Shown here one piece after another: positions 1 through 64,000 of a stretch of 64,000 nt of DNA. Under the pieces are notes generated by a model. That model saw nothing but the letters and a program-made list of their open reading frames with translations. It did no database searches and was not told the origin of the DNA. Position 1 is the stretch's first letter; every line of letters begins with the position of its first letter. This DNA is from Agarophyton chilense. Lineage: Eukaryota; Rhodophyta; Florideophyceae; Gracilariales; Gracilariaceae. The stretch is from assembly GCA_030374765.1 (NCBI GenBank), contig JARGXX010000115.1:124001-188000 (forward strand), written 5' to 3'. A program made the position numbers and the translations under genes.

Positions 1-2022
1 TCGGCGTTGATTCGGTGGGCGCATCATGTACGCCTTACAGCCGAAGACTTTTAAGTTGGAAAGATTTGGTCGAGTTCCCGTGAGAGCCTCGTGTGGTGTT
101 CGGTTCTTGTACTTGGGGTGAGTGGACTTTGTGAGACACCGGTTTCGAACGTAATTGGCGGTGCTCAATGCTTCTTCCTAAAGTTTTTTTTTCGAGTTCT
201 TTATGTTGGGGTTCCTCTTTTCTAGATCATGCACGGCTGCTCTTGCCATTTGAACGATTGTTCGGTTTAGCCGCTCGGCCCTTCCATTAGACTCTGGTGA
301 ATATGGGGCAGTGACCTCATGCTTTATTTGGCGTCTGGCCAGCTTTGCTTCCAATTCTTTGCTGATGAACTCTCCACCTCTATCCGTGCGGATTTTTTGT
401 ATCTTTTGCACCTTTTTACCTGTGGTGGCTTCAATGTCAGTCAGGAATTCATCGATGCGGGTTGCGACATGATTCTTTTTCTTTAACGGAAGAATCCAAG
501 ATGCCCCGGTGGCGTCGTCGAGCGCAGCCAGGTTGTATATGTTTCCTTTCAGCGATGGGGGCGATATTTCCCCGATGAGGTCCATATGCACAAGTTCGAG
601 GGGTGAGTTATGTCGGAATTCGACAGGTTTATGGCTCTTCTTTGTGGCCTTTCCGTGCTCGCACGACTCACAGGCCTGTTCCTCTGGTTTCTTATTTAGG
701 TCTTCAAGGCCAAGTGCGGCCTCTTCGCGGATCATCTTCTCGATGATTGGTGAGCTGATGTGGCACATTCGAGAGTGCATTAGGTTCATATTCATTGTCA
801 TCAATGCGTTCGGAGCGTCTCTGTGTCGCAAGCTCTCAATAAATGCAACATTCACCCCCACAGATGATCCGCGCATCACATTGGTGTTGTCCTTAGCAAC
901 AATTATCTTGTTTTTGTATGGGGATAGAGAGATAAAGTATCCCTTTCTGGTCAGCACGGTTGTTGACATAATATTTGTACGTAGGTTTGGGACAAAGGAC
1001 ACGTTCTGTAACACGACGTCGTGTTGGGCATTGTCTATGATAGATGTTAGCCTGACGTCTCCTTTGCCCTTCACAGCCAAAGATGTCTTTTTGTCTGCCG
1101 TTCCTACTGACGTTTCACAAGTTGCCGGTTTGAAGTTCTCTAGGATGCTCTTCATTGGCGTCATGTGCTCGCTAGTGCAGCTGTCTAAAAACCATGTACT
1201 TCCTTTCGTGGGACCGCCGAGAAAGTCACTTTTCGTCAACATTGCGAATGTTCCAGTGTTGTTTCCACCCTGCCCATCGTGTTCGCCGCCTTTTTTGTTG
1301 CGTGGGTTATGCCAACAGTCTCTTCTCATGTGCCCACGTTTACCACATTGGTGACATATGGTTTCCTGTAATCTTCTCTTTCTTCCGGTGCCTGTGCGGT
1401 CGTTGTTCCGGCGTGTAAAAAAGGATGTCTTTGTGCTGCTGCTGTCCTCAGATTTTCTTTCCTTGAGTTCTTGTTCCTTCTGCTGGAGTCTTGCAACAAC
1501 CTTTAGAAAATCTGGCATTTCATCTCTGGTTATATAAGAGTCTCTCCTCGCCGAATACTCTTCTGGTAGTCCAGCCATTAGTGCCTCACATTTTTCGTCG
1601 TTTGTTAACACCTTCCCAGCCTGCGCCATATTGGTTTCAATTAGCGCGATACGACCAGCATACGCCTGGATTGATTCGTCTTCTTCCAGTCGCATTTGGT
1701 TCATTTTGATTCGCATCGTGTACAGCGCTGCTCTATTTCGCGCCTCGTACTTCTGTTTCAAGGTGTTCCACATTTCTTGAGCAGTGTTCATTCCCATGAT
1801 GACCGGCTTTGCCTTAGATTCAATCGTGCACAGGATCCTGGCCATTGCTTGGTTGTTCTTTTTGTTCCACTCTTTGAAAGCCTTTTCGCTCTCCGGTGGT
1901 ACCTCTTCACCGCTCACATACTGCCACAGATCTTCCCCGATAAGAAGAGGCTTCATCTAGCTTTCCCACTCCACATAGTTGCTATCTTTCAGGAGGATGA
2001 GTGGGTACTTGTAGCTACTCAT
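1..2022 (-). pseudogene. copia-1: Ty1/copia Gag-Pol, 5' part, interrupted
   Basis: Minus-strand copia polyprotein running off the left edge. From the ATG at 1956: Gag region (about residues 1-160), a CCHC knuckle (C201, C204, H209, C214), protease, the integrase HHCC zinc region with CESC, and the integrase core with D in HMDLIGE, D in RTDRGGEF and E in NGRAER. Two breaks are visible. A TAG at 1957-1959 separates this ATG from an in-frame ATG at 2022 that gives the usual copia N-terminus (…NYVEWES). An A-run slip near 178-190 moves the remaining integrase end (ALSTANYVRNRC…FGCKAYM) into another frame over 1-177. The protease reads LDSC where the family has LDSG/A, so it is probably inactive. 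RT and RNase H lie outside the window. Confidence 0.9.
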
Positions 2023-2060
2023 ATTCTTTTGTCGTTACTGGGATATGTTGGCGTTCTCAA

Positions 2061-2076
2061 GGCTGGGCCCATAACC
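2061..2076 (-). promoter_or_regulatory. Primer binding site of copia-1
   Basis: On the minus strand the bases read GGTTATGGGCCCAGCC, about 40 bases upstream of the gag start. This matches the kind of site used by Drosophila copia, which is primed by an internal fragment of initiator tRNA-Met. Two bases separate it from a CAACA end, consistent with the 3' edge of a 5' LTR at 2079. Confidence 0.7.
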
Positions 2077-2078
2077 GA

Positions 2079-2230
2079 TGTTGGCAGTAGTGACTTCCAT
2101 GGAGGAAGCCGTTCACTCGGTCTTGTCCTTTACTTATAGTGGTGCTCCTGTGCACGGTTTGTCTACTGATATCGGAGGGAAACTAATCGATAACGCCCGA
2201 GGGTGACGATGCTTACTTGGCCTACCGATC
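2079..2230 (-). repeat. Probable 5' LTR (or remnant) of copia-1
   Basis: Sequence between the primer binding site and the resumption of B' coding sequence near 2250. Its inner edge is a good LTR end (minus strand …GCCAACA). A TATAAG motif lies near 2131-2137 on the minus strand. The outer edge is not found: no TG terminus or target duplication could be identified. The far side carries two tandem 18-base copies at 2212-2229 and 2230-2247. Confidence 0.45.
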
Positions 2231-3400
2231 TTACTTGGCCTACCGATAATAGAATTTCCTGTCGAATTGTTCCAGGAACTTCTTCACACGATCCCCTTCT
2301 TCTTGAGCTTTTAGATCGTCCACAATCTTTGCAACGATCAGCACCAACCTCCCATTTTCCTTCTGGGAGAACAGCTGAGGTACATAGATTGATTTAATCA
2401 GGCCAGTTTTCAACATGAGCTCGTCAGATTGAAAGTGCCATTTGGTATTCGTGTTGAACAAACCATATGATGCCGTGAGCATTAGCCAAAGATGGCTTGC
2501 TTTCATTCCACTCTGTTAGAGAGAGTGCACATGTACATTCCGCTTTGCTTCCCAAGTCTGCAGAAAAGCTGCTTTTACATCAGCTCTGTAAATTGTCCAT
2601 CCAAGCAGAGAAGCAAATGATTTCAAAATCCGAATTCCTTTCGGTGGACATGTTGCAAAGTCTTTTCTGAGCGCATTATTCAATTAATTCTGCTTGCAAT
2701 GCCGAGCGATACGCGCCCTGAGTTAAAGAGAGCAGTTGTCGTTCTGCTTCACCTTGTATAGTACGTTACTTTTGACGACATTGGAGCCCGTAGGGACTTT
2801 CATGTGCTGCAGGTCGTACAGTTTCGAGAAACGTATCCTCTTGAGTCTTGTACGCATTGATTAGTGCAAAATTCTCAAATCCTCGCGCTTGATGCCTCAA
2901 GAAGGGCTTATTTCCAAAATGCTCAAGCATTGAAGTGAAGACTCCATCGTCAATGCTCACCATTTTATCTCATTGGATAGCGCACTAGAGCTGGGTGTTA
3001 ACGGGTCTGAGAACTTTCAGACTTCTTTCGTGATGTCGAGACATTCGACATCTCCATCATCGTAGTGCAAATTGAGACGTTCATCGTGTTCTTCAGAATG
3101 AACAGTACCAAGAAAGTCTTGATTTTCAAGTGGCCATAACACAGAGATATAGTCCCCGACACACGTTTCAACATCAGCGGACTCGGACGAGAAGTCAGCC
3201 TCATCGACGCTGTTGTTCTGAAGCGAGCTTGATTATTTGGCGACAGCCAGATTGCTAGTGGCAAAATCAAGAGGTTCATCAATTGATTCGAGACCTTCTT
3301 GTTTCATCTGAGCAAAGCTCTCTTATTCCAAGGCCGGGCGTGCGCCTTCAAATACAACAGTGACTTCACGTACTTTGCGACTGGGGACGTTGAATGACCA

Positions 3401-3919
3401 TGTTTACAGTTCCTGCGGTACTGGCAATATGAAGTCATCTTTTACAGTTCTGTACTAGACAGCAGGTTGATTCGATGTCCAATGACCGTTACGTACTGCC
3501 TTTAAGTATCGAGCTGTGAGTGGTCAAGGGTGTGCATCTTTTCTACTTGGATCCTGTGGTACCTACTTTCTACTTAGGGTTTTTTATATCTTCTGAATTG
3601 ATGTTCACGTACTGTCTGTAACCGTTCTAGTTATTCTACTTTTAGTCCCGACGGAGTGCGTACTATAGTTTGGATGACTACGGCTTCGCGGGGCACACCC
3701 GGATTTCGTCCCATATAAAAGGAGGACCGGCACTCGCTGGACCTCTGACGAGGGAATCAGGACATCGATCGTCGGATTCTTGGGTGTGCCCGCTCAAATC
3801 GCTCTGCTCTTCTACCTCAACCTCGCCTACCTCTCTTCTCTGGTCACCTCAGTCACTCAACCCTTCGTGAAACCTTCGTTCAACCTTCGTGCAACCTCAA
3901 TCTGCTACACTCGTCAACA
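3401..3919 (+). mobile_element. Solo LTR with 5-bp target duplication
   Basis: A 519-bp segment starting TGTTTACAG and ending GTCAACA, flanked on both sides by GACCA (3396-3400 and 3920-3924). The B' reading frame breaks exactly here and resumes on the other side, matching element B on both flanks, so this is an insertion. No internal retroelement sequence remains, as expected after LTR-LTR recombination. A TATAAAA at 3714-3720 suggests plus orientation. It does not resemble the LTRs of A, C or E by eye. Confidence 0.85.
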
Positions 3920-4724
3920 GACCACGAAGCATGGTTGAGGGAGATAGTCGGTCGGGGATAGGACCATTTTCCGTGCTTCTCGTGGTCCTTCTTCTGGTTC
4001 ACCTAAAAAAGGTCACCCACTGAGAGCGGAATCTCAGTGGCAGGCATCGAGCGCAAAATTAGCGCCAACTTTCGACGGGCTTGAAGCTTGTCGCGTACAT
4101 CACTAACATCAGCCGGAACAACGGGTTGTGTCGGCTTGGCGGAAACAGGGTTACAGAAGCTCTTTTCCAACTCGAATGCCGACATTGTGTCGTTGTTCTA
4201 TAGGTCGTACGAAATAGAAACCGCCTTGTATGATGCAAGTAAAGGATCAAAGTTCTTTGCAGTGTCCTCTTTCAGTCGTAAAAATATGCTACGAATGATA
4301 ATATGTTTAGACTCAATCGCATTCTTCGAGTGCCGTCGCGGGAGGATGGGTTGAATAGAGATGCCCCACTTGTCCACAAAATCCTTAAATATACCAATTT
4401 GGAATGCCTTGTCAGCTCTCATGCTTTCAGGATATCAGAATTGCCACACCTAACTTGCTTCAAGGACGACAACTGCTGCGTTGAGATTGGTTGAAGTTGC
4501 CGGAAGGGCATTTGAGTATCGTGTGACAAGGTCCATAATGTGGGTGAGTAGAATGTCTTTTAGATACAGATCATCTACGCACAGAAATTCGTTGAAGTTC
4601 TTCGACAATGAGCTGATCCACATCTTTCTACTTGGCTGCTGGACAGACGTGTATCTGCAAGGCGCACAGGAATTGAAAACTTCATTGAGATTGACTCTTT
4701 CAAGGAACGAAGAATAGTATTTAT

Positions 4725-5321
4725 CTTGCAACGCGACTTGGTGACGTCAAAACTCCAAACGTCTATGCATCGCCACAGGCTTCATCAGCACGAAAGTGAA
4801 TCGATCGAAACGATGGTTGCACCGACACCAAGCCCACAGCGCTTGCCATTGTTCTATTCGGGTGGCTGAGAAGGTCTGTACCGCCTGTGCAACTGACACT
4901 CGCGTCATTTCGATGTCTACCCAACCGACACTGGTGTCGTTTTTTTTGAATATGTTCAAACGACTCCAAGCGCATGAACAACTCCTTCCCAACTTCAGTC
5001 ACCCAACCTCTTCCTACGAGGCTCTGGGAGCTTTTCAACCAGGTTTGTGCGCGATCACGACACCGATCGTCGGCCTTGATCTTTCGAACACCCTACCCAC
5101 CACTCCCTTAGGGTTGCTGGTTGCGAACTGGACGTGCTTTCTCGCACCGTCCGACCAGCTGAGCTACTGATATTGTTGGCCCCCGCCTCTTCAGAGTCAA
5201 TGCTTAACAGTGCTGCGACGCCTGAAGAGGCTTCGGTGATCCAAACTATGCAATAAAGCTCCTACTGCGTTCTTTGCAACATTCCTGGCACTATCTGAAG
5301 CACAGGCAAACGATAAAGGAC
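4725..5321 (-). mobile_element. SINE-like insert in B' with tRNA-type A and B boxes
   Basis: About 600 bases with no copia homology interrupt the B' integrase between the zinc region and the core. The flanks share TTTAT (4720-4724 and 5322-5326), a possible target duplication. On the minus strand a perfect Pol III A box, TAGCTCAGCTGG (5155-5166), is followed 25 bases later by AGTTCGCAACC (5119-5129), close to a B box. The region between does not fold into a proper tRNA, so a tRNA-derived SINE head is likelier than a tRNA gene. Confidence 0.4.
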
Positions 5322-6990
5322 TTTATACTTCATTCCATTTTTTATTTCGTTCGAGAAGAAGATAGTAGTCTGTGAACTTGGCATGGCCGCATACGTGCTT
5401 GTGTACTTTGTCGACGATCTTCTTGAAGTCTGACCACAGCGCAGTTTCGATAGTTAGTGTGGCCATACAGGAAAGCGTCGAAGTGCTCTTGCAGACAGGC
5501 GCAACAGCAGCGCGTACACTGTACGATAGTTAGAAGCGATCAAAAGGTACATAGCTAAGAAATATCTCATTGAGGATAGATATATACTCGGGTTCACTTT
5601 CAGTAAGGAAGACCAGAGCATTTCTTCCAATGTGCTCAGTGTTAGCTTTCCGTGTAGCTTGTCGGGCGATGGCCCACTGGGACGAACCATCCAAGAAGAG
5701 GTGAATGGTTCGGACTGGAGTATCCTTACCGGATACTGCGGTTAGTACAATCAAACCCTGAATTCGACGAGCAGGGCTCGCATGTTCGCCAGTTCCATAC
5801 TGCCAAAGTGTGTGGCTGCCAAGTGCCGCAGGGATGGCATCTAGTTTTGGGTTCGAAGATAGACGATGTGGTCTGTCAGGAGATTCAGGTCAACCAGTCT
5901 GATTGCAGAATACGGTGCTCCGTCGTCGAGCAGGGGTTCACGTTCAATCGAAGATCCCGTATTTGCAGAGGAGCCTTTCATGTAAGCCGTATTGAAGGAA
6001 ACTGCTTTCTGCTTAGCCTTATCTCTCCTATCATGACCTTGGTTCACGGTCGTGTCATGCCGATTAGAATGATAGCTTTAGCAGGCTTTAATCGGGGCTT
6101 CAAAACGCTTTACGTTGGGCGGTGGGAAGCCATCGGGGTTATGGTTTCTCTTCCAGTGACCGTAGTTCCTCCATGCGTCAAATTAATACTCAATTGTCGG
6201 CGATATACCCTTGTTGGGGTTTCTACGATTTCGATTCTGATAACGAGATTGGCAAGTGCCAGCAAAGTTCGCTACAAGATAGCCATTGACAGAGCCGCTT
6301 TGCGAAGTATTGTCGCACTACTTAATGACAGAGGCAAACGATTTGTACGTGATGGAACTCAAACACATAAGTATTTAGATGAATGCGATGTGTGGTTCTT
6401 ATCAGAGAGCGAAGCTGCTGCCATCACAGAGACTCTTTGTGAGTCATGTACGGCACAGTTCGACAGCAACATTAGTGCTGCGATGCACTCTAGAAGCTTG
6501 GTAGTCGACGAGATGGGGTTGAACTTGGCAACCTGAGCTAAAAAGCGAGATTCGAAGTACTTCATGGTCTCTCTGTTGGACGGCGTGTGTTTCGTGGTTG
6601 GTTGAAAGCCCAGTAGGACTCACTGATAACAGAGAGGGTGTCATTATGGTAGATCTTTCCCGCAATGAGACCCACTGCATTGTCATCGATTAGTTGAGCA
6701 TCAGAAATTACAGAGCAAAGATCTTTAGCACGTCCGTAGAATGGAGACTTCAGACAAACAGATTGCAGAGTTTTAGGAATCTTGATTCTATTTTAATCGG
6801 GCACCTAGTTGTTAATCGTTTTACAAGGCTTTACAGCGTCTCGATGCTCTTTCTGGTCTCCCTTGCCTCCGTTCGCGGAAGTGATTTGGAATCCCATGAA
6901 AAATTAGGCCGAGAGTGCTTCTTAGAACTAATGGCTAGGGCCACAAGTAATATTAGTTTGAGCTATGGCGAATTGCGGGATAGAACTGGT

Positions 6991-7387
6991 CGAGTGCGGT
7001 AGCGTGCAAACGTGCAGAGGTGCTGTAAAACAAGGTACAGAAGAAGGGGTGTTGTTCGCGGCTGCCGTTTTACAACAGATTACAGATGAATAAGTACAAA
7101 TACACAATACAACAATCGAACACCACACAATTCATTACCAAGTGTAAATACAAAAATCTAAGCGGTTCTCGAAGTCGCACACGAGAGATAAGGTCGAAGG
7201 GAATCCGCGATGAATCATACACAAATGGTTTATAGCTAATCAAGAAAACACTGCAACCGATACAGCGGGCTGATAAAGGGTAGAAACCTTCTCTGTCTAT
7301 CACTTGACTGACCTCCAGAACTGCGGCAAACTTCTGACCAATTTCATCTTACCTGCCAGGTTACTCTTATGTTAACTGCTTCACTAG
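6991..7387. other. Gene-free stretch, probably leader/LTR remnant of B'
   Basis: Lies just upstream (minus sense) of the B' gag start. It contains GTATTTGTAC-type motifs similar to the TATTTGTATTTG run upstream of gag in element B, so it may be the decayed leader and 5' LTR. No boundaries, coding sequence or RNA gene could be supported. Confidence 0.3.
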
Positions 7388-7763
7388 TGGGTCGCTCCTG
7401 AAATTCCAAATCACAAATTGAGTGCACTCAAATTCAGCGATTCAGACCATTTGAGTGTACTCAATTTGCGCAAAGTGGTTATGGCTCGGCCCCGTCAGAG
7501 CATTTGATCAAGGACGCAAACATCAAATATGGCACAATCAAAGCCACCGAAACCCCATACCAACCAGAAAAAGAAACTCCCGCCAGTCATAAGGTCCATT
7601 TTGGATTGTTTGGAGGCATCAATTCGCGACTCATGAGACGATGCTAACAATCAGTGCTCAGTTTGATACTGAATATCAGTGACCATTCTTTTAGCGGCAG
7701 GCTAACCTAATCGCATATTCCTATTTGCGCAGGGCGCGCAACTTGAAATTCAGGAGCGACCCA
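7388..7763. mobile_element. MITE-like element with 15-bp terminal inverted repeats
   Basis: TGGGTCGCTCCTGAA at 7388-7402 is repeated in inverted form at 7749-7763. The 376-bp interval has no coding potential. Just inside the left end, 20-base arms at 7414-7433 and 7450-7469 are inverted repeats of each other with one mismatch and would form a strong hairpin; the first contains the palindrome TTGAGTGCACTCAA. No clear target duplication was found. Confidence 0.6.
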
Positions 7764-8233
7764 GGATCTACACGCCTGGAGAACTGGCCTCACCTGAGGC
7801 CAGCTTGGCCTCATATGAGGCCAAAAATTCTCTTAAAAAGTAACTGAAATTCATTCAAGATATACATTTACAAATTAAGAGCAGAAAGGAAGAAAAAAAG
7901 TCCATACATCTTTATCGTTGAGAAAAAGCCTCGGAAATCTAGTCAAACAGAGTTTTAATACTCTTCTTTAAAACAATATACGTTTGGTGTAGCAAAATTT
8001 AGAAGTCGCAAAAAAACAACATTCAAATAGTTTTGGCCTCAAACTATCGAAAACAACACATCCAAAAGAAATATCTTTTTCAATCATCTAGTGATGCATA
8101 CTTCAAATCTTGAAGCCATCAAAAGGATAGTGTTTGGCCATATGTTTTGGTTATGCAGAGCCTCTAGATTGAATTTATTGCTTAATTGGAAAGAAATAAA
8201 AAAAAAAGTCATATGAGGCCATCGGTCGTATAG
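7764..8233. repeat. AT-rich unit 1 with palindromic ends
   Basis: Begins GATCTACACGCCTG, followed by two adjacent palindromes, TGGCCTCACCTGAGGCCA (7785-7802) and the perfect TGGCCTCATATGAGGCCA (7806-7823). It ends TCATATGAGGCCA…GGTCGTATAG (8209-8233). The same start and end motifs bound the next unit, which contains a PiggyBac-like relic, so this may be a deletion derivative. No coding sequence seen. Confidence 0.5.
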
Positions 8234-8495
8234 AAACTAGTGTCTACACGCCTGCAGCACTAACATTACAAGAAGCCATGAAGCAGGCTTGGTCTCATAT
8301 GAGGCCAGTTCTATTTTCCGAAATTTTTGAAAAAAACGCTTTCTTTACTGCATGGACGTATTCTATTTTCTATGTAAAAATTTATTTTTCTAATCATGTT
8401 CCAATTGCTTCAAAGGACAGGCTTCAGACAGCTGTCTTCGAAAACATTAGGTCAGTGATCTCAAGACCGCTTGCAGACAGCAAAACACAGAGTTC

Positions 8496-9098
8496 TGTCG
8501 TATAGTGGCAAAAGGTTTGACCTTTGAGGTTGTCGATATACTACAATGACCTTGTAGGTGATGGATGCAAGGGATCATCGGCCACGCAGCTCCAGGCGAG
8601 CTACCATCTAGGTGTTTTCAGCCACGTGTAGTGTTGACATGTACCTTCTGGTCGTGTGATTGTTAGTAATTGTAATTATATTTATTTTAGTACAGTAGTG
8701 GAGTGGCCACCTGGCACTGTAGCCAGTGCTGGCCAGGTCTCTGACACTAGGTCAGAGACCGTGCCTTGCTGGAACCACTCGGGTGATCTGGAGAGTGCAG
8801 TCCAATGCATATAGGGAACTGCACCTCCCAAACACTAGTCTGAGCAAGACAGGCACTACTTGGGTCACGACGATACCTTTTGGATCATTATATCTCAACT
8901 ACCACACAGGCTTTCCCGCGCGTCGACGCCTACCATCGTTCACCTACACGGTATAGGCTAGTTGCCCCGCCGTTTGCCCCTGCGGGTTTTCACGGTTCCC
9001 TGTTACCATCGAGGTTTATTACGTCTACATTCTCAGGTTGAGCGTCACCACGCTCCCGAGACAAGGCAGTAGCAGACCCCAGAGGTGATTGTAAGACG
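8496..9098 (+). repeat. 5' LTR of element A
   Basis: Starts TGTCG and aligns end to end with 19172-19774; the terminal CGACA of the 3' copy has mutated to AGACG here. Contains TATATTTATTTTAG near 8680 and a perfect 10-bp-stem hairpin at 8736-8760 (GGTCTCTGAC, loop ACTAG, GTCAGAGACC) that is identical in the other LTR. Confidence 0.9.
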
Positions 9099-9101
9099 TT
9101 T

Positions 9102-9119
9102 TGGTCTCCCGACTTAGAA
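9102..9119 (+). promoter_or_regulatory. Primer binding site of element A
   Basis: TGGTCTCCCGACTTAGAA lies three bases after the 5' LTR. The same 18 bases follow the 5' LTR of element C at 42040-42057. The leading TGG pairs with a tRNA CCA tail; the priming tRNA was not identified. Confidence 0.75.
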
Positions 9120-9245
9120 GGTTTTTTTAGGTTTCGTCGTACCTTCACAGTTCACACGAGATTCCGAGAAGGATTGGACGCTCGTACACCTATTTGGTTT
9201 CAGGAACTACCGCAAAGCAATACAGGATGCCACTATTGGTTACCA

Positions 9246-11455
9246 ATGGAACGACCTAAAAAGAATACGCGTGGTGCGAGCGCCCCGCCAAGCCATAAAG
9301 ATCCTAAAGGAGCCCCATCGGCTCAACCGATTCTGGAAAACCCGAGGAGCTGCTCCGGCACCCTCGGGACAAAACCGTAAAGGTACATGGTCCGCCGCCT
9401 ATGGCAACGGAACCTCAGAGGTAATTACCAATTGAGGTTGCAGCGGAGGAGCTATGGCCTCAGATCGAAGAGCGAGCGAAAGCGCTCGTCACCCTCGCAG
9501 TCGAGGATGCATTCACCGTAAAGGAGAAGTCGGATACCCGGATGGTTCCGCCCTCAATGGACGTCGATGCATTTACCCGTATTGTGGTCGACCGAGCAGC
9601 TCAAGAGCTGTCGGAAAGGATACCTGAAATTGTGAAACAGTATCTCTTTACAGATGCTAGGGAGCATGTTTACAGCGCTGTGCAGGACCTTTTGGTTTCC
9701 GAGGGATTCGCAGAATCCCGACCTACACAGGTGAACATCGCAAAGCGCATACCACAAGGGTTCCAAATGGGTCATTCCACCCATTCCAAACACTTACCTA
9801 CTGATAGTGAGTACCTACAAGGTCCAAGGCAGAGTCAAGAGGTCCCGGGGAAGATAGATCCTCAAGACATCTATCTGCCACCAATTACTGGTTTCGTTCA
9901 AAAGGATACCCATGGAGGTGGTCCCAAGGAAGATTCGTCTGCCTCGTTGGATGAGCGACGAAGAAACCGAAAAGGGAAGAAGCGGAGGCCGAAGAGGGGA
10001 AAGAATCGAGAGAATTATTCAGACCCCGACTCGTCAGACTCCAGTTCCGATACGAGTTCATCGTCGGATGATGACCGTAAAGGTAAGAAAAAGAAGAAAC
10101 CGAACAGGTCGACGAAGAAGTCGTCGAAAAAAAATCGAAAAGGTAAGAAGCGATACAAAGAGTCGTCCGACTCTGAGTCAGACACCGAAATGGACCTCGA
10201 GGTGCACCATGCGTTGAACGATATGTTCACCAAAGCGGTTGATTACAGGACCTATCGGTTGATCAACAAGTCGTCTGAATACACCCAAGAGGTTGCTCAG
10301 AAGATTACTAAGCACCACAAGAAGGTCAGCTTCCAAATGGGTGACACAAACTTCACAGGTACGGATCCTATTGCGGTGATTGAGTTTCTACAGAACTTCA
10401 AGCTTGCATGTGACCAAAATGGGTTTTCCGAGGGTGCTGCTATGTGGCCTTTTCAGTTTTACCTTAAAGGACAAGCATACTACTTGTTGCAGGGTAGGCT
10501 CCGCGGCAATACCTTAGCAGTGGATGAGGATGGCACAGAGATGTTGGAGTCATACCCAGAAGTGGTCAATTTCCTTTTGGAAACATACGCCACCGATGAG
10601 GTTATCCAAGAGGCTTACTCGGAAGTCCTCGCTTACCATCAAAGGTCTGGGTAAACCGAATCGGAGTTTTCGCTCGCGCTGTGGAATCTGGCAACCCGTT
10701 GTGGTAATGTGTTCACTACCTCTAGGTTAAAGTCGCTATTTGCCGACAATGTCGACAAAGCAATCCGTTCCTAGGTACGCAATTACCTGGCCACTAACCG
10801 AAAGGTAGACTACAATGGGATGGCTCGATATTCCCAGGGCCTTGGAGATACCCTTCGGCTGGGAAAGAGACCAGCCGTGCCTCCAACCTCGAAGGATAAA
10901 TCGAAAAGGTCGGTCTTGGAAATTGAAGACACCACAACCTCAGAGGGTAGCTCGCACATCGAAGTACCTACAGGGACCGCTATTCACTTGGTAGCAACCC
11001 AGGGGCGGTTCTCGAAACCTTCGACGGTAGGAAATGGGTCGTCAACGCGTACACCACACTCGGTACAATCGCCGCCAAGTGCGGTGAGCTCGCAGAGGAT
11101 GCCGGGAGCGAGCTCCCATAACTCGCCACCCACATCTTATGCCACTGCTCCTACCAACCAGGTTTCGAAGCCCCCCTCAATGGTAACGCGAGAAACCCAA
11201 ACTGGAGGCCTCGTTCGCTGGTTCTGTCTCGCGACAGATCATTTGGCAAACAATTGCGCTAACATACCTCCAAGGATGAGAGACCAGTTGAATCAGGCTC
11301 GCATGCAGAATCACCAACGCCTCTATGGGTCTTCAACGCAAGCACCATACAGGTTCCAACCCCGTACACCGATACAGGCCAATACCATCGAGGAAACACC
11401 AAACTTGGACTCAAACCCTCCCGTAAAGAAGGAAAACACCGAACGGTTGGGGTAA
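9246..11455 (+). pseudogene. gag: gag of element A, interrupted
   Basis: Longest piece begins at 9542 (370 codons); similar-frame sequence and a plausible start (MERPKKNTRGASAPP at 9246, other frame) lie upstream beyond a TAA near 9422. Order: an N-terminal helical segment, a Lys/Arg-rich and Ser/Asp-rich stretch, then the capsid-like FTGTDPIAVIEFLQNF block shared with C and D. In-frame stops at 10652-10654 and 10772-10774 interrupt it; the frame then runs on to 11455. The zinc knuckle is damaged: the first Cys of the CCHC (seen as VCHLCYERGH in D) is Arg here. Confidence 0.8.
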
Positions 11456-11456
11456 G

Positions 11457-14400
11457 GGCCGAACCCAAACTTCAATTGGAAGGCCAATCGATACCCAAAA
11501 CCTTGAAGGTGGAAGAGAACACCTCACAACCAGTTCCGGTTTGTCTTATGAAGTACAACAACTATAAAGTACGTGCTTCAATGTGTTTCTCCGATCGCCT
11601 TGCGGTTCCGGTCACCTGCGTGTTGGATGCGGCGGCCGGCCCAAACGTCCTGAACTCCCGCGTCATACCTGAGGCGGTACTTCGGAACTTGAGGCGACCT
11701 CCCGACAACAACACGCTCGTGAATGCAAATGAGCGCCCATTAAACCTTCGAGGTATGCTCACCACTTTGGTACAGCTCGGACACCTCAAGGTAAGACTGC
11801 AATTGTTAGTTGTAGACCGTTTACCAACAGACTGCCTACTAGGTACGAATGTCATTGACATACATGTCAAAGCAATCCTTCCTGGTTCCCGTACCGTCGC
11901 CCTACGTCACGGGGGACGAATTGCCATTTTAGGTAATACGGAAACGAAACGGGGATGGTTGGTCAAACCGAAGAAGACGATATCCATCGAAATGGTCTCC
12001 AACAAAGTGCGCTTTACCAAACAGGTTGTTATCTCGCCAATGCCCCAAATATTGGTACCAGTGTCGTGTGCGACCCCCGGGCTGGTCATACTACAAAATA
12101 ATCCGAGGTTAGCACATCGAAACCTCACCTCGATGGCCAACGGGATTGTCGACAACATCCCAAATCAACCCTTTAAGTGTGTCTCAGCACCTTCAGCAGT
12201 CCCAACGTGAAGTGGCCGAAAAATAACAATGTTGGCATCGCAGTACCGGCGCCACAACGGGTCCTCACCGTAGCTCACACTTATCTCGGCGAGGTCGCCT
12301 TTGATAAGGAAGGGGGGTGCGCAAATGCGTCCACAACCACAAAGGTATCGATAAATACCAACTGGGAATAAAAGCTAACCGATAAGGCATCGGTAGACAA
12401 AGAAGAGGAACTTAACCCTGAGAGACAATGGTAAGATACAGTCCAGATCGGTGAAGAAAACGGCGAACTGCGGGGCCGTATTCTCGACCATCTGGAAGAG
12501 TTCGGACTCATGTGGTCAGGCCATCTGGGCCAAATTAAGGCCACACAGCATCGCATCGAGCTCCTCCCTGACTTGAAGCCGATTTATCAGCAACCATACC
12601 GTACAGGTCCGAAGGCGAGAGAAGTAGAACTCAAAGAAGTGGAGCGAATGCTTCAAGAAGGTGTTTTTGAACGAGCTAACTCAGATTGGGCCAGTCCCGT
12701 GGTTCTGGTTCAGAAGAAATGGGATAACCGTATGAGGTTTTGTGTGGACTACAGGAGGCTCAATAGCGTGGCCATCAGGGATTCGTACCCGATACCTAGA
12801 ATGGATAAGTGCATCGACTCCTTGGGAGATGCGCAGATATTTACAACGTTGGATGCCAATTGTGGTTAATGGCAGGTACCTGTGGGTGAGAAAGATCGAG
12901 ACAAAACGACCTTCACGTGCCATGCAGGTTTTTTCGCTTCATGCGGATGCCATTTGGGTTGCGCAATGCTCCAGCCACCTTTCAAAGGGCGCTGGAAATC
13001 ATCTTTTCGAAGTTTAAGTAGACAACCGCCTTGGTTTACATCGATGATGTAATCATCTACTCCAGATCGGTAGAAGAGCATTTTGCTCACGTGCGCACCG
13101 TACTAACCCTCCTAGCTGAGGCGGGGGTGACGCTGAAGCTACGCAAATGCGTCTTCTTTACCAGAACGGTTGAATACCTGGGCCACATCATAGGCCCTGG
13201 CACCATGGAGGTTGCGCCGAGCAACATTAGAGCCCTGCAGGAGGTCAAGTTGCCACGATGCCAGACAGACGTACGATCCTTTATAGGTTTATGGAACGTC
13301 TATCGTCGCTTCGTGAAGGGATTCGCAAAAATATCGGCTCCCCTCAACAAGAAGCTCCAGAAAGGTGAAGCTGAACGGTTTGAGAATCTATCGAATGACG
13401 AAATGGATACCTTTGAAGAACTTAAACGAGCGCTGTTGTCGCCGCCAATCTTAGCGCGACCGAAAACAGGTCTACCGTACACGCTGGATACAGATGCATC
13501 CCATGACCAAATTGGTTATTGTCTCATGCAGGAGCAGCACAACGGAGACCAATTACCTATAGGGTACTGGAGCCGCGCTATGAATGAGGCAGAACAGAAC
13601 TACACGGTAACCGAGAAGGAATGTCTAGCAGTAGTGTAGAGCATGTTGATGCTCCGTCCATACCATTATGGTGAGCGCTTTACGTTGCGCACGGACCACG
13701 ACGCCTTAAGGTGGATCCTCAGACTCGCAGATGCGTCTGGTAGACCTGCCCGTTGGAGGTTGAGACTGTCGGAGTTTGAATACGACGTACACTACCGTCC
13801 AGGTATCAAGCACAACATAGCTGACGCTATGTCACGCTTAAACACCTCAGGGTTAGAGACAGAACCGGTGGAAGATGATATCCCTTGCATTTTGATGTCA
13901 TCAAATCAAAATGGAACCGGCGAATACCTAGAAGGATGTTGGGAGTTACCTGAAGAAGGTGCTTTGCGGAACACCGACATGGCAACGCAGATACTAACCC
14001 TAGAGGAAACGAACGTCATGCCCGTAACCCGAGAGGAATTTCTACGATAACAGGCCCAGGATGTGTACTGCAAAACCCTGGCTGACCAAATTGGTTTCAA
14101 TGGATCACCGTTCCATGTGGACCACATTGGGTACATCGTGAGAAGGCCAACCTTGGATGGTAGCCTTCAAAAGGTGGCTCCGAAGGCACTTCGCCCGAGA
14201 GTCTGGTATCTAGCGCACTACCCGCGACTATCGGGACACCCCGGTGACACCAGTATGTATTACACCTTGAGGCAACAGTTCTATTGGCCTCATGCGGCCC
14301 ATGATGTCTATACCTTTGTAGGTCAATGCGAATCCTGTGTTCGTACCCGCGGTGGTATTCGAAAGCATCGAAAGTATCTCAAGCTGTTTCCAGCAGCGGG

Positions 14401-15743
14401 TCCACTGGAGTTTGTTGCGATAGACCTTCTAGGACCACTTCCCAAAAACCAAGAATGGGTATCAGCACATTCTAATGATCACCGACAGGTTCTCGAAGCT
14501 CACGAGAGCGATACCTTTAAAGGAGACGAAGTGAACAATGCTGGCGATCGCGTTCCTCAACAATTGGGTCTACCCGTATGGTGCACCACTGTACCTACTT
14601 ACCGATAATAGTTCAAACTTGGCATCGAAGTTCTTCAAAGCAGTCTGTAACCTCTTGGGTATAAAGCACTATTTCACTACCGCCTACCACCCGCAGAGGA
14701 ACGGACAGGTCGAGCGCTTTATCCACACATTGGTATCAAGGCTACGACACTATACGGAAGAGCACCAAACTGGGTGGGATGATCTGGTGCAACCGCTCAC
14801 CTACTCCTATAACCTTCAGGTACACCGGTCAACGCATACCACTCCCTTTGATTTGGTTCTTTCGCGACACCCCCCAGGTATTATAGTGCAGGGAGATCAT
14901 ACCACCAGCACTGCAGCTGGCGCACTGACCCTTGCACAGGTCAAGCTAAGTACCCTTATGAGGTTGAGGAGGGCTCTCAAACATGCAGAGAGCCGCCTCA
15001 CTGCAGCCCAGAAGCATTACAAGGCCGACTACGACCGTAGGGTAACCAAAGTGGTCTCTGTATCTTCGGTACATTATGTCTACATAGACAAACCACCTTC
15101 AGGTAAAGGACCACAACCGGGTGATGAAGCGGACGATGAAGCTATTGATAGAGATATTAATTCGAAGCTTCTACCCAAATCAGTGGGACCTTATAAAGTA
15201 TTGAACGCATCAGACCACATCGTTACGGTTGACCAGGACGGAATACAGAATAAGATATCAATTGACCGTATTACGGTAGCACCTGAAACGGTTCAACATC
15301 GCATAGAGGCGGGCACCTCAGCCCGAGAGCCCAGAGCGGTAGCTCTGCGCACTCGACCCTCGGAGGACCCCACCCCAATTGAGGTGAGCGATGACTGTCA
15401 ACGGGATGATCCGGATTACAACCTTCTAACGGGGACGGAAATTGAAGCCCAAACGGTAACAGCGGGAGCACCCGACCTGGCTCCCACACACGACGCTCCC
15501 AACTCGGAACATAAAAACCCTCGAGGTAGCAATCCCCCGAAAATTTAGGACTAAACTTCAGAGGAATTTCCCGTTGACCGTCTGGTAGGGCACACGCGAA
15601 CCTACAATGGTCTGAAGTACACCGTATGGTGGTACGGCTGGGGGCCACAAGGAGACACCCTCAAACCCCCAGCCGCAATACCCCCACACTTCCGTATCAG
15701 ATATTGGCGCCGTCGCAAGGAGCCGATGCCTGCAGAAGGCTAA
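11457..15743 (+). pseudogene. pol: pol of element A (protease-RT-RNase H-integrase-chromodomain), interrupted
   Basis: Pol lies in the -1 frame relative to gag, as in C and D. Protease 11476-12210 has LDAAAGPN where C and D have LDTGA, so the catalytic DTG is lost. RT starts near 12510, shifts frame around 12870-13030 and has YIDDVI at 13037. RNase H follows (TDASHDQ; TDHDALRWIL) with TAG at 13637 and TAA at 14048. The integrase zinc region (H..H..CESC) is at about 14210-14340; the core shifts frame near 14460-14540, with D in LLTDNSSN and E in NGQVER. After stops at 15546 and 15552 a chromodomain remnant (EFPVDRLVGHT…VWWYGWGP) runs 15558-15743. Confidence 0.9.
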
Positions 15744-15771
15744 CCTTAGACCTTCGTGGTACTCAGGCCTA

Positions 15772-15930
15772 AGGAAGGGGGAGAAAAGAAGTCGTTTTCT
15801 GCAATAAGTGGACGCATATGCGTATCAGATTGCCTACAAGGGAGGACACGAAAGAACAACCGAATGTAACAGTAGAAGAGACAAGAAGAGACAAAAATTT
15901 ACTTGAAGAAGGAGACACTAAGGAAGTCAA
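15772..15930 (+). other. Purine-rich stretch between convergent ORFs of element A
   Basis: GGAAGGGGGAGAAAAGAAG and later GA-rich blocks lie between the end of pol and the 3' end of the antisense ORF. Element C has a much longer purine tract in the same place (49157-49325). Confidence 0.4.
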
Positions 15931-16439
15931 GTGGCAGGCGGCCGCCACAAGAACCTCAAAGGTGAAGCGCCAGAAAGTGTAGCCCCCGAATCCGGGAGTA
16001 GAAGGACCTGTCGGTTGAGGAGCAGTGAGATCGGAAGGGCCCGTGTTATTGACTACCCACGAAGGAAAACTGGCAGGAATGCTAGGAGCCATCGACATAG
16101 GAGGTAGCGAAGGATTGGTAGCCCCTCCACTGGGAGAGGAGTCAAAACCAACATAGGTTGAACGGGAGGAACCGCCGGAGCGGGTTGCTAAACCGCAGGG
16201 TTCAAGTTAGCACCTAGAAGGGGATCCGACAAAGGATCAGATGGCGCAGCAGCAGAGACGCTTGCCAGATTGACAACCTGACGGGTGGCCAGTTGGGACA
16301 TGTCCAACTGGAACTGATTCCGGAACTCACCAAGTTGATTCAGTGCCTTCATGTATTGCGCATGGCGCGGCCGCAAACCTTCACGGAGCGTTAATGCAGC
16401 CACCACGGAGGTAGGCCCAGCCCTCTGAAAGTTGGTGAC

Positions 16440-18523
16440 TCAAGCCTGGCGAATTCGAGCCAGCAATCCGACCACGGCCGGAGAATCCATCATAGGTTGA
16501 GGCGGAGGACGAGCAATACCCGCCAACAGAGGTCGAACTGGACCACCAACCCGCGAGGAGCTCGGTTGAGTAGGAGTCACACCCGTAGGGATAGGCAACT
16601 TACGACCTTGAGGTAACGGCTCGGACGGGAAGGGACAAGCATAACGACCAACTGGTGTCTCCACAGTACCGTGATAAGGTTCGGGGCTCGCGGGAGCTCC
16701 ATAAACAAGGGGCTCCCAGGGATAATATTGGGCGTGGCGAAGCACGATCTCCCAAGTTTCGGGATCGAAAGCCTCCCAACCTTGATGGGAATCCCAATGG
16801 TAATTCTCGCTCTGCTCGAGATACGAGTACAAATCCTTCACGGTATAATCGCTCCCCTGAACGATGTTCTTTTAACCAAATCGGAGAATATCCTGGACAA
16901 CCCTCGGAGGTATGAAGAAGATGCGACCTACAGGTTGAACACCATCTCAATATATGTCAGAGTCGGGATTACGACAATCCCAATCGATAGCGTAACGGGC
17001 GGCCTCCAGAGCCAGGATGGCAACCAACACGGTCCACTCCGAGAGGGCATTCGACCAAATGAGGTAATACCGTTCCAGGTTCCGGGAGATCTGACTCCCG
17101 AAGTACGCCAAAACAGGCGGAGTGGGCACGCTCAGCGACAACGGAACCTCATAGGACTCCCACCAATATTGTCGAAGCACGTACCCATCGCGTCTACCCT
17201 TTGTAGGTTGTGAGAAGTACTCGACGTTATGAAACATATGCATAAGGCGAGTGTAAGAGTTGCGAGTGTGAACGCGACTCTCCGTCGCAGTATCATCGCC
17301 CACCTACTACGAGCAGCCCAATTGCTAGTGGTGGAAGGCCGATTCAGGGAAACCAAGTCAGGTGAAACCGGAAGGTAGGTTTCCGGAATAGACGGGTACT
17401 GGCACACTCGCACCACCAATCGACGGTAATAATCCAGCTCCGGTTCGATGCTCACATACGGAAAGTCGCTCGGATACATCGGCGGGATGTTATACCTCAA
17501 AGGTGTATGACGCTGCCGACTCTGGTAACATTCCATTAGACCCTGACGAGGTTTAGACTCTTGGTCCTTTTTCTTCAAGAGCAATGGGACGGAGCGGAGG
17601 CGCTCGCAGTCCCAAAGAAACAAACCCAAGTAGGTATCCAATTGCGGTCTAGTCAGAGCTGCCGGCAATGACGAATTCCCCACCGCCACAGGCCAATCAT
17701 GCTTCAACAGGTCACTGTGAGTCACCTGGTCGAAGGCAATACCAAAAGATCCATACTGATTCGTCGTCCGGTTCGTCGCACTAAACGCGGGATTGTGAAA
17801 CGAATTGGTTTGTGTTTTCGGATGAAGTCCACCACTGTGTTGGTATGGGTCATCCGGAGTCTCAGGGGAGAACTCTGTCGCAGGGACAGGCACCCTGCGA
17901 AAACCAATGTTGAAAGGCGTTCGAGAAGCCGAGCTAGTCACCCTCTTCGTAATACCACCGCGTCCACGGCCACGCGATGGGCCGCTATTTGACATGGTTG
18001 GGAAGGCCGTAGCTCGACCTGACGAAAGAGGTGATGACTCGACCTCCACCGCAACGGTGAACACCAGCGGGTATTTATCCTTCTTAGGTGACGCCTCCTC
18101 GGTCCGTTCTGAGGAGACAACAAACGTATCCAACCTTTCCGGTAGTACCGACATCGACCTTTCAGGTGCAACAGTTGCCATCGTACGGGCGCGAGCGGTT
18201 CCAGACCTTTGAGGTATCGTGGAGCGGGACCAATCCGACCTTAAATGCATAACGTCAGGGGTATCAGTCCCCTCGGAATCGCCGACTTCTTTAACCTCAA
18301 CGGTAACCGGCACCTCACGTCTCTCGAGCGCTGGTGCTGCCTGTGGGGATGACCCACTCCTTCGAGGTATCGGTGGGGAATCCACAATGCCGCGCGAGGT
18401 GCGTCGATGTGGCACCGAATGGGTTCGCACGCGCGCGTGGAGGCGTCGCGATCTTCTCATAGACTTTAAGCTAAATCGGAATGCAAAACCTGAAAAAGGA
18501 CGCGCAATTACAAACGGGGCCAC
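16440..18523 (-). pseudogene. Antisense accessory ORF of element A, decayed
   Basis: Opposite-strand coding region between pol and the 3' LTR. Pieces: 18523-17132 (463 codons; an internal Met at 18460 is an alternative start), then another frame 17303-16947, then about 16930-16440 after a stop. The N-terminal third is Ser/Pro/Arg-rich. The core aligns with the antisense ORFs of C and D: a W-P-x-A-V block near the core start, the shared YWWESYEVP…PPVLAYFGS segment (C has WWSKVEVP…PPCIYYIGS), EWTVLVA and RIFFIPPRV. At least one frameshift (near 17300) and two stops make it non-functional. No known domain is recognised. Unlike C and D, its start lies about 650 bases from the 3' LTR. Confidence 0.75.
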
Positions 18524-19171
18524 TCAAAACCAATAAGATCTCACAACGGGAAGCTTCCACCACGGACCCAGGCCAATACCTCAATGGTTGTATCGACGCA
18601 GGCTCAGGCCCAACAGGCGCCACGAATCCATCCTTAAAAGGTAGACAAAACCTGAAAGGTCGAGAAGCCAGGAAACCTTCAAGAAAAGCCGGACAGCACG
18701 ATTACGGTCGCTATGCTGCCAATTAAGGGCAGCAATACCTGAAGGGTTGTCGAGCCGGGGGAACGACGAGACGGGACGGCGCGCGTAGGGACCTAGGAGG
18801 AAAATGAAATTTGAGCAACCGAGAAATGTGCGAGACCAACTTGGTTAAACAGTGGGCTATGCAGAAGCAGAATCGCAAGCACGCAGGGGCGCACTACCTA
18901 AAAGGTGTCCGCGAGCACGCTATTGACACTTCTTCGTCCTCATGACAGTCCCTACCTGAATGGTTGTCGCTCAATTCGTGCGCCGCCGTCGTCGCTCGCA
19001 CGCTCCAACCGACGCTGGCACCGAGTTCTGAACCTCAAGAGATCGCGCGTTGCGCACCGTGAGCAACCGCCGGCGGATACCACTCCGATGCCCGCCCCGC
19101 TGTCGCTCGCTATAACTTTATGGTTTGATGGAAGAAGAAACCAGGCCTGTCTCACGGGTAGGAACGGGGTC
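18524..19171. other. Gene-free stretch of element A before its 3' LTR
   Basis: No coding sequence supported. It contains recurring short CCTGAAAGGT/CCTGAATGGT-like motifs (for example near 18650, 18736 and 18955) and ends in a G-rich tract (GGGTAGGAACGGGGTC, 19156-19171) that fits the polypurine tract for plus-strand priming. Confidence 0.5.
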
Positions 19172-19774
19172 TGTCGTATAGTGGCAGAAGGTTTGACCTT
19201 TGAGGTTGTCGATATACTACACTGACCTTGTAGGTGATGGATGCGAGGGATCATTGGCCACGCAGCTCCGGGCGAGCTACCATCTAGGTGTTTTCAGCCA
19301 CGTGTAGTGTTGACATGTACCTTCTGGTCGTGTGATTGTTAGTAATTGTAATTATATTTATTTTAGTACAGTAGTGGAGTGGCCACCTGGCACTGTAACC
19401 ACTGCTGGCCAGGTCTCTGACACTAGGTCAGAGACCGTGCCTTGCTGGCACCTCCCGGGTGATCTGGAAAGTGCAGTCCATTGCATATAGAGAACTGCAC
19501 CTCCTCCACACTATTCTGAGCAAGACAGGCACTACTTGGGTCACGACTATACCTTTTGGTTCATTGTTTCTCAACTACCACACAGGCTTTCCCGCGCGTC
19601 GACGCCTACCATCGTTCACCTACACGGTATAGGCTAGTTGCCCCGCCGTTTGCCCCTGCGGGATTTCACGGTGCCCTATTACCATCGAGTTTTATCACGT
19701 CTACCTTCTATGGTTGAGCGTCACCACGCTCCCGAGACAAGACAGTAGCTCACACCAGAGGTGATTGTACGACA
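19172..19774 (+). repeat. 3' LTR of element A
   Basis: 603 bp, TGTCG…CGACA with inverted-repeat ends. Same length as the 5' LTR with about 35 substitutions by eye. The hairpin at 19412-19436 is unchanged. Confidence 0.9.
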
Positions 19775-20114
19775 GTTTCAAACCTTACTGAGTTCAGTGA
19801 AACTCAAAAACTCGTACAGGAGCTCGAATAATTCTAAAACTTTTTACGGTCGAAAAACGCATTTGTATCCTCTCTAACAGCAGACAGAATAAGTTGACAG
19901 ATGCTAGAAGGATAGTTTCGTCAGACCATAATGCATCTAGCAAGTTTAAAAAAGTAGATTGAATTAGTATGGACCTTAAAATATTTTGAAATTTTGTTTA
20001 ATACTTTTTAAAAAATGCCTCTGAAAATTTCTACAAACACATTTTGACTCATATAAATTGTAATTGTTGACGTACATTTGTTCGAATTAAGATGCATGTC
20101 ATGAAGGTAATCTA

Positions 20115-21660
20115 TGAAAAAATGACAACCGTTTCCACTGCGGTATAGATAAACATACTTATCAATATAGGTCTTGCATTCTGAACAAACAAATTATGAT
20201 GTGAAAGTTGTTTTTCAGACTTTGCATTGTCCTTGATATTTTTCAGATCTTAAAACACCATCGAAGTTCCTTCGTTTTCGATTTTTTCCATTAAATAAAA
20301 TTTAGTATCTGCGATATATGGGTTTTATAATTCATTTTCATTCTTAATTTTTCTTTTCATAGTTCCAATAGCATCCCAATTGTTATCTATTAGTCCATCT
20401 GCGAGAATAGAATAAACATTATGCAATGTAAGATTCATTTTGCTTCCGTATGCACCCTTGTAGAGATTTTATGTATCATCTACACACAATGCCAACAAAG
20501 AAGCATTCATTCTGAAAGACCATTCTTACAATTCGAACTTCTTTTACATATTTAGATCATCTTCACGTGACCTTTTATGGCTATCAATTCTTGAACAACA
20601 AGAATAGTACTCCTCGCAAACCGTTGGAATAGCAATAGAAAGCGGAATTTTTTTTGTTATTCCATTAGTTTTCCTTCATCTTTCACGAGAAATGGAAGTT
20701 CCTGGTTGGGTAATGCTACAAATTCTGATGAAATATTTCCTCTCATGGTCCACCCAAGACAAAAAATCATCTTTCAAACCAATTTTGGCAGTTTCGCGAC
20801 CATTGACATGTGCTGGCCTCGTGTTGTCATTTCAAGTTTGGGAAGATGTTCCATCGGAAACATTCTGGTCGCTGTTTTTACAACCCGGATAAATCTCATT
20901 CTTCTTCTAAAAGTGCTTTGCCGGTTTCAGCAGATGCAAAATAAGAATCGGCACAAACAATTTCATCAATTGCAAACCCTCTTTCAATCAATTTTATTAA
21001 AACAGCTGTTCCATGCGCATTTTCCAATTCAAAAGGTTAATCTGGTTTTGTACCTCCCATTGTGACTTCTACTTTCAGAATAATTCTTCTCCTTCCACAA
21101 CACACGGTCTTTAATTCACAACCATTTTCAGGTTTCCTATAAAAATAATGTATTGTGGAAGTCTAATTTCAATTCAGTTTCTTCCGAAATTATAACAACG
21201 TGATATTCTTTCTTTCATGTATAAAGTGTATGACGGAGCTACAAAAGCTTTTCGATGTTCATTTATAGATTTCATTTAGTCCGAAACGGAGGAACATCTT
21301 GTTTTTTCTGAATCTCTACCGTTTTTACAGCCACAGAAAACGATAAATTGCAGTAAATGTTCAAACCGAACTGCTTTAGATGATCTTTTCGAGCTGCAGA
21401 GAGTCTATATATTTTAAAAACATGTCTTCAGGCCAAAGTGATTTTGTAGATAAAAACTCAAAGCGGGTCACCAACACCATCAAAATTAGAGAATACAAAA
21501 TTTTATCCCTTGTAGCCTTGAAGTCTGCTTTAAGGATTTTCCTCCAAGCCGAGAGTGTAGATCGATCTATTTTTTCAAATGCGCTACAGAAAACATCCAC
21601 ATGACGAAAGCAGATGAATTGATTCCCGAAGTCGCATGAATCGAGAAAATATTCCACAGA
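20115..21660 (-). pseudogene. PiggyBac-like (DDE_Tnp_1_7) transposase relic
   Basis: Reading the minus strand in shifting frames gives successive PiggyBac-family landmarks: ISRCYNFGRN…LPQYI (catalytic-region block), CADSYFASAETGKALLEEE followed by a VVKTATRMFPM block, LSWVDHERKYFI, SRIDSHKRSREDDL, and a C-terminal zinc-binding remnant QGQCKV…VCSECKTY. An open N-terminal piece (93 codons, 21657-21376) precedes these. Stops and frameshifts interrupt nearly every block, so it is long dead. It sits in an AT-rich transposon body whose palindromic ends recur nearby. Family assignment is from memory of conserved motifs. Confidence 0.75.
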
Positions 21661-22415
21661 CCCCGTATGTTTTCATTGACTCATTTGTACTGGATTATTT
21701 AGAGACAATAAAACATTCACTATTGTCAAATTGGTCAACTGAACTTCAAAAAAGCAGTGTGTTGTGTTATTTTTTTCATAGTAGTTTGCATCAACAGATT
21801 AATGGTGTGACTTTCTTTTTTATCCGTGAAAGTATGCTGCTTTGTATAACTCAAAAATTTGTCTGTACTCGCACCACCAACTATCTCCTAATTTGCATTA
21901 AATGGATTTTTGAGCGTTTTTCTGAACTTTGAAATAGTTTTCAGGTTCAATATTACAAATTTTGAGAGTGCACACATTTAATCGACCAGTAAGCTCGACT
22001 GTTATGACGAAAAAAGTGTGTCAGCGATTATTTGTGACAACCACATCAAATTTTGTAAAATTTCTGCAAACGAGTTTCTTTATTTATTGCGTGCGAAAGA
22101 AGCGTTTAAAATCGCTTTTGGATGTGACGAGACGCGCGCAGGTATTTACTCTGTTTTCCACTACACGACTTGGTTCCATAGATGATTACATATTTGATAA
22201 CTTATGAAAGAATGAAGTAAAGATGATGTTGTTTACAGGTTTTGGACGATCATTCGTGATCTTTTAGGTTGACGCCAGAGAAGAAAAGATTATTTAAAAC
22301 CTCTATGCACAAACGTTTAAGGAAATGGTTAATGTTTACAAAATTATCGATGTTGTAATTTTGGTTTCAAATGAGGCTAAGTGGTTTCATATGAGGCCAG
22401 TGGTCGCATAGAAAC

Positions 22416-22605
22416 TGTGAGGGCTAGAAATGTCGGGAAGGCGATGCTACCTCATTTTCTTTAGGGCGGACCCCGAATGGGTCATTATTAGTGCACTGTG
22501 CGCAGCGCCAAGACCCGCGCACCTCGGAATCGAACCGGGTGACGCAGCGGTCGGCAGTGGCGACGACGGAGTACCCCTAAACACGTGGCATATGTGGCCA
22601 CGACA
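22416..22605 (-). repeat. 3' LTR of element E
   Basis: 190 bp, TGTGAGGG…CACGACA in plus-strand reading, near-identical to 28767-28960 apart from a missing 4-base ACGC and a few substitutions. On the minus strand it contains GGTTCGATTCC, a perfect Pol III B-box consensus, within a tRNA T-arm-like hairpin. Confidence 0.9.
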
Positions 22606-24063
22606 TCCGGCCCAACCACCAATCGGCGCGCCCACGCCGCCGTCGTCGTCGCCGGCGGAGGCAGTTCGGGGTCTAGTATAAATACCCCGTGCGCCATCCA
22701 TCTGCCAGGTCAAAATCTTCTCCGGGTGCACGGTTGGCCTCCTGTGCGCGTGGACTTCGGTTCCCGTTACCGGTTTAGCTCCTCCGGGGCGGTCCTTCGG
22801 GGCCGTCGGGGATTGACCTCCCCGTAGGCACAGGTGCATCGGGTCCACTTTTCAGATGCACTTGTGCGTCGGGCTCGTCCTGCTGTAAAATTATACCTTT
22901 TGCCACGCGTAGAACCTTGATAGTTGAAACTTCACTTAAAATCCCGAAATGCACAAATTGCCACCTGGCGCCGCGGGCCTTGCTGACAGTGCACATAACT
23001 GTCGGGGCTCCGCGCGCACAGCAGACCATCACTCTCATCATCCGCCAACGCATGCGCGCCGCGCTCAACCGCAACAGTCACAAACCCGGACCACGCACGC
23101 TATCATCACGCCACACTCTCGCAGAGCGGTTCGCATGTTGCAACCCCGGCGCCCTCATCCGTTCGCGCGCGCACTCCGAGCGGTTCGCAACGCTTGCAAC
23201 CCCGGTTCGCGCCTTGCAGCGCACGCGCCGTCGTCGCATCATCGTCAACCATCCCGTGCGCGCCGGCATTGCGTTCTCCTTGCCTGGCGCGTCGTCCATG
23301 CCATCAACGTTGGCCGAGAAGGCCTCGCATTCGCGCGCATGCAATCCTCGCCGGGATGGCCTCGCGTCGCATTCGCTTCCAAGTCGCGCGCTGTTGTTCC
23401 GTCGACAGTTGCGCGCGTGTCGCCTTCGCCGGACCACCTTCGTTAATGTCGGTGTGCCCCGCGCGGGCGATGCTACCCCCACGGTCGATGGAGCAACCGC
23501 GCGCTGCGCAAGACACCCCGCTCCTTCATCTCCAACGCGCTCGCTCGTGACGTTCATGTCTCACTCGACACGGGAGGGCGGCAACTCGGACGCACGAGGC
23601 GCCTCGGCGCATCTCACCGGCCACGCATCTTGCTCGTCATGATGTCAACCGCGCGCTCCGTCCTGTCATCTCGCGTGCGTGCGCTCATCGTTCATCTCCA
23701 ACCAACGTCAACTTCGAGTTACATAAGGCTTCAGCCATCAGCCTCAGCCTCGAGTATCCAAGGGTGACAGCGACCAGCGGTTCAGATCCAAAGCAGGTGT
23801 CGTACTCTGCGTCTCTCCCGGACGTACCCCCGTCGCCACATGGCGACGAGCGCGGTGCGGACAAAGCAGACGTAGTCCACTATACCTCTCCCGGATCTGT
23901 AACCTGGTTGTTGTCTTCTTCATCTTGATCAAGACCAAGACGAAGCTCCCAAGCGACAAGCACAAGTCCAAGCTCACCACCACGGCGTCGCGTATCCCTG
24001 GCGGGGCTTCTGGGCCGACGACATCTCATACGTCGGCCCAACCCTGCGAGCAAAGCTTGCTCG
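22606..24063. other. GC-rich non-coding 3' region of element E
   Basis: Between the pol stop and the 3' LTR. It is rich in GCGC/CGCG and contains short repeats built on GAGCGGTTCGCA…GCAACCCCGG (near 23125 and 23180). A plus-strand frame at 22917-23642 is open for 241 codons, but its Arg/Ala/Ser-rich product looks like a by-product of base composition. No counterpart of the antisense ORF of A/C/D was recognised. Confidence 0.6.
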
Positions 24064-27000
24064 TCACTGCAGCGGGGAGGCGTCACGTTCGCGATAGGCC
24101 TTCAGCCTGCGCACGTGCACACCATTCCTGGACCGCTTGTCCCTGGCATCCCGCACCCAGTAGCGGGGATGCTGGGTCTTCACAACCCAGAGCGGTCCCA
24201 TCCACTTGGGTGTCATGGCGGACAAGGTCTCGTACCTCGGCTTCAACATCATCACGGCCTGGTCGACACTGAACTGCTGCACGACCGGACGGTCTCCCCT
24301 CTCAACAATCCGCGAGGCCCGTGGGCCCTGAAGAGCAAGCAGCTGCACGTCTCTCGTTCCTGCTGACAAGGTCGGCTCGCCACTTGCATCAAGGCCAAGA
24401 GCCCTAGTTGCCCTTGCTTCCGGCTGGCTCCTGCCGTCGACACCGAACATGAGAAAGAACGGAGACCTGTTGTCCTTCCCCGACTTGCGCATGCGATAGG
24501 AGTTCAGCACAACCGACAGCTTCTCATCCCAATGTCCACCCTGCACCACAAGCATCCGGCACAAGGCGTGCTTCACGGTCTGTACCATCCTCTCCGCGCG
24601 GCCATTGGCCTGAGGCATGTACGTCGCGATCGGCTTCCACTGCGACCCCGCCTTCCTCAGTCCCTTCTTCCATCCGGCTGACTTAAACGCCGGACCGTTG
24701 TCGGACACCACGCACCTCGGTACCCCGAACACGTCGACGATCTCGCTTTCGAAGATGTGGAGCGCTGCCTCCGTCGTCTGGTCTCTGGTGGGCATTGCCA
24801 CCGGCCATCCGGTCAAGTGTTCGACTGCGACGCAGAAGTACTTGTTCCCACAGCACGTGCGCGGCAGTGGGCCTGCGAAGTCGATGGACCATGTGTCAAA
24901 CAACCCTGACACTGGTTGATTCATCGTGCTGCGGTACACGCTCACCGGTCCAGCCAGGTCCAGCCACTCGACAAGCACAGGACGCGACGAAGTCACCCAC
25001 ATGTCGACTCATCCCCGGCCACCAGAACCTCTGCTGGACGAAGTCCGTCGTTGACTTCTTCGCCCAGTGGCCGTGGTCGTCGTGCATGGCCTTGATGACA
25101 TCGGTCCGCTCATCCAGCCTGGGAACAACCTTCAGCCCGTTCTTCGTTTGCTTCAAGAGGATGTCTTGCACGGCGACGTACGACTTGGCCTGCCTGCGGA
25201 TACGGACTGGGACGGAGACTCCATTGAAGCTGATCAAGTATTGCCTCACAGCTTCAAGAGTCGGCTCGTATCCTCCCGTCGGTCCTTCTCCGAGAACCGC
25301 GCAGATCTCCGTCACGGCCTCCGTCTCGAAGAAGTCCTCGATCCTCGGCTCGGCTTCAACTTCAGCGTCATCGTCGTCATCATCCCCATATGCGTCGGCT
25401 CCATACTGCGGCCTCGAGAGGAAGTCAGCAACTGCGTTGGCGTTCCCAGCGACATGGCGAATCTCAAATTCATACTCCGCCATGAGGTTCAACCAGCGCG
25501 ACAACCTGCCGTGAACGTCCTTCTTCGTGAAGGCGTTCCGAAGCGCTTGGTGATCGCTATGGACAACGAAGGGCCCGTTGAGCAAGAAGTGTCTGAACTT
25601 CTTCAACGCGAACACGACTGCCAAGGCTTCTCTCTCGAAGGTACTGTACCGACGCTCCGTGTCGCTCAGCACTCGGCTGGCGTAGTGGATTGGATGCAGC
25701 TTGCCCTCTCCGTCCTTCTGCGACAGCACTGCACCAAGAGCATGAAGCGAAGCATCAGTGTGAACCTCGAAGACCTTCTCAAGGTCTGGGAAGCACAAAA
25801 CCGGGGGAGAGGTCATCACCTCCTTCAGCTTCTGGAACGACATCTCTGCGTCGTCGTTCCACTTGAAGGTCGCATTGGTCGCGGTCAACTCGTGCAAGGG
25901 GGCTGCGATCTTCGAGAAGTTCTTGATGAAGCGACGGTAGAAGGAGGCAAGGCCAAGGAAGGAGCTCAGCGCTTTGCGACTCTTTGGCGCCTGGGCTTCG
26001 ACAATCTGCTTCACCTTCTCTGGATCAGTGTGTACACCGTCTTCGTTGACGATGTGGCCGAGCACCTCCACGTTGGGCACAGCGAAGTAGCACTTGCTTA
26101 ACTTCAGCTTCAAGTTGTTATGGCGGAGCCTTTCGCATACCTCCGCCAAGTGGAGCATATGTGCGCGCATCGTCTTCGACTTGATGACTACGTCGTCGAA
26201 GTAGACCGACACGAAGGGCATGTCTTCGAACAGTTCGTTCGCCATCCTTTGGAACGTGGCCGGGGCATTCATCAGCCCAAATGGCATCACGACGAACTCG
26301 AACGAACCGTACTTGCACCTGAAGGCTGTCTTCTCTCGCATCTCTTCGGCCAACATCAACTGCCAGTACCCGGAGAACATGTCAAGCTTGCTGAAAACCT
26401 TACACCCGCCCATGTCTTCCAACAATTCCTCTATGTTTGGGACAGGGTAGCAGTCGGCTTTCATGACCTTGTTCAACGTGCGGAAGTTGATGCAGAAGCG
26501 TGGCTTGCCGTCTCTCTTGGTCGCGATGACCACCGGCGAAGCCCACGGGGACTTCGAATGTTGGATAATCCCCGCCTTCAGCATCCTGTCAATTTCATTC
26601 TTGACGATGTCGTTGTGTTTGGCTGGCAGCCTCCTCGTCGGACAATAGATCGGCTTGTCAGTCGAGAGCTCGAACGAGTGGCGATACGGAACCTTCGACT
26701 GCGTCAGCTCCTCCAAACTCCAGGCGACAATGGATCCTCCATTGAACAAAGCGCTCCGGACAGCGGTCTGATCCTGCTCGTCGAGATGGGATACGGCATT
26801 CTGCACAGCCTCTTCCTCGGTCTCAGCAAGCTGGCGGGTCTCGCCTGTCTCTTCATTGAGACACAGCACCAGACCGTCAGGTTCAGTGGCTGACGAATCA
26901 CTGTCATCGTCACCTTCCGCCCAGTCTATGTCGTCGTCAGAAGTGAACTCGTTGCTCAGGAAACCCAGCTCTTCGACGCCTTCACTCTCCATGGGCAGCT

Positions 27001-28708
27001 TCACTTCGTTCCCGCCATGGGTCAACGTCAAGGTGTCATGCTCGAAGTCCAGCTTCGTCCTCATCCGCCTCATCGATGGACGACCGATGATCATGTCGAA
27101 GGGCGACTTCTCAACGACGAGAAAGTCCAGCCGGGTCGAAACAACTCCGAACTTGATCGGGACTTCCTTCAGTTCACCGACGACGTTGGCCTCTTTCCCA
27201 TCTGCGAGCGTGACGCGGCGCCTGGTTTCTTTCACCGGAAGGTTCAGCTTTTCTTTCAGGCGATCAGACATGACGTTCGGCACGGCGCCAGAGTCAAACA
27301 ACACGCGGACACTAGATCTATAGACGCGGGCTTCGACGAGCTTCAGTCGCTTATCGTCCTCAACCTCCTCCGAGTCGGAGTGGTACGGCTCATAAGCTTC
27401 ATCAGCAGCTGCGACGACTCCCTTGACCATCTGGCGACCAAAGATCTTCTTGGCTTTTGCTCCCGCCTCACGGATATCACCGCGAAGGAGTTGTCCAATT
27501 GAGATCCCTGCGTTGGCCTGAGCGATCTTCGACACCACGTCGTACTCTTCCACGCGAGCGGTAAGAGTCTTTAGTACGGAGGCCTTCCCAGCCTTCCTGC
27601 GGGGTGCAGCCTTCTTCTTCTCCTTCCTTTTGGTCTGGTCGTCCCTGGGCAGCGTGAGATTCCTTATGCTCATGCGCTCCTGTCCTTGTCCATCCCTCAG
27701 ATCAACTTGCTTCGGAAGGGGCTCACCATCACGTCCGCGACGGATAGCGGCCACACGCCCCTCTTCTTCGGCCACTTCAACATCTGACTCAAACTCGGAC
27801 TTCTCGACGATCACTTGGACGTTTTGCGAAGGCTCAGCAGGGTTTCGACCCGCTCCGTTTCGGGGGGGTGCTCCGCGCTGCTTCGCCCAGCAGTCTGCCT
27901 CTTCGTGACCGTGTCTCCCGCAGTGAGTGCACATCAATGCGTCCCTGACCTTCTTGTAACAATCATGTTCATCATGACCGTCCTTGCCGCAGTATCTACA
28001 CTGCTTCTTATGATGATGAGGTACACCGCCAGTGCTCCCTCTCTTCACCATCAACGCCATCTCCGACATCTGCCGAGTGATGGCATCCAACTTGTGATCC
28101 GTTTCAGCTTTCTGAAGACGGGACACCTCTCCTCGCAACACCCGGTCAACTCCGAAGCGCACATCCTGCTTCGGATGAACCCTTGAAGAAGCACCATCGT
28201 CGAAGTCGAAGCGCTTCATCGACGCTGCGTACTCAGACAACACGAACTTCAACTGATCGAAGTCCTTCGGGTTGTTCATAACCACGAACTGCTTGAAGTT
28301 GACCTCGCGCACAGCAGCGCGCGTCAAGAACACGAACTTCTGCTCCGTCGTGAACCCGGCGTCGTCGTACGCCAGCTCGGTCTTCTCGATGAAGCTCGTC
28401 ATGTCTTCACCCTTACCAATGGCCATGTTGATCGCACGCTCCACGACAACCTGTGGCTCTAGCTTCCGACCAAACTCCTCACGAAGGCCCTTGGCGACAG
28501 TCTCGTAGTTGCCGGCCGCTTTCGTGAGCGTCCCTCCAGCCGTGAATTTGCGGTAGTAGAAGGAGAAGGCTCGCCCGCGCATGTAGCTGATTAGCGCCCG
28601 GGCCTTGGCCTCCCCCTCAAGATCCTTCTCTGCGACGTTCTCGAAGTAGAACAGGATGTGGTTGACGTCACTCCCAATCGCACCATCGAACACCATCTTC
28701 TCTGACAT
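24064..28708 (-). pseudogene. pol: gag-pol polyprotein of element E (one frameshift)
   Basis: One 1270-codon frame (28708-24896) encodes Gag capsid (about 1-190), two CCHC knuckles (residues 237-250 and 260-273), a basic/acidic linker, protease with FDSGAVPN (D472), RT with YFDDVV, RNase H (TDASLHALG; SDHQALRNAF) and the integrase zinc region (H..H..C). A single frameshift near 24940-25000 moves the rest of integrase to 25002-24064, which holds D in SIDFAGP, D in VVSDNGPAF and E in NGRAER plus a C-terminal MGPLWVVK segment. Catalytic residues are all present; only the frameshift argues against function. No chromodomain is seen. Gag and pol share a frame, unlike A, C and D. The ATG lies 58 bases from the LTR. 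Confidence 0.92.
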
Positions 28709-28744
28709 CGTAGCACCTAGAACAACAACAACACGAACAGAGTC

Positions 28745-28764
28745 GAACCTTGGATGCGGTACCA
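28745..28764 (-). promoter_or_regulatory. Primer binding site of element E
   Basis: Minus strand TGGTACCGCATCCAAGGTTC, two bases after the 5' LTR. It is complementary to a tRNA 3' end including CCA; the tRNA was not identified. It differs from the site shared by A and C. Confidence 0.7.
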
Positions 28765-28766
28765 GA

Positions 28767-28960
28767 TGTGAGGGCTAGAAATGTCGGAAAGGCGATGCTA
28801 CCTCATTTTCTTTAGGGCGGACCCCGAATGGGTCATTATTAGTGCACCGTGCGCAGCGCCAAGACCCGCGCACCTCGGAATCGAACCGGGTGACGCAGCG
28901 GTCGGCAGTGGCGACGACGGTGTAACCCTGAACACGCACGTGGCATATGTGGCCACGACA
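28767..28960 (-). repeat. 5' LTR of element E
   Basis: 194 bp, same termini and B-box-like motif as the other copy; followed directly by the right-hand GAAAC target duplication. Confidence 0.9.
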
Positions 28961-28965
28961 GAAAC

Positions 28966-29323
28966 TAGTCTTTATTTGACTGTGCGCCTGTTCGAAATCG
29001 AATTTTTTTTGAAAAATATTTCTTTTTCATACACAACTTTAAATTTTGTTAGAAGGCAACAACTGTTTTTGTGACTCAAAAAGCTTTTTAAAAAATTCTT
29101 ATATAGAAATTTGCATGCCTTTCAGTCAAACATATATACTATATTTTTTTGGTACTCAAGGTGTATTTTTTCACATAAAAGCAGTTTCGAGAAGCTCGTT
29201 TTTTCAGAAGATGCCGAGTCTTAACTGCTCTCACGGAAAAACACAAAAAATCCAGTAAAAATATTTAAAACTCAGCACAAAAATTTTAAAGTTTGGGCTC
29301 ATAAAAGGCCAGCGGTCGAATAG
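28966..29323. repeat. AT-rich unit 3
   Basis: Starts just after the E target duplication and ends GGCTCATAAAAGGCCA…GGTCGAATAG, a diverged version of the ends of units 1 and 2. The start is more diverged (CTTTATTTGACTGTGCGCCTG). No coding sequence supported. Confidence 0.45.
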
Positions 29324-30097
29324 CTAGACCCGAAACGGAAAAAGTTTCACGTTTTGATATAATTTAATGACTTGAAGCCAAAATGAACAGTGATTGTTTT
29401 TTTCAAAATAAAATGTTGGTTGAAGTCATTCGAAAGGGAATTCAGAGACATCAGAGTCTCTTTTGTCGGGATTCAGAACCTTTAGAATAGGGCTGGAACT
29501 CATTACTACTCTATAATTACTGCTCTGTGCTTTTAGGTTATTCTAATTGATGCCAGCAGCTTGAAAAGCAGCACACTAATCAATAATAATAAAACAACTA
29601 TACATATTTTCCCTAAAGCGGTATTATGGCTGTGACGCCAGCAACGATATAAGAAGTCCAGATACTGCTGCTACTTTGTATGCGAGGGTTCCAGCAATGC
29701 TGAAACACTGTAGGCGGTTCGAGATCCACAATATTCATACAGAGCACATTTTTGGCAGAATATGCTTTACTTGGGACCTTGGGTACCCGAAGGTGCTTCT
29801 CTGATTGATAGACCAAGCAGGTACGGAAGCATCCCCCGAATTCGTATTATGCCAAGCTGGTGTAACAAAGTAAAGCCCATGACCATTCAGATTGGTTTTA
29901 AGAAAGAAAATCTTTGAGGCTTGTTTGAATCTTTGTTCCTCGATTTTCTTGGTTCTTCTTCCATTGGACCATATCTTTGAAAAATGGAAACGAAGAGAGA
30001 TATCGAATTCGGGCGACGTCGAGAGCGTGCTTAAAAACAGTTGCTCTGAGTCCCCATCATTCACTGCTACGGCGCACTTGTTATCATAGTCATCACC
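29324..30097. other. Intergenic, upstream of the cysteine-rich gene
   Basis: No gene supported on either strand. No TATA box in the expected place before 30098; a TATAATT lies near 29512, too far to assign. It should contain the promoter of the gene at 30098. Confidence 0.4.
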
Positions 30098-32065
30098 ATG
30101 GCTCTTCTATTCTGCAGTATCATTTTCATTTTCAGTCTCCTTCTCGGACAATGCTTTACATCATTCAACCCTCCGATTCCACGCCCTTTGCAGCAGCTTA
30201 TCACATCTCCAGAATTCTGCTTCAAGGATACGGAATGTCCACTGGATCAGTTCTGCTTGGGTTTTGGAATTGATTTCCTTCACGGTGGCAGTTTAGATGA
30301 GCAAGGACCGGCAAAGTGTGTCCCGCGACTGTCAAAAGGTTCCTCTTGCTATGCTCCCAGGCAGTGTGAAGAGGGAACTTTTTGTGGGGTTCGAGACAAC
30401 CCAGCTGGGGATCGTCAGTGCTTACCCCTTCTAGAAGCAGGAGCTGAATGTTTGCCTTATAATGGAAGGAATCAGTGTCAGGGAGATCTGGTTTGTATCA
30501 GAGAACCTATCTGCCGTCCATTCAATTTCGGGTTTGCCGGTGACGTCTGCCAAGACAGCAGTGAGTGTCAACAAGGAAAAGGATTAGGATGTAACACCAT
30601 TTTTAAACAATGTACTGCGAAATCAAAAACAGGCGAGGCATGCTATCGATTTGTTGAAGGGGTGCACTGTGAGGGGTTTTGCGCCGAACATATAGACCCC
30701 CGAAAAAGAAACGCATTCGTGTGTCAGCGAGGACGGAAAGAGGGTGAAAACTGCACAGAAGATATACAGTGCCCGAACAACGAGCATTTCCCGAGCAGGT
30801 CTATCACAAAAGAGTTCAGATGCAACGTACAAACCGGGGGCGTTGGAACCTGCGTCCTTCAGACAGACCTCCTAAAGAAGCTAGGGCTGCATTGTGACCC
30901 GAAAAATGATAAGTGTGATGCTAGAAGAGGATTGAGATGCGCCCAAGTAAGTGATGAGCACTTGTGCATTCAGGACGGGAGCACGTCTCGTCCTTATTGT
31001 ACACCTAATTCTCCGCTAAGCACATGCCCTCCTGATGGAAAGGGCAATCCGCGCGAATGCCGCCGTCTGTTAAGCGCTTCGAATGTATTTGGCGGTATGT
31101 TCATGTGCAGACGTCGTCGACAAGTAGTGCCTCTTGGATGGGTATGTAGCGAAAACGAATTCAATGTATGCAAGGCTGGTACATTTTGCATGGTTGTTCC
31201 TGGAGTTCCGGAACCTACAACAAGGTACTTTACTCCAAGGTTTCGTACATGCATGAAGATCCTTCCGATCGGCTCTCGGTGCTTGGATCAGTTTCGTTTT
31301 GCTTGCGAGGCAGGATCATACTGTGTGAATGGGACCTGTCAGCAAACTGGAATAGCTCCAGACGTTGTAGTGTCCATATTCGACTGGAATGGAAACTGCA
31401 GTAAAGTATCATGCGCGCCAGGAACAAAGTGTGTGGTTAATGACGATGGACAATATGCTCGGTGTCGTCTTCTCACTAAGAAAATTGGGCTGTGGAGATC
31501 ATGTTCCAAATCGGGTCTGTTCCAACCGGTATGTAGGCGTTTGTATTCGTACCCCCCTCTATGATTCGATAGTGAGCTGACGTTTCGTATCCGTATGCGT
31601 ATGACACTATGACAGGAATGCAAGGAAGGCCTTCAATGCTCTCGAGACTATCGCGGAAAAGGGAGAAGGATATGTCGCCCCAAACGAGGATTTGGAGGCA
31701 TATGTGAAGAAAATGACTCCTGCGAAGGAAATCTCAAGTGTGACCCTTCGCACCGACAGTGGCCGTTCCACAGAAGATGTTTTAATGCTTCACTCTCTCT
31801 GCACGTTGGCGATGAATGCAATCCGAATGGCGGAGTAAACGATGGAAGGTGCGTGGCTGAAGATTACACGGGGTCCATGGATATATATTCTCCGTACGGA
31901 TCGAATGTGGTGCCTCTTGATTGCTTAGCCAAATACAGCTGGCACGCATGCCAGGTTCCCGTGGGTTTGTTCGAGAAATGCTCACCGGAAAAAAACATGG
32001 CTTGCAAAACGGACGACTTGGTTTGCAGTCCGTTCAATGTGTGTATACCCGCTTCTGAGATGTGA
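30098..32065 (+). CDS. Secreted cysteine-rich multidomain protein, two exons
   Basis: Exon 1 is 30098-31528 (477 codons), the intron 31529-31615 (87 bp, GTATGT…ACAG, phase 0) and exon 2 31616-32065 (149 codons plus TGA), giving 626 residues. The start has an excellent context (CACCATGG). Residues 1-22 form a signal peptide (MALLFCSIIFIFSLLLGQ). The rest is a string of disulfide-type modules with recurring G-x2-C…C…G-x-x-C spacing, reminiscent of Dickkopf-N/EGF-like cysteine-rich folds; no transmembrane segment or anchor was seen. Possible N-glycosylation sites include NCTE, NGTC and NCSK. Unspliced, the frame would end at 31564; splicing continues the cysteine pattern (ECKEGLQC). It is one of few host genes here. 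Role unknown; extracellular structural, binding or defence functions are possible. Confidence 0.85.
31529..31615 (+). other. Spliceosomal intron in the cysteine-rich gene
   Basis: 87 bases, donor GTATGT, acceptor ACAG, phase 0. In-frame stops inside it and uninterrupted cysteine-rich coding on both sides support removal. Confidence 0.8.
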
Positions 32066-32957
32066 AGAGGGCGCGGGACTGGGGAAGGTGAGACCCGAAG
32101 TTTGGCACACTTGGCGCAGAGGTTTCTTCGACGCCTTCTTTAGCGGTTGACAAACGACGGGGATGATGTACCCGTTCTGATGTTAAACCTGGTTAAGACG
32201 CGATCGGATGGCTACCATGAACCTATCGCACCAGTCATGAGCCAGGAAGCTGTAGCCTGTATGGTCAGAAAACAGCACCCAATAAGCTTTAGCTTCACTA
32301 CTAACTCAATAACTTCTATGGATTCAGTGCCAGAAAGGCATCGATCGATGACGAAAAGTGACACGTAAGCCACGTTCAGATTCGACATCAGGTGACGAGG
32401 TTGCAAGGCCGTGACTTCTCCGACGAGCAATGGACGGCAGCGTTGGTCGCGGGGGAACGTTAGCCAAGAGACACGTCTCCTCGAGTCAAATTGCGAGAAG
32501 CGTCGGCGGCTTCACAGACGTACCGATCCGTGTGCGTCTCCTTTAAACGGCCTTCTTTCTTATTCGTGAGTCTGTGTGCCTCTGTCACCTGGCAGCCCGC
32601 CTCCATTGCACCTCCTTTCTTGCCGGGAGAAAATGACACGATCAATTGCGTGCGCCACCGCATGCATCTCATCGGGAGGAGCACTGTATAATAAGGCACA
32701 CAGTGACAGAACACAGCTCTTGTCTTCGATATGACATCCAAATTGAGCATCGCCAGTTGTATAACTTTTGTCTTCCTTCTCGATTTAACCAATGAAAGCA
32801 GCCTCATTAATCTCATCATTAAAAAGTATCGAACACTCCGAGCCAACTCATCCTGCCACCATCGACGCCAGATTCTTCATCATGGCACCCCACACCGTTA
32901 CATATTCTTAATTTCGACGCTGCCGCCCCGCGAGCTCGCCACCACCATGCACCTCGC
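32066..32957. other. Intergenic between the two secreted-protein genes
   Basis: No convincing gene. A TATAATAA at 32687-32694 precedes an ATG at 32731 with a 111-codon frame whose start resembles a signal peptide (MTSKLSIASCITFVFLLDL); that frame overlaps the TATA box of the next gene and becomes basic and featureless, so it is not called. Confidence 0.4.
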
Positions 32958-32965
32958 TATAAAAG
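32958..32965 (+). promoter_or_regulatory. TATA box of the small secreted-protein gene
   Basis: TATAAAAG, 97 bases before the ATG at 33063. A start of transcription about 30 bases downstream would give a leader of about 70 bases. Confidence 0.6.
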
Positions 32966-33062
32966 CCGCCGCACAACGAAAGAGCCTCCCAAAAACCCCT
33001 AAGACTCCCCCCATCGCTGTTATCTTGTCGCTGGGAAAGTTTTGTGAGCAAACTGCACAACA

Positions 33063-33266
33063 ATGAAGCTTATCGCCTTGTTTCTCGTGTTGCTGATGGC
33101 GTCGGCCTGCGCCGCGCCTGTGACCCGCCAGGGCCTGTTCCCCGTGCCGATCCCGTTCACCATCCCGGGGGTGCCGGGCTCGGGTCCCGTTCCCGCAGAC
33201 GTGGCGTTTCCGGAGTTCTTGTCGTTTGTGGAGGCCGCTTTGAATGGAAGCTTCGTTCCTTCCTAG
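33063..33266 (+). CDS. Small secreted protein, 67 residues
   Basis: The first residues, MKLIALFLVLLMASACAAP, are a textbook signal peptide: basic n-region, leucine-rich core, and a small-residue cleavage site near A18. The predicted mature part (about 48 residues) is proline-rich, cysteine-free and ends in a hydrophobic/acidic helix-like stretch (EFLSFVEAAL). The ATG sits in CAACAATGA, a good eukaryotic context, downstream of a TATA box. No family is recognised. Base composition in the frame (GC-rich third positions) differs from the flanks, which supports coding. It could be the first exon of a longer gene; no obvious donor site was found before the stop. Confidence 0.6.
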   Translation: MKLIALFLVLLMASACAAPVTRQGLFPVPIPFTIPGVPGSGPVPADVAFPEFLSFVEAALNGSFVPS

Positions 33267-35483
33267 AGCGCTCTCTCACTTAGCATGCTGCACGTCTGGT
33301 GGTGCTTGGGGATGGTGTGCACCATGAGGCGAATCGGTGCTGATGGTGTCGTTTTCGCGGCGCAGGTTGCGCCCTGCTCTACGATGAGTGCTCCTACGGC
33401 GCCCGGTGCGCAGCTACTGCGAACAGCTCTCTGGGAGAAAGACCTTGTTCCAGTTAGACCGTTGTAAAGTGTGTGAGTTGCTTAAATTTTTGGCTCAACG
33501 TGTCTCTATGCAGAAACGTTTGTTCTTTTCCCGACTAGTCTCGCGTCGTGCAGAAATGTGTCGTGCATTGTTGCCCGGGTTCAATTACTTCTATGTGCTC
33601 CCAACGCACAGCTACGCTGAAGGACTTGAGAGCAACAAATATGGTTAGAAGGGGCGGATGACGGCTGCTATGCGTCAGTTGGCAAACGGGGTGTGCCGTA
33701 GACATTCTACGTGGAAGGTGTCGTGCCCCTCGCCATACGGCCGTCTCTCCAGCAAATGCGCCTCAACGAATGCGTGCAATAAGCTGAGCGTTGTCCATGG
33801 TGGTGAGATAGATAAGTATGTAGGAGTGGTATGCGGAACCGAGTGCTACAGACGCGGCACGACGATTTGATGTATCCTGCATATAGCACGCACAGCTAGT
33901 CAAGTTTGTCCAATCAACGGCATCGCAGCTACGGCGCACACGCGACCTCATTCACTATACGACTGGGAGGCATCCACTGAACGCATATCTACTACATGTA
34001 GGAAGATGGTGTCGTTCGTTTATTCAGTGGACTCGTCCGTTGATCTCGTTCAGTCATGAGTTACAGACCCTGCCTAATCAGTTCATATGTACACTGAGTT
34101 GTGCAGGAAGTCTTACCTTCCACTACGCAAATTCAGAAACGGCAATATACCTCTACTCAGACTTTCTCACTCGAAATTCTTAGTATGTCTGTATATGTAC
34201 TACAAATGCAATCATTCTTTTTTGTATAGCAAATGCATTAGTATTTGAATTTATATGTGTATTATTTACGTGATTATATATCGACATGCTCATGTTAGTC
34301 TGTCATGCTGTATTTCCGCCTTACAGAAAAACGAAGTCCCCGACATTTCCCATCTAGACAGAGACTCCCCAACTCACGTTTCTTAACCCTCTCGCTTGGC
34401 CTTGGAGTTTACGGTCCCAGAGAATCGCAAGTACTGGAGGATTTCTCTACTGTGTTAGAGCATCTGCAGCCGTGGTGTGTGCAAAACAGCAAAACAGCTT
34501 ATTCGTAGTGTCCTCGTCATTCTGTTATTGAGAGTTGCGTAATTGCTTTCTTTCCTATTTGTTCACAGCATCGATTTCCACATCGTTATGTTCCATTAGA
34601 ACGCCAATAGTTGCAATTTGCACGCACAACATGTATAGTAAACGGTCTAAGATATAGGTTTTTGATGACCAGCGGGGACCTCATTGTAGCTCTACCAGAC
34701 TCTAGCTATTAAAAACAACTGAGCAAATCCTGCGCATCTTTGCTGGTCTTCTGTAGCTATATATCAAAGCTTTAATAGTGTCATTATTGGCTTCTCTCCC
34801 ATTGCAATCAATCTTAGATTTGATACTAAAACTGACACATTGCGTGTCATCAATGGCTTTTCAGCCGCCATTGAATTCATTTTTGCATTCCATGAAACGA
34901 AAAACAAGTAAACAAAAGCGTTCATGCGAGCGAACCTAGGACAGAGGAAGAAACCGAAGCGCGTATGCCCACGTTTATAGACCCTATCGAAGTTTATTGG
35001 CCAGATGATGACTCATTCTATGGCGGAACTATAGCGAAACACAACGTTCGCACAGATAAATACGGCGTCACCTTTTTTTGATGGAGAAAAAGAAATCTTG
35101 ATGCTTGAGTAATAGACTTGAAAATTTTCACAAAACAAAGCTAAGGAACTGGAAACTACAAATAGATAAGAATAGTTGCACTGCACCCTGAAATCGGTAT
35201 AATCCATTATTGTCCCTGATGTGTTTTAGTAGATTTCAAGATCATTTATTCTTGGAGAGGTTAGGAGACAGACCGGAACTCGGTCACTGTCGTGCAGATC
35301 GCAGAGCGTAGTGCACACAGCACACCCTAGAAGAGAGTGCTGCTCCGAATCCTCAAGACACATGGTTGCAATCATGTTCGCTCTCTCAAAATTGCAGCAT
35401 CATTTTCGTAATCGGAAAGATGCTTAGCACGGTTGTGTGGCTCAAGTAATATTCCTTGAGAACTTGTCTGCCGTGTTGTGATA
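33267..35483. other. Gene-free stretch
   Basis: Short frames only, none with recognisable motifs, signal peptides or mutual support. The second half becomes AT-rich. It may hold 3' UTR of the small secreted-protein gene at its left end. No repeats matching other parts of the window were noticed. Confidence 0.4.
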
Positions 35484-36396
35484 TCAATCGATATGTACAA
35501 ATGGCACTCGAATATTGTAAGCAAGGTCAACCGCAGCAAAACGTTTGCAGCGCAGTAGCAGCCGCACCGGAGAAGATGGTTTTTTTCCAGAGTTTTTTTC
35601 AGAGTTCCTCAAACCTTTTCTGACCCTCCGACTAATGGCAAAGACAGCTGCTGAGGCCTCAAGATTGTTTATATGCTGTTTCGTTCTCCACTCATGGACG
35701 ATTTCTGACTTCCAATGTATGTCAGCATATAGTTTTCGAGCGTTCGTGGTGGGCTCGAAATTTTCACCGTTGTCGTATTTGCTAAGCTGAGCGTAAAACC
35801 AAGGCTTTTTTGCTCTTCGTGCCGAGACGTGATCAGAAAGAAGAGTTCCTGCCGACAGAGATGCGTTAAAGGTTACAATCAGGTCAGATATGGTTAAAAA
35901 TGGATGCACTTTGGCTAAAGCAGGAATTGTGAAGAGAAGGGAGCACAACCTCTCTCTCTTTTTGTGCTCTGAAACTGTTGCGATCTGCGTTTGAGAATTT
36001 AGCAGTGTCTTGAACACAGTGTCCAGGCGGGACAGAACCGATCTGTTCAAAGAAAAGGGCTAAATGAGCTTCTTGATGATGCTTTCTCATTCGCTCGTTG
36101 AGGAAAATGGTACGAGATACGAGTAGGGATTCAAGAGAAGAGTGTAGTTTGTGGAGCTTCGTGGGTTCTTGAAAGATGTTGTTCTCCTCAATTTCCCAGA
36201 TGTATCCGATGAAAGGAAGCTCATCGGATACGAATTTGTCGATTGTATTTGACTTCGAATCTTAGATCTGTAGTTTTGCAGCGGTTGATACTGTTCTTAA
36301 AATGCGGTAGAGGGTGATGAGACTTTTTTGATTCCAGTGGCTGATGACGATGCCAATCTCATCGAAAGTATGTAGAAGAAGGTCTTTCTTCGACAT
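35484..36396 (-). pseudogene. Decayed coding region of unknown family
   Basis: From an ATG at 36396 the minus strand reads a coherent, helix-rich protein (MSKKDLLLHTFDEIGIVIS…), interrupted by one stop after about 44 codons. It continues (IGYIWEIEENNIFQEPTKL) to about 36055, then shifts frame in a T-rich run into the 188-codon frame 36050-35484 (NRSVLSRLDTVFKTL…VPFVHID). Together about 300 codons. No domain is recognised. It ends about 350 bases before copia B gag on the opposite strand. It could be a host pseudogene or part of another transposon; with a single stop and a single shift, sequencing error is also possible. Confidence 0.4.
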
Positions 36397-36540
36397 AATG
36401 AAAGGTGAATGTTGTTTGAATAAAGGTGTCAACGTCACGTCTGGAGTACGTAACCGTTTTGATTGGCAAAAAACATGTAAAGAATCTTGAAGTAGATATG
36501 AATGTTTGAATATTGCTCTCGTGGACTAGTGAAGTTCACT

Positions 36541-36575
36541 GTATTTGCATTTGTATTTGTATTTGTATTTGTAAT
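36541..36575 (+). repeat. ATTTGT short tandem repeat
   Basis: About five copies of a 6-base unit in the region upstream of copia B gag, probably within its decayed 5' LTR. Similar TATTTGTATTTG motifs occur near 7080-7160 (beside B') and 52930-52990 (beside copia F, minus strand). Confidence 0.7.
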
Positions 36576-36750
36576 GTATATTTCTTGGCGACTGTTTGTG
36601 TAACAAGTTCTCTGACTACAAATATCAGACCGCCGCATTGTAAACGTCGGACGAGACCCCGATGGCGGGGACCGACAATGCTTGTACTCTGAATACACCC
36701 TGCACCTTTCGCTCAGACTTTCCTGTATCTGACACTGACTATCTTTAGTT

Positions 36751-39700
36751 ATGGGCCACCAGGCTACGCCCTCGCCCAAGGACCTCTCTTCCAGGCCCAA
36801 GTTTTCCTGGGATTCCAAATCTCCGCCTTGGACTGACGGCAAAGGAGACCAGGAAGAATTTCGCGATGCTGTTAGTTTGTGACAGACGTTCCACAATGCA
36901 CTCCCCGTTAATAACAACAACAAGATTCCTGCAGCGTTGCAGGCTGTTTGTCTCAAGTCCCAACTGTATGGACGTGCCAAGGACCTGTGTTCCGGAATCA
37001 CTGACGCCCAGCTCGTTGGAGAAGAGTCAGTCGCTCTGATCGTCCGTGCAATCTACAAGCGTGACGCTCTCTCCGTCGTGAGTGAAGCCTAAAAGACCTT
37101 CAACGTGCTCCTGAACACCCGTCGTGGGAACTCGGAAAACATGAAGAACTTCGAGTCCCGTTTCTCTGTACAGGTAGCAAAGTTTAATTCGATCTCGAAT
37201 ACAACCAAGTTGCCAGAATGCCTCACAGCACTCATGCTGCTGTCCAATGCTTCCATTGAGGACGCACAACGTGTTTCCGTTATGGCCGCTGCGTCTACCT
37301 CAGATGAAACCCTCGGTGCCAAATCTAGCAATGATCAGTACCTGTCTGCTGTCACCTATTCTTCCGTGGCATCCGTAATCAAACAGTGCGACAAGTCTGC
37401 TCGCTCGCCCACCACAAACAGCACTTTGAATGCCAGCTCCGGTGGCTTTGGCAACAGTTCCAACAACAGGAATTCTAGGAACGGTGATCGCAACCGCATC
37501 TCTCCCACCATGAAGTATCCATGTGACACCTGTGGCAAGTATGGCCACTGGAAACGGAATCACCGTTCTGATGGCTACTTAGCCCCTGGTGTGAAGTTTT
37601 TCGACAACCCGCAAGTTTCGATTGGCAACAACTCGTCCAACTCGTCCAATCAGTCTAACAACCGAGGAGCAGCCTCTGGCTCGTCTTCTGTATCTGCTGC
37701 ATCGTCCTCGAATGCCTTCAAACAAAAAACTCTTTCCTTCAACATGGCCACTTTTGATGGATCAACGGAGTCAGCGATGCACTTAGGACCTCTCTTGGAC
37801 AGTGGCGCTCCATACTCGGCAATCGGTATGGTCGAGCTCAACATGCTCGCTGACCACTCTGGCCTGCAAACCGACCCCGCTCTTGACCCGATTCCTGCCG
37901 CACTTTCTGGATACACTTCCTGGCAATATGGCACTGGTAACCACGCCAGCCAACCGCGAGATATTCTTGGGTCGATTTTTCTTACGGCCAACACCGACAA
38001 CGGTAACCAAGTTCGAATCAGGCACTTGGTGCTTGACGGCTCGTCTCAATGGATCGTCGGGCGAAATGTGACAAGCAAGGCAAACATCGAAAACATCGGC
38101 CGGAATGCATTGGTTCTCGCTGCAAATGGCAAAGAAGATTTCATCTCGATTGTGAATCACAACTTTCTTGACTTCATCAAGCTCGAGTGTTTTTTCCGAC
38201 TATGCCATCAGCTAACATTAACCCTGGATCGTCACTCTCATTCATGTCTGCGGTTTCCCTCGATCTGTCACCGTGGACTGAGGTCAAGAGTGTAATCGAC
38301 AAGATCCATAAGCATGTGTGTGGACATGCCGCCTTTTCCGACTACAAGCTTCTGCTAGAAAGTAATGGTCTGTGGAACGATGTTGTGTCTGGCTACCTTA
38401 CTGAAGTTGTCAACGCCTGCACCGCCTGTCGGTCAACCTCTCCTCCAGCTCCGTCCCGGAAAGTTTCTATCAGCTTTTTGTCGAAAGAGTTCAACGAAGT
38501 GCTATCTGTTGATCACTTCTTCCTCGAAGGCCTGTGTGTCCTTCATTTCATGGATGTGTCCTCGCGCTACTCCGTCGCGTATGTTGTCAGTACAACTGCC
38601 CTTCATGAAGCTGTATTCGGCTTCGAAGCAACCTGGGTAGCGCAGTTCTGGTATCCTGTCTCAATCATTGGGGACAAAGAATTCAACACCGGCGCATTCA
38701 AAAACTATGCTAATGCACTCAGCATCCCCATCAAGACAGTTCCGTCTCGTCGGCATCACAAGAACGCCATCGAATCTAAGCACAACATTATTGGGTCCGT
38801 CTTTCTCCGTCTCAAAGAAGGTAGTGGTGATGAGTTCGATGTTGTCCTTGCTGCATACAAATCTGTGTCGATTTCAAACGACCTCTATGGTAACGATACC
38901 ATGTCAGCATTTGAACCGGCGAAAGGGTTTACAAAGCCAGTCAATTCAAAGCCTGCTGAACTTCGTGTCCCCATCGATGTCATTGATGCCCGTGAACAGC
39001 TCCAAGCTCGTCTCAAGCTGGCACTCATTATGCGCTCTAAAGCACTCACCGAAGCACCAATCGCCATTGGCGACTCCGTGGAAATTTTCCAGAAGAAAGA
39101 GAATGAGAAGCGTGGCAAATGGTCCCAACCCAAGACTGTGCTCACGGTCGATCTTCCTGCCCGCTCCATCACCGTTCCCGGTGCAAACGGCCGATGTCTC
39201 ACTGTAGCCTTTGAAGATACTCGACCCGCCATGTCCCCACTTTGTTTTGCACAGCTCGTTCAAGAAGGGATTGGCTCCCTTGACGCCTCACTTTCTGACC
39301 TTCTCGGTGATATCCCCCCAACTGATCACACGGATGACCGCGACGATTCAAACCTACTGGTCCACGACTGTGACGACCACGGCAACTTTTCTGATGACGG
39401 TAACAATGGACCTGCAGTTGGTGATCGTCTTGATATACTCTGGGACGAAAACAATGTTGTTTACCCTGGTGTTGTTCACTCGCCAGCAGATAACGGTACC
39501 GTGACCATTCATTATGACAATGGTGAAGTCGAAGCAGACTTAGATATGACAACCTTGCATTGGAATCACTCCGAGCCCACCTCGCTTGCTGCTGCAAGCA
39601 GCAGTCTGTCCGGTAGAAATTTGCAAGTCACAAGCACTGAAGCCGCTGTTCTATCCTCCATGCTCGAACACTTCGGCAACAAACCGTTCTTGCGCCATCA

Positions 39701-41126
39701 AGCCCAAGGATTCGACCAGTTTTCCCTCGTCAACTCGTACGCACGTGAAGAAGAAACTTTCCTAAAGACGGCACGCCCCGTCTATCACCGAGACGTTCCC
39801 CCTGGTGCCAACGTCATTAGCAGCCACACACTGTACAAACTGAAGCACAACGACGATAACAGTTTGAAACTGAAGGCGCGCATCGCACCTCATGGCAACG
39901 AAGACGCACTCAAGAATTTCCTGAGTACTGACTGCTCTACGTGCCCGCCAACCGGTCTGCGCGTACTAGAGTCTATTGCTTCTCTGTTTGGTTGGAAATT
40001 GTACAAGGCCGGTGTCAAAGCCGCCTTTTTACGAACCGGCGCAGCTCAGTGTGATGTTTACGTTCGCCCGCTGAAAGAAAGCGCTATGAAGTCCTCCCAT
40101 GTTTGGCTCTTGCTCACTGCAGCCTATGGTTTGGTCAACGCAAATGAAAAATGGCAAAGTCAGTCCGATACAGTAATGATAGACCTCGGTCTAACACAGT
40201 CCAAGTTTATCCCGCAACTCTTCTACAAGAAAAAGGATGGTAAGCTAACACTGCTCGTGGCAAAAATTGTGGATGAACTCAAAGCTGCCGGTACTGAGGA
40301 CAACGCTCTCCGCTTTCTAGAAGAATTTGACAAGAAGTTCAAGTTTGGCGAAATCAACAGCGGCCCTGGGAAACTCCGCTATTTCGGCATCAACACAGTG
40401 CAACATGATGACTTTTCGATTGAAACCAACGCAGAAGACAAGCCTAACGCTCTTTCTGAATATTCTCTCACCCGCATTCGCCGAAAGCAGTCCGAAGACA
40501 CGATGAACAAGTTAGAGAAGTCAGCCTTTTCTTCAACCAATAGCTCGATCGGATGGATTGGCACCGCTGCTACACCCTTCTGTTCATTTTATGAGAGTTA
40601 CCTCCAGCAAAAGGCACCCGAACTCAAAGTCTCACACCTCGTTGAGCAAGCCTCAATCGTTCAAAAGCTCAAGAAGCTTGGCACTGTGATTGTCTATCCA
40701 CGCCCTTCGCATGACAAAGCCTACGAGCTCTCTGTTCTAGTTTTTGCTGATGCATCGCGCATTGACGACGTTGGCCAACTCGGCATTGTTACTGGTTTAC
40801 TCCTTGGTCCGATGCAGAAGGACGCGATCTACCATGTTGTATCCTGGGTTTCCCACAAAGCCAAACGCCCCGTTAAGAGCATCCCTGCTGCTGAAATCTT
40901 TGCCGCCGCCGAAGGAATTGACGATGGAAAGATTATCGGCAATGCCTACAACGAACTGCTTCCTACCCGTGTACGTCAACGCCTCTGTGTCGATTCGAAA
41001 GATCTGTTCAGTTCTCTTTCGACGCAAAAGAACTCTATCGACGAGTCAATTCGAGGAGACGTCAGCTCGCTTCGCTACGAGTTTCAGACTGGAGCAGTGG
41101 ATAGTATCTCCTGGATACCTGTGTAG
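36751..41126 (+). pseudogene. Element B: Ty1/copia gag-pol, interrupted, 3' end cut off
   Basis: Starts MGHQATPSPKDL at 36751. Stops at 36880-36882 (TGA) and 37090-37092 (TAA) break gag. The frame then runs 37105-38295 with Gag, one CCHC-like knuckle (CDTCGKYGHWKRNH, last Cys replaced by His) and protease (LLDSGAPYS). Pol continues in the -1 frame from 38187: integrase zinc region (HKHVCGH…CTAC), integrase core (SVDHFF; GDKEFN; NAIESKHN), RT with AKIVDEL in place of the family VDD, and RNase H (VFADAS; PAAEIFAAAEG; VDSKDLF). The product ends at SWIPV because the LTR of element C starts at 41122. Length and domain order are copia-like but the lineage is divergent. Confidence 0.9.
38190..38196 (+). 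promoter_or_regulatory. Possible -1 frameshift site in copia B
   Basis: TTTTTTC read as T TTT TTC in the gag-protease frame, exactly where the pol frame takes over in -1. It fits X-XXY-YYZ, but a one-base loss in a T-run would look the same, and the copy is dead in gag. Confidence 0.35.
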
Positions 41127-42037
41127 AGCAACGCCCAGTTAGGGGATACTTGAAGATGCAACTCATAGAATGAGGATTGAACCCTCCGAGGGTTATGACT
41201 ATTATCCCCTCTAAGGTGTGCTGAGGTGGCACTGTTTTCTGGTTAGAGTTCGCCTATGAAGTGAAAATTCGGATGGCCCATGGTTGGATTGGCCCCGTGA
41301 TACACGTGGCTTAATTTTGGCACCGATTTTCGGATATTTGTTAGAACGTTGGACTTTTGGGCCCTGACAGTTGGATCTCCACGTGTATGGCCCTGAGCAG
41401 GTGTGCACTACTGTAGAGTTTAGATAGTGGGCCCTACTTAGGGAGACGAGATCTGACAATCCGAAGCTCAGAGTAAAGGGGAACCAAGGTTGGTGTTCGA
41501 TACCTTTAGAGGTTCTTCGTCGCCATCGTTTCGGCCTTACAACCCGGAACGGGCTCTGGTTAGCAACGCCTGCGTAGGGACACGACTCCACTTGGAGAGT
41601 GTCCACGTTTGGGTTCCGTGCAACCACCCCCTTGGGACCGCTCAGACGACCTGCGTGCACGATACCCCGTGGGGGTTCTGCTTACTTGTTGCGTGCTTTT
41701 TGTGTTTCCTTTCGAGGACAGGTTTTCGCCCCTGTATTGGGTTTCTTTTGTTGTTTCGCCCCTTTTCTGGTTCTCGGGTCCGGTGCCTGTTAGTGCCCGA
41801 CCCTCGCCCCGTTTTTCCTCTTCGCCGGATTTTCCCCCATTCTTTGGGATACCCATACCCATTCCCGATCCAACGGTTTCTACCCCTCACCTCCGTCGGT
41901 ACTGCCGGAATCCCCCGTGGGAGTTACACCCCACACTACGGGTGGAACGGAGGGCTCTGTCTCTGAGTCTGCCTCCCTCAGGGAGCGAGGCTTCGAACAC
42001 CTTGAGAGCACTTCCCTTCGCCGGGTTTTGCTCCACA
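41122..42037 (+). repeat. 5' LTR of element C
   Basis: 916 bp, collinear with 51326-52239. The end is fixed by the CCACA terminus followed by AG and the primer binding site. Confidence 0.9.
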
Positions 42038-42039
42038 AG

Positions 42040-42057
42040 TGGTCTCCCGACTTAGAA
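42040..42057 (+). promoter_or_regulatory. Primer binding site of element C
   Basis: TGGTCTCCCGACTTAGAA, identical to the site in element A although the LTRs of A and C are unrelated by eye. Confidence 0.8.
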
Positions 42058-43563
42058 ACCGCTCTCGGACTTTTGGGTTGGTCATCCACGTGTTGGAATA
42101 TCTCTTGGAAGAGGAAGCACCGCCGCAAGTCCAAGAAGAGGGTTCACCTCCAAGAGGATTTATCGGATTCCGATCCCAATCGCTCGTCATCGAGTTCGTC
42201 CTCCCAATCTTCGGATAGTGAAGATGGACGCCGGTCATCCCGGGCGACTCGGTCGAAGGCTACTTACACCTCTCAAGGGGCAATCCGTACCCGGAAGAAG
42301 GGTAGGAAACACCTTGGATTAAGGGAGCTGAAGCCGACGAATCCTCTCTATCGGAAGCTGCTATCGTACCGCTATTACCGGTTGGATAACCCTTCGGGAG
42401 ATCGAACATCCCGCAGAACGGGTAAGGTCAAGGACTACATCAAAAGGCTGAGCATCACCCTACAGAAGAGGGAGTTCACAGGAACAGACCCAATTCTGGT
42501 GCTCGATTTCCTTGCGAGGTTCGTCCAGGAGGCTGACATCCTCGGTATGAGTGAAGCGCAAGCGTATCTTGCATTACCCTATTTCTTAAAGGGGATGGCT
42601 GAAGACCAGTTCAACTCCGTCCGTGGATCATACCGAGCCTCGGAAGGGGGAGTCACGTGCTGGCCCTAAGCGGTGCAGTACCCCTTGAGGTCATACGCTA
42701 CTGGAAATGCGATTCAGGAAGCAATCCTTGCATTAAGGGATACGCGGCAGAAGCCGATGGAAACCGAAACGGTGTATTCAACTCGCTTGAATAAAGCGTT
42801 TCACCGATGCGGGAATGTATTCCCCGCCAAAGAGAGATGCTCCATGTTTGTGGATGGTTTGGACTCCTCGATAAGGGCATTGGTTGCCCGACATCGGGAA
42901 GAGAAGCGCAAGCTGACCTACTTGGAACTGGTTCAGTACGCCCAGGCTGAGGGGGATACTCTCCGTGCCCGGCAGAACCGAAAGAGTCGGCCGACACGTG
43001 CACTCCTCGCCGATGGAGGTAACTCGTCTTTGTCACTCGCAGGAGGCTCTGCCCCTGTGGGGGTCAATGATAACATTCACTTCATGGGAAGTAACCCCGA
43101 ATCTATGGGTACGTCTGAGTTGCGGTCGACATCCGCTCCGACTACGGATAAAGACCCTGCGCTCTATACCCAAGGACGGAGGGTGCCAGCCGCATCTCTA
43201 CCTTTTGCGAATACCGCTGCTCGGTTCTCTCGCCCGGGATGGAGGGATACAGCACCACGTCGCGTGGATTCACGTCCACAACCGAACCCGGCAGAGCTGA
43301 TTTGCTATTTGTGTTACCTCCGTGGTCACAAAGCACCAGACTGCACATTTCCCCTGCGGGAGGGTTCAAGAATTATCGCTCAGTACGAGGCTTTGACCCC
43401 TGAGGAGAAAGGTCGAGTCCCGAGTAGGTCCTATGAGGAGCAAAGGATACTCCGAGCTCACTTTGCTGACAGGGATACAGAACTTGTACCCGCGAACGGG
43501 GAACAACCGGTCCCCTTCGAGGCAGCTACACCGAATTCGGTGGGGTCCGCTTCGAAAAACTAA
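42058..43563 (+). pseudogene. gag: gag of element C, start lost, one nonsense codon
   Basis: Coding begins without a Met shortly after the primer binding site: the N-terminal segment present in A (residues before the Lys/Arg-rich stretch) is missing, so a deletion has joined leader to mid-gag. A basic and Ser/Asp-rich stretch follows, then LRELKPTNPLYRKLLSYRYY and FTGTDPILVLDFL shared with D. A TAA at 42667-42669 replaces the Glu codon of D (WPEAVQY). The frame continues to 43563 with a good CCHC knuckle (CYLCYLRGHKAPDC). Confidence 0.85.
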
Positions 43564-46500
43564 ACTTGGGAGTCTCCCCTGCGGGAGGGGCGTCTTCTAA
43601 GCCGGAGTTGAAGACGCCCGAGGCGCTCCAGCTTCGCTCCCCAGCTGTGACTATCCTTTCAAGAAGAACGGCTGACACCGACGTTAACTCGGGATACTTT
43701 AGTGTCCTCCGTCGCCCGTGGATACGGTCCCGTAATCTCCGTATTCCGGATCGAGTTATGGTAATGGCCAAGCGGAATTATAAAGTATTCGCTGACTTCG
43801 GCCTGTCAAACCAGTTTATGGTTCGTCAAATATCTGTCCTGGATACAGGAGCCGCTCCTAACTTAATTCATGTTGAATTGTTACACCCGCTGCTCCGGGT
43901 TCAAGTTCGTACCAGTCCACGTTTGGATATCGCCGATGCGAACAACAACCCGCTACGGACACTGGGTATAATTTCCCTCATGGTGAGGTTAGGCTCCTAT
44001 CTCGTTCAACTAGAGTTTATTGTATGCAAGTCACTTGCAGCACCAGTCATACTGGGTTGTGACTTTTGCGACCGCTTCGTGGAAGCCATCCGTCCTCGGA
44101 ATAGAACTGTGGAACTCGAAGACGGGTCTACGATCCCAATCGTTCGTAAACCCTTACAGGGAGCAGCGCGAACACGCGTTCCTCTCCCTGTCGCGCAGGA
44201 ATCTGTGAAGAAGGACGCGGTGTCTACACGGGTAAAGGTTTCGAAGTCAGTGGCTATCCCGCCAGAAACCCAGGTTTTGGTCACAGTTGTTTCCAAGCAA
44301 ATTGGTGTGCATGTGGTACAACAGAACCCGTCTCTGTATACGCGGCGTCAACTCGCCCTTGCCAATGGGGCTGTCTCCGTGGAACCGGATAAACCTTTCA
44401 AGGTTTTGGTAGCCAACTTTGGAAAGACAACGCAGCATTTGGTCAAACACCAGATCCTGGGTTCTGTTCTTCCACACCCGCATGCGGTCGTACCTACAAA
44501 GATCTCTATCGCAGAGGTCCTTGGTGTGGCGGACCCTAAGGAGGGGGAGGACACTGCCGAAATCGCGGAAGACGGTGAGCATACGACTGCAGCTCCACAC
44601 CCTGAACACTTCAAACCTCAGGAGGTTACGGCCCCTATCACAGGAGCAGACCAGACGGATCCTGTTCAGGAATTGGAGAAATGGGATCTCAACCATGTAC
44701 CCGCATCTCATCGGGAGAAGCTGAGGCACATGCTTCGTGAATTTACCCCCATGTGGGATGGTTCCCTTGGAACTATTGGGATTACAGAACACCGCATCGA
44801 CTTGTTACCGAACACTCGGCCTATTGCCCAACACCCTTACAGGGCTGGACCGAAAGCTCGGGAAGAGGAGAAATCTCAGGGGGAGAAGATGCTTAAAGCG
44901 GGCGTAATTCAACCTGCCCAGTCCGCTTGGGCCTCACCAGTGGTGTTAGTTCCGAAACCGGATGGATCGTGGCGTTTCTGCATCGATTACAGACGCCTGA
45001 ACGAGGTAACCATTAAGGATGTGTACCCGATCCCTCGGATGGACGAATACATCGACTCCCTTGGGAGCGCTACTGTTTTCTCTACCCTCGACGCCAATTC
45101 GGGCTACTGGCAAGTCCCTATTAGGGAGGAAGATCGAGAAAAAACGGCTGTCGTGTGTCATCAAGGACTTTTCCGATTTTGGAGGATGCCTTTTGGGTTG
45201 ACAAATGCCCCCGCAACGTTTCAACGGGCGATAGACATTCTGTTGGCTCCCTTCAAGTGGAGGACGTGTCTAGTGTATTTAGACGACATTATTGTCTTCT
45301 CCAACAACCTGGATGACCACCTCGAACACGTCAGGGACGTAATAAAGATACTCCGCGACGCGGGAACCACCTTGAAACTCAAGCAGTGCGAGTTTTTCAC
45401 CGATTCGGTTAAGTATCTGAGTCATATCATCCGTCCCGGACGGCTTTCAATCGATGAAGTACGAGTGAAATCCTTGAAGGAAGCAAAAAACCCGAAAACT
45501 CAAACGGAGTTGCGATCCTTCTTAGGTCTGTGTAACGTGTATCGCCGATTCGTCCCGAACTTTGCGGATATTGCCACCCCCCTCAACAGGCTCCTGGCGA
45601 AGGGACAACCAGTTGAACTGGAACCTTTTGGCGACGCGGAAGCGTCTGCCTTCACGGCACTGGTGAATGCCGTAACATCACCGCCAATGTTGGCTCTACC
45701 CAATCCTGGGCTCCCTTACGAAGTGGACACCGATGCTAGTGCAAACCAAGTAGGGTGTGCACTGTTCCAATTCTCTGAGGATGGTGAACGTCACCCTATT
45801 GGGTACTGGTCAAGGTCTCTGAATGTACATGAAAGGAACTACTCGGTCTCCGAGAAAGAATGTTTAGCCGTTGTGTGGGCCTTAGCTACACTTCGCCCCT
45901 ATCTGTTGGGTACTCGTTTCAAAGTCCATACGGACCACGCATGCTTGCGTTGGCTCCTGGAGATCTCCGAACCCTCGGGCCGCCTTATGCGCTGGCGTCT
46001 CCGACTGTCGGAATTCGACTTTGAGATCCTGTACAAGAAAGGGAAGCTGAACACTCAGGCTGATGCACTATCCCGCTTGGGAACCACAGCGCAAACGGAA
46101 CCCTACGAGGACGATGACATCCCATGTTTTATGGTATCGGACCTCGAGGGAGGGGCTCAACCGCTGACGGATGATGTTTGTGACGATATACTCGTCAATG
46201 AGAGTCTGGATTCGCCGACCGGCTCTTTTATACCTATCTCTCCAGAGGAGATGATACGCGAGCAACAGCTCGACCCATTCTGTACACGGATTCGGGCTCG
46301 CCTCAACGGAGGATTTCAATTACCTTTCGAGGACGACGATCAGGGTTACCTAATCAGGACCGTTGGACCTCGCCCGAGGATAGTGGTGCCGCACACCCTA
46401 CAACAAAGGGTATTACACCTTACTCACTATTTGAAGGTTGGCGCCCACCCCGGGGGAAGAAAACTGTACTTCACGTTGAGAAGGGACTTTTAATGGCCGG

Positions 46501-48097
46501 CAATGGCATTCGATTGTTACGCCGTCAGACGGGCCTGCGCCAATTGCGCCAAGAATGACGTCAAACTTCGGAAGCACTCTAAGAAGTTGACGCTGTTCCC
46601 GGCACGGGCTCCACTCGAATTCGTGGCCATAGACATCCTAGGAGAGTTTATCAGGACGCCCAGAGGTCATCGGTATCTGCTTGTCATTTCTGACAGATTC
46701 TCTAAGCTAACGAGAACTGTGCCGCTGAAGCGGATCACTGCCGCTACCGTCGCGCAAGCGTTCGTGACCCATTGGGTGTTCGTATATGGACCGCCGGTGC
46801 AGTTGTTATCCGACAACGGAGGGCAATTCGCATCAAAGTTCTTTCAGGATGTGTGTCGAATCCTTGATGTAAGGAATTTATTTGTTACTACGTATCACCC
46901 TCAGGGGAATGGCCAGGTGGAGAGGTTTAACCGCACGATACTCAACGCTTTGAGATCGTATGTTGCGGATCACCCAAAAATTGGGACTTGTACACAGACG
47001 CTATCACGTATGCATACAACACCCAGGTACATCGGGTTACATCGTTATCCCCATTCGAACTGGTACTGTCGAGGACACCGCCGCCGGTCGCCATCGAGGC
47101 TCAACCGACGCTGTCGACGTACCCGTCACCGGGATTGTGCCGAGAAGCCTGGAAGGAGTGGCTTACGAAGATGGTGCCGATAGCCCGGAAAGCAATGGAC
47201 AAAGCTCAACGTGCCTACAAGAAGGACTTTGACAATCGGGTTCGCAAACCTCTACCTCAGGTGGAGCCCGACGACTTCATCTTCCTTCGAAAAGAATACT
47301 ACAATCCTGAAAAGGAACGTAGGCACAAGCTTTCGCCAATTGTGGACGGACCCCATCGGGTGGTTTCTGTAGACCCGGACACGGTGGTATTGGATATCGC
47401 TAACCGCCACGAACGGATCTCCAGGGACCGCATCACACGAGCGTCCAACCCAAATGTGGAAGTGGTGTCGGCACCAACGCCCTCCACAGGGGATGATTCA
47501 ACGGAAGTTAACCCGTCAGGCGGAGATTCGAACACCCGCCCCGTTATACTTCCGCACCCGGAACGTGGTTTAACCGACCTACCGGAAACTTCCGATACTC
47601 CCGAACCTGGGCCCGCTCTCTCAAGGGCCCAGTCAACGAACTCTTACAGAGTTACTCCCCCACCGGAGGTAATCAAGCCTCCTGGCTCTCCGCCTAAGGA
47701 GGGGGAGGAGAACTTAGTTCCTTCGCAGGACGATGCTTCGGCGTCAGCCAGTCGCCCTAACAGGGAATCTAGTTCTCACAGTGAGACAGCGAGCCCGACC
47801 GAGCCGGCGACAGAGAAGTCACAACCCCAGCGTATGGGTAGCGACATCACCACCGACCCAGCCGAGCACGATGTCAGAAAAGATGACGAAAACCCGCCTA
47901 GGGAGAGTCGTGTGGAGAACTCTGCACCCGGAACGCCTACAGAGCCGACGATCACCCGCCGCCGCGGAAGAGACACTGAGGTGTCGCACACTCAAACCCC
48001 GCTTTCTCGGGAACGAGCTGTGTCAGCGGACCCGCACGGGGAAGATCTCGACGACGACGTTGACCAAATTTGGCTCTCCGTTATGGAATGGGAATAG
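43564..48097 (+). pseudogene. pol: pol of element C (protease-RT-RNase H-integrase), interrupted
   Basis: In the -1 frame relative to gag. From 43566: protease LDTGAAPN (D93), RT with YLDDII (about residue 571), RNase H (DTDASANQ; TDHACLRWLL) and the start of the integrase zinc region. A TAA at 46491-46493 replaces a Tyr/aromatic codon (A has FYWP). The frame continues at 46503 with CANC and the integrase core (D in VAIDILG, D in LLSDNGGQF, E in NGQVER). A one-base loss in an A-run at 46977-46981 shifts the rest to 46988-48097: integrase C-terminus, then a Pro/Ser/Thr/Glu-rich linker. The chromodomain lies apart, at 48670-48987. Confidence 0.92.
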
Positions 48098-48261
48098 GAA
48101 CTCCTATGGAGACACTGGAACCCTCAGGAATGGGAAAGAAATGAGTGAGACCCGTCGGGGACAGCTCAGGAGAGTGCTGGCGCGTTTCGAAAGCGCCACC
48201 TCACATCCGCTTGCGGAGTGGCAACCGGCGCCCGCGCATTTATGTGGCACACGTCGAATGG

Positions 48262-48406
48262 CACCGAGCCAATCAAAAGGCTCTGACGACCAACCGTCGC
48301 GCAAACCGCCTCACCGAGCCAATCAAAAGGCTCTGACGACCAACCGTCGCGCAAACCGCCTCACCGAGCCAACCAAAAGGCTCTGACGACCAACCGTCGC
48401 GCAAAT
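48262..48406 (+). repeat. 50-bp tandem repeat, about 2.9 copies
   Basis: Units start CACCGAGCCAA at 48262, 48312 and 48362 and are almost identical. A 50-base period is not a multiple of three, so expansion shifts the pol linker frame upstream of the chromodomain. Confidence 0.9.
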
Positions 48407-48669
48407 TCCCTCCGTCGCACGGCGCGTTGCACAAGAGCAACCTTCGTCCCCGTAGCTCGGGTTGACGTTGAAGTCTCACCCCCCTGAGATTGGAGACGCT
48501 ACCGCGTCGCGGTTTCTCAACCGTCACGGAATCTAAGAACCCCGTTGTTATCGGGAAGATTTCAGCTTTAAGAAGAACCCAAAACTGGGCCGTTTGGACT
48601 CCGTAGATGGAAGTTACAACGTAGCCCACAGGCCACTCGGCGCCGTTTGGACGAAGTGCTGAGACCCGC

Positions 48670-48987
48670 TTGCAACACGGAAAAGAACCCACCGGGGTGT
48701 GTCTAGACCCTACGTTGACACCCTCAAGGGAACTAGAGCGTTCCAAGATGGAAGAGAAGCCCGAACAGGGAAAAGTGTACCCGCAGGAATTCGTTATCGA
48801 TCGCATCGTGCGTCACATCTACACCCCCGAGGGAGAAGTTCGCTACCAAGTCCGATGGTACGGATTCTCGCCTGATGAGGATACAGTGGAACCCATTGAG
48901 CACCTTCCGAGGTCTAAGGTTTTATCCTATCACCGACAGGCTCGGGTAACCTTGCCTCCAAATCTGGATTGTGCCCAAGTCGGGTAA
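48670..48987 (+). pseudogene. Chromodomain segment of element C, detached from pol
   Basis: Encodes YPQEFVIDRIVRHIY, then VRYQVRWYGFSPDEDTVEPI and EHLPRSKVLSYHR, aligned with the C-terminal chromodomain of D pol (YVQEYVLDRIVGH…). The conserved aromatic/W-Y-G core is intact. It is out of frame with the upstream linker because of the repeat-bearing interval 48098-48670. Chromodomains at pol C-termini are typical of chromoviruses and help choose chromatin targets. Confidence 0.8.
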
Positions 48988-49156
48988 GCCACCACGGGAA
49001 CTGGTGTGGATGCGACCTCGAAGTGAGGAAGATGTTGGATCTCTGAAGAGTAATTGAGGAGAGTATCCCGAAGAACACGTATTGAGAGGGAAGGTCTACT
49101 GGCCCTCGGCCTAGCGCCGTTAACCGGGGAACGCAACACCGGTTATCGGGACAGTT

Positions 49157-49325
49157 TATGATGAAAAAAGGAAAAGAAGACCCACGAAGTGGAGAAGAAG
49201 ATTAAGAAGAAGATTGGACCCTAGGAAGGGAAGAAGATGAAGACGAAGATGAAGAAGATCCTAAGGAGGAAGAAGAAAAGAAGTAGAAGTTAAGATCCTA
49301 GGAAGGAAGAAGAAAAGAAGTTATG
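49157..49325 (+). other. Long purine tract between pol and the antisense ORF of C
   Basis: About 165 bases almost entirely A and G (GAAGAAGA-type), just beyond the chromodomain stop and the 3' end of the opposite-strand ORF. Possible roles: internal polypurine primer, transcription pause or terminator between convergent units, triplex-forming DNA. A has a shorter counterpart. Confidence 0.7.
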
Positions 49326-49387
49326 CAAATATCAGAAGTTTACTATTGTCGCCAAGCTATGGACTCTACAATTGCCCGAAGGCGGAA

Positions 49388-51283
49388 CTACGGAAAGCCC
49401 GAGGAGGGACCCGCCCCACCGTTGGGATTCTGACCCTGATGGTACGCCGAGGCGAAAGCCAACATCTGGCTCACATCCGTCATACCCGGGGGAATCGGAA
49501 TGCCAGCGTTCACGAGGCCTTGTCGCACACTATCCGCTTGCGGAGTGGCAACGGGCGCCTGCGCAAGGGTGTTCACACCCCACCCGGGGGGAGCAGATGG
49601 ACCGCCACCGGATGCATTCGCCGCCGCAGCTGAGGTCGTTCCCACTGGTTGGAAGGGTGCAGATGGCTCCACAGGGAGTACTCCACTAGGAGCTGGCATG
49701 TCATTATCAAATGCTGGATCGTCCAGGTCTACTGGAGGCTCGTACTCGTAATCGTCGGTATAAATGAACCCCGTCGGGTGTCCCACCGGCATCGGTCGAG
49801 GCGAGTCAATCAGCGCCCGTGCTTGCGCCGCGCTGATGCGAACCCCTTCGAAGGGATTGTAATAGACCCAGTTACCGGAGCCCGGATCGTACCGGGCAGG
49901 AGACTTGTCTCGCGCGGATCCTTCCCCTGCGGGCTGATTTGCCACTGGAACTCGATCCCATTGGGTGTTGTCGATCACGTCCAAGATTGGATACAGGTCC
50001 TGCACGTTGCTGACCGAACCCAACGCTGGGACAAGGTCGATTTGACGCATGATGGTCCGTAGCATCGGAGGAATATACCAGATACGGAAATGGTCATGAG
50101 CATCCCAGAGGAGGTGCGCCGCTACGCGGGCTGCCCACTCGGCTGCAACGAGGGCCCAGTATCCCGAGTTCGGGTCGTGCATCAAACGAGACCCGATATA
50201 GTAGATGCATGGGGGCAGTTCAGCAAAGCACCCTCGGGGGACCTCGACCTTACTCCACCAAGCTGGAAGGGGCACGAATCGCCCAACCTTCGCCGTGTTA
50301 CGGATACGCTCCAGTTCCACGTGAGGATACGGGACAAGGAACCCGAAACGGGAGCGCGAGCGGCGCTCGAAGCGCACGCGTCGATCGAACCCATACTGGG
50401 TAAACTGCCGTTGAAGGTACCTGAATTCAGCCCGAAGGATGGGACGACTCCATTGGAGCATATCTTCTCGGAGAGGAAAACCCGGTCCGCTGAACTCGGC
50501 TTCGGGAAAGGCTGCCAGGTTATCCCCGTAGGATACCTCACCGTACGTGCGGTAACAGGCGACATGGAACCCGTACTCCGGGGGAACCAGATGGTCAAAG
50601 CGTGACCTCTCCAATCGCTGGTAGGCCAGAGCCGCCATCGCTGCGCGCGCCTTGTCCAGGGACTCCCCGCGACCGCGGTATAGATACTGAGGCTCTATGG
50701 CTACCCGCGCCCTCCAATCGGGAGAACGTACAACCTCGTCAGGTAGGCCACCCGGCAATAAGCCGTCCTCCACGTAGGAGTCGATGAGCTCATCGTCGCG
50801 AACCGCTGTCGGATGAAACCACGGAGCGCGGGAATATATCACCGGTTCGGTAAGGGGACTACACCTTCGAAAGGATTCGTTTGAGATCGAACCTCTGGAG
50901 TTTGCTACCGAGGGCATCGCATGAGCGGAGTTCCACGCCACCGCGTTAATGTCCACATCCTCCTGAGGATGTCGGTTGCTCGCCGAGGCGGAAGGTTCGG
51001 TACCTGACGGAGCCGCATCCAAACCGGAGAAATATCCACCCTGCTGGGGAGCTTCGTTGTCCGCCGGCGCGGAGGCCGATGGCCCCGAGAGTGGGTTGAG
51101 GACGTATGGGTTCATTCCCTTGAGAGGACTGGTTGAGACTGCTGTTGCGAGAAGTTGCTTATCGCCGAAAGTCGGAGGAGTAGAAGAAAGTTGTACCGAT
51201 GTGCCGGTTTTGTGGCGATCCTCAGAAGTGGTGAAGGACCCCATTGGGAGAGAAGTATGTATAGTGACCGGAAAGCGAGACAC
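49388..51283 (-). CDS. Antisense accessory ORF of element C, intact (631 residues)
   Basis: Uninterrupted opposite-strand frame between the chromodomain and the 3' LTR; its ATG (51283) is 43 bases from that LTR. Residues 1-150 are Ser/Pro/Ala-rich. The core, about 152-475, aligns with the D antisense ORF: 14 of 19 positions identical over RAPWFHPTAVRDDELIDSY, 13 of 17 over QWSRPILRAEFRYLQRQ, 17 of 33 over residues 374-406 (GYWALVAAEWAARV…WYIPP). A Pro/Gly/Ser-rich tail follows. No signal peptide, transmembrane helix, zinc motif or known domain is seen. It stays open in an element whose gag and pol are broken. The function is unknown; a regulator of the element, or a chromatin or RNA-binding factor, is speculation. 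Confidence 0.75.
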   Translation of the reverse strand: MSRFPVTIHTSLPMGSFTTSEDRHKTGTSVQLSSTPPTFGDKQLLATAVSTSPLKGMNPYVLNPLSGPSASAPADNEAPQQGGYFSGLDAAPSGTEPSASASNRHPQEDVDINAVAWNSAHAMPSVANSRGSISNESFRRCSPLTEPVIYSRAPWFHPTAVRDDELIDSYVEDGLLPGGLPDEVVRSPDWRARVAIEPQYLYRGRGESLDKARAAMAALAYQRLERSRFDHLVPPEYGFHVACYRTYGEVSYGDNLAAFPEAEFSGPGFPLREDMLQWSRPILRAEFRYLQRQFTQYGFDRRVRFERRSRSRFGFLVPYPHVELERIRNTAKVGRFVPLPAWWSKVEVPRGCFAELPPCIYYIGSRLMHDPNSGYWALVAAEWAARVAAHLLWDAHDHFRIWYIPPMLRTIMRQIDLVPALGSVSNVQDLYPILDVIDNTQWDRVPVANQPAGEGSARDKSPARYDPGSGNWVYYNPFEGVRISAAQARALIDSPRPMPVGHPTGFIYTDDYEYEPPVDLDDPAFDNDMPAPSGVLPVEPSAPFQPVGTTSAAAANASGGGPSAPPGWGVNTLAQAPVATPQADSVRQGLVNAGIPIPPGMTDVSQMLAFASAYHQGQNPNGGAGPSSGFP

Positions 51284-51325
51284 CCGCGGCTCGGAATGTT
51301 CTTCCTTGTCTTAAGGAGGGGTAGA

Positions 51326-52239
51326 TGTAGAGCAAGGCCCAGTTAGGGGATACTTGAAGATGCAACTCATAGAATGAGGGTTGAACGCTCCGAGGGTTAT
51401 GACTATGATCCCCTCTAAGGTGTGCTGAGGTGGCACTGTTTTCTGGTTAGAATTCGTCTATAAAGGAAAATTCGGATGGCCCATGGTTGGATTGGCCCCG
51501 TGATACACGTGGCTTATTTTGGCACCGATTTTCGGATATTTGTTAGAACGTTGGATTTTTGGGCCCTGACAGTTGGATCTCCACGTGTATGGCCCTGAGC
51601 AGGTGTGCACTACTGTAGAGTTTAGATAGTGGGCCCTACTTAGGGAGACGAGATCTGACAATCCGAAGCTCAGAGTAAAGGGGAACCAAGGTTGGTGTTC
51701 GATACCTTTAGAGGTTCTTCGTCGCCATCGTTTCGGCCTTACAACCCGGAACGGGCTCTGGTTAGCAACGCCTGCGTAGGGACACGACTCCACTTGGAGA
51801 GTGTCCACGTTTGGGTTCCGTGCAACCACCCCCTTGGGACCGCTCAGACGACCTGCGTGCACGATACCCCGTGGGGGTTCTGCTTACTTGTTGCGTGCTT
51901 TTTGTGTTTCCTTTCGAGGACAGGTTTTCGCCCCTGTATTGGGTTTCTTTTGTTGTTTCGCCCCTTTTCTGGTTCTCGGGTCCGGTGCCTGTTAGTGCCC
52001 GACCCTCGCCCCGTTTTTCGTCTTCGCCGGATTTTCCCCCATTCTTTGGGATACCCATACCCATTCCCGATCCAACGGTTTCTACCCCTCACCTCCGTCG
52101 GTACTGCCGGAATCCCCCGTGGGAGTTACACCCCACACTACGGGTGGAACGGAGGGCTCTGTCTCTGAGTCTGCCTCCCCCAGGGAGCGAGGCTTCGAAC
52201 ACCTTGAGAGCACTTCCCGTCGCCGGGTTTTGCTCCACA
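51326..52239 (+). repeat. 3' LTR of element C
   Basis: 914 bp, preceded by the polypurine tract (near 51310-51325). If the antisense ORF is expressed, its promoter probably lies in or near the left end of this LTR. Confidence 0.9.
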
Positions 52240-52385
52240 AGTAGTGAAAACCAACCCTGGTCCATACACGTATCCTGCGTGTAACCCCCGCTTTGCACGT
52301 CCATCCGTCCACTACGGTTCTACTGTTGAACCTCAAATATCCTACCTTCTAAGGTGTCTAAAATACTAGAAACCAATTTTACTCA

Positions 52386-52856
52386 TAAATGACTCGACGT
52401 GGTCTCCGATATATCGGATACCATATGGATGGTGCCCCGACCGGTTATACGCGCACGCGTTGCTCTACAATTTCTTGGAGCAGCCGAAAGCAAAAATGTG
52501 TTTGTTTATCCACTATAGCATCTGAATTGATTGCATTAAGCCGAGACGTTGAAGAAGCAAATTGGTTCCCGAAATTAATTTGTGAAATGAAAAAATTCCA
52601 CAGAAACATCAGCAACTAAGTGTGCGGACAATCAGTTAGCAATATCTATATCTAAAAGTGAAAGAAGTCATGAAAAGTCGAGACACATTGCTATCAAGCA
52701 TTTTCATGTTCAAGAATGTGTGCAACAAAAAAATTTATTAAAATCAAATACTGTCCTACAGAAAGCATGGTAGCCGATATTATTAGCAAGGCTCTTGGAG
52801 AGGATACTCAGATGGAAACAAGACGAAGAGTGCTGAGGGCCATCGTCCATCAATGA
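52386..52856 (+). pseudogene. Copia G: RNase H fragment of another Ty1/copia element
   Basis: Plus-strand copia RNase H end: GYHMDGAPTGYTRTR, TISWSSRKQKCVCLSTIASELIAL, then after a stop and a frame change CADNQLAISISKSERSHEKS, RHIAIKHFHV and ADIISKALGE, finishing at a TGA near 52854. These are the usual copia landmarks (ISW-S-KQ, LST-ASE, DNQ-AI, KHI, ADI-K-L). The 5' part is absent; element C abuts it on the left. It is distinct from B and F. Confidence 0.8.
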
Positions 52857-53013
52857 TGAACTTGCTGCCCTCATCTTTATAGACATAGATAGCACACGAG
52901 AGCATATAGAATTACTTTGTATGCACTAGTAAATAATACAAATACAAAAAAGGTCAAAACGAACTGTCGTAAACAATACAAATACAAACGTGAACATTAG
53001 ACGAGATTCAAAG

Positions 53014-54983
53014 TCACTGAGACGCCCCCTCGACCATTATGGGAGAAACATGGAGAGCTGTACGATGAGAATTGAAAAGATCACCAATCAGAGACTTTGT
53101 AAAAATGTCAGCCCGGTTTTCCTCTGATGATACATGTTTGGTAACAACGACTCCATCGGCCACAGCATCAGTTACATGATGATGCCTCAGTTCAATGTGT
53201 TTGACTTTGCGTATGCCGAAATCGGTTTGCGTCCACGAAATTGCTCCAAGGTTGTCCTGAAACAGTACAACAGGATATTCAAGAGGAAATCCGAGTTCCT
53301 GCATGACGTTCTTCAACCAACTGATTTGTTTGATACACTCAGAGATAGCGTAGAACTCAGCCTTAGTCGTGGAGAGAGCTGTGGACTTCTGTAGCTTGGA
53401 GCTCCAAATGACAGGAATGTCTCCAATAGTGATGACGAAACCCCCCCTGGATCGCCGCTTGTCCAAGTCACGACCCCAATCAGCGTCAGACCACGACATA
53501 ACCGAGGAAGACGCATTACGAGGTATCTCCAAGCCGAAATCCTTAGTACCAATCAAGTACCGAATGACTTTCTTCATGCATTGCCAGTGTTGTGGTAGTG
53601 GCTTAGAGGCATACTTGCCCAACATGGAGACAGCTGTAGCCAAATCAGGGCGCGTGCGTGTGCTCAAAAAAAACAGCGAGCCAAGCACCTCCTTATAGGG
53701 AACATTCATCATTTCCAAAGCCTCTGCTTGAGATGGGATTGTCATAGACTCATAAAGACAGTGTGATTGTGGCAAAGGGTTTGACAATGAAGTGGAGGAG
53801 TCCATTCGGGCAACACGGATAATCTTCTCGATAAGTGGGCGTTGATGAAGAAAGATGCTGTGTGTTTCTTCGGCAATAGAAACACCCAAGTAAAGGTCAG
53901 TTTTGCCCAAATCCGATACTTCATAATGTGCGCAGAGCTCAGATTTCACCCAGGCAGTGCGTTCAGGACGTCCGAAAATGCTGAGGTCATCTACATAAGC
54001 CAGGACAATTACGGTATCCGTACCAGTTCCATGTATGAATACACAGGGGGCGGATTGGAGCTTTCGAAATCCAATAGAACAAAGATATTGAGATATGTTC
54101 TCGTACCATAGTCGCGGTGCCTCCCTGGTGCCGTAAAGAGACTTGACAAGTTTGACGATCCGTCCATCTGCTTCGCTGACATTCGGAATTTGTGGGAGCT
54201 TTATCCAGACAGGATTATCAACGGGCATTGAAGCATGTAAGAAGGCTCCTTTCACATCAATATGCTGGCGATCCCATTGCATAGCGGTAGAAAGAACCAT
54301 CATAACGCGAAAATTTCAAAGTTCAACACTGGAGCATAGAGACTGTCTTTGTCGTCAATCGTCTGAAATTTTCCTCTGGCAACAAGTCTGGCTTTAAACC
54401 GTTGTGTTTTACCTTCATGATCGCGCTTGAGGCGGAAGATAAACGCAAAGGGGATAGGTTGTTCATGATCCGAAGTGGATTCTTCGTATGTGCCAAGATT
54501 ACGGATGGTCTCAAATTCAGTTCGGATTGCTTCCGTCCAGTACTCATCTTCAGGCGATGAAAGAGCCTGACGTAAAGTGGGCTCATCAGATGTACTAATT
54601 TCGTCTGGTAGGGCTCCATTCTGGTTTTTAAAGGTTTGAGTTTTTGAATATTTTTTTTTGCAGACTCTTACTCTTTTAGTTTTTTTGAAAGAAACTTTCT
54701 TCTAAATCCATTTCGTTTCCCATTCCATTTTTTTCATATACTTTTGACAATGCTTTCCATGCTTCGGTTACCGTCGTAGCCGATTCGACATAATTCTCGT
54801 CTACTGAAAAGCGGATATCTACATAGCCTTTTCATCTGCCATAGCACTTTTTGGGTTGGTATGACTGCGATCTAATCATTTTTCTTTTGTAAAAAATTGA
54901 TCAATCTGAATTTCAATGACTACGAGTTATCTCCATTGAGATTCTCAATTGCAAATGTATTCTCCTCTTCCATCGCCATTGAG
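53014..54983 (-). pseudogene. Copia F: Ty1/copia with internal deletion (gag start plus RT-RNase H)
   Basis: Minus strand. RT and RNase H are open over 54303-53014 (429 codons): KGAFLHAS, YVDDLSIF, the RNase H SDADWGRD, LSTTKAEFYA and HIELRHHHV blocks. A one-base loss near 54305 separates the RT N-terminus (DEYWTEAIRTEFETI, KARLVARGKF) at about 54620-54308. Immediately upstream, about 54983-54640 reads as a copia Gag start (MEEENTFAIENLNGDN, FRLINFLQKK, TEAWKALSKVYE) with stops. Protease, zinc knuckle and integrase are missing, so gag and the pre-RT linker have been joined by deletion, or two copies abut. Confidence 0.8.
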
Positions 54984-56216
54984 TTCTGTGTTGCGTGTAT
55001 TCAATATGGTTTGGACCATTTCGAGATTGTGAGTAGGTTTGCTTCTTTCCATAACAGTAGTTTTACTGTAGGGAATTATCTAAGAATTCTGCTTTCGGAA
55101 GACTCTTGTAGTTTGCAACGGTTCTCGCACGATTGCGTTCAGTTCTGTTTCGATGTACATCGATTTTGAGAAATCAGTTACTGTTTTGCACTCTACATTA
55201 CGATTTTAAAATGTTTATGATTTGAATTCTGAGAAATCTGTTACTTTACTCTTCGATTTTGGGCCGTCTCGAACGATTTTAAAACCGATTTTGAACGAAT
55301 CTGAAATTTGGGACGAGTAGTGTCTCTTTTCGTAGTAAGACTTCTCTACGTGTTGAATTGTAGTGGTAGACGATATGTCCACTAGTTCTAAACGGAGCCT
55401 GGGTCCATAGGCAATGGTGGTTTGAAAAACACTTGAACGCGGATTATTCTGTGAAGTGTTGACTTGAGTTCGTTTTCTTCGACTCAGTCTCTGTTATCTC
55501 TTACTTTGATCTTGTTTTAGAGCACTTCTCAATTGTTCTAGACGCGCATCATTTTCTTCTAAGATAGCTCTTGCATTTTTATGTAAAGTTCTATAGAAGC
55601 TTCTAGATGCTTCTACATACATCTTTTACGTCAATCTGTTTCTGTTAACACCTTGAATTATTCCAGAGGTTTTTACAATATCGCGTTTTTCCGTGTCTTT
55701 CCTACCTATACATATGTTATTCATATGTCGAAAACAATAGGATTTTAAGGCACAGAGACGCAAATCTTTTTTGGATCTAAAAAGGCGAACTGATAGATCT
55801 TCCCGACTGCATCTCGGACATTCTGTCGTTCCGTTCAGCCTCCTTTAGTCGGATCCGACACCTTCTGTCGGGTCAGCCTCCCCTCGTCTCAGAAATTGCG
55901 TTGCGCATTTGGTCGTGTCGTGGCCGAGTGCCAGCTGATTGCGTTGTCGCGCCCCTTATTCTTTCAAAACCCACACCACCCAACCTCGGGAAACTGAAGT
56001 CTCTCTATGATACTTAATGAAGGCGTAAAGTTCTAATCTACTTTGCACCAATACGCGATGGACTTGTGCCTCTTTTGTGTCCTCTACACTCCCAAACTAT
56101 AAAGATCTGCAAAACCCTATGAAAGAAAAAAGAATATATTTTCAAGGTAATCTATAGGAGACAAAGTTTACTGTCTGAGAGATACAAACGGGGACCATTT
56201 CACAAAAGCACACAGA
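54984..56216. other. AT-rich stretch without genes
   Basis: Leader or LTR remnant of copia F may occupy its left part. No coding sequence, no match to the LTRs of A, C or E. A TATAAAG at about 56098 is not followed by a recognisable host gene before the gag fragment of D. Confidence 0.4.
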
Positions 56217-56219
56217 CAA

Positions 56220-57713
56220 GTGGCTGCCGATTCGTCGGTGAGCGATGACCCACAGGATCTTTATGGGCGCTCTTCCCGCTCAAAGCGGTCTTCTGCCACC
56301 TACGGGGCCATCCGGTCGCGCCCCAAGGGTCGGCGACATCCGGGCCTCAAACCCTTGAAGCCCACCAACCCTCTGTACAGGACACTCCTGTCCTACAGGT
56401 ATTACCGGCTAGAAGATTCCTCTTTAGGTCGGACACCGCGTGACACGGGTGAAGTGAAAGACTGCATCAAGCGGATGCAGCTTTCACTTCGTAACCAGTC
56501 GTTTACTGGGGATGATCCAATTCTGGTCTTGGATTTCCTACACCACTTTGTAGCGGAAGCCGATATACTCGGAATGAACGAAGGACAAGCCTACGTGGCG
56601 CTACCCTACTTTCTACGGGGTGTCGCTGAAGATCAGTTTTTGTCGGTTCGGGGCTCGTCGCGAGCCTCCGAAGGAGGTGTGACCTGCTGGCCCGAGGCCG
56701 TGCAGTACCTCCTGCGTTCCTACGCAACCAACACCGCGATACAAGCGGCGATACTCGCTTTGCGAGACACTCGACAACGCTCCGGCGAGCTCGAGACCGA
56801 TTACTCGGTACGCCTGAATAAGGCTTTCCACCGTTGTGGTAATGTATACCCCGCTGTGGAACGCTGTACGATGTTCCTTGATGGCTTGGATCCAGCCATC
56901 AAGACTCTTGTCGCCCGTTACAGGGAACAAGAGCCGAAGGTGACCTACCTTGAACTCGTACAGTTTGCCCGCGCAGAGGGAGATGCACTACGTGCACGCT
57001 ATCCGGGAACCCGGTCGAAGGCCGCTAAAGCATTGCTGCTTGAGTCGGACTCTTCTTCACCGTCATTTGCGACGGATGGCATCCCCAGACAGGGTTATGA
57101 CAATATGAATGTCATCCATCACGATGGTTTATCTATTCCAACAACGGAATTACCGTCTACGACGGATGGCTCGGTTGACTCAACCGCAAGAAACACGGAG
57201 AACGGGCAGGTCTTTTATCTAAATGACCGCCGCACTCCGGCCCCCCGTATGCCGTACTCGAACGGAATGACACGAAGTCAGCGCCCTGGATGGGTAGGAA
57301 ACCGGGAGCCCGGAAGATACACCGATGCTCGGAATGCCGTAGCGCGAAACGCGGGAGTGACGTTGGTGTGCCACTTGTGCTACGAGCGCGGGCACACCTC
57401 CCCGCAATGCCTTTTATCGCTACGCGATATGGCGCGAGTGGTGGATAATTACGAAGCCCTCTCCCCGCAGGAGAAGGGCTCCGTGCCACTCACGTCATAT
57501 CTCCGCGCGAAGACAGACTTCCCCAACGCATTCGCTCACACTCCGAATTCTCGGTACAAACCGGCTCAGCCGGCACGCTCTGCACCAGCGCCAAACCACG
57601 CTGGTGGATCTCAACCCGCTCCTGCGGTAGCTACCGTGCAACGGAATCATGCACTCGTTGCCGAGGAAGTCGGGCCTTCGCCCGACCAGGACCCTGTACA
57701 GGGAAAAGAATAG
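56220..57713 (+). CDS. gag: gag of element D, 5'-truncated, otherwise open
   Basis: 497 codons with no internal stop; the first codons follow a breakpoint, so the native start is missing. Domains: Ser/Arg-rich start, KPTNPLYRTLLSYRYYRL, capsid-like FTGDDPILVLDFL…WPEAVQYLLRSYA, RLNKAFHRCGN, an intact CCHC knuckle (CHLCYERGHTSPQC, about residues 385-398) and a Pro/Ala-rich tail. The family Gag forms the virus-like particle and packages RNA. It ends at TAG 57711-57713, six bases past a slippery heptamer leading into pol. Confidence 0.85.
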   Translation: MAADSSVSDDPQDLYGRSSRSKRSSATYGAIRSRPKGRRHPGLKPLKPTNPLYRTLLSYRYYRLEDSSLGRTPRDTGEVKDCIKRMQLSLRNQSFTGDDPILVLDFLHHFVAEADILGMNEGQAYVALPYFLRGVAEDQFLSVRGSSRASEGGVTCWPEAVQYLLRSYATNTAIQAAILALRDTRQRSGELETDYSVRLNKAFHRCGNVYPAVERCTMFLDGLDPAIKTLVARYREQEPKVTYLELVQFARAEGDALRARYPGTRSKAAKALLLESDSSSPSFATDGIPRQGYDNMNVIHHDGLSIPTTELPSTTDGSVDSTARNTENGQVFYLNDRRTPAPRMPYSNGMTRSQRPGWVGNREPGRYTDARNAVARNAGVTLVCHLCYERGHTSPQCLLSLRDMARVVDNYEALSPQEKGSVPLTSYLRAKTDFPNAFAHTPNSRYKPAQPARSAPAPNHAGGSQPAPAVATVQRNHALVAEEVGPSPDQDPVQGKE

Positions 57714-57735
57714 AGGGAGTCTCCCCTTTGGGAGA
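57701..57735 (+). promoter_or_regulatory. Gag-Pol -1 ribosomal frameshift signal
   Basis: GGGAAAA at 57701-57707 is read G GGA AAA in the gag frame, a canonical X-XXY-YYZ heptamer. The gag stop follows at 57711. A hairpin TCTCCC-CTTT-GGGAGA lies at 57720-57735, 12 bases after the heptamer. Shifting -1 enters pol without a stop. C and A keep the same -1 relation, and C keeps the hairpin (near 43573-43588), but their heptamers are degraded. Confidence 0.65.
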
Positions 57736-60700
57736 GGCGTCCTCAGAGTTGAGGCTGACGACGCCCGAGGCGCCGATGCCTCGCTCCCCGGTGAGAATCC
57801 TGACTAGGAAGGACACCGCAGACGCGGATTCTAAACACCTCGGTGTTTTGCGTCGACCGTGGATACGGATTAGAAATAACCGGATCCCGGATAGAGTCTT
57901 GGTAATGGCCAAGCGTAACTACAAGGTTTACGCTGACCTTGGTCTGCACACGCAGTTTATGGTGAGACATCTCACTGTACTGGATACAGGTGCTGGGCCG
58001 AACTTTATTGTGGAATCAGTTTTACCCCCGCCATTGCGGTCACTCATCCGTTCTGAAACGGTACCCGACGTGTCGGACGCCAATAACAACCCGTTGAAAA
58101 CGGCTGGTGTGATCGACCTGGTCGTCAGGCTAGGGCGGATGGTGGTTAAACTAACTTTTATTGTGTGCCACTCGCTGGCCGCGCCAGTTATACTGGGATG
58201 TGACTACTGTGACAGGTTTGTCGACGCCATCCGCCCACGCCTTAAGCAGGTGGAACTTGAGGACGGATCGACCGTCCCCATTGTTCGTCAACCGCTGAAG
58301 CGGGCATCGAGGAAACACGTTCCTCTACCTGCTGCGCAGAAACCCACACCGGCGAACCGGGATTCTACGAAGCTACGCGTTGCCTCGTCAGTCACCATAC
58401 CCCCGGAGAGCCAGGTTATGGTTTCAGTCAATTCCCGTCAACACGGTCTTCGGGTTGTTCAGCCCTTGCCGTCGTTGTACGAGAAATTTCAGTTAACCGT
58501 TGCGAACGGAATCGTGCAAGTCACGCCGAATTCCCCTTTCAGGGTGTTGGTTGCCAACCTGGGGAAGGCTCCCCAGACGCTGGCAAAGAACCAAGTCATT
58601 GGGTCTGTGACGCCGCACCCGCTCGCGATGCTCCCTACAAAGGTGACGGCTGCCGAAGTACTCGGGATAACCCCCTCTACCGAGGATGGTCTCCCGGTAT
58701 CCGGTGCAGAAACCTCCGGGGAGGCACAGCAGTTGGCGCTCGATAAAACCGTCAAGACGGATGCATTTCCGACCTCGTCGGTTCCCACACCTGACACCAG
58801 GGCACAGCCTACGAGCTACGATACGATAGACCCGATCAAGGCCCTCGAGGACCTGGACCTGAGTCATGTACCGGTCTCACACCGGGACCGCTTACGCGGA
58901 ATGCTACGCGAGTTTACCACAATGTGGGACGGCTCACTGGGTGAGATCAATACAACCGAACATCGGATAGACTTGCTACCGGACGCACGTCCGGTTGCAC
59001 AACCCCCTTACAGGGCGGGACCGAAAGCTCGGGAGGAGGAAGAATTTCAGGTGGACAAGATGCTCCGTGCTGGAGTCATCGAGCCCGCCCAATCTCCTTG
59101 GGCTTCACCGGTGGTGCTGGCCATCAAGGCTGACGGCACTTGGCGGTTTTGCGTTGACTACCGCCGCCTCAATGCCGTCATCGTGAGGGACACCTACCCG
59201 ATTCCGCGCATGGACGAGTGTATAGACTCGCTCGGGGACGCTACCGTGTTTACGGCTCTGGATGCTAACTGGGGCTACTGGCAAGTCCCAGTCCGGGAAG
59301 AGGACCAAGACAAAACCGCGTTTATTTGCCACTCGGGTTCCTACCGCTTCAAGCGGATGCCGTTTGGTTTAACCAATGCACCGGCCACCTTTCAAAGGGC
59401 AATAGACATACTGATGTCGCGTTTCAAGTGGCGCACGTGCCTTGTCTACTTGGACGACATCATTGTCTTTTCCAGAAACCTGGACGATCACCTGACCCAC
59501 GCGCGGGACGTGATGACCGTACTGCGAGACGCAGGAATAACCCTCAAGTTGAGAAAGTGCGAGTTCTTCACCGACACGGTGAAGTATCTCGGGCACGTCA
59601 TCCGTCCAGGACGGTTAATGATCGAACAAGTTCGTATCAAGTCCCTCTGCGAGGCGAAGGAGCCCCGTACTCAAACGGAGCTCCGATCCTTTTTAGGTCT
59701 GGTCAACGTCTATAGACGGTTTATACCGAGTTTCTCGGATATCGCCGCTCCGCTAAACGCGCTACTGCGGAAGGGCCAGCCACCGAAGCTTGCGCCATTT
59801 ACCACCGATCAGTCGGAATCTTTTCGCTCCTTGATTAAGGCAGTTACGACAGCTCCCATCCTATCCTTGCCCAAACCTGGGCTTCCCTACTCCATCGAAA
59901 CCGACGCCAGCGACCACCAGGTGGGCTGCGCACTGTTCCAAACCACCTCCGAGGGGGAACGCAAACCAATTGGCTATTGGTCCCGCACGCTGAACGTCCA
60001 CGAGCGCAACTACTCGGTCTCCGAGAAGGAGTGCCTCGCAGTGGTCTGGGCGCTATCCACTCTGCGCCCATACCTTATGGGCGTTCATTTCACCGTGTAC
60101 ACGGACCATGCCTCGTTGAGGTGGCTGCTGAACATCGCAGATCCTTCTGGCCGCTTAATGCGGTGGCGCCTCCGCTTAGCGGAATTCGACTTCGAGGTCG
60201 TCTACAAGAAGGGTGTCCAGAACACCCAAGCAGACGCCCTCTCTCGATTACCTACGACAGGTGAAGCACTTGCCGACCCGGAGGTCGACGAGATCCCGTG
60301 CTTTACCTTGGAAGGGGAAACACCGACGGAGTCGGATTGGCCCGAAACCGGGGAAGACACCATGGAAATGGATGAGCTACTCGCAGCGCGCGAGAATGAA
60401 ACACCCGTACCCGTGGCACCATGGCTTAGAAGCCCCGCCGTGGTACCGCACCCCTCACGGGGTCTCTCCGATATACCGACTTTATCGGAACCACCGGCAA
60501 TGCCGGAAACACCTGGCCCTCGCGGCCAGCTACCCTTACGGGCGCCGCGCAGCGGTATTTATACCCGACATGCGGTTAGCCCACCATCACCCGTCGCTCC
60601 GTCTAAGGAGGGGGAGGGGACCCGCTCAATCGCGGAAGCATCGCCGTCGCAACGGAAGTTTAACCGGACACCCCGGGCAGGGCCCCCGAGCGGGCAACCG

Positions 60701-61708
60701 GCATCGTCGCCGGACGCCAATCCGCTCCCGCGGGACGCGGCGGTCAACCCGACCGCTACGCAACCCCGCATGGGGAACCAAGGCGCTCGAAGACCCGAAG
60801 CCGGGAACCGAGACCCTACGGACGCTCCGCATCGCGTGGAAGCAACTGAGGGCTCCCCGCACATTCGCGGTCGCACACCGAGCGTTTCGGTCGATACCGG
60901 TACTCCGGCGGGCGCTGCGCAAGCAAGTCTAGCGAGCCACTCCGTTGAGAACGGTACGAACCCCATGGGGGAGAAGGGGCGCGACGACAAGTCGAAAACC
61001 GCCTCCCTTGCCGAACAATCGGAGCCAACCGTCCGCGACGGCCCGACCACCCATCCTCAAGGTCACGTGACCCGGGCGGGAGATCAGACCAATGGGCACC
61101 CGGCATCCCGGTCATTGGCTGACAGTCACCCCGCGGAGGCGGATCGCCGGGACGGTGAACCACTCACCGCCCACGGCGCACCGCACAGCGGAAACTGCCC
61201 ACCAATGGGAACGCCGCATGCCACAACACAAGCGAAGGCCTCCGGCGAACCGTCACCAAGACGGAAGGACCCGTGCAAACTGGCGGTAAGGGCGGACTTC
61301 AGGGAAGCCCCTACCGCCCAGCGGAAACACAACCCGGCCGCGCCGGCAACTTCCGCGAAGCGGTACGGCAGCCCCGGCAACCCGGCAACAACCGCAGAGC
61401 GGAATGACAAACCGGGTGACCCGGAACAGGCGACGACGAGCCCAGCACCACGCGGCGCTGAGGCTCGGGTCACCACCACCCGGCAAGGCCGGCAAGTTTA
61501 CGTGCAGGAGTACGTCCTCGACCGAATCGTTGGACATAGCTACGATGGGCACGGGGTGCTCCAGTACCGGACCCGCTGGTACGGATACGGGCCGGAGTGG
61601 GACACTCCGGAGCCCATCGAGCACCTCCCGCGCTCTGCGGTAATGCGATACCACCGCCTTGCGGGGACCGCACTCCCAGCCACGCTGGAAAACGCCCAAG
61701 AGGGATAA
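57714..61708 (+). CDS. pol: pol of element D: protease-RT-RNase H-chromodomain, no integrase
   Basis: Open for over 1326 codons in the -1 frame of gag; no AUG is needed if frameshifting supplies the start. Protease LDTGAGPN (D86), RT with YLDDII (about 574-577), RNase H (ETDASDHQ; TDHASLRWLL; ADALSRL). The next block, normally HHCC zinc and DDE integrase, is absent: after about residue 890 the frame goes straight into the Pro/Ser-rich linker (PHPSRGLSDIP, matching PHPERGLTDLP in C after its integrase) and a C-terminal chromodomain (about 1258-1310, QEYVLDRIVGHS, RWYGYGP, IEHLPRSAVMRYHR). All catalytic motifs that remain look intact. Such a product could reverse transcribe but would need integrase in trans. 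Confidence 0.9.
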
Positions 61709-62041
61709 ACCGTGAACACGGAATGGAATGGCTGATGGCGCCACGCGCCATCTCCGTCCATGCCCCAACGTGGGGAAGGAAGCAACCGCTCACGCTATCC
61801 CAACGTCGTTGGTGGTCGTGCCAGTTACCTGGTCCGCGTGGGAAGCGCCCACCGTTAAACACGGAACTCCCAGCTAGGCTGGGTCCCTGCAACGCCGGAA
61901 CCCCGGTTGAAGGCCGGTACCCCGGAAAGAAAGAAGTGGACTTGGGAAAGGGCGTCGGAAAGGCGACCCTCTTCTTTTTATTTCTCACTACTGGCAAGGG
62001 CGCCATAGGGGCGCCGCCCTACATTCTACCGGCAGCTCCGG

Positions 62042-63838
62042 TCATTCCTCCGCACGAGGTGGATCCCCGCCCAGGCGGTTGGCTAAGACATCCCGCATGG
62101 CGGCCACATCACCCGAGATCTCGGAAGGGCGAAGCCCCACCTCCCGAAGGAAGCGCGCGATGACCTCGCCCCGCTCCGCGCCAGCGGCGGTTGCGGGCGG
62201 GCCCGCCACCGATGGAGTCGGATAGGAATCCGTTCGCACGGCATCAGCAGCCCCGGATGGAACCGCACCACCGTATTCAACGGACTCCTCACCGGCCTCG
62301 CCGGACTCGTCACCCTCCATCGGAGCGTAACCCGGATCCTCCGGTTCGTTGTCGACCATCGGGTCACCATCCGCATAGTCGCGGTAATAGTCGCTCGAGT
62401 CGACATACCCTCGCGGGTGGTCGGCCGGGACTTCACGCGGCGCATGCCGGCTGGCTTCCGCTCCCTCGCGGCTGATCTCGTGGTACTCCCAGGGGTCGAA
62501 GTAGATGAAATCCCCCACTAGCGCGGTATTCCTCCCCAGTCCGGGGCCAGACCCGCGACGCGGTTGAATGCGTTGGGAGTTCTCCAGCGGGACCTCATCC
62601 CACTGGACCCCCTCCACAAAGTCGAGGAGGCCCAGCATCTCTTCTTCGTTCGCCTCGCCCCCGAGGGGGATGCACATGTCCAAACGGCGGATCGCAGCCT
62701 GCACACGCGGTGGCACGTACCACAATCGGTATTGGTCGTACGCCTCAGCGAGGATAAAAGCCGCAGTGCGGACGGCCCATTCGCTTACCACGACGGACCA
62801 CCACCCCGACTGGGGATCGTTCAAGAACGACGACCCGACATAGGTGAAGACTGGGGGCAGCTCAATGAAGCAACCCCAGCACGCCTCCAAGGAGGACCAC
62901 CAGTCTAAAAGACTGACGTACCGACCACGTCGGTGAGCAGGCGCGATGCGCTCAATCTCCGTGTTCTGGTACGGTACGAAATACCCGGTCCGGGCCCGCC
63001 AACGCCGCTCATCGCGGATGAAGTTTTGAAGGAAGTTCGAGTGCGACTGCCGCCGTTGGTAGCGGAACTCTGCCCGAAGAATCGGTCGTACCCAGCAAAG
63101 GGCTTCTTGCCGAGCGATCGGTGTGCCCCTCCAAGCGAGGGTTTCCAATCCGTTTAGACGGTCACAGTACGACATTTCCCCGCGAGTGCGGTAAAGGTGG
63201 ACGTCGAATTCGACCTCTGGCGGTATCGGGAACTCGAAAGGCGCCCGATGGTGCCTGAGATAAGCGATCCGCACGAGCGCAGCCTGAGCCTCCGCAGAGT
63301 ATTCACCGCGTCGGCGGAGTATGTGGTGTACCGGGATGGCGATACGATTACGCCAATCCCAGGACATGGTCACCACGCCGGGCAGGTCGCCCGGGAGCAT
63401 CTCCGAATTATCGGTGTAGGACTGGATCAAATCCTCGTCGCGGACAGCCAATGGGTGAAACCAAGGCGCATACCGCAACATCGCGGAGCCATGCCGAGTT
63501 CTCGGATTTGCACCCGCAAGGGCGTCGTAGGTCGGCCACTGCGGTGGGTCCGCCTGTCCGCGAAAGCGGGCGCCAATACGGCTGTCTTCGTACGCGAGGT
63601 TGACGGCCGGAGTTCGGTTGGTAACATCCCCAGGGTGGGGCGCGGACCGGAAGCCGGTGGAACCGCCAAGGGCGGGAGTCGCGGATGTGTTATGACGGTC
63701 GGGGTTGGACATGGTGCGCGTTGGTGTGCTGTGGTGGGAATCGGAGGGGGAGGGCGTGCGTGGGATCCTTGGTGAAGGAGGTGTGTTGGTTTCCGGAGAC
63801 CCGGTGTCGGACGCGCTCTTATCATGACGAGCTGCCAT
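62042..63838 (-). CDS. Antisense accessory ORF of element D, intact (598 residues)
   Basis: Open opposite-strand frame; ATG at 63838 lies 48 bases from the 3' LTR. Residues 1-120 are Ser/Thr/Pro-rich; the core (about 122-450) matches the C protein block for block: YAPWFHPLAVRDEDLIQSY, CWVRPILRAEFRYQRRQ, GYFVPYQNTEIERI, WWSSLEACWGCFIELPP, SEWAVRTAAFIL, RLWYVPP. The tail is acidic and Gly/Pro-rich. Conservation is in this frame while the plus-strand frames across it show no shared protein, which supports coding here. Many Trp/Tyr/Arg and several W-P/W-Y motifs suggest a globular, possibly nucleic-acid or protein-binding fold. No family recognised. Confidence 0.75.
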   Translation of the reverse strand: MAARHDKSASDTGSPETNTPPSPRIPRTPSPSDSHHSTPTRTMSNPDRHNTSATPALGGSTGFRSAPHPGDVTNRTPAVNLAYEDSRIGARFRGQADPPQWPTYDALAGANPRTRHGSAMLRYAPWFHPLAVRDEDLIQSYTDNSEMLPGDLPGVVTMSWDWRNRIAIPVHHILRRRGEYSAEAQAALVRIAYLRHHRAPFEFPIPPEVEFDVHLYRTRGEMSYCDRLNGLETLAWRGTPIARQEALCWVRPILRAEFRYQRRQSHSNFLQNFIRDERRWRARTGYFVPYQNTEIERIAPAHRRGRYVSLLDWWSSLEACWGCFIELPPVFTYVGSSFLNDPQSGWWSVVVSEWAVRTAAFILAEAYDQYRLWYVPPRVQAAIRRLDMCIPLGGEANEEEMLGLLDFVEGVQWDEVPLENSQRIQPRRGSGPGLGRNTALVGDFIYFDPWEYHEISREGAEASRHAPREVPADHPRGYVDSSDYYRDYADGDPMVDNEPEDPGYAPMEGDESGEAGEESVEYGGAVPSGAADAVRTDSYPTPSVAGPPATAAGAERGEVIARFLREVGLRPSEISGDVAAMRDVLANRLGGDPPRAEE

Positions 63839-63886
63839 GCCGACTTCCTCTTCGAGGTGTTCGCCCTGTCTTAAGGGTAGGGGATA

Positions 63887-64000
63887 TGAAGAGCAACGTC
63901 CTCCAGGGAGGTTTTTCGGGACTTAAGTTTTTTCCGGAGCCTCCGGCGTGCAACCTCGTTTTGAGTAGGAGTAATCCGTTTTCACGGCGATGGCCGGAAC
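63887..64000 (+). repeat. 3' LTR of element D, partial
   Basis: Starts TGAAGAGCAACGTCCTCCAGGGAGG after GTCTTAAGGGTAGGGGATA; the start parallels C (GTCTTAAGGAGGGGTAGA then TGTAGAGCAAGGCCC). Cut by the window end. Confidence 0.7.

What the first reader, a model, noticed from the sequence alone, without database searches (positions are those of the whole stretch)
49388..51283. Conserved antisense ORF family in three chromodomain gypsy elements (A, C, D)
Seen: A (18523-16440), C (51283-49388) and D (63838-62042) each carry a long minus-strand ORF between pol and the 3' LTR, with the same core blocks (for example 14/19 and 13/17 identities between C and D in two motifs; a matching WW…VP…PP…G-S segment in A). 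C and D are fully open; in C, gag and pol are already broken. Known: extra antisense ORFs occur in a few plant gypsy elements and HTLV-1 encodes HBZ antisense, but I recognise no homology to those. Inference: a lineage-specific accessory gene under protein-level constraint, of unknown function.
Basis: partly seen in the sequence, partly recalled or inferred. Interest (0 to 1): 0.88.

Follow-up and report, generated by a model that had tools for sequence, protein, structure and literature searches.

The report
Antisense gene in seaweed retrotransposons
Several families of jumping genes in a red seaweed carry, on their reverse strand, the same extra protein gene; its protein sequence has been conserved across deep divergence, it matched no protein family or solved structure that was searched, and in one branch it contains almost no lysine, which hints at evasion or use of the cell's protein-disposal system.

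Summary
It is open in C and D; in the window's A copy it is frame-shifted, but three of six sister copies read through both parts. A third large family (E), outside the window, has it too. Between families, codon positions 1 and 2 are 50-64% identical and position 3 only 28-34%: protein-level selection on this frame, not the opposite one. Relatives occur in Gracilariopsis chorda and Agarophyton chilense. No Pfam, NCBIfam or PDB-sequence relative reached a cut-off. A confident AlphaFold2 model of the C core (pLDDT 83, pTM 0.85) has no Foldseek match at E 0.001 in PDB or BFVD. New here: the D protein has one lysine in 598 residues and its G. chorda relative one in 617; base composition does not explain that. 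Antisense ORFs at this place are known from plant Retand, Grande and RIRE2 elements, so the kind is known; this protein family was not found in print in the searches made. Most likely it is a trans-acting accessory factor expressed from the inner edge of the 3' LTR; the mechanism is inferred, and no transcript evidence was available.

The parts
49388..51283 (-). antisense accessory gene of element C (631 aa from GTG; first ATG at 51244)
   Evidence: open frame; relatives; codon-position test
49754..50881 (-). conserved core of the C protein (376 aa modelled)
   Evidence: alignments A3, A5; AlphaFold2 pLDDT 83.4, pTM 0.85
62042..63838 (-). antisense accessory gene of element D (598 aa, one lysine)
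   Evidence: P0006 of Gracilariopsis chorda 349 identical of 560 aligned
62384..63487 (-). conserved core of the D protein
   Evidence: alignments A3, A5
17132..18523 (-). N-terminal open part of the antisense gene of element A
   Evidence: one frame through both parts in L060, L061, L063
16788..17303 (-). core-homologous part of the A antisense gene, in another frame and interrupted in this copy
   Evidence: tblastn E 4e-7 to 8e-7 with C, D and P0001; frames
41122..42043 (+). 5' LTR of C (98.5% identical to its 3' LTR)
   Evidence: ends read
51326..52245 (+). 3' LTR of C; its inner edge lies 82 bases from the antisense ATG
51313..51325 (+). purine-rich tract next to the 3' LTR of C
   Evidence: sequence
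8494..9101 (+). 5' LTR of A (94% to its 3' LTR)
19170..19778 (+). 3' LTR of A
43566..46493 (+). C pol: reverse transcriptase and RNase H
   Evidence: Pfam PF00078, PF17917
46503..47183 (+). C integrase core
   Evidence: Pfam PF00665
48772..48984 (+). C chromodomain region
   Evidence: 56% to the D chromodomain piece
57728..61708 (+). D pol with RT, RNase H and a weak chromodomain match, integrase core missing in this copy
15561..15734 (+). A chromodomain region
   Evidence: 39% to the D chromodomain piece

Best explanation
Shown: this is a real protein-coding accessory gene of one lineage of chromodomain Ty3/gypsy elements in gracilarialean red algae, read from the strand opposite to gag-pol and lying between pol and the 3' LTR. 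Its protein has a variable N-terminal part, a conserved core of about 375 residues that is predicted to fold mainly into helices, an acidic C-terminal part and a small C-terminal motif. Inferred: it is transcribed from a promoter at the inner (U3) edge of the 3' LTR and makes a soluble trans-acting factor that serves its own element's propagation by controlling expression of the element or by countering a host silencing or degradation step. Its fast evolution relative to gag and pol, and the lysine avoidance in the D branch, fit a partner-specific or host-facing role better than a structural or enzymatic one. My weights: protein gene under selection 0.95; integral accessory gene of the element 0.9; regulatory or host-facing soluble factor 0.5.
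For: Codon positions 1/2/3 are 0.58/0.64/0.34 identical for C-D, 0.50/0.55/0.31 for C-E and 0.53/0.53/0.28 for D-E; over the aligned codons only the antisense frame is free of stops, and it has by far the best score. Same place in A, C, D and E, downstream of a chromodomain region (E checked in 3 loci). 13 proteins found in 5.8 billion; the six with a name are from Gracilariopsis chorda and Agarophyton chilense. The order of divergence follows RT: D-C 76% RT and 42% antisense; D-A 57-65% RT and 27% antisense. It changes faster than gag (57%) and protease (55%) between C and D. No strongly hydrophobic segment shared by the family. Acidic C-terminal part, pI 4.05-4.22 in C, D and E. D lysine desert.
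Against: No transcript data of either strand. The antisense promoter is inferred from position only. Within-family dN/dS is high (0.56-0.75) and the opposite wobble frame is alike. No domain, fold or motif assigns a biochemical activity. Low lysine in C, E and A is largely explained by base composition (P 0.065, 0.056, 0.107). Three of the five AlphaFold2 models were poor (48.8-61.2). Whether the database relatives lie antisense in LTR elements of their own genomes was not seen.
Confidence: 0.55

Rival explanations
1. The antisense ORF is a coding-symmetry by-product: a real sense-strand protein on the + strand imposes conservation, and the minus frame is open by chance and base composition.
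For: Within families the opposite-strand wobble frame has dN/dS like that of the antisense frame, and many D copies carry open stretches of 411-417 codons on the sense strand.
Against: Between families the sense wobble frame has 14-27 stops over the aligned codons and a third to a half of the score; the antisense frame has no stop. Position 2 is more conserved than position 1 in two of three pairs and tied in the third, as expected for the antisense reading.
Confidence: 0.03
2. A second structural gene: a capsid-, matrix- or env-like particle protein, expressed antisense.
For: A long protein of a retroelement; A (L063) and P0004 each have one 19-residue stretch with mean hydropathy above 2.0.
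Against: The elements already have a gag with relatives in A, C and D. No 19-residue stretch above 1.5 in C, D, E, P0001-P0003 or P0005-P0013. No fold match at E 0.001 to solved or viral structures.
Confidence: 0.15
3. The antisense transcript matters, not mainly the protein: it regulates the sense RNA by pairing, and the ORF is retained for another reason.
For: Non-coding antisense RNAs of mobile elements are discussed in PMC7264820 (passages).
Against: An RNA role alone would not produce position 1/2 conservation with a nearly saturated position 3. Both roles can coexist.
Confidence: 0.07
4. A captured host gene whose protein keeps its host function (transduction).
For: Host-type domains are known in LTR elements, for example an m6A demethylase domain in orchid elements (title and abstract start of PMC9289625 in a search listing).
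Against: No relative outside this family among the 7,999 candidates scored, and none above cut-off in Pfam, NCBIfam or PDB sequences. Deep divergence within the lineage argues for old age.
Confidence: 0.12

Closest known systems
Antisense aORF-3R of plant LTR elements (Retand, Grande gene23, RIRE2, PvRetro13)
   [quoted passage not shown] function unknown; a promoter upstream of gene23 is reported (PMC7264820 passages).
   Different: Most Retand clusters encode the Transposase_28 domain PF04195, which PMC11963269 describes as present only in flowering plants (passages); none of the 13 sequences of this family that I scanned matches it or any other Pfam model above cut-off. Retand is a non-chromovirus lineage; these elements have chromodomain regions and live in a red alga.
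HBZ of HTLV-1
   Same: Antisense gene with a promoter inside the 3' LTR (PMC7264820 passages).
   Different: HBZ is a bZIP factor (recalled); no bZIP match here.
Lysine-desert proteins of the ubiquitin-proteasome system, and lysine-poor viral proteins and toxins (as described in PMC10169902 and PMC10665810, passages)
   Same: A lysine-free run of 591 residues (D) and 610 residues (P0006), seen in two genera, arginine kept. Far beyond the 150-residue or 50% definition of PMC10665810.
   Different: The D run covers the conserved core, which is predicted folded (modelled for C only); no E3, UBL or UBA domain found. C, E and A are only lysine-poor.
VANC anti-silencing proteins of VANDAL DNA transposons (recalled, not searched)
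   Same: Element-coded accessory protein that evolves fast (recalled).
   Different: Different class of element; no sequence test made.

Membership tests
Chromodomain Ty3/gypsy (chromovirus) elements | RT-RNase H-integrase order with a chromodomain after integrase | tested here: met
   RT and RNase H in C and D, integrase core in C; integrase in 3 of 3 other D copies; chromodomain region in A, C, D and 3 E loci by similarity to D; the Pfam Chromo match on D itself is 20.0 bits, below the 25.1 cut-off
Plant-type antisense aORF-3R | long ORF between pol and 3' LTR, antisense to gag-pol, in many copies | tested here: met
   (3' LTR itself defined only for A and C)
Plant-type antisense aORF-3R | transcribed antisense | not testable with these tools
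   no RNA-seq available
Retand TRP28 protein | Transposase_28 domain PF04195 | tested here: not met
   Pfam-A scan of 13 sequences (C, D, A piece 17132-18523, P0001-P0008, E from L055, A from L063): no match above cut-off; P0009-P0013 not scanned
HBZ-like bZIP | bZIP domain | tested here: not met
   same 13 sequences
Lysine-desert protein (D branch) | lysine-free run of at least 150 aa or half the sequence | tested here: met
   591 of 598 and 610 of 617 residues
Lysine-desert protein (D branch) | desert exceeds base-composition expectation and is conserved | tested here: met
   0 of 4000 simulations for D; 1 lysine mismatch of 211 against P0006
Lysine-desert protein (C, E, A) | desert exceeds base-composition expectation | tested here: inconclusive
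   P 0.065, 0.056, 0.107 for lysine count; longest runs not exceptional
Ubiquitin-system component | E3, adaptor, UBL or UBA domain | tested here: not met
   no Pfam domain above cut-off, no fold match
Env-like protein | transmembrane segment | tested here: not met
   hydropathy scan of 17 sequences; only A (L063) and P0004 have a stretch above 2.0
Env-like protein | signal peptide | not tested
   no predictor was run

The most novel reading that the evidence does not exclude
The protein is a retroelement-coded adaptor with a fold not yet in the PDB that works on the host's ubiquitin system: it brings a host silencing or restriction factor to a ubiquitin ligase and, in the D branch, has lost its own lysines so as not to be tagged in the process. 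It would be a counterpart in chromoviruses of retroviral accessory proteins such as Vif (recalled), placed on the antisense strand and kept since before the split of Gracilaria and Gracilariopsis.
Probability: 0.12. Interest if true: 0.9.

Novelty: new variant of a known kind. Interest (0 to 1): 0.62.

Why it matters
Antisense accessory genes of LTR elements have been described in flowering plants since the 1990s, and a 2020 review still gives no function (PMC7264820 passages). A second protein family at the same place, without detectable relation to the Retand one, in red algae suggests that this slot evolves repeatedly and does something useful. The D-branch lysine desert gives a concrete handle: it predicts behaviour of the protein in a ubiquitylation assay, so a function becomes testable. 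If the fold is really new, a structure would also add a fold from mobile DNA.

Tried and rejected
Pfam, NCBIfam, PHROGs and PDB sequence searches gave nothing above cut-off. A first AlphaFold2 run on the full C protein with 6 sequences was poor (pLDDT 41.8) and was not used. Foldseek against PDB and BFVD and the VIA second look of 34 chains gave no match; this does not prove that the fold is new. Tandem repeats as possible binding sites: three short arrays, one of 2.9 copies of 50 bases at 48262-48405, not followed. Selection within families is weak and is told as such: position-3 share among shared D variants 35 of 70 against 127 of 349 private ones, P 0.043; no such difference in E (98 of 264 against 314 of 851). 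The next 1,500 bases beyond the window, searched against 52-58 kb, gave no LTR match, so the LTR pair of D is not defined; in the best alignments D copies stay alike for about 280 bases beyond the antisense start. No target-site duplication was seen for C (read by eye). The C-terminal motif was aligned but not searched on its own. A test of lysine gain in shared (older) D variants is less telling than that in private ones: 1 of 36 is lysine, and with that rate the D-P0006 result has P 0.018.

Full report
Source. The window is bases 124001-188000 of contig 115 of a 79.8 Mb assembly in 135 contigs. The database proteins nearest to C by identity are four of Agarophyton chilense, 80-96% identical over 28-43% of the core query. 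Gracilaria chilensis has a published assembly of 76.07 Mb in 138 contigs with 48.9% GC and 66.2% repeats (PMC10388701, passages). So the source is most likely that seaweed (the two names as synonyms: recalled) or a close relative; this is inference.

The elements. C spans LTRs at 41122-42043 and 51326-52245, 98.5% identical; A spans LTRs at 8494-9101 and 19170-19778, 94% identical. RT, RNase H and, in C, integrase are present. A chromodomain region lies at the end of pol in A, C, D and in the three E loci checked. The D copy in the window lacks the integrase core, but three of three other D copies fetched have it, at 72-75% identity to C's. The antisense ATG of C (51244) lies 82 bases from the inner edge of the 3' LTR, with a purine-rich tract between. 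The LTRs of D and E were not defined.

The gene. C and D are open, 631 and 598 aa. A is interrupted in the window: its long ORF and the core-homologous part lie in different minus frames. Of six other A copies fetched, L060, L061 and L063 have one frame of 677, 574 and 779 codons through both parts. A third large family, E, found with P0004 as query, has an ORF of 608 codons (L055) at the same place. Matches to P0007 at 47-51%, many with frames of 652 codons, suggest a fifth family, not fetched. Stop-to-stop frames of at least 586 codons among fetched copies, which are the best-scoring ones and so not a fair sample: 4 of 8 C, 17 of 20 D, 6 of 30 E.

Selection. Protein-guided codon alignments of C, D and E give third-position identity of 28-34%, near what unrelated bases would give, and 50-64% at positions 1 and 2; over the aligned codons the antisense frame alone is free of stops. 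That is decisive for a coding function of the minus strand. Within families the picture is weak: dN/dS 0.56, 0.59 and 0.75 for C, D and E, with 0.51, 0.63 and 0.77 for the opposite wobble frame (bins), as expected if most differences are post-insertion. Between C and D, RT is 76% identical, RNase H 71%, gag 57%, protease 55% and the antisense protein 42% over 395 columns: it is constrained but fast.

Distribution. Three protein searches, the last with a core profile, found 13 proteins in all; six carry a name, from Gracilariopsis chorda (2) and Agarophyton chilense (4). Each search scored only the 7,996-7,999 candidates sharing most words, so distant relatives can be missed. P0006 of G. chorda matches the 71 places scored in this genome at 57-71% identity. 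Four Gracilaria species alone are said to have diverged about 100 million years ago (abstract start of PMC12502185 in a listing), so presence in two genera implies great age if the gene was inherited vertically, which was not tested beyond the agreement of RT and antisense distances.

Lysine. D has one lysine, at residue 7, then 591 residues without any; P0006 has one, at residue 7, then 610 without any. Codons simulated from D's own position-specific base composition never gave so few or so long a run (0 of 4000). The 20 D copies hold 0 to 5 lysines in this ORF. Private changes in D copies are to lysine in 14 of 237 cases without stops (14 of 240 with stops), against 1 of 211 mismatches between D and P0006: P 4e-5. 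Against the pooled private changes of C, D and E (40 of 877) P is 6e-4, and against shared D changes (1 of 36) 0.018. Against mismatches of four other protein pairs without D (36 of 1,046) P is 0.005; the pairs C-D (4 of 214) and D-E (8 of 361) were left out of that pool because they contain D. C, E and A (L063) are lysine-poor too (1.1, 1.2, 1.7%, against 3.0-8.9% for six gag and pol pieces of A, C and D), but base composition explains much of it: P 0.065, 0.056, 0.107; summed without D, 27 observed against 41.4 expected, P 0.01. Papers on lysine deserts link such runs to evasion of ubiquitylation and to components of that system, and one warns that some long runs occur by chance (PMC10169902 and PMC10665810, passages).

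Interpretation. The gene is an antisense accessory gene of a retroelement lineage. Its kind is known from plants (PMC7264820, PMC11963269, passages); its protein shows no Transposase_28 match. I rate a soluble regulatory or host-facing role as most likely; a link with ubiquitylation is the boldest reading and rests on the D branch alone. Eight literature searches on red algal elements, Gracilaria genomes or antisense ORFs, with lists capped at 10 to 20, showed no title or abstract start that describes this gene; the library holds open-licence PMC papers only, so a description elsewhere cannot be excluded.

Noticed in passing
window 57728-61708 and L066-L068: The window's D copy has lost the integrase core while keeping an open antisense gene; three of three other D copies fetched keep integrase.
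   Followed up: partly
window 62042-63838 (-) and protein P0006: Near-complete lysine desert of the D antisense protein, shared with a Gracilariopsis chorda protein.
   Followed up: yes
window 42040-42057 and 9102-9119: A and C share the same primer-binding-site-like stretch right after the 5' LTR; the tRNA was not identified.
   Followed up: no
window 48262-48405: Tandem array of 2.9 copies of a 50-base unit within the 3' part of C's pol region, upstream of the chromodomain region.
   Followed up: no
G000:C68:3138181-3158347: Three D-family antisense genes at a regular spacing of 9197 bases with identical scores, which suggests tandemly arranged element copies.
   Followed up: no
window 30098-31564 (+): A 488-aa cysteine-rich ORF that looks like a host gene rather than an element gene (no domain search made).
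   Followed up: no
window 24896-28708 (-): A gypsy gag-pol ORF of 1270 aa; no match to the antisense family was found near it in the window search.
   Followed up: no
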